DNA of 37,955 nucleotides. It comes from Ruminococcus sp. (lineage in GTDB: Bacteria > Bacillota > Clostridia > Oscillospirales > Ruminococcaceae). The position numbers were made by a program, and so were the translations under genes. Of the stretch, positions 1-37,955 are shown one piece after another. Position 1 is the stretch's first letter, and each line of letters opens with the position of its first letter. Location: assembly GCA_030531185.1 (NCBI GenBank), contig JAUNOG010000021.1, positions 1-37,955 of the forward strand, in the 5' to 3' direction. The notes below the pieces were generated by a model. The model was not told the DNA's origin. It saw nothing but the letters and a program-made list of their open reading frames with translations, and searched no databases.

Positions 1-189
1 ACCGTACCGCTTCTGTGGAGCAGCAGCATTGCCGCAGGTTCTCAGTTGAAAATAAAATTGCTGTAACAAACCGTTTGTTTCTCGTATGTAAGATGTCGGT
101 TTATTTAAAACAAATCCCTGTTCATACAAAATGGGTCTGATCTCTTTTCGGATTTTTTTCCGCAGTTCTTTTTTTATATCGAACTCCAT
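1..189 (-). CDS. DUF4304-like protein, 3' part cut by window edge
   Basis: Sixty-three codons on the minus strand read from an ATG at 189 to the window edge with no stop. The start follows GGAGATCAGATT, a good ribosome binding site. The N-terminus has the pattern of DUF4304 proteins: a lysine-rich helix (KKELRKKIRKEI), then ILYEQGFVLNKPTSYIRE, then a hydrophobic QFYFQL strand. The family has no established biochemical role; members are often small proteins scattered near toxin-immunity or accessory loci. The assignment is by eye on a fragment, so the family call is tentative, while the coding call is well supported by RBS, promoter and open frame. Confidence 0.6.
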   Translation of the reverse strand, partial: MEFDIKKELRKKIRKEIRPILYEQGFVLNKPTSYIRETNGLLQQFYFQLRTCGNAAAPQKRYG

Positions 190-224
190 AATCTGATCTC
201 CGTATTTTGTTTTTGAATAATTAC

Positions 225-253
225 AGTTTATCATAAATTCAGGGCAATGTCAA
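225..253 (-). promoter_or_regulatory. sigma-A promoter for the DUF4304-like gene
   Basis: On the minus strand TTGACA (253-248), a 17-bp spacer and TAAACT (230-225), preceded by TGA (extended -10). It reads toward the ATG at 189. Confidence 0.6.
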
Positions 254-285
254 TAAATTTTCTATATTCCGTAATACGCTGAAAA

Positions 286-332
286 ATTTTAGATTTTGAA
301 ATTTTGCTTATAGGTTTTTTAAAATCTAAAAT
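286..332. repeat. 12-bp perfect inverted repeat upstream of spoVT
   Basis: ATTTTAGATTTT (286-297) is mirrored by AAAATCTAAAAT (321-332) across a 23-bp loop. It lies between the divergent promoters of the DUF4304-like gene and spoVT and has no U-run of terminator type. It could be an operator or a weak cruciform; AT-richness makes chance occurrence possible. Confidence 0.45.
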
Positions 333-349
333 ATATCCGTTGAATTCCT

Positions 350-378
350 GCATAAAATGACAACGTCTGCAAATAATA
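350..378 (+). promoter_or_regulatory. candidate sigma-G/F type promoter for spoVT
   Basis: GCATA (350-354), 17 bp, AATAATA (372-378) resembles the forespore sigma-G consensus (GHATR, 17-18 bp, CATHHTA) with one mismatch in the -10. Known biology supports it: spoVT is forespore (sigma-G) expressed in Bacillus. No good sigma-A promoter is seen closer to the gene. Confidence 0.4.
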
Positions 379-415
379 TTACTGCAATTTTGAATTAATT
401 TTGGAGGTCATAAAT

Positions 416-955
416 ATGAAAGCAACAGGAATAGTACGCCGAATTGACGACCTCGGCAGAGTAGTAATTCCCAAGGAGATCAGAAGAACTATGCGTATTC
501 GTGAGGGCGACCCCCTTGAAATCTACACAAATCCGGACGGCGAGGTCATTTTCAAAAAGTACTCGCCGATCAACGAGCTTTCCGACGGAGCTTTGCAAGC
601 GGCGGAAGTCATCTCAAAACTGGGCGGAGCGCCTGCGGTCATCTTTGACAAAGATCACGTCGTAGCGGTGTCGGGAGTGTCTAAAAGGGAATATTCACAG
701 CGCAGACTTTCTTCCGCGTTGGAGGATATGCTTGAAAGCCGAAAAAGCTATGAGTACACCGATGATAAAGAGATATTTCGTCCTGTGGAGGGCGTTGCCG
801 CTCACGCATTGACTATCGCTCCTATAATTTCAAACGGAGATATTTCAGGCGCTGTAGCGTTTATGGCAAGCAGCGACAGTGAGAGAGCGACAGAAAATCA
901 GTCAATGCTTTGTAAAGCGGCGGCTATGTTTCTGGGAAAGCAGATCGAACAGTAG
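416..955 (+). CDS. spoVT: Stage V sporulation protein T, AbrB-family regulator
   Basis: A 179-residue transcription factor. Residues 1-50 form the AbrB/SpoVT swapped-hairpin DNA-binding domain (MKATGIVRRIDDLGRVVIPK is the family signature), and residues about 55-178 form the GAF-like sensory domain typical of SpoVT. Length matches Bacillus SpoVT. I start at ATG 416, eight bases after GGAGG (403-407), rather than at the in-frame TTG at 401 that overlaps the RBS. In Bacillus, SpoVT adjusts sigma-G-dependent genes in the forespore, so its presence suggests sporulation ability or descent from a spore former. It is monocistronic, closed by a strong hairpin at 1007-1043. Confidence 0.95.
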   Translation: MKATGIVRRIDDLGRVVIPKEIRRTMRIREGDPLEIYTNPDGEVIFKKYSPINELSDGALQAAEVISKLGGAPAVIFDKDHVVAVSGVSKREYSQRRLSSALEDMLESRKSYEYTDDKEIFRPVEGVAAHALTIAPIISNGDISGAVAFMASSDSERATENQSMLCKAAAMFLGKQIEQ

Positions 956-1006
956 ACGCAGCCGCAAGAAATTTCAATGGAGAAACTACAATTCCAACAA
1001 AGAAGT

Positions 1007-1047
1007 AATACACCAAGAAGATGATTTTTCTTCTTGGTGTATTTTAT
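1007..1047 (+). terminator. Rho-independent terminator after spoVT
   Basis: A perfect 15-bp stem, AATACACCAAGAAGA (1007-1021) against TCTTCTTGGTGTATT (1029-1043), with a 7-nt loop and a short T-rich tail. It may also stop the minus-strand gene that ends at 1207. Confidence 0.85.
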
Positions 1048-1206
1048 GTACATTATAGTAAAAAATCAAACAATGCTTCATATGATCTTACAGCTTTTAC
1101 CTTGCGACTTCTTTCAGTCTGCCTGAAATGCGGACAAATCTTTCGTCATCGATGCTCTTGCATATCTTGAGCAAGCGGCTGAATATGCTATATATATTTT
1201 TCAAAG
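1048..1206. other. non-coding gap with a possible gene remnant
   Basis: No gene is supported here. On the minus strand an open frame of about 33 codons runs from TTG near 1206 to a TAA near 1097; its C-terminal half (CKSIDDERFVRISGRLKEVA) looks protein-like, but there is no RBS and no ATG. It may be the decayed tail of a former gene or chance. Confidence 0.25.
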
Positions 1207-2091
1207 TTATGATTGTGTTTGCGCACGCAGAATAAATATTTGGTTAGGATAGCCGAATTCCTCTGTAAGTTCGCCTTCCTCAAAGCCGAATTTCTTGTAA
1301 AGCGCCCGCGGAGCAATTCCTTTCGGATCGTTTTCTCTGAATGTGGATACGGTAATGTCTTTCTCACGGTTCAGATTTTTCAGAGCTTCCTCAATAAGCA
1401 TTGACGCTATCCCTTTTCGTCTGTGTTTCGGGGAAACCGCCAGACAGCAAATCATATTATGTTTTTTGGAAAACAGAATAACGCCTGCGATTTTATCATC
1501 GTACTTTACGCATATTGCCTCTTTTCGGCTCATAAATTTCAAAACGGTATTTCTGTGCTCTGCAATTTTATCTTCCGTTTCCAATCCGGGGAAGCTTTGG
1601 TGGACTTCTGATACAAGCTCAATCCAAGTATCGATATCCTCCGGTTCGCCGTATTTCAGATACTTAGTGTTTTCCGTTGAAATCGCCTGAGAAAACTTCT
1701 TATAGATATCTGGAAATTTCTTCTGAAGTCTGATAGGCTTTAAGTCCGCAGCGGTAAAACAATGGGAAGAATGCGCATTGCAGGAAATTTTCTGCGTGGT
1801 GAGATTAAATACCTCATAGTCCAGCTCAAACCGGCAGCCGTTAAATTTTGTTACTTTACACCTGATCTCGAATTCGTCTCCGAACCTAACGGGAAATTTA
1901 TAGTGTGTCTCGACGGATAGAACGGGAGAGACTACTCCCAGCTTTTCCATTTCCACAAAGTCGTAGCCCATTTGGCTCATAAGGTCTACACGAGCTTCCT
2001 CAAGCCAGCGGACATAGTTTGAATGATGTACAATATCCATTCTGTCGGTCTCATAGTAGTATGCTTTTCTTTTGTACGGCGTATAGTTCAT
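1207..2091 (-). CDS. Fusion: acyl-CoA thioesterase (4HBT, YbgC-like) and GNAT acetyltransferase
   Basis: A 294-residue two-domain protein. Residues 1 to about 130 form a hotdog-fold 4-hydroxybenzoyl-CoA thioesterase domain, with the YbgC-type N-terminus YYETDRMDIVHHSNYVRWLEEAR. In this family the aspartate in the D-x-x-x-x-V-H-H-x-x-Y segment (D18) is the catalytic residue. Residues about 140-290 form a GNAT N-acetyltransferase domain, with the acetyl-CoA loop in LAVSPKHRRKGIASMLIEEAL and the terminal YKKFGF strand. Single-domain members of both families are common; the fusion is unusual and suggests use of the same acyl-CoA pool. The start ATG follows GGAGG by 7 bases. The substrate cannot be read from sequence. 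Confidence 0.85.
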   Translation of the reverse strand: MNYTPYKRKAYYYETDRMDIVHHSNYVRWLEEARVDLMSQMGYDFVEMEKLGVVSPVLSVETHYKFPVRFGDEFEIRCKVTKFNGCRFELDYEVFNLTTQKISCNAHSSHCFTAADLKPIRLQKKFPDIYKKFSQAISTENTKYLKYGEPEDIDTWIELVSEVHQSFPGLETEDKIAEHRNTVLKFMSRKEAICVKYDDKIAGVILFSKKHNMICCLAVSPKHRRKGIASMLIEEALKNLNREKDITVSTFRENDPKGIAPRALYKKFGFEEGELTEEFGYPNQIFILRAQTQS

Positions 2092-2129
2092 TATATATTC
2101 CTCCGATTTTGTATTTTATTATCTGTCTT

Positions 2130-2158
2130 ATTATATCACGTTTTATCGGGACTTTCAA
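2130..2158 (-). promoter_or_regulatory. sigma-A promoter for the thioesterase-GNAT gene
   Basis: Minus strand TTGAAA (2158-2153), 17 bp, TATAAT (2135-2130) with a TGA extended -10. Confidence 0.8.
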
Positions 2159-2223
2159 CCCCTTTGCAGAACGCTCAGACAAATTTTGCCACAGGGAAAA
2201 TGCGGAAATTAAGCTGTCGGCGG

Positions 2224-2252
2224 TTGACAATGCTGAAAAGATTTGCTATAAT
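2224..2252 (+). promoter_or_regulatory. consensus sigma-A promoter for the beta-helix gene
   Basis: TTGACA (2224-2229), exactly 17 bp, TATAAT (2247-2252), with TGC just before the -10 (extended). Every key base matches consensus, which implies strong transcription of the secreted-protein/signal-peptidase pair. The leader to the TTG start is about 85 nt. Confidence 0.85.
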
Positions 2253-2343
2253 GTATTGTGTGTAAAAATAATTATGTACAGGCGGCATTGCCTGAAAACA
2301 GACAGAAAAAATCGGAGACAGACAGCGAAAGGAAAGATGAGGT

Positions 2344-4917
2344 TTGTTAAGTATAAATCGCACCTTGATTTCATTTGCGGCGGCTTTTTTCATTGCCGTT
2401 ATGCTGATGCCGGCAAGGTGCTTTGCTTTTGATTATGCGAAAATTACGGGCTCTACTGCAACGGGTGCGCAGATAACGGGCTACGATACCGCGATACAAG
2501 TGGACGTTACCGACTTCGGCGCAGACCCTACGGGTAATAAGGACTCATACAAGGCTATTCAGAGCGCGCTGTATTATGCGGTGGATAACGCCAGCGATAC
2601 GGTGCAGCTGAAGGTGGTCATTCCCGAGGGAACTTATATTATAAACCGCCCCTTGAAAATCTACTCAAATACATGGCTTTATATGAAGGGCGCGACCATT
2701 GTAAGAAATTTCAACGTAGGCTTTATGTTCAGAAACGCTCTGCAAAACCCGTCGGGAGGCTATGACGGAGAACGCAATATCATTATCGAGGGCGGCTGTT
2801 TCGACGGAAATACAAATTCTGCGTCCACGCCGTTTTCAAATGTCCGTCTTGGACATATAAAAAATCTCTGGATAAACGGCGTGGAATTCCGCGATAATTA
2901 TAACGGACATCTTCTTGAGATCGGAGGAGCGCAGAATGTTACCATTGAAAACTGCACTTTCCACGAATATTACGGCGAGAAGGAAAAAGAAGCGATACAG
3001 CTTGACACTATGAACAATAAGGAGATCTTTGTTCATTTTGAGCCTTTTGACGATACTTCCTGCGACAATGTGGTCATCAGGAACAACAAGTTTTACGATC
3101 TGATGAGAGGTTTCGGCTCTCATTCGGCTACGGTGGGAGTGTACTATACAAATATACTGATTTCGGGAAACACATTTGAAAATATAACCTCTACCGCTAT
3201 GATTATGCAGAACTACAAGAACTGCCTGGTGGAGAATAACACGATGACTAATGTGGGAAACGGCATTGATTTCAAGTATATGACCCCTTTGGAATATTCG
3301 GGCTACAATGCTCCCGTTGCAGGTTGGGAAGGCATCAAAGACAGGATAAATGACAATGCCGACACCATTATCAGAAAGAATACCATTGACTGTAATGTGA
3401 CAAGCTATGTTCCCGACCCTTTTGGTATACAGATTTACGGACGTAAGCTTACAGGAAGTTATTATTTCGATTACGACTATAAAGTTGAGGGAGTGAAAAT
3501 CACTGATAATACGATAACTACGTCGGGCAGCGCCGTCATTCTTAACGATACCGGCGGCATTCAGGTCAAGTCCAATACTGTGAAATATGACAGTTCGGAG
3601 AATTATTATAAATCCGATTTGATAATTGTAAAGAATTCGACGGATACCGCCGTTCAGAGTAATAAGGTCAGCGATGGTTTTCAGAGCGGAATTTATGTGG
3701 GTGATACAAGCTCCAATGTGACGGTAAAGGATAATACCTGCACCTCGTCGGGGGCGTCGGGCATTTACGTTTCGATAAATTCGTCGGAAGTCACAGTAAG
3801 CGGAAATATAGTAAAAAAAGCGGGTTCTCACGGTATCAAAATCACAAAGGAGGCTGCTGCCGATATAAGCGAAAACACGGTTGAGGAAAGCGGCGGATAT
3901 GGCGTTATATTTACAGGGGGAACAGGCAGCGCCAAGAAAAATACTCTTGTTTCAAATAAAAAGGGCGGAGTTTACGCCGACAGCGGAGTTGAGGTCACAG
4001 TCAAGGAAAACACCCTGAAAAATAACGGCGGCTACGGAATTGCGGCTGCCGATAACGCAAAGATCAGAATAGGCTCCAACAGCTATGAGGGCAATTCGGA
4101 CGGCAAGCTTAACGCGTCGTCGGGCGGCACGTTATCTGTGGACGCGCCTAAGAAGCTTGCTGCCGACGGAATTTATGAGGATCAAGTTCAGCTTTCGTGG
4201 GAGAGCGTGTCCGAGGCGGAAGAGTACGCCGTTCTCCGCAGACTTGCGGGTTCGGAGGACGATTATGAGACTGTTGCGCAGGTCTACAGTACAAGCTATG
4301 TTGATGCGGGACTTTATTCTCATACAAAGTATGAATATAAGGTACAGGGCCTTGTAAATGCGGGAGAAACGCTCCATAGCGGAGTAAATTCCGACGCGTT
4401 GGAGGTACGTACAAAAGCGACTGTGGCGGACTGCACTACGGATCTGAAGCCGCAGGTCGCTTACAACGGCAAGGCGAGAGAACAGTCCTTCGGCGTTTAC
4501 TGCAATGGCGACAGGCTTGTGGAAGATGTCGATTACAAGGTAAAATATTACAACAACACCGCAGTGGGAAAGGCTACCGTTATAATCACGGGCTGCGGAC
4601 AATTTTGCGGGCTGAAAGAGTTGACCTTTGATATTGTTTTCTCAAATCAAATCACCGATATGTCCGAAAAAAGAAATACTGTTACAAGCTGCGCGGCAGA
4701 TATCGGCAGCGCATATGCCTCCGACAGATATCAGGTAAAGGTAATAGGATCAAATAAATTTGACAGCGGAGACGGCAATGAAAATATCGTTGTCAAAGGC
4801 GGACAGACATATATACAGATAATGCTTGAAAAAGTTAAACAGGAAAAGGCCTTGAAAATAACCTCCCGTCATATCAGGACTGTGGGCGGCGAGACTTTCA
4901 GAGGAATGTGGGTGTAA
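2344..4917 (+). CDS. Secreted right-handed beta-helix (pectate-lyase-superfamily) protein
   Basis: An 857-residue exoprotein. Residues 1-28 are a signal peptide (hydrophobic FAAAFFIAVMLMPA, probable cleavage near CFA-FD). Residues 52-80 carry the Pectate_lyase_3 entry motif (VDVTDFGADPTGNKDS.KAI). Residues about 140-590 are parallel beta-helix rungs, recognisable by repeated I.I..NT/N.I. ladders. A fibronectin type III domain follows (about 605-690), then a clostridial surface-protein repeat (about 700-770: VAYNGKA...DVDYKVKYYNNTAVGKATV) and a small C-terminal module. Such proteins bind, lyse or epimerise polysaccharides outside the cell; I see no decisive catalytic set. The start is TTG 2344, since later ATGs would remove the signal peptide. 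An ATG at 2338 is out of frame. Confidence 0.85.
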   Translation: MLSINRTLISFAAAFFIAVMLMPARCFAFDYAKITGSTATGAQITGYDTAIQVDVTDFGADPTGNKDSYKAIQSALYYAVDNASDTVQLKVVIPEGTYIINRPLKIYSNTWLYMKGATIVRNFNVGFMFRNALQNPSGGYDGERNIIIEGGCFDGNTNSASTPFSNVRLGHIKNLWINGVEFRDNYNGHLLEIGGAQNVTIENCTFHEYYGEKEKEAIQLDTMNNKEIFVHFEPFDDTSCDNVVIRNNKFYDLMRGFGSHSATVGVYYTNILISGNTFENITSTAMIMQNYKNCLVENNTMTNVGNGIDFKYMTPLEYSGYNAPVAGWEGIKDRINDNADTIIRKNTIDCNVTSYVPDPFGIQIYGRKLTGSYYFDYDYKVEGVKITDNTITTSGSAVILNDTGGIQVKSNTVKYDSSENYYKSDLIIVKNSTDTAVQSNKVSDGFQSGIYVGDTSSNVTVKDNTCTSSGASGIYVSINSSEVTVSGNIVKKAGSHGIKITKEAAADISENTVEESGGYGVIFTGGTGSAKKNTLVSNKKGGVYADSGVEVTVKENTLKNNGGYGIAAADNAKIRIGSNSYEGNSDGKLNASSGGTLSVDAPKKLAADGIYEDQVQLSWESVSEAEEYAVLRRLAGSEDDYETVAQVYSTSYVDAGLYSHTKYEYKVQGLVNAGETLHSGVNSDALEVRTKATVADCTTDLKPQVAYNGKAREQSFGVYCNGDRLVEDVDYKVKYYNNTAVGKATVIITGCGQFCGLKELTFDIVFSNQITDMSEKRNTVTSCAADIGSAYASDRYQVKVIGSNKFDSGDGNENIVVKGGQTYIQIMLEKVKQEKALKITSRHIRTVGGETFRGMWV

Positions 4918-4920
4918 GCT

Positions 4921-5415
4921 TTGACGAACAGGAATTTTAAAGTAAGAAAAATAATTTCCTCTGTGCTGTGTACCTGCTCTGCCGCTTTATTGGTCAAAGC
5001 TGTGTTTCCGATGTTTCAGGTATCGGGTGAGAGTATGAGCCCTGCTCTTGAGGATGGGGAGTTTATAATCTCCCGCAGATTTGCAAGAGTAAAGAGGGGA
5101 GATGTGGTGATTTTCCGACACGGCGGAAACCTGCTGATAAAACGAGTGGCGGCGACAGCGGGGGAGCGTGTTGAGATAACTTCCGAGGGTGTTTTCACAA
5201 TTGACGGTAAAGCTGTTAAAGAGCCTTACGCTCACGGGAAAATGGAAGAGATTTCGGTGAAAGTCCCCGAAAAATCCTATTTTCTTATGGGAGATAACCG
5301 CGTAGTGTCCGTTGACAGCCGTTCGGACAAGATCGGCTGCGTACATAAAAGCCGTATTTATTCAAAGGCGATACTGAGGATATATCCGTTTTCAAAAGCG
5401 GGCTTTATAGAATAG
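4921..5415 (+). CDS. lepB: Type I signal peptidase (S26A)
   Basis: A 164-residue membrane-anchored leader peptidase with one N-terminal membrane segment (about residues 10-31), the catalytic serine box SGESMSP (Ser38), the general-base lysine box LLIKRVAATAGE (Lys74), and the late family box MGDNR...DSRSDKIG. The start is a TTG only 3 nt after the upstream stop, with a weak ribosome site, suggesting translational coupling to the beta-helix gene; the next ATG would delete the anchor. The pairing hints that this copy may process the neighbouring exoprotein, but general housekeeping use is equally possible. A terminator follows. Confidence 0.93.
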   Translation: MTNRNFKVRKIISSVLCTCSAALLVKAVFPMFQVSGESMSPALEDGEFIISRRFARVKRGDVVIFRHGGNLLIKRVAATAGERVEITSEGVFTIDGKAVKEPYAHGKMEEISVKVPEKSYFLMGDNRVVSVDSRSDKIGCVHKSRIYSKAILRIYPFSKAGFIE

Positions 5416-5420
5416 AGATT

Positions 5421-5459
5421 GGGACGGTTGTGCGTTATTGCGCTATCGTCCTTTTTTAT
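5421..5459 (+). terminator. terminator after the signal peptidase gene
   Basis: GGACG (5422-5426) pairs with CGTCC (5447-5451), with an inner TGCG/CGC helix, followed by TTTTTTATT. Confidence 0.75.
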
Positions 5460-5523
5460 TAAACTGTTTTTTGTGCAAATGATAAAATATTCTATATGAA
5501 AACGTTTGACTTGAAAAATGCTA

Positions 5524-5552
5524 TTGCATTTTATGGAATATTATAGTATACT
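5524..5552 (+). promoter_or_regulatory. candidate promoter for the GH130 gene
   Basis: TATACT (5547-5552) sits 17 bp after TTGCAT (5524-5529). The -35 is weak. An alternative is TTGACT (5506-5511), 17 bp, TTTTAT. Confidence 0.45.
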
Positions 5553-5601
5553 TGAAAGGCAGTATTAATTTATTTTCGGTTTGCCGAGAAAGGAATATGA
5601 T

Positions 5602-6777
5602 ATGAGTAATTTTGAAAAGAACAAGGCAAGAGCTGAGCAGAAATACGAACAGCTCATCACACGCAAAAACAAGGTTTCCGAGTGCTATAACGGAATTTAT
5701 GACAGATATGAGTATCCCGTACTAACTGCTGAGCACGCTCCGCTGATATGGAGGTATGATTTTAACCCTGAGACAAATCCGTATTTTATGGAGAGACTTG
5801 GTATCAATGCGGTGCTGAACTCGGGCGCGATTTATATGAACGGGAAATACTACCTTGTGGCAAGAGTTGAGGGAAACGACAGAAAGTCGTTTTTTGCCGT
5901 GGCTGAAAGCGAAAGTCCTGTGGACGGTTTTAAATTTTGGGATTTCCCCGTACAGCTTCCCGATACGGAGCCTGAGGAGACGAACGTATACGATATGAGA
6001 CTTACCCGGCACGAGGACGGCTGGATATACGGCGTGTTCTGTTCCGAGAGCAAGGATAAGTCCGTAAACGATCTGTCCGCCGCAGTTGCGCAGGCGGGTA
6101 TTGTAAGAACCAAGGATCTGAAAACGTGGGAGAGACTTCCCAACCTCAGATCAAAGTCTCCTCAGCAGAGAAACGTGGTTCTTCATCCTGAGTTTGTCGA
6201 CGGAAAGTACGCTTTCTACACACGTCCGCAGGACGATTTCATCGAGACGGGTTCTGGCGGAGGAGTATGCTTCGGGCTTTGCGAGGACATAACTGATCCG
6301 GTTATCTGTACCGACGAGGTCGTGATATCTCCCAGACAGTATCACACTGTCACCGAGGTCAAAAACGGCGCGGGAGCGGTACCTATCAAGACCCCCAAGG
6401 GCTGGATACATATTGCACACGGCGTAAGAAACACAGCCGCGGGACTGAGATATGTTATCTATGTTTTCGCAACGGATCTCAAAGACCCAGGCAAGCTTAT
6501 TGCGTCTCCGTCGGGACTTTTCATTGCTCCCCACGGCGCTGAGAGAGTGGGCGACGTTTCAAACGTTTGCTTTACAAACGGCGCAGTCGTTCGTGAAAAC
6601 GGCGATATCTATATTTATTATGCGTCCTCGGACACAAGAGTGCACGTTGCCGCAACTACTGTGGACAAGCTTATGGACTACACGTTTAATACTCCGTCGG
6701 ACCCTCTGCGTTCGGTTGACTGCGTAAAGCAGAGATGTGAGCTTATTTCAAAAAATCTGGAGTTTTTGGGTAAATGA
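5602..6777 (+). CDS. GH130 4-O-beta-D-mannosyl-D-glucose phosphorylase
   Basis: A 391-residue cytoplasmic glycoside phosphorylase. Family features include the long N-terminal helix, the LNSGAI...[18 protein letters not shown] strand set and [10 protein letters not shown], which carries the GH130 catalytic aspartate. Length and motifs agree with the GH130_1 mannosylglucose phosphorylases (EC 2.4.1.281; RaMP1 of Ruminococcus albus), which convert Man-beta-1,4-Glc and phosphate to mannose-1-phosphate and glucose in beta-mannan breakdown. I start at ATG 5602, seven bases after AGAAAGGA, not the in-frame TTG at 5581. The usual partners (cellobiose epimerase, mannanase, sugar transporter) are not adjacent. 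Exact specificity within GH130 is inferred. Confidence 0.88.
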
Positions 6778-6837
6778 TTTTTTAGATTGTTAAGAAAAAT
6801 CGGGATTTGTAGACATATCAGACAAGGAGATAAAAAA

Positions 6838-7347
6838 ATGAAGATAAGAGAATACAAGATTGACAGTGACTTTGAAAGTATTAAGGATTGGATAACAGAT
6901 GAAAGAACTCATGCTATGTGGTGTGCAAACCGGACATCATTTCCGCTTCAAAGAGAAAATTTTAATCAACTTTTGGCTGATATATTGTCAAAGGACGGCG
7001 ATTATCCGTTTGTAACCATAGATGACAATGGGATAATTGAGGGTTTTTTCTGTTATTCACTAAACAAGGACACCAATGAAGGAATGCTTAAATTTGTTAT
7101 GGTTGATCCTGTTAAGCGTGGAATTGGTTTGGGAAAGGAAATGCTTCGACAGGCTGTCCGATATTCATTTGATGTTACAAACGCCGATGCTGTTCAACTT
7201 ATGGTATTCTCCGAAAATACAAGAGCAAAACGATGCTATGAAAGCGTTGGTTTTACAGGTCGACACACAGAGAATGATGCTTTCCGTTACAAAGAAGAAT
7301 TATGGTCAAGGTGTAATATGGTAATAAAACGTAGCGACTCTTGCTGA
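6838..7347 (+). CDS. GNAT-family N-acetyltransferase (RimJ/RimL-like)
   Basis: A 169-residue acetyltransferase. The acetyl-CoA binding region is residues about 84-105 (FVMVDPVKRGIGLGKEML, the R/Q-x-x-G-x-G/A loop), followed by the late VFSENTRAKRCYESVGF strand-helix common to RimJ/RimL-type enzymes. The start at ATG 6838 follows AAGGAG with good spacing; an in-frame TTG at 6787 has no RBS. The gene starts 60 nt after the GH130 gene and may be read through from it. The substrate is unknown. Confidence 0.85.
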   Translation: MKIREYKIDSDFESIKDWITDERTHAMWCANRTSFPLQRENFNQLLADILSKDGDYPFVTIDDNGIIEGFFCYSLNKDTNEGMLKFVMVDPVKRGIGLGKEMLRQAVRYSFDVTNADAVQLMVFSENTRAKRCYESVGFTGRHTENDAFRYKEELWSRCNMVIKRSDSC

Positions 7348-7368
7348 CAAATTCTAATTTACTATAAG
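7341..7368 (+). promoter_or_regulatory. weak candidate promoter for the second GNAT gene
   Basis: TTGCTG (7341-7346), 16 bp, TATAAG (7363-7368), overlapping the end of the upstream coding region. Read-through from upstream is also possible. Confidence 0.35.
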
Positions 7369-7394
7369 GGAAAAAATTTAAGGAGCGTAATATA

Positions 7395-7844
7395 ATGTTA
7401 AAGTTCAAAAAATCAACAGCCGCAGACCTTGACCTGATGATGGAGCTGAGACTTGAAATGCTCAAAGTAGTAAATGATCTGGAGCAGGACTTTGAATTTG
7501 ACCGAGATTTTATCCAAACGTCAAGAGCATATTTTCTTGAGGGCAATCAGACTACTGTCATAGCCTTTGAGGACGAGCCTGCGGGCTGTGCCACGCTTTG
7601 CTATATCGATCTAATGCCGACGTTTTCTCACCCTACGGGAAAACGTGCGCACCTGATGAATGTTTACACCCGTGAAAAATTCCGCAGACGCGGTATCGGA
7701 GAGCAAATGGTGAAGTCCCTTATTGACGAGGCGAAAGCTAAAGGCATTACGGAAATTTCACTTGACGCTACCAATGAGGGAAGACTTCTCTATGAAAAGC
7801 TTGGCTTTAAAGACAACGGCGAGGGAATGACTTTGATATTATAA
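7395..7844 (+). CDS. GNAT-family N-acetyltransferase
   Basis: A 149-residue single-domain acetyltransferase. The acetyl-CoA loop is plain in LMNVYTREKFRRRGIGEQM (about residues 90-110), followed by ISLDATNEGRLLYEKLGF, the standard C-terminal beta5-alpha4 segment. ATG 7395 follows AAGGAG by 9 bases. It is only distantly like its upstream GNAT neighbour, so a recent tandem duplication is unlikely. A strong terminator closes the unit and separates it from the iron locus. The substrate is not predictable. Confidence 0.87.
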   Translation: MLKFKKSTAADLDLMMELRLEMLKVVNDLEQDFEFDRDFIQTSRAYFLEGNQTTVIAFEDEPAGCATLCYIDLMPTFSHPTGKRAHLMNVYTREKFRRRGIGEQMVKSLIDEAKAKGITEISLDATNEGRLLYEKLGFKDNGEGMTLIL

Positions 7845-7849
7845 TATTT

Positions 7850-7887
7850 TTGCAGGAAATTTCACAGAAGTTTCCTGCAATTTTTAT
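7850..7887 (+). terminator. terminator after the GNAT pair
   Basis: A perfect 10-bp stem, TTGCAGGAAA (7850-7859) with TTTCCTGCAA (7871-7880), then TTTTTATT. Confidence 0.88.
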
Positions 7888-7970
7888 TGATAAATACAGC
7901 TTTGCAACGCAAAATAATCACAGCAGGGAAAATTTATTGTCAAAGTTTATTAAATATTCATAAGTAACCC

Positions 7971-7998
7971 TTGACTAACAGGACTGATGTATGATAAT
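7971..7998 (+). promoter_or_regulatory. promoter for the DUF2325 gene
   Basis: TTGACT (7971-7976), 16 bp, GATAAT (7993-7998). The expected transcription start falls inside the palindrome at 8001-8030, an arrangement suited to repression. A weak extra operator-like half site (CTAACA) overlaps the -35. Confidence 0.65.
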
Positions 7999-8000
7999 AT

Positions 8001-8030
8001 ATATTCAGTTAGTAAGAACTAACTGAATAT
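8001..8030. promoter_or_regulatory. operator 1, 30-bp perfect palindrome
   Basis: Two 13-bp arms (ATATTCAGTTAGT and its exact complement) separated by AAGA. The core AGTTAGTAAGAACTAACT (8007-8024) fits the repeated motif RGTTAG-N6-CTAACY. It covers the expected transcription start of the DUF2325 gene. Confidence 0.8.
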
Positions 8031-8049
8031 ACTGAAAAGAGGTGACCTG

Positions 8050-8340
8050 ATGAGTGTTGTGATCGTGGGCGGAAACGACAGAATGGCTACAAGATACAAG
8101 GATATATGCAAGTCCTTTGACTGTAAGGCTAAGGTGTTTATAAAATACGCCACAAATTTTGATAAGAAGATAGGCAGTCCGGACCTTGCCGTTGTGTTTA
8201 CGGATACTGTGTCGCACAAGCTGCTTAACGGAGTTAATCAGAGAGCGGAAAAGCTGAATTTCCCTGTGGAGATATGCCGCAGTTCAAGCGTGTCCGCGCT
8301 GAAAAACGTTCTTAGTAAGTATTGCGCTTGCGCGGAATAA
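8050..8340 (+). CDS. DUF2325 protein in the iron locus
   Basis: A 96-residue cytoplasmic protein of the DUF2325 family. The N-terminal strand-turn VVIVGGNDRMATRYKDI and the later PDLAVVFTDTVSHKLLNGV...AEKLNFPVEICRSSSVSAL match the family pattern, which resembles half of a Rossmann-like fold. No enzymatic activity is established for the family. It uses the extended SD GAGGTGACCTG, in which GGTGA pairs with the far end of the anti-SD. Its promoter is overlaid by operator 1, so it is probably iron-regulated together with feo. The role is unknown. Confidence 0.8.
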   Translation: MSVVIVGGNDRMATRYKDICKSFDCKAKVFIKYATNFDKKIGSPDLAVVFTDTVSHKLLNGVNQRAEKLNFPVEICRSSSVSALKNVLSKYCACAE

Positions 8341-8355
8341 ATCTATTTTTATGAT
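8328..8355 (+). promoter_or_regulatory. candidate promoter for the DUF3793 gene
   Basis: TTGCGC (8328-8333), 16 bp, TATGAT (8350-8355), ending 4 bp before operator 2. The -35 is only a partial match. Confidence 0.4.
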
Positions 8356-8359
8356 ATAC

Positions 8360-8377
8360 GGTTAGCGAACGCTAACC
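8360..8377. promoter_or_regulatory. operator 2
   Basis: GGTTAGCGAACGCTAACC, perfect 8-bp arms around AA, immediately upstream of the DUF3793 RBS. It has the same 6-base gap between TTAG and CTAA as operator 1. Confidence 0.75.
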
Positions 8378-8391
8378 AAGAAGGAGTACCA

Positions 8392-8961
8392 ATGAGAAAC
8401 GTCGGATATAACGAGTTTGAAAAAATTCTTGCTTTTCATTCAAGTCCCGCAATGCTGGGAGTAAAGCCCGCAAGCCTTTTCAGCGTGACCGACACCGAAA
8501 GCGTCGGGGAGAGCATAAGCCGTTTCAACAGAAAGGCGGCGGTCAAAGGTTTAAAAATCCGCGAGCTGTGCTGTTTGAAAAACAGAAGGCTTTTACTGAT
8601 GTATAACGAAAAAGTCCTTGAACGTCATATGAATAATGAAAAAGTCCTCAGAATGTTTGGGAAATTCGGCTATGACGAAGATATGACCACGCAGCAGCGC
8701 ATTGATAGGCTTGCAGAGAAAATTGTCGGCAGCGGAGATTTTCCGCACGAGATAGGACTTTTTCTCGGTTATCCTGTGGAGGATATTCAGGGCTTTATCG
8801 ATAATAAGGGTGAAAATTATCTGCTTTGCGGCTACTGGAAGGTCTATTCCGACGAAGAAAGAGCAAAACGCATTTTTAACAGCTATAACAAATGCCGCAG
8901 CTATATGATAGGCAAGCTCAACAGCGGAGTTGACATTTACAAAGCTCTGAGAATATCGTAA
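8392..8961 (+). CDS. DUF3793 protein in the iron locus
   Basis: A 189-residue protein of the DUF3793 family found in anaerobic Firmicutes. The diagnostic block is FPHEIGLFLGYPVEDIQGFI followed by LLCGYWKVYSDEERAKRIFNSYNKCR near the C-terminus. It has no signal peptide or membrane segment. ATG 8392 follows AAGGAG by 7 bases. Family function is unestablished; co-location with feoAB and an operator directly before the gene argue for a role in iron or low-iron metabolism, which is inference. No terminator separates it from the feoA promoter region. Confidence 0.82.
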   Translation: MRNVGYNEFEKILAFHSSPAMLGVKPASLFSVTDTESVGESISRFNRKAAVKGLKIRELCCLKNRRLLLMYNEKVLERHMNNEKVLRMFGKFGYDEDMTTQQRIDRLAEKIVGSGDFPHEIGLFLGYPVEDIQGFIDNKGENYLLCGYWKVYSDEERAKRIFNSYNKCRSYMIGKLNSGVDIYKALRIS

Positions 8962-8971
8962 ATTTGCGAAA

Positions 8972-8989
8972 AGTTAAATATGACTAACT
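8972..8989. promoter_or_regulatory. operator 3
   Basis: AGTTAAATATGACTAACT; one mismatch (TTAA for TTAG) to the motif, with the same 6-base gap. It begins 11 bp after the DUF3793 stop codon. Confidence 0.6.
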
Positions 8990-9003
8990 AAATGCACAAA
9001 AAT

Positions 9004-9021
9004 AGTTATGATAAACTAACC
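9004..9021. promoter_or_regulatory. operator 4
   Basis: AGTTATGATAAACTAACC; the right half is perfect, the left half has TTAT. It starts 32 bp after operator 3 (about three helical turns). Confidence 0.55.
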
Positions 9022-9023
9022 AG

Positions 9024-9041
9024 AGTTTGTGCAGACTAACA
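9024..9041. promoter_or_regulatory. operator 5 (degenerate)
   Basis: AGTTTGTGCAGACTAACA, 20 bp after operator 4 (about two turns). The right half is good and the left half weak. It lies just upstream of the -35 at 9069. Confidence 0.5.
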
Positions 9042-9068
9042 AAAGTGAGGAAATATATACAAAAAGGG

Positions 9069-9097
9069 TTGACAAACCAAATAAATAGAGGTAAACT
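9069..9097 (+). promoter_or_regulatory. promoter for feoA-feoA-feoB
   Basis: TTGACA (9069-9074), 17 bp, TAAACT (9092-9097). Operator 6 begins 7 bp after the -10, over the expected start of transcription; operators 3-5 lie upstream. Confidence 0.7.
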
Positions 9098-9104
9098 TAT
9101 ATAT

Positions 9105-9122
9105 GGTTAGAAAATACTAACT
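9105..9122. promoter_or_regulatory. operator 6 at the feoA transcription start
   Basis: GGTTAGAAAATACTAACT, a full match to RGTTAG-N6-CTAACY. Confidence 0.75.
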
Positions 9123-9202
9123 GAGTTATACATATGAAACTTATTTTAAGTGATTTGTTTCTCAGCTAAGATATGACGCTCTGACCTCTATATCAAAAGA
9201 AT

Positions 9203-9220
9203 GGTTAGTTGCAGGTAACT
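9203..9220. promoter_or_regulatory. operator 7 in the feoA leader
   Basis: GGTTAGTTGCAGGTAACT, one mismatch (GTAA for CTAA), about 20 bp before the feoA start codon. Confidence 0.55.
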
Positions 9221-9240
9221 GACGGATTGGAGGAACAATG

Positions 9241-9450
9241 ATGCCGCTTACACTCGCAAATTTAGGCGAAGAAAATATGATTAAAAAGGTCGGCGGAAAT
9301 CCCGAAACAAGAAAATTTCTTGAAAATCTGGGATTTGTTGCAGGCAGTTCGGTGACGGTAGTCAACACTATGGGAGGAAATGTTATTGTGAACATTAAGG
9401 ACTCCCGTGTAGCCGTTTCAAAGGAAATGGCTGCGAAAATTATGGTATAA
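9241..9450 (+). CDS. feoA: FeoA-domain protein (first copy)
   Basis: A 69-residue SH3-like FeoA protein; FeoA is a cytosolic accessory of the FeoB ferrous iron transporter. The family shape is clear: MPLTLANLGEENMIKKVGG, then FLENLGFVAGSSVTVV and a final VAVSKEMAAKIMV strand. ATG 9241 sits 7 bases after GGAGG; the adjoining ATG at 9238 would be only 4 bases away, so I prefer the second, but either is possible. It is the first gene after the operator-controlled feo promoter and is followed by a structured 140-nt gap before the second copy. Confidence 0.92.
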   Translation: MPLTLANLGEENMIKKVGGNPETRKFLENLGFVAGSSVTVVNTMGGNVIVNIKDSRVAVSKEMAAKIMV

Positions 9451-9458
9451 GTAAATCA

Positions 9459-9571
9459 AGAGCCTGTTTTTATGGGACGTTGCGTATGTCCTCGGCGGAT
9501 TTTTTTGTCGGAACTGTACAGCAAAATTTGTATGAAAATACATATACAAAACTTTTGTAGGGACGGGCTCT
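9459..9571 (+). other. structured intergenic RNA between the two feoA genes
   Basis: AGAGCCTGTTTT (9459-9470) can pair with GGGACGGGCTCT (9560-9571), with 8 Watson-Crick and 4 G-U pairs. This encloses a GGAC/GTCC hairpin, a run of seven T (9500-9506), and a helix CAAAATTTGTAT (9522-9533) against ATACAAA plus TTTTG (9544-9557). It could be an attenuator or processing element that changes the ratio of the first feoA to the second feoA and feoB. No known riboswitch family is recognised. Confidence 0.4.
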
Positions 9572-9590
9572 ATATTTAAGGAGGAAGAAT

Positions 9591-9812
9591 ATGTCAACTT
9601 TAAGAGACGCAAAGGTCGGCGATACCGTTACAGTTAAAAAGCTCAGCGGCGCAGGCGCAGTCAAAAGAAGAATTATGGACATGGGTATCACAAAAGGCGT
9701 TGATATTTATGTAAGAAAGGTTGCTCCTTTAGGGGATCCTGTTGAAGTAACCGTAAGAGGCTACGAGCTTTCGCTGAGAAAAGCGGACGCTGAGATGATT
9801 GAAACGGTTTAA
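9591..9812 (+). CDS. feoA: FeoA-domain protein (second copy)
   Basis: A 73-residue SH3-like FeoA protein with the canonical layout: LRDAKVGDTVTVKKLSGAGAVKRRIMDMGITKG, V.VRKVAPLGDPVEVTVRGYELSLRKADAEMI. It resembles the usual FeoA more closely than its upstream partner, which belongs to the shorter clostridial type. ATG 9591 follows AAGGAGGAAGA, one of the strongest ribosome sites in the window. Two FeoA proteins ahead of FeoB is a known clostridial pattern; they probably act as different partners or stabilisers of the FeoB cytosolic domain. Confidence 0.95.
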   Translation: MSTLRDAKVGDTVTVKKLSGAGAVKRRIMDMGITKGVDIYVRKVAPLGDPVEVTVRGYELSLRKADAEMIETV

Positions 9813-9825
9813 TATTTTATTCACA

Positions 9826-9843
9826 AGTTAGCTTTAACTAATG
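9826..9843. promoter_or_regulatory. operator 8, between feoA and feoB
   Basis: AGTTAGCTTTAACTAATG: both tetranucleotide halves (TTAG, CTAA) are present with the 6-base gap. It lies 13 bp after the feoA stop and 21 bp before the feoB start. I see no clear promoter with it, so a roadblock effect or a relict site is possible. Confidence 0.55.
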
Positions 9844-9864
9844 TGAGGAAAGGAATTGATTTAG

Positions 9865-12036
9865 ATGGAGTTGAAAATAGCTCTTGCGGGAAACCCTAAC
9901 TGCGGTAAAACAACTCTTTTCAACGCGCTGACAGGCTCAAATCAGTTTGTGGGAAACTGGCCCGGCGTTACGGTTGAAAAGAAAGAGGGTAAATATAAGG
10001 GCAATAAGGAGGCAATAATCACAGACCTCCCGGGTATATATTCGCTTTCGCCTTACACGCTTGAGGAAGTTGTTGCGAGAAATTACCTTATAAACGAGCG
10101 TCCCGACGCTATCCTGAACATTATTGACGGTACGAACCTTGAAAGAAATCTGTATCTCACGACACAGCTTGTGGAGCTTGGAATTCCTGTAGTCGTAGCT
10201 GTCAATATGATGGACGTTGTTGAAAAGAACGGCGATAAGATCAATACCGAACAGCTTGCTAAGGAGCTTGGCTGCCAGGTGTGCAAGATCTCCGCACTTA
10301 AAGGCAAAGGAATTACCGAGGCTGCCGATCTGGCTATCGCAGCGGCTAAGAAGAAAGAGGCTGTGATCCCTCAGCACTCGTTTAACGGAGTTGTTGAGCA
10401 CGCTATTGCGCATATTGAGGAGGCTTTCCTTCATGATGTTGAAGAGGCAAAGCAGAGATGGTATGCTATCAAGATCTTTGAAAGAGATGAAAAGGTTCTT
10501 GAACAGCTCAATATGTCCGACGAGGTGAGGGCTCATATTGAGAACGATATCGTTGCCGCTGAAAAGGAACTGGACGACGACTCGGAAAGCATTATCACAA
10601 ACGAAAGATATATTTACATAGCTTCGATCATCAAGGGCTGTCTTAAAAAGAAAAATCAGGGCGGAATGACAATCTCGGATAAAATCGACAGAATTGTAAC
10701 AAACAGATTTTTGGCTCTGCCGATCTTTGCGGTCGTAATGTTCATTGTTTATTACGTTTCGGTTTCCACAGTGGGAAGCTGGGCTACCGACTGGACTAAC
10801 GATGTTTTCGTCGACGAATGGTGTCAAGGCGGAGCTACGAAGCTGCTCGAGAAAATCGGCTGTGCAGACTGGCTTCAGGGACTTATAGTTGACGGCGTTA
10901 TTGCCGGCGTGGGCGCGGTTATCGGCTTTGTTCCTCAGATGCTTGTACTCTTTATATTCCTTGCGTTCCTTGAGAGCTGCGGATATATGGCGAGAGTTGC
11001 TTTCGTTATGGACAGAATTTTCAGAAAGTTCGGTCTTTCGGGTAAATCATTTATTCCTATGCTTATCGGCACAGGCTGCGGTATCCCCGGAGTTATGGCG
11101 TCGAGAACCATTGAAAACGAGCGCGACCGCCGTATGACGGTTATGACAACCACATTTATCCCCTGCGGAGCAAAGCTCCCTATCATCGGACTTATCGCAG
11201 GCGCGCTGTTTGACAACGCAGGCTGGGTAGCGACTTCCGCTTACTTTATCGGAGTTGCGGCGATCGTCATTTCAGGTATTATGCTTAAAAAGACAAAGAT
11301 GTTCGCGGGAGATCCTGCACCGTTCGTAATGGAACTTCCTGCATATCATCTGCCGACAGTCGGAAATGTTCTCCGTTCAATGTGGGAGCGCGGCTGGTCG
11401 TTCATCAAGAAGGCGGGCACAGTTATTCTTCTTTCCACTATCGTTCTCTGGTTCTTACAGGGCTTCGGCGTTGAAAACGGTTCGTTCGGTATGGTCGAGG
11501 ATATGGATAACTCCCTTATCGCAAAGGTCGGCAGCGTATTTGCTTGGATATTCAAGCCTCTTGGCTGGGGCGAATGGAAGGCTGCTGTTGCCGCAGTAAC
11601 CGGTCTTATTGCTAAGGAAAACGTAGTAGGCACGTTCGGCGTACTCTTCCATTTCGGCGGAGAGCTTTCGGAAAACGGCGACGAGATCTGGGGCACTCTT
11701 TCAACATACTTCACACAGCTTTCAGCGTTCTCGTTCCTTATTTTCAATCTTCTCTGTGCGCCTTGCTTTGCGGCAATGGGAGCTATCAAGAGAGAAATGA
11801 ACAACGGCAAGTGGACAGCGTTTGCAATTACATATCAGTGCGTTTTCGCTTATGCTATCTCACTCTGCGTATATCAGATCGGGGCGCTCTTCACAAGCAC
11901 TGTTGAGGTTAACGTTATCGGACTTATCTGCGCTTTAGCAGTAGTTGCATTTATTATTTATATGCTTGTAAGACCTTACAAGGAAGCAGATAAGCTGGAG
12001 GTCAAGATTAAAACCTCTGAAAAGGTTCATGCATAA
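9865..12036 (+). CDS. feoB: Ferrous iron transport protein B (GTPase-permease)
   Basis: A 723-residue FeoB. The N-terminal G domain has G1 GNPNCGKTT (9-17), the G2 threonine in WPGVTVE, G3 DLPG (54-57), G4 NMMD (114-117; NxxD type) and G5 SALKG (143-147). A helical NFeoB guanine-dissociation-inhibitor-like region follows, then the membrane part from about residue 285, with two Gate repeats around the FeoB core (LESCGYMARVAF...GTGCGIPG and VTGLIAKENVVGTFG). Length is normal for the Clostridia type. It imports Fe(II) across the cytoplasmic membrane. ATG 9865 follows GGAAAGGA. It is co-transcribed with both feoA genes and followed by the Cys-rich FeoB-associated gene. Confidence 0.98.
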   Translation: MELKIALAGNPNCGKTTLFNALTGSNQFVGNWPGVTVEKKEGKYKGNKEAIITDLPGIYSLSPYTLEEVVARNYLINERPDAILNIIDGTNLERNLYLTTQLVELGIPVVVAVNMMDVVEKNGDKINTEQLAKELGCQVCKISALKGKGITEAADLAIAAAKKKEAVIPQHSFNGVVEHAIAHIEEAFLHDVEEAKQRWYAIKIFERDEKVLEQLNMSDEVRAHIENDIVAAEKELDDDSESIITNERYIYIASIIKGCLKKKNQGGMTISDKIDRIVTNRFLALPIFAVVMFIVYYVSVSTVGSWATDWTNDVFVDEWCQGGATKLLEKIGCADWLQGLIVDGVIAGVGAVIGFVPQMLVLFIFLAFLESCGYMARVAFVMDRIFRKFGLSGKSFIPMLIGTGCGIPGVMASRTIENERDRRMTVMTTTFIPCGAKLPIIGLIAGALFDNAGWVATSAYFIGVAAIVISGIMLKKTKMFAGDPAPFVMELPAYHLPTVGNVLRSMWERGWSFIKKAGTVILLSTIVLWFLQGFGVENGSFGMVEDMDNSLIAKVGSVFAWIFKPLGWGEWKAAVAAVTGLIAKENVVGTFGVLFHFGGELSENGDEIWGTLSTYFTQLSAFSFLIFNLLCAPCFAAMGAIKREMNNGKWTAFAITYQCVFAYAISLCVYQIGALFTSTVEVNVIGLICALAVVAFIIYMLVRPYKEADKLEVKIKTSEKVHA

Positions 12037-12071
12037 TTTACATACAAACTGAAATTTAAAGGAGGATAATT

Positions 12072-12245
12072 ATGGGCAGCGTACTTGGTACTGCGATAGT
12101 TTTGATAGTTCTGGCTGCAATGGTGACAGCGATAATAGTACATCTTGTGAAAGATAAAAAAGCGGGAAAAAGCTCCTGCGGCTGTAACTGCGGCTGCTGC
12201 CCGAATTCGTCCGCCTGCCACGGAAATCATTCTGCGGCAAAGTGA
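12072..12245 (+). CDS. FeoB-associated Cys-rich membrane protein
   Basis: A 57-residue peptide: one N-terminal transmembrane helix (about residues 4-25), a short basic stretch (KDKKAGK), then a cysteine cluster CGCNCGCC and a further CH. This is the pattern of the FeoB_associated family, small proteins encoded just after feoB in Firmicutes and probably analogous in position to FeoC. It likely sits in the membrane with its cysteines on the cytosolic side, where it could handle iron or sense redox; this is inference. ATG 12072 follows GGAGG by 6 bases. The 3' end lies about 20 nt before the regulator start. Confidence 0.9.
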   Translation: MGSVLGTAIVLIVLAAMVTAIIVHLVKDKKAGKSSCGCNCGCCPNSSACHGNHSAAK

Positions 12246-12265
12246 CACAGACGGGAGGGGACAGC

Positions 12266-12640
12266 GTGCTTACTAATTCGCAGAAAAAATATCTCTTTGC
12301 GATTTATATTCTGGGGCAGGACGGCAAGCCTGTTAAATCTACGTCGGTTGCGGATTTTCTGGGGGTTTCAAAGGCAAGTACAGTGAAAATGACCCAGCGG
12401 CTCATTGATGAAAAATACATTATTAAAGAGCCGTACAGAGAAATACGTCTTACTCCTCAGGGCATTAAAGCGGCTAACGAGCTTTTTACGCCCAGCGTAA
12501 TTTTGCAGAACTTTCTTCAGAACAAGGTAGGCGTTAGTGAAGAAAATGCCCGTGAGGACAGTATTACCATAGCGTCGCAGGTTTCCCGTGAGGCGCTGGA
12601 AAAGCTTGTACAGTACAGTCTTGCTATTTCGGCTAATTAA
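12266..12640 (+). CDS. DtxR/MntR-family transcriptional regulator lacking canonical metal ligands
   Basis: A 124-residue regulator. Residues 1-65 form the winged helix of the iron-dependent repressor family (recognition segment FLGVSKASTVKMTQRLIDEKYI, wing REIRLTPQGIKAA), closest by eye to MntR. Residues 70-118 form the dimerisation helices; there is no SH3 domain. Aligned by eye to Bacillus MntR, the six metal ligands D8, E11, H77, E99, E102 and H103 correspond to K8, F11, S77, I100, A103 and S104, so the classical metal sites appear lost. It uses GTG 12266 behind GGAGGGG; the earlier in-frame GTG at 12242 overlaps the upstream gene. It is the probable binder of the operators in this locus. 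Confidence 0.85.
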   Translation: MLTNSQKKYLFAIYILGQDGKPVKSTSVADFLGVSKASTVKMTQRLIDEKYIIKEPYREIRLTPQGIKAANELFTPSVILQNFLQNKVGVSEENAREDSITIASQVSREALEKLVQYSLAISAN

Positions 12641-12678
12641 ATGCTATCACATGATCCACTTCAATAATATAATCGCGC

Positions 12679-12707
12679 AAATCCCGTTTCTCTTTGAGAC
12701 GGGATTT
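12679..12707 (+). terminator. hairpin after the regulator gene, possible terminator
   Basis: A 12-bp stem, AAATCCCGTTTC (12679-12690) with GAGACGGGATTT (12696-12707), one G-U pair and a 5-nt loop. The following sequence lacks a T-run (only ATTTATG), so termination may be weak or the hairpin may act as an RNA stabiliser. Confidence 0.5.
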
Positions 12708-12720
12708 ATGCTGAACACCA

Positions 12721-12738
12721 GGTTAGACTAAACTAACC
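12721..12738. promoter_or_regulatory. operator 9, downstream of the regulator gene
   Basis: GGTTAGACTAAACTAACC, a full match to the motif. It is bracketed by TATGCTGA (12707-12714) and its complement TCAGCATA (12755-12762), with a third copy of TATGCTGA at 12826-12833. It lies about 140 bp before the ABC transporter promoter. No promoter directly next to it was convincing. Confidence 0.65.
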
Positions 12739-12875
12739 GATATAAAGCGGACACTCAGCATATGCGGTCACAGTTTTGTATACAACACGATATTTCAGAA
12801 CGGTATTTTAGAGGAATTGACAAAATATGCTGAATTATATCTTTAAATCTTATGCAGCTTTTTATACATTTACAG

Positions 12876-12904
12876 TTGACAAACTGCAATATATTTGATA
12901 TAAT
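12876..12904 (+). promoter_or_regulatory. consensus promoter for the ABC transporter
   Basis: TTGACA (12876-12881), 17 bp, TATAAT (12899-12904) with a TGA extended -10. Confidence 0.85.
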
Positions 12905-12952
12905 GCACATATGAACATTTATTCATATAATAAATTGACTGGAGGAAAAAAT

Positions 12953-13651
12953 ATGTTTCTTGAAATCAGCGGAATAAAAAAGCACTTCGGTGAGGACGAA
13001 AGCAGAGTAGAGGTACTCAAAGGTGTGGACATATCCATTGAAAAAGGGGAGATATGCGTACTGCTGGGACCGTCGGGTTCGGGTAAATCTACGCTGCTCA
13101 ATATTATAGGCGGTATCGATAACGCCGACAGCGGATATATTTCCATTAACGGCGAGAAAACGGGAGATATGAATGAAAAGGCTTTGACCCTTTACAGAAG
13201 AAAGCATCTGGGCTACATATTCCAGATGTACAATCTTATCCCTAACCTCAATATCAAAGAAAATGTGGAGGTCGGCGCATATCTCAGCGATAATCCTCTG
13301 GACGTTGACGAGCTTTTGAAAACTCTGGGACTTTACGAGCACAGACACAAGCTGCCAAATCAGCTTTCTGGAGGACAGCAGCAGAGGACGGCTATCGGCA
13401 GAGCCATTGTTAAAAATCCCGATATTCTTCTTTGCGACGAGCCTACGGGCGCGCTTGATTACAACACATCGAAGGAGATACTTAAGCTTATTGAGGACGT
13501 CAATAAAAAGTACGGCAATACGGTTATTATGGTTACGCATAACGACGCTATCAAAAATATGGCGGACAGAGTTGTCAAGCTGAGAGACGGTATGGTGAGA
13601 AAGAATTATCTCAATGAGACAAAAATTCCTGCCGCCGAGCTTGACTGGTAA
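12953..13651 (+). CDS. ABC transporter ATP-binding protein (MacB/LolD/BceA type)
   Basis: A 232-residue ATPase. Walker A is GPSGSGKST (about residues 43-51), the Q-loop is GYIFQMYNLIPNLN, the signature is LSGGQQQRTAIGRA, Walker B is ILLCDEPTGALD and the switch histidine lies in VMVTHN. This subfamily works with FtsX-like permeases as mechanotransmission pumps or lipoprotein/antimicrobial-peptide exporters rather than as importers. ATG 12953 follows GGAGG by 7 bases; the upstream in-frame ATG at 12911 lacks an RBS. It is followed 15 nt later by its permease. An iron operator lies upstream, but its link to this gene is unproven. Confidence 0.93.
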   Translation: MFLEISGIKKHFGEDESRVEVLKGVDISIEKGEICVLLGPSGSGKSTLLNIIGGIDNADSGYISINGEKTGDMNEKALTLYRRKHLGYIFQMYNLIPNLNIKENVEVGAYLSDNPLDVDELLKTLGLYEHRHKLPNQLSGGQQQRTAIGRAIVKNPDILLCDEPTGALDYNTSKEILKLIEDVNKKYGNTVIMVTHNDAIKNMADRVVKLRDGMVRKNYLNETKIPAAELDW

Positions 13652-13666
13652 TCGGAGGGCTGTGCT

Positions 13667-15919
13667 ATGAAAAATCCGCTTAACAAACGACTGCCAAGAG
13701 AGCTGAAATCTGAGTTCGGAAAGTATCTGGTCATCTTCCTGTTCTATGTTATCGCAATATCTATGGTTTCGGGATTTCTTGTTGCAGACAACAGTTTGAT
13801 AAAGGCTTACGATGAAAGCTTTGAAAAATACAACATTGAGGACGGCAACTTTGAATATTATGAAAAGGCTGAAAATGCCGTACTGGAGGAAATAGAAAAA
13901 GAGGGCGTTACGCTTTACGAAAACTTCTATAAGGAAGAAGAGACCGAGGACTTTGAAAGTACGCTGAGAATTTTCGGCGAGCGCAAAGAGGTCGACAGAG
14001 TTTGCCTTATGGACGGAGAAATGCCTGCGGCTGATGACGAAATAGCTATCGACAGACTTTACGCTCTTAACCATAAGCTGGAGATCGGCGACAGCATTAC
14101 CGCAGGTGAGTACACAATGAAGATCAGCGGTATCGTTGCTTTATCCGATTATTCCGCACTGTTTCAGAATTCCTCGGATCTGATGTTCGACAACGATAAA
14201 TTCGGTGTGGGCGTTATGACGGACGCCGGATTTGAGGCGGTGAGAGACAACCATATCCATTACAGCTATTCGTGGGTTTACGATAACAAGCCGGAGGACG
14301 ACATAGAAGCCAAGGAAATGTCCGAGGACTTGATGTCTGTACTGTCACAGTATGGCGTATTGACTAATTTCCTGCCCGAATACTGCAATCAGGCAATAGT
14401 ATTCACAGGCGAAGATATGGGCGGAGATAAGGCGATGATCTCAGCTTTTCTGTACATAGTAGTTATTATTCTCGCTTTTGTTTTTTCTATTACCGTAGGC
14501 AATACTATCCTCAAGGAGGCTACGGTCATCGGTACGTTGAGAGCCTCGGGCTATTCCAGGGGCGAGCTGGTAAGGCATTATATGATAGTGCCTATGCTGG
14601 TCCTGCTTGTCGCCGCGGTTATCGGAAATGTACTCGGATATACGGTTTTTGAGAAAGTCTTTTCAAATACGTATTACGGCAGCTACAGTCTGCCTACCTA
14701 CGAGGTGCTGATAAACGCCGAGGCGTTTGTTCTTACAACGGTTATCCCGATGATAATAATGTTCGTTATTCTCATCATAACGCTTACCTCAAAATTGAGA
14801 CTTTCTCCTCTCAGATTTATCAGACGCGACCTGAGCAAGCGCGGAAAGAAAAAAGCGTTCAGGCTGAATACGAAGATCAAAATAATGACGCGTTTCAGAC
14901 TGAGAGTGATATTCCAGAATATTTCAAACTATGTAACTGTTTTTGTGGGAGTATTCTTTGCAAACTTCATTCTGATGTTCGGCTTTGTATTCCCGCCGAT
15001 GCTCGATAAATTTGAGGACGACATAACCTCAAATGTGCTGGCGGAATATCAGTATGTGCTTAAAGCTCCTGCGGAGACAAGCTCAGACAATGCGGAAAGG
15101 TTTGTTCTCGGTTCGCTTTCCACAACATACGAAAACCGAAAGAGCGAGACGGTATCGGTTTACGGCATAAGCTCGGACAGCAAGTATGTGGAGCTAACTG
15201 CCGATAAGAACAAAATAGATATTTCCACAGCATACCGAGACAAGTACGGAGTGGACATAGGAGATACGATCACTCTTAAAGAAAGCTACGGCGACAAGGA
15301 ATACGAATTCACAGTAGGAGGATATTACGATTATCCCGCTACGATAGCCGTATTTATGGATAAGGAATTTTTTAACGAAACATTCGAATATGAGGCTGAT
15401 TATTTCAACGCATATTTCAGCGATGAGGAAATAACGGACATCGACGATATGTACATAGCGACTAAGATCACCGAGGACGATCTTACAAAAACCTCCAGAC
15501 AGCTTATGCGTTCAATGGGTTCTATGATGTATCTGTTTACATTCTTCGGAGTAATTATGTTTATGCTGATAATTTTCCTTCTGGCAAAAATTATTATCGA
15601 GAAGAATTCTCAGTCCATTTCAATGACGAAAATTCTCGGTTACAATCACAAAGAGATCAACAGTCTGTATATTCATTCTACAACCATTGTAACTCTGCTC
15701 TCGATTATCTTGACTTTGCCTTTGTGCAACGCAATTCTGAAATATGTGTGCATAGCGGTATTTTCGGATTATTCAGGCTGGCTGGCATACTATATGCCTC
15801 CATCGACATATTTAAAAGTAGCAATAATGGGCGTTGTATCATACGCTGCGGTGGCTTTCCTGCTTATGAAAAAGGTAAGGAAAATTCCTATGAGCGACGC
15901 TCTGAAAAATGTAGAATAG
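13667..15919 (+). CDS. ABC transporter permease with two FtsX domains
   Basis: A 750-residue membrane protein. TM1 is at about 18-40, followed by a large extracytoplasmic region (about 45-255). The first FtsX block has helices near 262-280, 305-330 and 350-375; another helix is near 420-443, then a second extracytoplasmic region (about 450-615) and the second FtsX block near 621-645, 675-700 and 725-742. The motifs EATVIGTLRASGYSRGEL and SQSISMTKILGYNHKEI are the coupling-helix segments typical of MacB/FtsX permeases. ATG 13667 follows GGAGGG. It forms a pair with the ATPase; the exported substrate is unknown. A strong terminator follows. Confidence 0.9.
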   Translation: MKNPLNKRLPRELKSEFGKYLVIFLFYVIAISMVSGFLVADNSLIKAYDESFEKYNIEDGNFEYYEKAENAVLEEIEKEGVTLYENFYKEEETEDFESTLRIFGERKEVDRVCLMDGEMPAADDEIAIDRLYALNHKLEIGDSITAGEYTMKISGIVALSDYSALFQNSSDLMFDNDKFGVGVMTDAGFEAVRDNHIHYSYSWVYDNKPEDDIEAKEMSEDLMSVLSQYGVLTNFLPEYCNQAIVFTGEDMGGDKAMISAFLYIVVIILAFVFSITVGNTILKEATVIGTLRASGYSRGELVRHYMIVPMLVLLVAAVIGNVLGYTVFEKVFSNTYYGSYSLPTYEVLINAEAFVLTTVIPMIIMFVILIITLTSKLRLSPLRFIRRDLSKRGKKKAFRLNTKIKIMTRFRLRVIFQNISNYVTVFVGVFFANFILMFGFVFPPMLDKFEDDITSNVLAEYQYVLKAPAETSSDNAERFVLGSLSTTYENRKSETVSVYGISSDSKYVELTADKNKIDISTAYRDKYGVDIGDTITLKESYGDKEYEFTVGGYYDYPATIAVFMDKEFFNETFEYEADYFNAYFSDEEITDIDDMYIATKITEDDLTKTSRQLMRSMGSMMYLFTFFGVIMFMLIIFLLAKIIIEKNSQSISMTKILGYNHKEINSLYIHSTTIVTLLSIILTLPLCNAILKYVCIAVFSDYSGWLAYYMPPSTYLKVAIMGVVSYAAVAFLLMKKVRKIPMSDALKNVE

Positions 15920-15925
15920 TTAAGT

Positions 15926-15961
15926 GCGGATCTGCGCAAAAGTCGCAGATCCGCTGTTTTG
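15926..15961 (+). terminator. terminator after the ABC transporter operon
   Basis: A perfect 11-bp stem, GCGGATCTGCG (15926-15936) with CGCAGATCCGC (15944-15954), then TGTTTTG. Confidence 0.88.
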
Positions 15962-15963
15962 TA

Positions 15964-15992
15964 TTGACTTTTTAAATACAAAGGGTTATAAT
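15964..15992 (+). promoter_or_regulatory. promoter of the hem operon
   Basis: TTGACT (15964-15969), 17 bp, TATAAT (15987-15992). The expected start near 15999 leaves a leader of only about 12 nt before the hemA ATG, barely enough for the GGGTGAT ribosome site. No cobalamin or heme riboswitch can fit. Confidence 0.85.
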
Positions 15993-16010
15993 ATCTCATA
16001 GGGTGATTTT

Positions 16011-17174
16011 ATGGCGACTATCGATACTGTAAAGTGCATAAGTATAAGCTACAAAAATGCCGGCGAAAATATAAGAGGACGGCTTACTTTCGACGGTGAA
16101 ACTGCGGAGAAATTCATTCGGTCGGCGGCGGTCGGACTGATAACCGAGTGCGTTCTGCTCTGTACATGCAATCGCACCGAGGTGTATTTCTGCACAGCGG
16201 ATATGAGCGGCGACGGCAGGGAAATAATCACAAATTTTCTGTCCGACTTCAGCGGAATACCCGCAGAGGAGCTTTCTGAATATATCAGATTTTATCAGGG
16301 ACGGAGCGCTCTCAGGCATTTGTACAGGGTGGCGAGCGGAATAGAATCAATGGTCATAGGCGAGGACGAAATTCTCGGACAGCTAAAGAATGCGTACTCA
16401 GCCGCCAAGACGGCGGGGACGGTTTCCTATAAGCTTAATCTTGCCTTTCAGGGAGGAGTATCCTGCGCTAAGAAAATCAAAACGGACACGCTTATTTCAA
16501 AGACCTCGGTTTCAACTGCGACGCTTGCGGCGAACGAGGCGGCTAAGCTGTCCGACAGAGTAAGCGCGTTAGTTATCGGCGGTACCGGAAAAATCGGTTC
16601 TACGGTGATAAAAAATCTTCTTTCCCATAAAAATGTGAAGGTGTACGCAACGGCTAGAAATCATAACGGAGATTTCACGACCGAATTTAACAGTACAAAA
16701 ATATGTACAATAGATTATGATGACAGATATGAATATATTAATAAATGCGATTGTGTGATAAGCGCAACGTCAAGTCCGCACTATACAGTGACGGCTAACA
16801 ATGTGCGGAAAAACTGTACAGACGAAAAGCACAGGCTTTTTATAGACCTTGCTGTCCCGTCGGATATCGAGCCGTCGGTATCGGAAACAACGGGAGCAAA
16901 ATACATCGGAATTGACCGCTTTGAAGAGCTTGCAAGGGAGAATAATGAGATCAAGCTAGACAGCGTTTCGGCAGCAAAGGAGATCATTGAAGTCCATCTT
17001 CAGGAGCTTGAAAAGGAGCTTGCGCTGCACGATTTTCTTCCCCAAATGCAGTCGGCTAAGACCGCCGCAGAAAAAATGGGCTTTGAAAAGGTGATCTATC
17101 GGATGAGGAACAGGCTGTCCGCAGACGAATTTACGGCTATGCTTGGAGCATTGAAAGAATTGGAGGAAAAATAA
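16011..17174 (+). CDS. hemA: Glutamyl-tRNA reductase
   Basis: A 387-residue enzyme that reduces glutamyl-tRNA to glutamate-1-semialdehyde with NADPH, the first committed step of C5-pathway tetrapyrrole synthesis. The catalytic cysteine lies in LLCTCNRTEVY (Cys53). The second family box is YRVASGIESMVIGEDEILGQLK, the NADPH site is ALVIGGTGKIGSTV, and residues about 330-387 form the C-terminal dimerisation helices. It is slightly shorter than the roughly 420-residue enzymes of enterobacteria. ATG 16011 follows GGGTGAT. It leads a six-gene operon with overlapping or abutting genes. Confidence 0.97.
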   Translation: MATIDTVKCISISYKNAGENIRGRLTFDGETAEKFIRSAAVGLITECVLLCTCNRTEVYFCTADMSGDGREIITNFLSDFSGIPAEELSEYIRFYQGRSALRHLYRVASGIESMVIGEDEILGQLKNAYSAAKTAGTVSYKLNLAFQGGVSCAKKIKTDTLISKTSVSTATLAANEAAKLSDRVSALVIGGTGKIGSTVIKNLLSHKNVKVYATARNHNGDFTTEFNSTKICTIDYDDRYEYINKCDCVISATSSPHYTVTANNVRKNCTDEKHRLFIDLAVPSDIEPSVSETTGAKYIGIDRFEELARENNEIKLDSVSAAKEIIEVHLQELEKELALHDFLPQMQSAKTAAEKMGFEKVIYRMRNRLSADEFTAMLGALKELEEK

Positions 17175-17813
17175 GTGGCATATTTTCCTTTTTTTGTTGA
17201 TATCAGCGGGGCGGAGTGTCTCGTTGTCGGCGGCGGCAGAGTTGCGCTGAGAAAAATTCAAAAGCTTATGATTTTCGGCGCAAAAATTCGAGTGGTAGCT
17301 CCTGAAATATGCGAGGAAATTTCTCAAATGCGATTAGAGATATACCGCAGGCGCTTTGAGCCTGCCGACCTTGACAATGCGGATTTTGTTATTTCCGCGA
17401 CCGACGACGGGAATGCGAGCAGGGAGATCTTTGAATTGTGCAGAGAACGCAGAATTCCCGTTAATACAGTTGACGATCAGGAACGGTGCAGTTTTATTTT
17501 CCCCGCTCTGGCAATCAGCGGAGACACGACCGTAGGAATAAGCACAGGCGGGAAAAGTCCGCTGTTTGCCTCTCGTCTGCGTAAGCTTATTGAAGAACAG
17601 CTGGACGATCGGCTCGGAGAAACAGGGAAACTGCTGGGTGAAATTCGTCCATATGTAAAGGGAAATTTTCCCGACGAGCGATCCTCAAAAGATGCAATGA
17701 ATGTAATTTTCGATTTGTGTATGAGCTGCGGTCAAATTCCCGCAAAGCAGGAAGTGTACAAAATATTGGACGACTTAAGGAGCGGAAATGAAAATCAGAA
17801 TAGGGACACGTAA
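17175..17813 (+). CDS. Precorrin-2 dehydrogenase / sirohydrochlorin ferrochelatase-like protein
   Basis: A 212-residue Met8p/CysG-N type protein (also called SirC, CbiK-independent YlnF or CysG(B) in different genomes). The Rossmann site is CLVVGGGRVALRK (about residues 15-27), followed by NADFVISATDD, VNTVDDQERCSFIFPA and the sulfite-branch motif ISTGGKSPLFASRLR. It oxidises precorrin-2 to sirohydrochlorin with NAD+; members with the conserved aspartate may also insert iron, and I cannot settle that by eye. GTG 17175 directly follows the hemA stop with GGAGG upstream. Its end overlaps hemC by 26 nt. It marks the operon as siroheme-directed. Confidence 0.9.
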   Translation: MAYFPFFVDISGAECLVVGGGRVALRKIQKLMIFGAKIRVVAPEICEEISQMRLEIYRRRFEPADLDNADFVISATDDGNASREIFELCRERRIPVNTVDDQERCSFIFPALAISGDTTVGISTGGKSPLFASRLRKLIEEQLDDRLGETGKLLGEIRPYVKGNFPDERSSKDAMNVIFDLCMSCGQIPAKQEVYKILDDLRSGNENQNRDT

Positions 17814-18651
17814 GAGCAGACTGGCAATGGCTCAGACAAAAATGGCGGAAAATGCGCTGAAAAAAGCGTTCCCCGAAATTGAAACGGAGATAGTTCATAT
17901 AACTACCAAGGGAGATAAAATACTCGATAAGCCGCTGAACGCATTAGGCGGAAAAGGCGTGTTTACGGGAGAAATTGAGAGAGCCTTGCTTTGCGGAGAA
18001 ATAGATATGGCTGTTCATTCCGCAAAGGATCTGCCCGTTTTTCTTGCGGACGGACTTGAAATTTCGGCAGTTTTGCCCAGAGGAAATTATCGGGACGTAC
18101 TTGTGACCCTGCCTGATTTTTCAATAGATAAAAGCTGTAAAATGTTTATCGGAACGGGCAGTATACGCCGCCGCGAGGGATTTTCCCCGCTGTATCCAAA
18201 TGCGGCATTCGGAGACATCAGGGGAAACGTTGACACCCGTATCCGAAAGCTTAAAAACGGCGAATTTGACGGTATAATTCTAGCCGCCGCAGGACTTGAA
18301 CGTCTGGATATTACAGAGGACAGCGGTTTGAATTTTACTTACTTTGACTATATGGATTTTCTGCCTGCGCCCTGCCAAGGAATAATTGCGATAGAGTGCG
18401 CAAAGAACAGCGAGGCTGCTAAAACAGTACAAAAAATTACACACTTTGAGACGGAGCTTTGTTTCAGGGCGGAACGCGAGATCATCAGACTTACGGGCGG
18501 GGACTGTTCTACCCCGCTGGGAGCGTATTCGTTTATCCGTGACGGACTTATAAATGTGTATGCGTCCAAAAATATGGACAGAATTATTTCGGGACAAGCA
18601 TCCGCCGAAAAGGCAGAAATTCTTGCAAGGGAGCTGGTGTCACAGCTATGA
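17788..18651 (+). CDS. hemC: Hydroxymethylbilane synthase (porphobilinogen deaminase)
   Basis: A 287-residue enzyme joining four porphobilinogens into hydroxymethylbilane. Motifs include IGTRKSRLAMAQ, HITTKGDKI, VHSAKDLP, the arginine-rich GTGSIRRRE and the dipyrromethane-cofactor cysteine in GGDCSTPLGAY (Cys240). It is a little short of the usual 300-310 residues at the C-terminus. ATG 17788 lies inside the end of the preceding gene behind AAGGAG, and its stop overlaps the next start (ATGA), so translation is coupled along the operon. Confidence 0.97.
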   Translation: MKIRIGTRKSRLAMAQTKMAENALKKAFPEIETEIVHITTKGDKILDKPLNALGGKGVFTGEIERALLCGEIDMAVHSAKDLPVFLADGLEISAVLPRGNYRDVLVTLPDFSIDKSCKMFIGTGSIRRREGFSPLYPNAAFGDIRGNVDTRIRKLKNGEFDGIILAAAGLERLDITEDSGLNFTYFDYMDFLPAPCQGIIAIECAKNSEAAKTVQKITHFETELCFRAEREIIRLTGGDCSTPLGAYSFIRDGLINVYASKNMDRIISGQASAEKAEILARELVSQL

Positions 18652-20132
18652 ACGGTAAAGGCAGGGTAATTCTTATCGGCGCGGGCTGCGGTCGGTACGA
18701 CCTGATAACGCTCCGAGGTATCAATGCTCTTAAGGAATGTGATACGGTAGTTTACGACAGTCTGATCGATGAAAGACTGCTGGATTTTTGTCCGAAGAAT
18801 GCAGAAAAAATATGCGTCGGCAAACGTGCGGGGCGCCACTCGGCAAATCAGGAAAACATCAATAAACTGCTCGCAGAAAAAGCTTTGCAGGGCAGAACGG
18901 TTGCACGTCTTAAAGGCGGCGATCCTTTCGTTTTCGGCAGGGGCGGAGAGGAAATACAGTTTTTGCAAAAGTACAATATTATGTACAGCATTATACCGGG
19001 GATTTCGTCGTCGACAGCGGCGGCAGAGCTTGCGGGAATACCTGTTACTCACAGGGATATAAGCCGAAGCTTTCATGTAATAACGGGTCATACGTCCAAG
19101 GATATTCTGTGTGAAAATTTGGACAGCTATGCCAAACTTGACGGTACGCTTGTATTTTTAATGGGACTGAGCAATCTTGAGGGAATAGCCGAAGGACTTA
19201 TTCAAAACGGTATGAGTGGAGACGTTCCCGCCGCAGTCATAAGCAAGTGTGAAAGTCCAAATCAACGGACAGTTAGGGCAAGGCTGTGTGATATATCCAA
19301 TGCGGTAAAGCGTGAACGGCTTGAACCTCCCGCAGTTATCGTTGTGGGTGATACGGCGGATTTTGATTTTTCTCCGTCGTACAAATTGCCTTTGGAGAAT
19401 ATTTCCGTTGCTGTAACGTCAACAGCCAAAACCTCGGAAAAGCTGATAAAGCTCCTTGAAAAAGAGGGCGCATACGCTCGCCGTTTATGCGGCTTGGAGG
19501 TTCGTGAGATTTGTGAAAATCCTGCGTTTGATGATGCATTGAACAATGTTTGCGAATACGATTGGTTAGTGTTTACCAGTCCCAACGGAGCGGAATTTTT
19601 TCTTGACAGACTTCGCAGGCAGAGATTTGATGTACGAAAATTAGGACAGATAAAGCTTGCGGCAATAGGCGGAGGAACAGCTGAAATACTGGAAAGTTTC
19701 GGGCTATATCCCGAGCTTGTCCCGAACGAATTCACCACGGAATGTCTCGCAAAAACTCTTGCGGAGCAGGTAAGTACGGAGGAAAAAATCCTGATTTTGC
19801 GTTCTGCCGATGGTTCGCCGCGCTTGACGGAAATCCTTTCCGAAAGGGGAGTTTCATATAACGATATTCACCTCTATGAGCCTGTTTATTCCGAGGGTGA
19901 AAACCCATTTCAGGCGGAGTACGATTATCTGATTTTTACCAGCGCAAGCGGAGTGCGGAACTTTTTTAAATCAGGTCACACCGTTGGTGATGAAACCAAA
20001 ATAATATGTATCGGCAGAATAACCGCCGACACTTTAAAAGAGTACAATATTTCGGACTTTATGATACCCGAGGAATATTCCGCAGAGGGTATCGTAAATC
20101 TGATCAAGGAGGAAGAAAATGCGAAGATTTAG
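18648..20132 (+). CDS. cobA-hemD: Fused uroporphyrinogen-III C-methyltransferase and uroporphyrinogen-III synthase
   Basis: A 494-residue bifunctional protein. Residues 1 to about 245 are the SAM-dependent methyltransferase CobA/SUMT ([57 protein letters not shown]), which makes precorrin-2. Residues about 250-490 are HemD ([52 protein letters not shown]), which cyclises hydroxymethylbilane. This fusion is well known in Clostridia and sends the product straight to siroheme or corrinoids. The gene overlaps hemC by 4 nt and hemB by 14 nt. Confidence 0.95.
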
Positions 20133-21087
20133 GCGTTTAAGGGTCAATCCCGCAATGCGTAAAATGGTGCGGGAGACCCGTCTTGACAAGAGCGACTTTA
20201 TATATCCGATTTTTGTGGCGGAGGGCGAAAATATTAAAACTCCCGTGCCGTCAATGCCTGGTGTCTATCAATATTCTATAGACAGATTGGACGGAATATT
20301 GTCCGAAATATGTGACAGTAAAATCTCGGGACTGCTGATTTTCGGCATTCCCGCCCATAAGGACGAGTGTGCGACGTCCGCTTACGACGACAACGGGATT
20401 ACGCAGAATGCGATCCGATACATCAAATCAAAGTACCCCGAAATGCTTGTAATTGCCGACGTTTGTCTTTGTGAGTATACCTCTCACGGGCATTGCGGAA
20501 TGATATGCGGCGAGAAGATACTCAATGATGAGACGCTCCCGCTGCTTGCCAAAATGGCAGTAAGTCTCGCAAAGGCGGGAGCGGATATTATCGCTCCGTC
20601 GGATATGATGGACGGCAGGGTTGCGGCTATCCGCTCCGCTCTAGACGAAAACGGACTTGCGGATACGCCCATTATGTCCTACAGTGCAAAATTTGCCTCG
20701 GGCTACTATTCGCCGTTCAGAGACGCGGCGGACTCCGCGCCAAGCTTCGGAGACAGAAAGACCTACCAGATGGACTGTGCCAACGGTCGGGAGGCTCTTC
20801 GTGAAATAGCCGACGACATTGACGAGGGCGCGGATATGGTTATGGTCAAGCCTGCTCTTGCATATCTGGATATCCTCAGAGCAGCAAGAGATAATTTCGA
20901 TCTGCCGCTGGTTGCTTACAATGTAAGCGGAGAGTACTCAATGGTCAAGGCAGCCGCGCAGAACGGCTGGATAGACGAAAAGCGTATCGTAATGGAAAAT
21001 CTCATAGCTGTCAAGCGTGCGGGAGCGGATATTATCATCACCTATCATGCGCTTGACGCGGCTAAGTGGCTGGAGGAAGAACAATGA
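20119..21087 (+). CDS. hemB: Delta-aminolevulinic acid dehydratase (porphobilinogen synthase)
   Basis: A 322-residue enzyme condensing two 5-aminolevulinates to porphobilinogen. The two active-site lysines lie in SYSAKFAS (Lys191) and VMVKPA (Lys244, Schiff base). The segment [15 protein letters not shown] holds the three cysteines of the zinc-dependent class. ATG 20119 follows AAGGAGGAAGAA within the end of cobA-hemD. The stop overlaps the next ATG (ATGA). Confidence 0.97.
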
Positions 21088-22343
21088 TAACAGAAAAGTC
21101 CAAAGAATTGTACAGTAAGGCTCTTGGATTTATGCCGGGAGGAGTTAACAGTCCTGTGAGAGCCTACGGCTCTGTGGGAAGAACTCCGCTTTTTATCGAG
21201 AGCGCAAAGGGCTCGAAAATTTACGACGAGGACGGCAACGAGTTTATTGACTACGTTTGCTCATGGGGACCTAATATTCTGGGACACTGCGATCCTGCGG
21301 TAATATCCGCAGTGACCGAGGCTTGCGGCAGGGGACTTACCTTCGGAGCCTGCCACAAGGGAGAAATACGCCTTGCTCAGCTTATTCAAAAGCATTTTCC
21401 CTCAATGGAAATGCTCCGCCTTGTGAATTCGGGCACTGAGGCTGTTATGAGCGCGATAAGGGCGGCACGCGGCTATACGGGAAGAGATAAGATTGTGAAG
21501 TTTGAGGGCTGTTATCACGGTCACTCCGACGGACTTCTTGTAAGCGCAGGCTCGGGACTTTTAACGAATTCCATTCCCTCAAGCGCAGGCGTTCCCGTCG
21601 GATATACCGAAACGACCTTGCTCGCCAAGTACAACGACGAAAGCTCGGTAGAAAGGCTTTTCGACAGCGACGGCGGACAAATAGCCGCTGTGATAGCAGA
21701 GCCCTGCGCCGCAAATATGGGCGTTGTTCCTCCGAAAAAGGGATTTCTTGAATTTCTTAGAAAAATCACTGAGCAGTACGGCGCTGTGCTGATTTTCGAC
21801 GAAGTAATAACAGGCTTCAGACTGTCCATTGGCGGAGCGCAGAAATTTTACGGAATTACTCCCGACCTCACCACGCTGGGCAAGATAGTAGGCGGAGGAA
21901 TGCCGCTTGCGGCTTACGGCGGTAAACGTGAAATTATGGAGTGCGTCGCTCCTCTGGGTTCGGTTTATCAGGCGGGAACTCTGTCGGGAAATCCTGCGGC
22001 TGTGGCGGCGGGAATTGCAACGATAGAACAGCTTGAGGCTCGTCCCGAAATATATGACGAGCTTGACAAAAAGTCCGCAGAAATTGAAAGAGCAATGAGG
22101 TCTGCGGGACTTAACGTCAACCGCTGCGGTTCATTGCTTACGGCTTTTTTCACAGACGGAAACGTTACAGACTACGATACGGCAAAGTCCGCCGATACGA
22201 AAAAATACGCGGAATATTTCGGTTATCTTCTGGAGAACGGTATTTATACCGCTCCCTCTCAGTTTGAGGCTATGTTCGTGTCTGCGGCGCATTCTGCCGA
22301 GGATATTAAGCATACCTGCGGCGTAATAGAAAATTTCAGATAA
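21084..22343 (+). CDS. hemL: Glutamate-1-semialdehyde 2,1-aminomutase
   Basis: A 419-residue PLP enzyme converting glutamate-1-semialdehyde to 5-aminolevulinate. It shows the [12 protein letters not shown]-terminus, [36 protein letters not shown] and the PLP lysine in [11 protein letters not shown] (Lys267). I start at ATG 21084, 7 bases after GGAGG and overlapping the hemB stop; an upstream in-frame start at 21066 would run far into hemB. It closes the operon. No convincing terminator was seen in the 38 nt before the convergent amidase gene. Confidence 0.97.
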
Positions 22344-22381
22344 ATATTCGGAAACGGCAAATTCGTCTTTCATCGGGAAAA

Positions 22382-22864
22382 TCAGTATGTTCTTGCGCCC
22401 TCGATATGAACGGCTCTGATTTGGTCGAATTCATACATATACAGCGGCTTGTTACGCACATCGAAAGTATGGGCGCAGACCAGCGGAGAGCCGTTTCTGA
22501 AAGAAGTAATAATGCAGGAATGATGAAAGTTATTTCCTGTAGCAAGCTGTAAAATGTCTCCGATTTTAGCGGAGCGCAAATCAGTCGCAGAGCCGTATGG
22601 ACCTGCGCCTTTGTTGGATACAAGAAAGCGGTAAAGGTAATCCACACTCGTCCACGCGGGAGCTCTGTCGCCCAAACTGTTGTAATACCAGCCTGTATCC
22701 GCAGTATAATTCATTGCTTTGCAGCCTGCAAAAACGCATTGAGATATGAAATTTGTGCAGTCTCCGCCTATATTTTCAAAATCGTAATATGCAGGGTTTC
22801 TGCTTAACGCCCATTGAAGTGCGTATTCAACGGCATCAGTACGGCTATACGGTATATTTTTCAT
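22382..22864 (-). CDS. Putative amidase-domain protein (Amidase_6 type)
   Basis: A 160-residue protein matching the Amidase_6 pattern, a NlpC/P60-like fold: AVEYALQWALSRNPAYYDFENIGGDCTNFISQCVFAGC, with the probable catalytic cysteine Cys36, and the later histidine segment FHHSCIITSF. The W-Y-Y-N and FL aromatic positions also fit. No signal peptide is visible, so it would act in the cytoplasm, mother cell or after lysis. Related domains occur in spore-associated proteins of Bacilli and Clostridia. ATG 22864 follows GGGTGAT. It is convergent with hemL and divergent from the sulfite reductase. The peptide substrate is unknown. Confidence 0.8.
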   Translation of the reverse strand: MKNIPYSRTDAVEYALQWALSRNPAYYDFENIGGDCTNFISQCVFAGCKAMNYTADTGWYYNSLGDRAPAWTSVDYLYRFLVSNKGAGPYGSATDLRSAKIGDILQLATGNNFHHSCIITSFRNGSPLVCAHTFDVRNKPLYMYEFDQIRAVHIEGARTY

Positions 22865-22927
22865 ATTATCACCCGTTTATTTTATGCGGCGGAGTTAATA
22901 ATAGTTACAGGAAATTGCTGTATGTAC

Positions 22928-22956
22928 TTGACCGTAATGAATATATCTGTTATAAT
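22928..22956 (+). promoter_or_regulatory. promoter of the sulfite reductase gene
   Basis: TTGACC (22928-22933), 17 bp, TATAAT (22951-22956) with TGT before the -10. Confidence 0.82.
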
Positions 22957-23017
22957 AAAGTTAAATCAGGGTAAAATATAATAAATCGAGTAAAATATGA
23001 AAAAGGAGTATTGTATA

Positions 23018-23941
23018 ATGGCAAAAATTTCACCCGCTGAGATCAAGCGTGTAAAAGCTCTGGGCTTTCTTCACGATAAAAATACCGAGGATAAATTCAA
23101 CGGACGTATCATCACGCGCAACGGCAAAGTTACCGCTGAGGAATGCGCCGCTGTTGCCGAGGCTGCGAAAAAATTCGGTTCCGGCGAGGTAACGATGACC
23201 ACAAGACTTACTATGGAAATTCAGGGTATTCCGTTTGAAAATATCGAGCCTGCAATAGAATTTATGTCGAAGTACGGTCTTGAATTCGGCGGAACGGGCG
23301 CTTGCGTTCGTCCCGTTGTTTCCTGCAAGGGAACTACCTGTCAATACGGTCTGATCGACACGTTCGGACTTTCCCAAGAGATACATGAGAGATTTTTTAA
23401 GGGAATGGGCGATGTAAAGCTTCCTCATAAATTTAAAATCGCGGTAGGCGGCTGTCCCAATAACTGCGTTAAGCCCGATCTTAACGATGTGGGAATTATC
23501 GGACAGAGAGTACCTACCGTCGACGTTTCCAAGTGCCGCGGCTGTAAGGTCTGTCAAATAGAGAAGAACTGTCCCATAAAGGCTTCAAGAATTACGGACG
23601 GCAAGATCGCTATTGACACCGAGGTATGCAATCATTGCGGAAGATGTAAGAATAAGTGTCCCTTTAAGGCTTACGACAACTACACCGACGGTTACAGAGT
23701 TTATATCGGCGGTCGCTGGGGCAAGAAATTTTCAAGAGGAAAGTATCTCACCACCGTTATAACCGACAAGGAAGAAGTACTTAAAATCGTGGAAAAGGCG
23801 ATACTCCTGTTTAAGGATAAGGGAATTCAGGGCGAACGTTTCGCCGAAACGGTAGAGCGTATCGGCTTTGAAAATGTTGAGGCTCAGCTTATGTCCGACG
23901 AGCTGCTTGAGCGCAGAGATGATATCCTTGCTAAGGAATAA
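23018..23941 (+). CDS. AsrC-like siroheme sulfite/nitrite reductase with ferredoxin domain
   Basis: A 307-residue redox enzyme. Residues about 5-70 are the ferredoxin-like half domain. The siroheme-[4Fe-4S] cysteines are CKGTTC (Cys103, Cys108) and CPNNC (Cys146, Cys150). Two further [4Fe-4S] motifs follow: C173-x2-C-x2-C-x5-CP (an unusual five-residue last gap) and CNHCGRCKNKCP (canonical). The layout matches anaerobic sulfite reductase subunit C, but asrA and asrB are not adjacent, so the electron donor is unknown. I start at ATG 23018 behind AAAAGGAG; ATG 22997 would place the RBS inside the gene. Its siroheme probably comes from the neighbouring hem operon. Confidence 0.88.
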   Translation: MAKISPAEIKRVKALGFLHDKNTEDKFNGRIITRNGKVTAEECAAVAEAAKKFGSGEVTMTTRLTMEIQGIPFENIEPAIEFMSKYGLEFGGTGACVRPVVSCKGTTCQYGLIDTFGLSQEIHERFFKGMGDVKLPHKFKIAVGGCPNNCVKPDLNDVGIIGQRVPTVDVSKCRGCKVCQIEKNCPIKASRITDGKIAIDTEVCNHCGRCKNKCPFKAYDNYTDGYRVYIGGRWGKKFSRGKYLTTVITDKEEVLKIVEKAILLFKDKGIQGERFAETVERIGFENVEAQLMSDELLERRDDILAKE

Positions 23942-23956
23942 TAAAATTGACATTCT

Positions 23957-23990
23957 GCCGTCCGTACTTTGCTGCGGACGGCTTTTTGTT
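23957..23990 (+). terminator. terminator after the sulfite reductase gene
   Basis: GCCGTCCG (23957-23964) pairs with CGGACGGC (23975-23982), then TTTTTG. Confidence 0.88.
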
Positions 23991-24007
23991 GTGACGGAAC
24001 GCTCCGC

Positions 24008-24036
24008 TTGACATAATCATAGGTTTTCTGTATAAT
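24008..24036 (+). promoter_or_regulatory. consensus promoter of the lipoprotein gene
   Basis: TTGACA (24008-24013), 17 bp, TATAAT (24031-24036). The leader is about 13 nt and carries GGGGTGATG as ribosome site. Confidence 0.85.
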
Positions 24037-24055
24037 AAATTTACGGGGTGATGTT

Positions 24056-24667
24056 ATGAGAAAATTTATGAAAGCGGCAGTATTTACCGCTGCGGCTGTT
24101 GCGCTTATGCTTACTTCCTGCGGTTCGTGGGACGCTCTTTTGACTATAGAGGGTAAGGCTGTTCCCTTTACAAAGGGCGAGGAGGAGATTTCCGAAACAC
24201 TGGGAGACCTTTTTGTACGGGTCGATAACTACGAATATCCTGAGGGTTCGGACAAGGAAAAAGCCGTACTGAGATTGTGTTCCTTTGAGACCGAGGACAG
24301 CGAAGGCGACTTTGATTATACATTTTATGATTTCAATGACGGCTGCTGTGACCTCAGCAAGTGCGATATTTCAGTCCTTGGCTATGACGGAGTTGATATT
24401 CCGATAGACGAGTTTGAAAAAGATTACAAGGATTTCATTATTCACGACGGCGTAAGCGATTATTCGCTGTACTATGCTGACGGAGATTTTGTGGAGTTTG
24501 AAAACGACGACTACTATTCCGAGGAGAATGAAAGCGTGTTTGAAAAGCTCCAGTCGGACACCTTGAACGGAAATTCCGACGGTTTTGTGATGATAAGTCT
24601 GTTTAAGTCCGACGACAATACGGCTGAGGATATCAGCTTTACGGTAGTAACCAAAAAGAAGAAATAA
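24056..24667 (+). CDS. Putative lipoprotein, unknown function
   Basis: A 203-residue secreted lipoprotein. The signal is MRKFMKAAVFTAAAVALMLTSCG, with a lipobox LTSC (Cys22). The mature part is strongly acidic (many D/E, with DYTFYDFNDG and EFENDDYYSEENES) and ends in a lysine tail. I recognise no domain. It would be anchored on the outer face of the cytoplasmic membrane. It lies alone between two strong promoters, directly ahead of leuB, which has its own promoter, so no functional tie is implied. Confidence 0.8.
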   Translation: MRKFMKAAVFTAAAVALMLTSCGSWDALLTIEGKAVPFTKGEEEISETLGDLFVRVDNYEYPEGSDKEKAVLRLCSFETEDSEGDFDYTFYDFNDGCCDLSKCDISVLGYDGVDIPIDEFEKDYKDFIIHDGVSDYSLYYADGDFVEFENDDYYSEENESVFEKLQSDTLNGNSDGFVMISLFKSDDNTAEDISFTVVTKKKK

Positions 24668-24672
24668 TCAGC

Positions 24673-24701
24673 TTGATTTTCCGTAAAGTATATGCTATAA
24701 T
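24673..24701 (+). promoter_or_regulatory. promoter of leuB
   Basis: TTGATT (24673-24678), 17 bp, TATAAT (24696-24701) with a TGC extended -10. The short leader leaves no room for a leucine T-box or attenuator. Confidence 0.8.
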
Positions 24702-24739
24702 TATTAAGTAAAATTATTTTTCCAATGGAGTGATTTAAG

Positions 24740-25822
24740 ATGAATAAAAAAATTACAGTTATCAAAGGCGACGGTATCGGTCCCGAAATTGTGACCGAGG
24801 CTCAGAAGGTTCTGGATAAGACTGCCGAAAAATACGGTCATACATTTGAGTACACCGATATCCTTATGGGAGGCTGTTCTATCGACGCATACGGAGTTCC
24901 TCTTACGGACGAGGCTGTGGCAACGGCAAAGGCCGCCGACGCAGTACTTCTGGGAGCTATCGGCGGAAATACCTCTACCTCTCCTTGGTACAAGCTTGCG
25001 CCTAACCTCAGACCCGAAGCGGGACTTCTGAAGATACGCAAGGAGCTTGGACTTTTCGCTAATCTCAGACCTGCTTTTCTGTACGACGAGCTTAAATTTG
25101 CCTGCCCGCTGAGAGAGGACATCATCGGCGAGGGCTTTGATATGATGATTATGAGAGAGCTTACGGGCGGACTTTACTTCGGAGAGAGAAAGACCGAGAC
25201 CGTTGACGGCGTAGATACCGCAGTCGATACTCTTACATATAACGAAAACGAGATAAGAAGAATTGCAAAGCGCGGCTTTGATATTGCAATGAAGAGAAGA
25301 AAGAAAGTAACGTCCGTTGACAAGGCTAACGTGCTTGACTCCTCCAGACTGTGGAGAAAGGTCGTTAACGAGGTTGCCAAGGACTACCCCGAGGTGGAGC
25401 TTGAGCATATGCTGGTAGACAACTGTGCAATGCAGCTCGTAAGAGATCCTAAGCAGTTTGACGTTATCCTTACCGAGAATATGTTCGGGGACATTCTTTC
25501 CGACGAGGCGGCAATGGTAACAGGCTCGCTGGGAATGCTTGCTTCCGCGTCGCTTAACGATACAAAGTTTGGCCTTTATGAGCCGAGCCACGGTTCAGCT
25601 CCCGATATAGCAGGACAGGACAAGGCTAATCCTCTTGCGACAATCCTTTCGGCGTCAATGATGCTGCGTTTCTCCTTTGATATGGACAAGGAGGCGGACG
25701 CTATCGACAATGCCGTTAAGCAGGTTCTTGCCGAGGGCTACCGTACGGGAGATATTATGTCCGAGGGTATGACGCTTGTGGGCTGTAAGCAAATGGGCGA
25801 TCTGGTTGCGGAGAGAATTTAA
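24740..25822 (+). CDS. leuB: 3-Isopropylmalate dehydrogenase
   Basis: A 360-residue NAD-dependent decarboxylating dehydrogenase of leucine synthesis. Motifs include [18 protein letters not shown], the R-x9-R-type substrate segment ([23 protein letters not shown]), [11 protein letters not shown], the metal/substrate set [12 protein letters not shown]...[13 protein letters not shown], and [18 protein letters not shown], which binds NAD. Length is typical. The partners leuA, leuC and leuD are not in the window, so the gene is detached from the usual operon. It has its own strong promoter. ATG 24740 has a moderate ribosome site (AATGGAGTG). Confidence 0.97.
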
Positions 25823-25858
25823 CAATTACCCGCGGGTATTCAGAAATGAGGTTAAGCT

Positions 25859-26425
25859 ATGGGATTATTCGGAAAATTCAAAAAGAAGAATACTTCTCCA
25901 AAAACTCAGACTGCGGAAACTGCCGACGAGCCAATCCACTGGGAGACGATGTATGAATTGGTAGACAGTATCGGGATAAGAGGCTATCGGCAGAAGTATT
26001 TCAGCGAATGTAAATTTATATGGACTAATTGGGTCCCAAAGAGCGGACAGGCGGATAATTTGCAGGGCGAACTGCTCCGCGAGGCGGAAAAGCTCAGAAA
26101 TGAAGCCTGCGACAACGGAAACATCAACTGGGACGATAACTTTGCGTGGTTCTGCGATAACATTTATAATGCTTTGTCCGAGGCGGGCATATTCAGCGGC
26201 GAAAGGTGTGGGATATTAAAGAAAGTACTTGCGTTTATCAAAGAAAACGGAGAATATGCCGAAAAGTACGGCGAGGGCGAGATTTCCTACGAGGAATGCG
26301 ACCCCGTAAAGCTTGCTTATGCGGACGACGACCTGTACGACTACCTTGAGGACGCTGTTGCAGAATTTTATCTGGCGAATAAAGAACCGATACCGTATGA
26401 GAAGAAAGATTTTATTTACAGATGA
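25859..26425 (+). CDS. Hypothetical acidic protein
   Basis: A 188-residue soluble protein starting MGLFGKFKKKN, a lysine-rich N-terminus seen on some small immunity or accessory proteins, followed by an acidic alpha-helical body (NLQGELLREAEKLRNEA...INWDDNFAWFCDNIYNALSEAG). I recognise no family. It starts 36 nt after leuB with GAGG before ATG and no promoter of its own, so it may be read from the leuB promoter. It could be an immunity-type protein, but there is no toxin next to it, so this is only a guess. Confidence 0.65.
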   Translation: MGLFGKFKKKNTSPKTQTAETADEPIHWETMYELVDSIGIRGYRQKYFSECKFIWTNWVPKSGQADNLQGELLREAEKLRNEACDNGNINWDDNFAWFCDNIYNALSEAGIFSGERCGILKKVLAFIKENGEYAEKYGEGEISYEECDPVKLAYADDDLYDYLEDAVAEFYLANKEPIPYEKKDFIYR

Positions 26426-26460
26426 TTTTAATACGAAAAATATTTATTGTGGGAGGTAAA

Positions 26461-26724
26461 ATGTCGCACAGTAAACATACAAAACGGGACTATTCAATTT
26501 ATATTGAAAAATGGAACAAATCAGCAAAAAAATATATTAACATCTGTGCTATATGTGGGCATAAAGGTTATAGTCCTGTAATTGAATGCGAGAATTTTTG
26601 CACTACACCTGAAAACAAAGTAATCTTCAAAGAATTATCTAAAACTCTTCGTAAGCTAAAATTAGATGAATTAGGGAGATGTGAGGATTGTGCAAAAATA
26701 CAGGATATACATTTAAACAGATAA
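26461..26724 (+). CDS. Small putative zinc-ribbon protein, unknown
   Basis: An 87-residue basic protein with two Cys pairs, CAIC (about residues 30-33) and CEDC (about 75-78), and further cysteines between, which could form a zinc ribbon. Base composition is clearly more AT-rich than the neighbours, suggesting recent transfer. ATG 26461 stands behind GGGAGGTAAA (spacing on the short side); an in-frame ATG at 26422 overlaps the upstream stop but has no RBS. No family was recognised. A strong terminator follows. Confidence 0.6.
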   Translation: MSHSKHTKRDYSIYIEKWNKSAKKYINICAICGHKGYSPVIECENFCTTPENKVIFKELSKTLRKLKLDELGRCEDCAKIQDIHLNR

Positions 26725-26737
26725 GTTATGTATCGGC

Positions 26738-26775
26738 AAAAATACAGTCTGTTACGACGGACTGTATTTTTTTGC
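26738..26775 (+). terminator. terminator with a UACG tetraloop
   Basis: AAAAATACAGTCTGT (26738-26752), loop TACG, ACGGACTGTATTTTT (26757-26771) with one G-U pair, running into further T. It ends the leuB/unknown-gene unit. Confidence 0.88.
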
Positions 26776-26882
26776 ATAAATTTTCAGAAAATTCTCGGCT
26801 ATCCACGAAACCCTTTTCGTAATTCTTCCAAATAAAACTAAACCCCTGATTTGTGCATTTTGCAGAAAAAGCGGTCAAACTA

Positions 26883-26912
26883 TTTACAAAATCAAGCCAA
26901 ATATGATATAAT
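26883..26912 (+). promoter_or_regulatory. promoter of the GyrB/ParE-like gene
   Basis: TTTACA (26883-26888), 18 bp, TATAAT (26907-26912) with a TGA extended -10. Confidence 0.75.
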
Positions 26913-26971
26913 ATAATTTGAATGCGGTTAACGCACATTTGTTTTATGCAATTTTAGAAAGGACTGGTCAA

Positions 26972-28963
26972 ATGGCTGCTAAATCCACCAAAAAGGAATA
27001 CGGCAATGAAGATATAGTACTGCTGGAGGGAGCGGACAGAGTAAGAAAACGTCCTGCGGTTATTTTCGGCTCGGACGGACTTGACGGCTGTGAGCATTCC
27101 GTTTTTGAAATTCTTTCAAACTCGATCGACGAGGCGAGAGACGGCAACGGAAATAAAATTATCGTTACCAAATACAACGATAATTCCATAGAGGTAGAGG
27201 ACTTCGGACGCGGCTGTCCCGTGGACTATAACCAGCGTGAAAAAAGATACAACTGGGAGCTTGTATACTGCGAGCTTTACGCAGGCGGAAAGTACAATAA
27301 CAACAGCGGAGAAAACTATGAGTATTCTCTGGGACTTAACGGTCTGGGCGCCTGCGCCACACAGTACTCGTCTGAGTTTATGGACGTCGAGGTCTACAGA
27401 GACGGATTTAAATACGATCTCCACTTTGAAAAAGGCGAAAATATCGGAGGTCTGAAAAAGGAAGAATACAAAGGCAGGAGAACGGGTACGCGCACTCATT
27501 GGCGTCCCGACCTTGAAGTATTTACGGATATTAATATAGACCGCAGTTATTTCGAGGACGTTATGAAAAAGCAGGCGGTAGTAAATCCGGGTATCTCCTT
27601 TGTGCTGAAGATCCAGCGCGAAAATAATTCTTTTGAGGAGATAACATACTATTATGAGAACGGCATAGCCGATTATGTGGGCGAGATAGCCGGGGAGAAT
27701 TCCCTTACAACGATCCAGTATTTCACAGGCGACAGAAAGGGTAAGGACAGAGAGGACAAGGACGAATACAAGGTCAAGCTGTCCGTGGCGTTTACTTTCT
27801 CCAATACCGTCAAGCAGATAGAGTATTTCCACAATTCAAGCTTTCTGGAGCACGGCGGTTCGCCCGAGGACGCGGTTAAGTCCGCTTTCGTGTCTCAGAT
27901 AAACGCTTATCTTAAAAATAACAATAAGTACAATAAAAATGAAAAGCCTATAACCTTCCAAGACGTCGAGGACTGCCTTGTGCTTGTGTCAAGCTCGTTT
28001 TCAACTCAGACGTCATATGCAAACCAGACCAAAAAGTCTATTACAAATAAGTTTATCAAGGAGTGTATGACCGAGTTTCTGAAACATAATCTGGAGATTT
28101 ATTTCATTGAAAATCCCGACGAGGCGGTAAGGATTGCCGAACAGGTGCTTGTGAACAAGAGAAGCCGTGAGAGTGCGGAAAGCTCCCGTCTCAATCTGAA
28201 AAAGAAACTTCAGGGCACAATCGACCTTTCCAATCAGGTACAGAAGTTCGTGGACTGCCGCTCAAAGGACCTGTCCAAGCGCGAGCTGTATATCGTGGAG
28301 GGCGACTCTGCGCTGGGTTCGGTAAAGCTTGCGAGAGACGCGGAATTTCAGGCGGTAATTCCCGTAAGAGGAAAGATACTCAACTGTCTTAAAGCGGACT
28401 ACGATAAGATTTTCAAGAATGAGATAATCACCGACCTTATAAAAGTTCTCGGCTGCGGAGTGGAGGTCAACACAGGCAAGAAAAAAGACCTGTCCGCTTT
28501 CAGTCTCGACAAGCTCCGCTGGAATAAAATTGTCATCTGTACCGATGCGGACGTGGACGGTTTTCACATCAGAACTCTTATTCTTACAATGCTGTACAGG
28601 TTAACGCCAACGCTTATCGAAGAGGGCTATGTCTATATTGCGGAGTCTCCGCTGTTTGAGATAACCACAAAGGATAAGACGTATTATGCCTACGACGATG
28701 CGGAAAAGACTAAGATACTCGGTATGATAGGGGATAAGAGCTATACCATACAGCGTTCTAAGGGTCTCGGTGAGAACGAGGCTGAAATGATGAGCCTTAC
28801 CACAATGAACCCAGCCACAAGACGGCTTATTAAAATCCACCCCGACGACGTCGAACAGACCCAATGGATGTTCGATATGCTCCTTGGAGACGATTTGCAG
28901 GGCAGAAAAGAGTTTATCACCAATAACGGCGTAGACTATATCGAAATGGCGGATATTTCTTAA
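26972..28963 (+). CDS. Divergent type II topoisomerase subunit B (GyrB/ParE-like)
   Basis: A 663-residue ATPase subunit. The GHKL ATP site is visible as FEILSNSIDEARDG (Glu46, Asn50), VEDFGRGCPVD (Asp77) and GLNGLGACATQYSS (lid). The transducer domain spans about 225-400. The TOPRIM motifs are EGDSALGS (Glu443) and CTDADVDG (Asp525, 527, 529), followed by SKGLGENEAEMM. The length excludes the large GyrB insertion and fits ParE or short GyrB. It is divergent: RKRPAVIFGSDGLDG replaces the usual RKRPGMYIG box. ATG 26972 follows AGAAAGGA; the ATG at 26918 lacks an RBS. Its partner A subunit lies two genes downstream. It is probably a second type II enzyme beside the standard gyrase. Confidence 0.88.
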   Translation: MAAKSTKKEYGNEDIVLLEGADRVRKRPAVIFGSDGLDGCEHSVFEILSNSIDEARDGNGNKIIVTKYNDNSIEVEDFGRGCPVDYNQREKRYNWELVYCELYAGGKYNNNSGENYEYSLGLNGLGACATQYSSEFMDVEVYRDGFKYDLHFEKGENIGGLKKEEYKGRRTGTRTHWRPDLEVFTDINIDRSYFEDVMKKQAVVNPGISFVLKIQRENNSFEEITYYYENGIADYVGEIAGENSLTTIQYFTGDRKGKDREDKDEYKVKLSVAFTFSNTVKQIEYFHNSSFLEHGGSPEDAVKSAFVSQINAYLKNNNKYNKNEKPITFQDVEDCLVLVSSSFSTQTSYANQTKKSITNKFIKECMTEFLKHNLEIYFIENPDEAVRIAEQVLVNKRSRESAESSRLNLKKKLQGTIDLSNQVQKFVDCRSKDLSKRELYIVEGDSALGSVKLARDAEFQAVIPVRGKILNCLKADYDKIFKNEIITDLIKVLGCGVEVNTGKKKDLSAFSLDKLRWNKIVICTDADVDGFHIRTLILTMLYRLTPTLIEEGYVYIAESPLFEITTKDKTYYAYDDAEKTKILGMIGDKSYTIQRSKGLGENEAEMMSLTTMNPATRRLIKIHPDDVEQTQWMFDMLLGDDLQGRKEFITNNGVDYIEMADIS

Positions 28964-28993
28964 CTGATTGTGTATCGGATAAAGACTTAACTA

Positions 28994-29002
28994 TGGTATA
29001 AT
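28994..29002 (+). promoter_or_regulatory. extended -10 promoter for the DUF6688 gene
   Basis: TGGTATAAT (28994-29002) is a perfect extended -10, but no -35 is recognisable at 16-18 bp. It implies that the DUF6688/ParC-like part can be transcribed separately from the B subunit. Confidence 0.55.
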
Positions 29003-29037
29003 ATACCTATCTTGAAAAATCGATAGGAGGAATATAT

Positions 29038-30189
29038 ATGGCCGGAAATGTTTTTGAAGATATTATAAATGGCATAGGCGGATTTCTTGCAGTATTCATA
29101 GTCTTGGGCGTACCGATTATTCTTACAGTTATAAATTTTGCGGGAATGTTTACAGACTTCAAAAAAATTAAGATGAAAGTTTGCGACTTTTTGACGTTGA
29201 TGCTCGGAACGCTGTTTTCATTAATTTATCTTATATTTTTTGTAGGACTGGGCGTTGAGTATGATGAACCGATAGTATTGGGCGGTGTTAATGCCGACTT
29301 TCACAGTCCTTTGTCGGGAGATTTTATGCCGTCGTTCGGTATTCCTCTTATTATCGCTCTTGTAAGTATGTTTGCGCTGTGCTTTGTTAAAAGGCGCAAG
29401 CCTCCGCTAGTCGGCGCGGTACTTATAAGCGGTATCTATATGGGTAACGTCTTGGGCGCGTTGTTCTGCATACAGCTTTTTGAAAATTGTTTTGATAATT
29501 TGATTTTCATTTTGTTTTTGTTCCCGCTGAATTATTTTATGATGTCGGTGAGAGTTATCAGAGACGAAATAGACAGACAGCTTGATTTTATGGAGGAAAA
29601 CCAATGCTTGCCAAGCGGTAAGTTTATGGGAGCGGTCTATAAGCTGTTGTCAAAAAGCTCAGGCTGGTATCTTGCAAGCTTTATCGCCCTTGTTCCGTTG
29701 ACTGCGGCGCTTCTTATAATTCTTGTACTTTTCGGACAGGGCGCGGACGGCATTGTAAAGGTCTTTACTATGACCGCCGATTGGACTTTTTCCACACAGA
29801 TACCTCCTCCGCCTGTGCAGTATGAGGGACATTACCTATGTACCGTTGCGGCGGGAGGTCATAAAAAAATTGTTAAGCCTCAGAGAATGGGAATACGTCT
29901 CGGAAAGCCAATAGTCGTGAACCGACAGCTTTGCATTGCAAACGCTTTTGAGGATTACATTATGGAGAAAACTCCTAAATTTCACAGAGCGGTAAGAAAT
30001 TTTTACGACAAATACGGATATCCTCTTTCGAGAAAAATAACCACGCCGCTGAGAGCGGATATAGTTTATATACTTATGAAACCATTGGAATGGATATTTC
30101 TGCTGTTTCTGTATACCTTTGACGTTTCTCCGGAAAGCAGGATAGCCGTTCAGTACACAGGGAAAAGCTATTCCCGAATAAAAAAATAA
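29038..30189 (+). CDS. DUF6688 multi-spanning membrane protein
   Basis: A 383-residue integral membrane protein. Hydrophobic helices lie at about 14-38, 48-72, 99-118, 124-147, 152-171 and 211-234, with one more near 348-361. Between the last two lies a conserved soluble block: LCTVAAGGHKKIVKPQRMGIRLGKPIVVNRQLCIANAFEDY, then P.FHRAVRNFYDKYGYPLS. This block is the DUF6688 hallmark as I know it; the function is unestablished. The gene has a good GGAGG site, lies 74 nt after the B subunit and 27 nt before the A subunit, on the same strand. Why a membrane protein sits inside a topoisomerase locus is unexplained. Confidence 0.75.
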   Translation: MAGNVFEDIINGIGGFLAVFIVLGVPIILTVINFAGMFTDFKKIKMKVCDFLTLMLGTLFSLIYLIFFVGLGVEYDEPIVLGGVNADFHSPLSGDFMPSFGIPLIIALVSMFALCFVKRRKPPLVGAVLISGIYMGNVLGALFCIQLFENCFDNLIFILFLFPLNYFMMSVRVIRDEIDRQLDFMEENQCLPSGKFMGAVYKLLSKSSGWYLASFIALVPLTAALLIILVLFGQGADGIVKVFTMTADWTFSTQIPPPPVQYEGHYLCTVAAGGHKKIVKPQRMGIRLGKPIVVNRQLCIANAFEDYIMEKTPKFHRAVRNFYDKYGYPLSRKITTPLRADIVYILMKPLEWIFLLFLYTFDVSPESRIAVQYTGKSYSRIKK

Positions 30190-30216
30190 ATTGAATTTAC
30201 GAAAGGAAAAGATAAT

Positions 30217-32457
30217 ATGGCAAGAAAAAAAGCAGCCCCCAAAAAAGCTGCAAAGCCTGCTGTTGACGCTTACATTGAGGGCGCGGGACTGGTCGCCGAT
30301 GAAAAAATAACGCAGTCCCTTGAAAAAAACTTTATGCCTTATGCTATGAGCGTTATCATTTCAAGAGCGTTTCCTGAGATAGACGGTTTTAAGCCGTCAC
30401 ACAGAAAACTGCTGTATACGATGTACAATATGGGACTTTTAAAAGGCAAGCTTACCAAGTCCGCCAATATCGTGGGAGCGACTATGCGGCTTAATCCTCA
30501 CGGCGACGCGGCGATATATGAGACAATGGTGAGACTTTCAAGAGGCAACGAGGCTCTTCTGCACCCTTATGTGCAGAGCAAGGGTAACTTCGGAAAAGCA
30601 TATTCAAGGGATATGTCCTACGCCGCGTCGCGTTATACCGAGGCTAAGCTTGAGCCTATCTGCGAGGAGCTTTTCAGGGATATTGACAAGAATACCGTTG
30701 ATTTTGTTCCAAACTACGACAATACGATGATGGAGCCGTCGCTTCTGCCCGCAAGCTATCCGTCCATACTTGTGAACGCAAACGTTGGTATCGGCGTATC
30801 TATGGCGTCCGCTGTTTGTCCCTTTAATCTTGAAGAGATTTGCGAGAGCACTATCGCGCTGATGAAAAATCCCGATTTCAACATTATGGAGACCTTAAAG
30901 GGTCCTGATTTTCCGGGCGGAGCGTCAATGCTCTACGACGAGGAGGAGCTTGAAAAGATTTACCGCACGGGAAAGGGTTCTGTAAAGCTGAGAGCAAAAT
31001 ATCAGTTCGATAAAGAGGCAAGATGTCTTGAGATCGTGGAAATTCCCGCGACAACTACTATCGAGGCTATCAAGGAAAAGATCGTTGCTCTTGTAAAAAC
31101 AGGCAAGATAAAGGAAATTTCCGACATCAGAGACGAAACAGACCTGAACGGTCTTAAAATCGGTATAGATATCAAAAAAGGCGTCGACCCCGATAAGCTT
31201 ATGCAAAAGCTCTATAAGATGACACCTCTACAGGATTCTTACGCCTGCAATTTTTATATTCTTGTAAACGGTTATCCCAAAATTATGGGAGTTTACGAGA
31301 TACTTAACGAGTGGATAAAGTTCCGTATGGGCTGCGTCAAGAGAAGAATAGTATACGATCTGGAAAAGAAAAAGGAAAAACTGCATTTGCTCAAGGGCTT
31401 GGGCAAAATACTTCTGGACATTGACAAGGCGATAAAGATAATCAGAGAGACCGAGGAGGAGACCGAGGTAGTTCCGAACCTTATGATTGGCTTTGGTATC
31501 GACGAGGTTCAGGCTGATTATGTGGCTGAGATAAAGCTGCGTCATCTTAACAGAGAGCACATTCTGAAAAGGACAGCCGAGACGGATAAGCTTGAAGAAG
31601 AGATCGCCGAGCTTGAGGACACTCTCGGAAGCGACAGAAAAATAAAGAATGTTATTATCGGCGAGCTTAAAGAGGTTATAAAAAAATACGGACAGCCCAG
31701 AAGAACGCAATTCTTCTACAAGACCGACATCGAGGAGGTAAGCGTCGAGGAAGAGGTCGAGGACTATCAGTGCAAGCTGTTCCTGTCTCAGAGCGGATAT
31801 TTCAAGAAGTGTACAATGCAGTCGCTGAGAATGGCAAGCGACCAGAAGCTCAAAGAGGGCGACGTAATGTCTCAGGAGATAGAGTCCACCAACAAAGCCG
31901 ATCTGCTGTTCTTTTCCGATAAGGCTAACGTTTACAAGACTAAAGCCGCTCAGTTCAAGAATACAAAGGCAAGCGATCTGGGAGACTACATTCCCGCCGT
32001 GCTGAGCTTTGACAGCGGCGAGGGAGTTACGGCTATGGTTGATACTCTTGACTATTCGGGATATCTTATTTTCATTTACGATAACGGCAAGGCGGCAAAG
32101 GTTCCGCTGAACGCCTATGAAACAAAGACCAACCGTAAAAAGCTTGCCAACGCATATTCGGAAAAGCAAAAGCTTACGGCGATTTTCTTTGTGAAGGATA
32201 ATGCCGAAATTATGCTCAGGACGTCTAACGGCAGAGCAATGATCTTCGACACCGCACTGCTTATGCCGAAAGCGACCAGAAATACCATTGGAGTTCAGGT
32301 TATGACCTTGAAAGCAAAGTCGGCGCGCGTTGAAAGAGCGTTTATTGTTGATGAAAACACAGCGGCGGACCTGAAAAAATTCCGCAGCAAGACAATTCCT
32401 GTTGCGGGCTGTCTTGCAAAGGATCTTGAAGACCCCGATCAGATAAAATTTGAATAG
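30217..32457 (+). CDS. Divergent type II topoisomerase subunit A (ParC/GyrA-like)
   Basis: A 746-residue breakage-reunion subunit with a Lys/Ala-rich N-terminal tail. The active-site tyrosine is Tyr140 in AASRYTEAKLEP. The winged-helix start is PYAMSVIISRAFPEIDGFKPSHRKLLYTMY. The quinolone region reads NPHGDAAIYETMV: Ala98 and Glu102 stand where E. coli GyrA has Ser83 and Asp87. The canonical GQGNFGS box appears as SKGNFGK. A tower/coiled-coil region (about 370-500) and a C-terminal beta-pinwheel-like part (about 520-740) follow, with no clear GyrA-box, favouring a ParC-like decatenase or a specialised enzyme. ATG 30217 follows GAAAGGAAAAG. It is co-transcribed with DUF6688 and ends at a bidirectional terminator. 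Confidence 0.88.
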   Translation: MARKKAAPKKAAKPAVDAYIEGAGLVADEKITQSLEKNFMPYAMSVIISRAFPEIDGFKPSHRKLLYTMYNMGLLKGKLTKSANIVGATMRLNPHGDAAIYETMVRLSRGNEALLHPYVQSKGNFGKAYSRDMSYAASRYTEAKLEPICEELFRDIDKNTVDFVPNYDNTMMEPSLLPASYPSILVNANVGIGVSMASAVCPFNLEEICESTIALMKNPDFNIMETLKGPDFPGGASMLYDEEELEKIYRTGKGSVKLRAKYQFDKEARCLEIVEIPATTTIEAIKEKIVALVKTGKIKEISDIRDETDLNGLKIGIDIKKGVDPDKLMQKLYKMTPLQDSYACNFYILVNGYPKIMGVYEILNEWIKFRMGCVKRRIVYDLEKKKEKLHLLKGLGKILLDIDKAIKIIRETEEETEVVPNLMIGFGIDEVQADYVAEIKLRHLNREHILKRTAETDKLEEEIAELEDTLGSDRKIKNVIIGELKEVIKKYGQPRRTQFFYKTDIEEVSVEEEVEDYQCKLFLSQSGYFKKCTMQSLRMASDQKLKEGDVMSQEIESTNKADLLFFSDKANVYKTKAAQFKNTKASDLGDYIPAVLSFDSGEGVTAMVDTLDYSGYLIFIYDNGKAAKVPLNAYETKTNRKKLANAYSEKQKLTAIFFVKDNAEIMLRTSNGRAMIFDTALLMPKATRNTIGVQVMTLKAKSARVERAFIVDENTAADLKKFRSKTIPVAGCLAKDLEDPDQIKFE

Positions 32458-32466
32458 TCCGACAGC

Positions 32467-32511
32467 AAAACAAGGCGGAAAACCGTAATTACAGGTTTTC
32501 CGCCTTGTTTT
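32467..32511. terminator. bidirectional terminator between convergent genes
   Basis: A perfect 18-bp stem, AAAACAAGGCGGAAAACC (32467-32484) with its complement at 32494-32511, and a 9-nt loop; the flanking A and T runs serve both strands. Confidence 0.92.
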
Positions 32512-32526
32512 AAATCAGTATGCGTA

Positions 32527-33099
32527 TTAAGACGAAGAGGACACGCTCCAGTCGTCCCGGTACTGTCCCGGGCGGAACGAACTTCCTTGAATATACTGAA
32601 TATAATCTTCCCACAAAATAGGGTTAGGATACTGTCCCCAAACCGTGTCTCCGGCTCCGCCCTTTGCCCATTGTACGGCAAACGACTGCTTGCCGTTGAC
32701 GGTAACGTCTCCGGTAGGATTTCCGCCTGCGTCATTGGACGGAGCTCCGCTGCCGAGTACCCAGACATAACCCGACTCGATGCCGTTCCCGCTAAGCATA
32801 TCATAGATTTTTTTGTCTGCCGCAGCAGCGGGAGGCGAGGAACAGTTAAGTCCCGAGTTCGTGGCTGCCTGTGAAAAATCTCTCAGCGCAGTTATCATAT
32901 CTGTACCCTCGGTCTGAGCGGCGGTCACATATGCCGATACCGCGTTGTACGCCAGCTTAGCGTTGGAGTTTGCTGTCTGAAGTCTGGACTTCTTGACATA
33001 GTTCATAATTCCGGGAACCAGTATGGCGGCGATAATGCCGATAATCGCCATAACCACAACCAGCTCCACAAGCGTAAAGCCTTTTTTGTTGTGCTGCAT
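32527..33099 (-). CDS. Type IV pilin-like protein (orphan prepilin)
   Basis: A 190-residue prepilin. A short basic leader (MQHNKKG) ends at the prepilin-peptidase site, followed by FTLVELVVVMAIIGIIAAI, the class A type IV pilin / pseudopilin helix with Glu5 of the mature protein. The rest (CSSPPAAAADKK, GSGAPSNDAGGNPTGDVTVNG) is a loop-rich globular head with a serine tail. Two ATGs lie at 33105 and 33099; AAAGGG is 2 nt from the first and 8 nt from the second, so I choose 33099. No assembly ATPase, platform protein or prepilin peptidase is nearby, so it must be exported by machinery encoded elsewhere. Confidence 0.88.
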   Translation of the reverse strand: MQHNKKGFTLVELVVVMAIIGIIAAILVPGIMNYVKKSRLQTANSNAKLAYNAVSAYVTAAQTEGTDMITALRDFSQAATNSGLNCSSPPAAAADKKIYDMLSGNGIESGYVWVLGSGAPSNDAGGNPTGDVTVNGKQSFAVQWAKGGAGDTVWGQYPNPILWEDYIQYIQGSSFRPGQYRDDWSVSSSS

Positions 33100-33130
33100 A
33101 ATCATTTCCCTTTCATTTCATAATTCTTTT

Positions 33131-33152
33131 GCAGAACGGATACAGCCGTCTG
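33131..33152 (-). other. hairpin in the pilin mRNA leader
   Basis: GCAGAACGG (33131-33139) pairs with CCGTCTGC (33145-33152) with one bulged base. It lies about 35 nt upstream of the pilin start; no U-run follows on the minus strand, so it is not a terminator. Confidence 0.35.
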
Positions 33153-33193
33153 CGCAATCCTTTTACCAATATAATACATAATATTACACAGGA

Positions 33194-33223
33194 ATTATAA
33201 CATACACTGCAAAATTCTGTCAA
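33194..33223 (-). promoter_or_regulatory. promoter of the pilin gene
   Basis: Minus strand TTGACA (33223-33218), 18 bp, TATAAT (33199-33194) with a TGT extended -10. The leader is about 85-90 nt. Confidence 0.8.
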
Positions 33224-33347
33224 CAGTAAATTGTAAACAATAGCTTATAATTTTAATCATTTTTAGCAATTTTCTGTTATTTTGATAAAAGAATTAATAT
33301 ATCTTCGGCGCTGAGTAAAATAAAGATATATTTTTTTGAAAAACATC

Positions 33348-33376
33348 TTGCAATTTGGGAGATTATGTGATATAAT
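33348..33376 (+). promoter_or_regulatory. promoter of tRNA-Arg
   Basis: TTGCAA (33348-33353), 17 bp, TATAAT (33371-33376) with a TGA extended -10; it ends 13 bp before the tRNA. Confidence 0.8.
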
Positions 33377-33389
33377 ATTAAAGTTGAAT

Positions 33390-33466
33390 GCGTTTGTAAC
33401 TCAGCTGGATAGAGTGCCTCCCTCCTAAGGAGGAAGTCGGGGGTTCGAATCCCTTCAAGCGCGCCA
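33390..33466 (+). tRNA. tRNA-Arg (anticodon CCT)
   Basis: A complete 77-nt cloverleaf including encoded CCA. The acceptor stem is GCGTTTG/CAAGCGC with one G-U pair; the D arm ACTC AGCTGGATA GAGT; the anticodon stem CCTCC/GGAGG with loop CTCCTAA (anticodon CCT, reads AGG); the T loop TTCGAAT. The T stem GGGGG/CCCTT has two G-U pairs. It lies at the border between chromosomal genes and phage genes, and tRNA-Arg(CCT) is a plausible integration target. Confidence 0.95.
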
Positions 33467-33471
33467 AGCAC

Positions 33472-33516
33472 AAAAGCCTTAAACTTGCGTATTTACGTGA
33501 TTTTAAGGCTTTTGCT
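33472..33516 (+). terminator. hairpin after tRNA-Arg
   Basis: AAAAGCCTTAAA (33472-33483) pairs with TTTAAGGCTTTT (33502-33513), with a possible inner CGTA/TACG helix; the closing T-run is part of the stem. Confidence 0.65.
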
Positions 33517-33635
33517 ATAAATGGATTGTTTGCTCTGAACATCTGTGAAACAATGTTAAAATCTATTATAATTGTGTAAATAAGTGTGTAAAGATTTTTG
33601 CCAAAAACGTCCTCACTTTACTCATTTTTTTGCAA
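33517..33635. other. AT-rich gap, nothing assigned
   Basis: About 120 bases without a supported gene. They contain a TATTATAATTG block and a tandem GTGTAAA (near 33576 and 33586), of no recognised meaning. If the tRNA is an attachment site, this would be the first prophage DNA. Confidence 0.3.
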
Positions 33636-33842
33636 TCACCACCTAAGAAAATGATCCTCCTCAAACTTATCCATAATCATAGCCTGCACATCAGTAGTTT
33701 TAAGCTTGCTGTCATAAATAATACACGATATGTTGTGTATCCGGTTTTGCTGATCGCGCAGGCAGAAAGCCTCCACAAGATCGTCCGCCGTGCCGACTTT
33801 GTAGCCGCCTTTTGACTGCGGTAAAAATATACTGTAACGCAT
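33636..33842 (-). CDS. Small hypothetical protein at the prophage end
   Basis: A 68-residue protein (MRYSIFLPQSKGGYKVGTADDLVEAF...) with a clean ribosome site (GGAGACTTAAA before ATG 33842). The sequence looks like a genuine small soluble alpha/beta protein, with no signal peptide or membrane helix, and I recognise no family. It is separated from the endolysin by a terminator, so it has its own transcript, possibly as a lysogenic-conversion or host gene. An overlapping 60-codon frame (33677-33859) is judged a shadow. Confidence 0.6.
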   Translation of the reverse strand: MRYSIFLPQSKGGYKVGTADDLVEAFCLRDQQNRIHNISCIIYDSKLKTTDVQAMIMDKFEEDHFLRW

Positions 33843-33940
33843 TTTAAGTCTCCGTTCATATAGTTGATACTCTTATTTCACCACAATAATCGGAAATTGT
33901 CAATCCTAACTGCGCGAAATGCAGTGGAAATTGGCGTATA

Positions 33941-33974
33941 AAAAAACAGCCGTCTCAGAAAATCCGAGACGGCT
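33941..33974 (-). terminator. terminator of the phage lysis operon
   Basis: A 9-bp stem, AGCCGTCTC (33948-33956) with GAGACGGCT (33966-33974); on the minus strand it is followed by TGTTTTTTT, 10 nt after the endolysin stop. Confidence 0.9.
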
Positions 33975-33984
33975 TAAATCATAC

Positions 33985-34836
33985 CTATTTAATATTCCCC
34001 ACCAGCCTTTTAATAAACTTAGCCCCAGCAATGCCATTAGCCTGATACCCCCACTTTTTCAGCAGAGCGTTGACCGCTTTAAGAGTACCCTCTCCGAACG
34101 TACCGTTGTTGTCGAGCTTGTACCCCGCCAGCATTAGGAGCTGTTTGAGCGCAAGCACTCCGTCGGACTTATCGCCTTTCTTGAAGCCCAAGCTGTCGAG
34201 GATTTTCGCGGTCTTAGCGTATCCGTTCAGTCCCTTTGACTTGATAACCGACGGATAATCCACGTAGCAGCGATCGCAGTCCACATTGCCGCTTACGCCG
34301 TTGACCTTGCCTGCGGAGCTGTACTGCCACATTCCGTATGCGCCGATGTAATTGCATTTGGAATCGTATTCCGCTATCCAGAGAGCGTAACGGCTTGCGA
34401 CCTCGCTTGTGATGTAGTTCTGGAGCGGACTGCGGCTTATGTAAAGTCCCGCGAAATAGCCCGCGTTTTCAAGCGCGGAACAGAACGCAGTCACCATATT
34501 TGGACAAACCGTCCTGCCTTTAGCAAACGCGGACTTCTCCTCCAGATCGAAATAGATCGGAAATTCAAACTGCTTGCCTTTAATGACTTCAAGGCATACA
34601 GCCGCCTCCTGCTTAGCCTCCTCAACGCTCGCCGCGTAACTGTACCAGTATGCGCCGACGTTCAGTCCCGCCGCCTTTGCGTTCTTGTAGTGGTTCTCGA
34701 ATTGCGGGTCTTTCTGCTTGATGTACCTGCCGTATCCAGCCCGAATGATTACATAGCTGTATCCCGCAGATTTCACTTTTTTGAAATCCACGTTTGTCTG
34801 ATACTGTGAAATGTCAATTCCTTTAATGGCTGCCAT
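33985..34836 (-). CDS. GH25 lysozyme endolysin with C-terminal peptidoglycan-binding-like domain
   Basis: A 283-residue muramidase. Residues 3-200 form the GH25 barrel: KGIDISQYQ (Asp8), YGRYIKQKD, AYWYSYA, and the catalytic DxE in IYFDLEE (Asp97, Glu99), then WIAEYDSKCNYIG and MWQYSSAGKV...GNVDCDRC. Residues about 215-283 resemble a PG_binding_1 helical domain (LGFKKGDKSDGVLALKQLLMLAGYKLDNNGTFGEGTLKAV). It has no signal peptide, so export relies on the holin encoded upstream. It hydrolyses the MurNAc-GlcNAc bond of peptidoglycan at the end of the lytic cycle. The ATG follows GGAGGAAT. It is the last gene of the phage operon before the terminator. Confidence 0.93.
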   Translation of the reverse strand: MAAIKGIDISQYQTNVDFKKVKSAGYSYVIIRAGYGRYIKQKDPQFENHYKNAKAAGLNVGAYWYSYAASVEEAKQEAAVCLEVIKGKQFEFPIYFDLEEKSAFAKGRTVCPNMVTAFCSALENAGYFAGLYISRSPLQNYITSEVASRYALWIAEYDSKCNYIGAYGMWQYSSAGKVNGVSGNVDCDRCYVDYPSVIKSKGLNGYAKTAKILDSLGFKKGDKSDGVLALKQLLMLAGYKLDNNGTFGEGTLKAVNALLKKWGYQANGIAGAKFIKRLVGNIK

Positions 34837-34839
34837 AAA

Positions 34840-35538
34840 TTATTCCTCCGTTTCAAAATTACCCGTACCCGAGTTGTAATAAAATTTCTGTTCGACCTCG
34901 TCGTAAAGACAAGGAGTTCCCGCACCGTCGAGGCAGGGAATAAAGTCCCGCACAAGCACATCGTTGTCCCATATCTTGCAGCCGTAAAACTTAAACACAC
35001 CTTTGCGGCTGTCTATATCGTTAATGTTATGGACGGCGAAAATCATAATGCTTGCGGGGGATTGGAATTCACATTCGGGGTCAGTCCTCGATAATATCTT
35101 TTCCCCGTTCTCGGTCGTACAAGTCAAAGTGTTCTTGTTGACGTCAATAATATATTTAGTATTCGGACTGCAAAATGCGCCGCCGATAGCTGATGAGTTT
35201 TCATTGCCATATTGAAATAGTAACCTAGCCTTACCGATTATGCCGGTACTCGTTTCGTGCCATACCGATATACCCGAATTGCCATTTGCATATCTACCGC
35301 CGAAAATTCCTTTGGCAGTGCCCGCTGTATTTAAGTCATAGAACTCGCAGGTTATCTGCACTCTCGTGTTGCTGTCAGGCTTAAATCCAGTGTCAATATG
35401 CTCAGTCCCGTGCGATTTGATATATTTTACCCTGTGGACTTTTTCCCAGATCACCGCGCCGCCGCAAACGACCTTAGAGACGGGATTGCCGTTAAAATCA
35501 ATATTTCTCGGCGATTTGCCGTTGAATAAAAACGCCAT
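34840..35538 (-). CDS. Phage tail/receptor-binding protein with LamG/ConA-like domain
   Basis: A 232-residue protein. The N-terminal about 32 residues (FLFNGKSPRNIDFNGNPVSKVVCGGAVIWE) follow the small phage tail module in which N-G-x repeats lead to a final V-W-E. The remainder is a beta-rich jelly roll of LamG/concanavalin type: YIKSHGTEHIDTGFKPDSNTRVQI..., ending in RDFIPCLDGAGTPCLYDEVEQKFYYNSGTGNF, a common closing segment of such proteins. It probably binds a carbohydrate receptor on the host surface. It sits between the baseplate protein and the endolysin, 3-4 nt from each. Confidence 0.75.
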   Translation of the reverse strand: MAFLFNGKSPRNIDFNGNPVSKVVCGGAVIWEKVHRVKYIKSHGTEHIDTGFKPDSNTRVQITCEFYDLNTAGTAKGIFGGRYANGNSGISVWHETSTGIIGKARLLFQYGNENSSAIGGAFCSPNTKYIIDVNKNTLTCTTENGEKILSRTDPECEFQSPASIMIFAVHNINDIDSRKGVFKFYGCKIWDNDVLVRDFIPCLDGAGTPCLYDEVEQKFYYNSGTGNFETEE

Positions 35539-35542
35539 ACTT

Positions 35543-36274
35543 TCACCCCGCAGTCGTTATTGTCAGAGTTTCGGTCTCGCTGTCGTATGAAAATTGTGGG
35601 AGTAGAGCCATATACTCCGATATTTCAGACTTGTATTGTGCAGCTTGGTTTGCGGACGTTTCAGCCGATTGCGCCGCTGTTTCTGCTCTTAACGCATTAC
35701 CAGCCGCGTTGCTCTCGCTTGTCTTTGCCGCTGTCTCGCTCTGAGCGGCGTTCTCAGCGGCTTTTACTGCGCTTTCGGCTGATTTCTCAGCTTCGGATTT
35801 CGCCGTTTCTGCGGCGTTCTGAGCGGCTTGTGCGGCGTTGCCTGCAGTCTCGGACTTCTCGGCATTCTCGGCTGATGACTTCTCCGCCGCAAGAACTTTT
35901 TCCAAAGCTCCCGCCGCCTGTTCGTATGTGGGTATCGGCGCGGGTTCGCCCTCCAGAGACGGCTTTATGTTCAGCTCGAATACGTTGGATTTCTTTACAA
36001 GCTCGTAATTTCCGCCGTCCGCAGAATAGGCTAATATCTGAGCCTGAACCTTACCCGCCGTTCGCAGGAGCGAGCCGTCTACAGTGTATGTGCCGCTTGT
36101 GATGTCTACGTCGTATGAAACTCCGTCCGTATACTCAAACCGCATTTTATACGCCTGCGCGCCGTCGGTTTCAAGTCCCGAAAAGGTGATAGTTCGCGCG
36201 TTGGTCTCGCCGACGTAGCCCAACGACTGGGAGCTTAACCTTACGCTGTATTTTTCGTTCAGAATGATCTGCAC
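35543..36274 (-). CDS. Phage baseplate upper protein (BppU-like) with Ala-rich coiled coil
   Basis: A 243-residue structural protein. Residues 1 to about 105 form a beta-domain like the BppU N-terminus (RTITFSGLETDGAQAYKMRFEYTDGVSYDVDITSGTYTV). Residues about 120-225 are a low-complexity Ala/Glu/Ser coiled coil with repeated AAE/AAQ/SAE heptads (KSAESAVKAAENAAQSETAAKTSES), which would form a trimeric shaft. The last about 20 residues form a short strand tip (SYDSETETLTITTA). The repeats make this stretch prone to recombination. It probably links the baseplate to the receptor-binding protein encoded next. Confidence 0.8.
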   Translation of the reverse strand: MQIILNEKYSVRLSSQSLGYVGETNARTITFSGLETDGAQAYKMRFEYTDGVSYDVDITSGTYTVDGSLLRTAGKVQAQILAYSADGGNYELVKKSNVFELNIKPSLEGEPAPIPTYEQAAGALEKVLAAEKSSAENAEKSETAGNAAQAAQNAAETAKSEAEKSAESAVKAAENAAQSETAAKTSESNAAGNALRAETAAQSAETSANQAAQYKSEISEYMALLPQFSYDSETETLTITTAG

Positions 36275-36276
36275 GG

Positions 36277-36504
36277 CTATTCTCTCCTTTCCAGATCGTC
36301 AATTCTGTGATTTGCCACTTTTACTTTTTCCTCCAGCAGTCTGCTGTCCTCCTCGAGCTTGTATGTCCGCTCAACTACCTCGTTGTGCTTTTCCACTTTT
36401 TTCTCCAGCTGCTCTATGCGGTAGCTCATAAGCTTAATTCCTGAGAATGTGCCTAAGAACGTACCCACCAGAGACAGCACAGCTACGATAATTTCAGTTG
36501 GCAT
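36277..36504 (-). CDS. XhlA-like membrane-anchored coiled-coil protein (lysis module)
   Basis: A 75-residue protein with one N-terminal membrane helix (about residues 4-25) and a long charged coiled coil (YRIEQLEKKVEKHNEVVERTYKLEEDSRLLEEKV). This matches XhlA-type holin-associated proteins of Gram-positive phages. It probably acts with the adjacent holin to permeabilise the membrane for endolysin release. Its start overlaps the holin stop by one base (TGATG). Confidence 0.8.
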   Translation of the reverse strand: MPTEIIVAVLSLVGTFLGTFSGIKLMSYRIEQLEKKVEKHNEVVERTYKLEEDSRLLEEKVKVANHRIDDLERRE

Positions 36505-36689
36505 CAGTCTCCGTCTCCTTTATTTTTCTCATACTGCGTTCCGAAATAGAACGCTATCACTGTTGTGAATATAGTCAAAAACTGCTCTGCCGAAACAGTC
36601 CCGCGAACCGCAAGAATGCAGAATACCATTGTAAGCAGAATTGTTACGATCGATTTCACGTTGATAAGCTTTGCAAGTTTGGTTTTCAT
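36504..36689 (-). CDS. Phage holin-like protein
   Basis: A 61-residue protein with two predicted membrane helices (VKSIVTILLTMVFCILAVRG and FLTIFTTVIAFYFGTQYE) joined by a short turn, a basic start (MKTKLAKLINVK) and a charged tail (EKNKGDGD), the usual design of small phage holins. ATG 36689 follows AGGAGGATAAAC. It is followed at once by the XhlA-like gene and, further on, the endolysin. Holin function is inferred from topology and context. Confidence 0.82.
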   Translation of the reverse strand: MKTKLAKLINVKSIVTILLTMVFCILAVRGTVSAEQFLTIFTTVIAFYFGTQYEKNKGDGD

Positions 36690-36703
36690 TGTTTATCCTC
36701 CTG

Positions 36704-37955
36704 TTATTGATAAGTATTGACCGTTCCGTCGCCGCCGTCGTACGGAATGCCGTATACGTCTGCAAATCTCTCCTGATTTTCCGTCATCAATTGGTCGACG
36801 GCGTATTCCATAACATTCGCTATGGCTCTGTAGCCTATAGGCGAATAGTGCGAACCGACCGCCGTATGATCTTTTGCGATAATGCCGTTTGCGTTTGAGA
36901 AGAGATCGGAATAAGCGGTCAGGTCAAGTAAGAACACGTTATCGTCCTTTCCGAAATGCTCGGCGCTTATGTATTTTATCGCATTGTTGAACCCGTTCAC
37001 GTCTCCTCCCGTATTGCTTCTCGGATTGGTAAGGCAGATGATCTTAGCGTTGGGATTGATGTCCTTCAGCAAATAGATTATCTTAGCATATGCTCCGTAA
37101 AATGAGGTCTGTTCAGCCGTCGTGTCGGAGGTTATATCCTCCGCGCTGCCAAGAGCCGCCGTTCGGGCGTCGTTAACTCCCAGTCCGATAATGTAGCATT
37201 GACATTTATTGCCTTCCATTTTCGCGACATTGTACCCGTACCATTCATTTATCCAGTCGAGTGCCGTATAGCCGCTTTGTCCGAAACATCTCCACGATGC
37301 GCCCGCGTCTCTTTCAACGTATTTTGTCCACGAAAACGGCACGTTTCTGATAGCGTCGCCCGAGTGTCCTACGGACAGGCTGTCTCCCACAACTCCCACG
37401 GCTTTGAATATCTTATACAGTCCTCGGTCGAAGAAAATACTGCTTTTGAGCGTTTCAAGGTCTTTGTGAGGCAATATGTTTACGCTGTCGGACAGTCTTA
37501 TGTAAGGCTCTGCACCCGCAGTAAACAGTACGCCCGTAAACGTTCTGAGTTCTCCTTTCATATCCGAAAAAACGCTTCCGTTAAAGCAGACGACCACCGT
37601 TTTTGCACCGGACGCCGTTAAAGAGATTTTAATGTTCCGCGTAGTACCTCCTGCGGTCACGGTCTCGACGGCTGCGCCGTTTTCGTCCAAGGTGCGTATA
37701 AAAGCTGTGGGAGTGTCTGTGCCGCCCGTTACCTTTTCTATCCTAAGCGTGTATTCGACGCCGTTTTCCGCAGGAAATTCATACTTTGTGTTCACGTATG
37801 TCCCCGTTCCGGTAACTGTGATAACGTCTTTTTTCAGAATTATGTTTGTAACAAAGTTTTCTTTAAGCGCGTTTAGATCGCTGCCGCTTATCCCTGTGTC
37901 TATCTCCGTGTCGCCTAAGTACCGGCGGACTGCGCCGTTTTGTTCTGTGACTATG
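36704..37955 (-). CDS. Phage tail protein with SGNH/GDSL hydrolase domain, 5' end beyond the window
   Basis: The frame is open to the right edge (at least 416 residues); the GTG at 37795 is internal, since codons continue upstream without a stop (VTEQNGAVRRYLGDTEIDTG...). An N-terminal beta-sandwich (about the first 170 visible residues) precedes an SGNH hydrolase domain: block I VGVVGDSLSVGH, block III IIGLGVND, and block V KDHTAVGSHYSPIGYRAIA with the catalytic Asp/His region. Such esterase domains in tail proteins are thought to deacetylate cell-surface glycans during adsorption. It ends in GDGTVNTYQ, 14 nt before the holin gene. Confidence 0.82.
   Translation of the reverse strand, partial: IVTEQNGAVRRYLGDTEIDTGISGSDLNALKENFVTNIILKKDVITVTGTGTYVNTKYEFPAENGVEYTLRIEKVTGGTDTPTAFIRTLDENGAAVETVTAGGTTRNIKISLTASGAKTVVVCFNGSVFSDMKGELRTFTGVLFTAGAEPYIRLSDSVNILPHKDLETLKSSIFFDRGLYKIFKAVGVVGDSLSVGHSGDAIRNVPFSWTKYVERDAGASWRCFGQSGYTALDWINEWYGYNVAKMEGNKCQCYIIGLGVNDARTAALGSAEDITSDTTAEQTSFYGAYAKIIYLLKDINPNAKIICLTNPRSNTGGDVNGFNNAIKYISAEHFGKDDNVFLLDLTAYSDLFSNANGIIAKDHTAVGSHYSPIGYRAIANVMEYAVDQLMTENQERFADVYGIPYDGGDGTVNTYQ

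Follow-up and report, generated by a model that had tools for sequence, protein, structure and literature searches.

How does a gut Ruminococcus-type bacterium switch its ferrous-iron uptake genes? The Feo locus studied here suggests that it probably does so through nine DtxR-like sites. The locus lies in a stretch of 37,955 nucleotides from Ruminococcus sp., referred to as the window. On the plus strand it encodes a DUF2325 protein (8050..8340), a DUF3793 protein (8392..8961), two FeoA proteins (9238..9450 and 9591..9812, the latter feoA2), FeoB (9865..12036), a FeoB-associated Cys-rich membrane protein (12072..12245), the DtxR-like protein P0001 (12242..12640), and an ABC ATPase with an FtsX-type permease (12911..15919). 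The control of iron in Ruminococcus, an abundant gut group, appears to be uncharted, and a full-text literature search, judged by titles and abstracts, returned no paper on this regulon, its box, or a ligand-free paralog. DtxR represents a textbook regulator family, to which a metal-blind member within an iron locus would add a novel feature. The box and its spacings would also allow regulon predictions to be tested in many anaerobes that are so far unstudied.

Nine boxes in the Feo locus

The initial annotation had listed nine copies of an 18-bp palindrome, RGTTAG-N6-CTAACY, with four full matches. All nine were recovered at the positions given, and those at 8007..8024, 8360..8377, 9105..9122, and 12721..12738 proved exact. 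The boxes at 8972..8989, 9004..9021, and 9203..9220 carry one mismatch. Two mismatches were found at 9024..9041 and 9826..9843, the latter having the TTAG-N6-CTAA core intact. According to the ORF list of the window, all nine boxes are intergenic, as had been claimed.

The first exact box (8007) is located at the DUF2325 promoter, the −10 element of which ends at 7998 or 8000, and the second (8360) stands just before the DUF3793 gene. The 8972 and 9004 boxes lie upstream of feoA, and the weak 9024 box follows the latter at 20 bp; a similar tandem spacing of 19–20 bp was seen at two related loci (L065 and L075). A promoter-like TTGACA-17-TAAACT sequence, identified by consensus match only, precedes feoA (9069..9097, plus strand), and the exact 9105 box falls in the region of the start site. 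The 9203 box comes 98 bp after this start box and precedes the ribosome-binding site of feoA. The 9826 box separates feoA2 from feoB; several relatives also have a box just before feoB (e.g., L119, L234, L236, L240, and L242).

The last exact box (12721) lies downstream of the DtxR-like gene and ahead of the ABC operon. The assertion that the boxes lie over or near promoters was borne out for 8007 and 9105, which start 7–9 bp past the end of a promoter-like −10 element, and is doubtful for 12721. The consensus promoter that serves the next ABC operon (12876–12904) begins 155 bp after the start of this box, and a weaker promoter-like match (12646–12673) ends 48 bp ahead of the box. The segment 12646–12738 contains this promoter-like match, a terminator-like hairpin (by eye), and the box, all before the ABC operon, whose own perfect consensus promoter has no box. 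In relatives (L065, L234, L235, L238, and L239), kin of the ABC ATPase and the FtsX-type permease adjoin feo operons that carry a box. Tetrapyrrole genes are situated downstream of the Feo locus (16011–22343), encoding glutamyl-tRNA reductase, porphobilinogen deaminase, uroporphyrinogen methylase/HemD, and a class-III aminotransferase; no box with up to two mismatches was detected among them.

The start-site boxes would give a 6-bp stem in the mRNA, so the palindrome might work at the RNA level, with a hairpin at the transcript's 5′ end. We consider this highly improbable and rejected it. That transcript does not include the boxes located some 100 bp upstream of the promoter, the letters of the box are fixed, the mismatched halves at 8972, 9004, and 9203 are uncompensated, and an RNA family search gave no match here.

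Statistical support for the boxes

The window was compared with 60 dinucleotide shuffles. Four exact boxes were counted against a mean of 0.0 and a largest value of 0, and three one-mismatch boxes against a mean of 0.2. The two-mismatch boxes (9024, 9826, and one at 1242 outside the locus) numbered three, compared with a mean of 3.1; thus, counting alone lends no support to 9024 and 9826. Looser searches of the window gave no excess over the shuffles, either at up to three mismatches (34 vs. a mean of 37.5) or for the TTAG-N6-CTAA core at up to one mismatch (10 vs. a mean of 18.7). Therefore, the outer RG and CY bases hold much of the signal. Genome-wide, no excess was obtained at up to two mismatches (76, compared with 127 for the backward control pattern).

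A weight matrix was constructed from 219 sites with at most one mismatch in the fetched loci of other genomes. All nine boxes scored above every window position outside the locus, the lowest being 9024 (10.6, compared with 5.2 for the best outside position), for a matrix whose training sites were chosen by the same consensus and came largely from feo and DtxR loci. The weaker match proposed at 7963 scored 4.3, a value reached at two places outside the locus, and it was discarded as a box.

The initial annotation had regarded a similar density of the motif elsewhere as an argument against a dedicated operator array. We found a concentration instead: four of the 12 exact boxes in the genome occur within 4.8 kb of 2.48 Mb.

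Boxes elsewhere in the genome and in relatives

The assembly (2.48 Mb, 121 contigs, 87% complete) contains 12 exact boxes, while the backward pattern yielded none. In addition to the four in the window, five are on contig C64, one is on C44, where it adjoins a TetR gene, and two are at the end of C121. The genes on C64 encode a P-type ATPase, a TetR protein, ABC proteins, a methyltransferase, a Shp-type heme-binding protein, a periplasmic binding protein, the FecCD permease, an ABC ATPase, and the DtxR-family protein P0002. One C64 box (11920) is inside a predicted ATPase ORF, and another (40964) is 130 bp upstream of enolase. A second feoB (C21) and pyruvate:ferredoxin oxidoreductase (C112) are each preceded by a one-mismatch box. 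A search of this genome for Fur-family proteins gave none.

The named nearest relatives of the locus protein belong to Ruminococcus (38 loci, including R. bicirculans 80/3 and R. albus; one distant Leucobacter match); the related-locus search with a single protein as the query returned no relative. The exact box was detected in 53 of the 61 genomes searched and in all 29 genomes of the genus, with 1–19 copies each. The backward control gave 0–2 hits per genome across the 61, and its count equalled that of the box in one of them (G035, two and two). Four genomes (G031, G041, G044, and G059) have a DtxR match and no exact box. At one related locus (L185 of G043, 4259–5274), a flavodoxin gene follows the boxed DUF3793 gene, which fits an iron-starvation role for DUF3793. 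The literature search on DUF2325 and DUF3793 returned nothing useful.

DtxR-family paralogs

This genome encodes three complete DtxR-family proteins (P0001, P0002, and P0003), all of them short two-domain types of 126–157 residues. Their ligand positions were compared among 87 DtxR-family proteins gathered from the loci around such genes, and the metal ligands of MntR were taken to be D8, E11, H77, E99, E102, and H103. P0001 retains the PF01325 winged-helix domain (40.6 bits, cut-off 26), and its PF02742 metal-binding and dimerisation domain scored 25.5 bits against a cut-off of 27. It has K, F, S, I, A, and S at the six ligand positions, and no Asp, Glu, or His occupies any of these positions in the 20 members of its clade (P0001 and 19 relatives). 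A literature search on ligand-free DtxR proteins returned nothing useful.

P0002 (L022, 5566–5946) is encoded on C64 beside heme-uptake genes and has an incomplete ligand set (D, K, N, C, E, and H). The same residues were seen in nine of the ten members assigned to its clade by score, the tenth (L151) being an outlier. The clade was found in only nine of the 29 genus genomes, namely this one and eight further Ruminococcus-group genomes, and P0002 was therefore rejected as the general regulator.

P0003, encoded on C97, carries N, E, H, C, E, and H, of which five are canonical (Glu, His, Cys, Glu, and His). Its first position is Asn, where MntR has Asp8 and DtxR has Met10, and its fourth-position Cys corresponds to Cys102 of DtxR. 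All 57 members of the clade preserve E-H-x-E-H; the fourth residue is Cys in 56 of them and E in one. In a quick tree built on few columns, with long branches flagged and two rows left out, the P0001 and P0002 clades each formed one branch (support 92 and 91, respectively, both under the 95 mark).

The distribution of the paralogs bears on the initial proposal that one DtxR-family protein encoded in the locus coordinates the whole locus. Genes of the P0003 clade were found in 26 of the 29 genus genomes and were not found in G001, G010, and G011 (85, 90, and 70% complete, respectively). P0001-clade genes occur in 14, and the other 15 still carry 1–19 exact boxes. In six relatives at the order or family level (G036, G039, G042, G049, G051, and G055), feo and a canonical DtxR gene (M/D-E-H-C-E-H) are transcribed divergently, separated by a box, and in two genomes (G032 and G034) the region contains a canonical gene together with one of the P0001 type. 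A box is present within 400 bp upstream of 13 of the 20 P0001-clade genes, seven of the nine P0002-clade genes, and 11 of the 57 P0003-clade genes; the P0003 gene of this genome has none within that distance.

The findings support a DtxR-type operator and a single iron regulon that covers the locus, in line with the proposal. They do not support P0001 as the iron sensor. P0001 has lost its metal-binding residues, which suggests that another regulator probably senses iron, and the canonical paralog P0003 is likely the better candidate. P0001 could still bind the boxes without metal sensing, considering how often they precede the genes of its clade. We regard it as unlikely that P0001 itself, metal-free or with another signal, is the protein acting at the boxes. 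Its retained winged helix, its place in the locus, and the upstream boxes speak for such a role, but 15 of the 29 genus genomes keep the boxes without P0001, the boxes also occur in order relatives with canonical paralogs only, and one genome with no P0001-type gene found (G028) retains the full DUF2325–DUF3793–feo array, including a distance of 101 bp between boxes.

Alternatively, the boxes could be bound by a regulator from a different family, with the DtxR genes only as neighbours. Two drafts (G043 and G053, 97% complete) possess five exact boxes each at iron genes, and neither they nor G001, which is less complete and also boxed, showed a DtxR-family match over the Pfam cut-off. Since G043 and G053 are drafts, the DtxR gene could be missing from the assemblies. 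The box spacing equals that of the IdeR half-site (PMC8464063, excerpt), and canonical DtxR genes diverge from boxed feo in the six relatives above, which makes a different family quite improbable. For P0003, the few upstream boxes in its clade and the boxed genomes G043 and G053 without a DtxR match leave the assignment likely rather than certain.

Box spacing and the composite element

The distances between consecutive boxes from 8972 to 9203 are 32, 20, 81, and 98 bp, and 9004 is 101 bp from 9105. The window thus has a spacing of about 100 bp and not a 34-bp ladder. Among the 186 distinct pair distances below 400 bp in the fetched loci, peaks appeared at 34–35 and 100–104 bp. Adjacent pairs up to 160 bp apart (n = 90) were spaced by 33–36 bp in 13 of 67 cases in the genus and in six of 23 outside it, and by 97–104 bp in 26 of the 67 genus pairs.

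Two exact boxes 26–56 bp apart were found in 118 of 394 order genomes, compared with none for the backward control. The spacing prediction, set beforehand, held in unseen genomes. Of 75 listed pairs, 72 came from outside the first 61 genomes (60 genomes, 40 genera, and 7 families), and 42 of these 72 were at 33–36 bp, against a uniform expectation of 9.3; 22 were at exactly 34 bp. When only the first listed pair of each genus was considered, 22 of 40 were at 33–36 bp. Three boxes in a row at 33–34 bp were observed in G352, G400, and G342. By eye, several 34–35 bp pairs consist of a start-site box and a downstream box, and others flank TATAAT; promoter geometry may thus account for some of the regularity.

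The box spacing is quantised, which is new here. In the genus, the feoA start box has a conserved companion about 100 bp away, as counted in the same 29 genomes where this spacing was first noticed rather than in a hold-out. We initially considered that this upstream box depends on P0001 or on the half-degenerate P0002; G028, having neither, keeps the 101-bp distance, and the idea was dropped. Graded or cooperative repression, suggested earlier for the 8972–9220 cluster, is plausible given that the spacings are conserved across relatives.

The 9004 box is part of a composite element (8993..9033), in which it is centred between the perfect inverted arms TGCACAAA (8993–9000) and TTTGTGCA (9026–9033), 101 bp before the feoA start box. 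For boxes with a partner at 90–112 bp, at least one TGYACA/TGTRCA arm within 20 bp was found in 19 of 76 cases and both in nine, using an arm pattern picked after the sequences were inspected. Among the 155 boxes lacking a partner at this distance, the values were four and zero; for random positions, they were 1.3% and 0.01%. Symmetrical TGCACA...TGTGCA arms around the ~100-bp box were also noted in L122, L125, L127, L129, L130, L137, L236, and L237. The arms are possibly the site of a second factor.

Proposed mechanism

On balance, we think it probable that the boxes are one-dimer operators of an iron-activated DtxR/IdeR-type repressor, with P0003 as the most likely sensor and P0001 as a metal-blind paralog. 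The repressor would control an iron regulon, of which the Feo locus would be the densest part. When iron is available, dimers would occupy the start-site boxes of the DUF2325 gene and feoA, together with the boxes before the DUF3793 gene and feoB, and the bound dimers would obstruct RNA polymerase. The additional boxes, some 100 bp to either side of the feoA start box, may steepen or secure the repression via dimer–dimer contact. P0003 would sense iron, and the metal-blind P0001 may tune the array.

A bolder reading is tentative and, in our judgement, rather doubtful. An order-wide iron regulon would have its DtxR-type boxes on a 34-bp ladder (in the genus, with a second box at about 100 bp), which would lead to a higher-order complex of defined form, in contrast to the MntR array with its 19-bp pitch. 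The ~100-bp TGCACA...TGTGCA composite element would recruit a second factor, and the metal-blind paralog of the Feo locus would be a partner or an antagonist of the iron-sensing one.

Comparison with known systems

The initial annotation had related the boxes to the TTAG-N6-CTAA arrangement of the DtxR box, and this spacing indeed equals that published for the one-dimer IdeR half-site (PMC8464063, excerpt). The one-dimer IdeR site is given there as TTAGGNNNNCCTAA with the consensus TTAGG-N4-CCTAA, and the full 19-bp box takes two dimers. The actinobacterial IdeR/DtxR systems share with the present one this spacing and the association with iron genes (same excerpt). TTAG-N6-CTAA is exact in five of the nine boxes, and the N6 spacer is fixed in all of them. 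Unlike IdeR, which has inner G/C bases, the boxes here have a fixed outer G and C (RGTTAG...CTAACY). Among 142 exact sites from other genomes, the fraction with an inner G after TTAG is 0.07, so these sites do not follow TTAGG-N4-CCTAA. An overlapping second TTAG...CTAA site, as in the 19-bp two-dimer box, does not show around the same 142 sites, whose flanking positions hold at most 0.11 bits.

Four dimers of B. subtilis MntR bind at mneP on 18-bp sites that are 1 bp apart (PMC11275975, preprint, excerpt). The likeness lies in several 18-bp sites, weak and strong, over one promoter, an arrangement taken as cooperative in that excerpt. The MntR pitch is 19 bp, whereas only the 9004/9024 pair (20 bp) is similar here; the relatives peak at 34 bp, and the genus also at about 100 bp. 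SloR of S. mutans has cooperative sites (PMC12096823, excerpt), and it resembles the present case as a DtxR-family regulator with multiple palindromes in a metal-uptake promoter. In SloR, a C-terminal FeoA domain has been implicated in contacts (same excerpt), while P0001–P0003 have the short two-domain form. The system would work like IdeR, MntR, and SloR, and it differs from them in the fixed outer bases and the 34-bp spacing.
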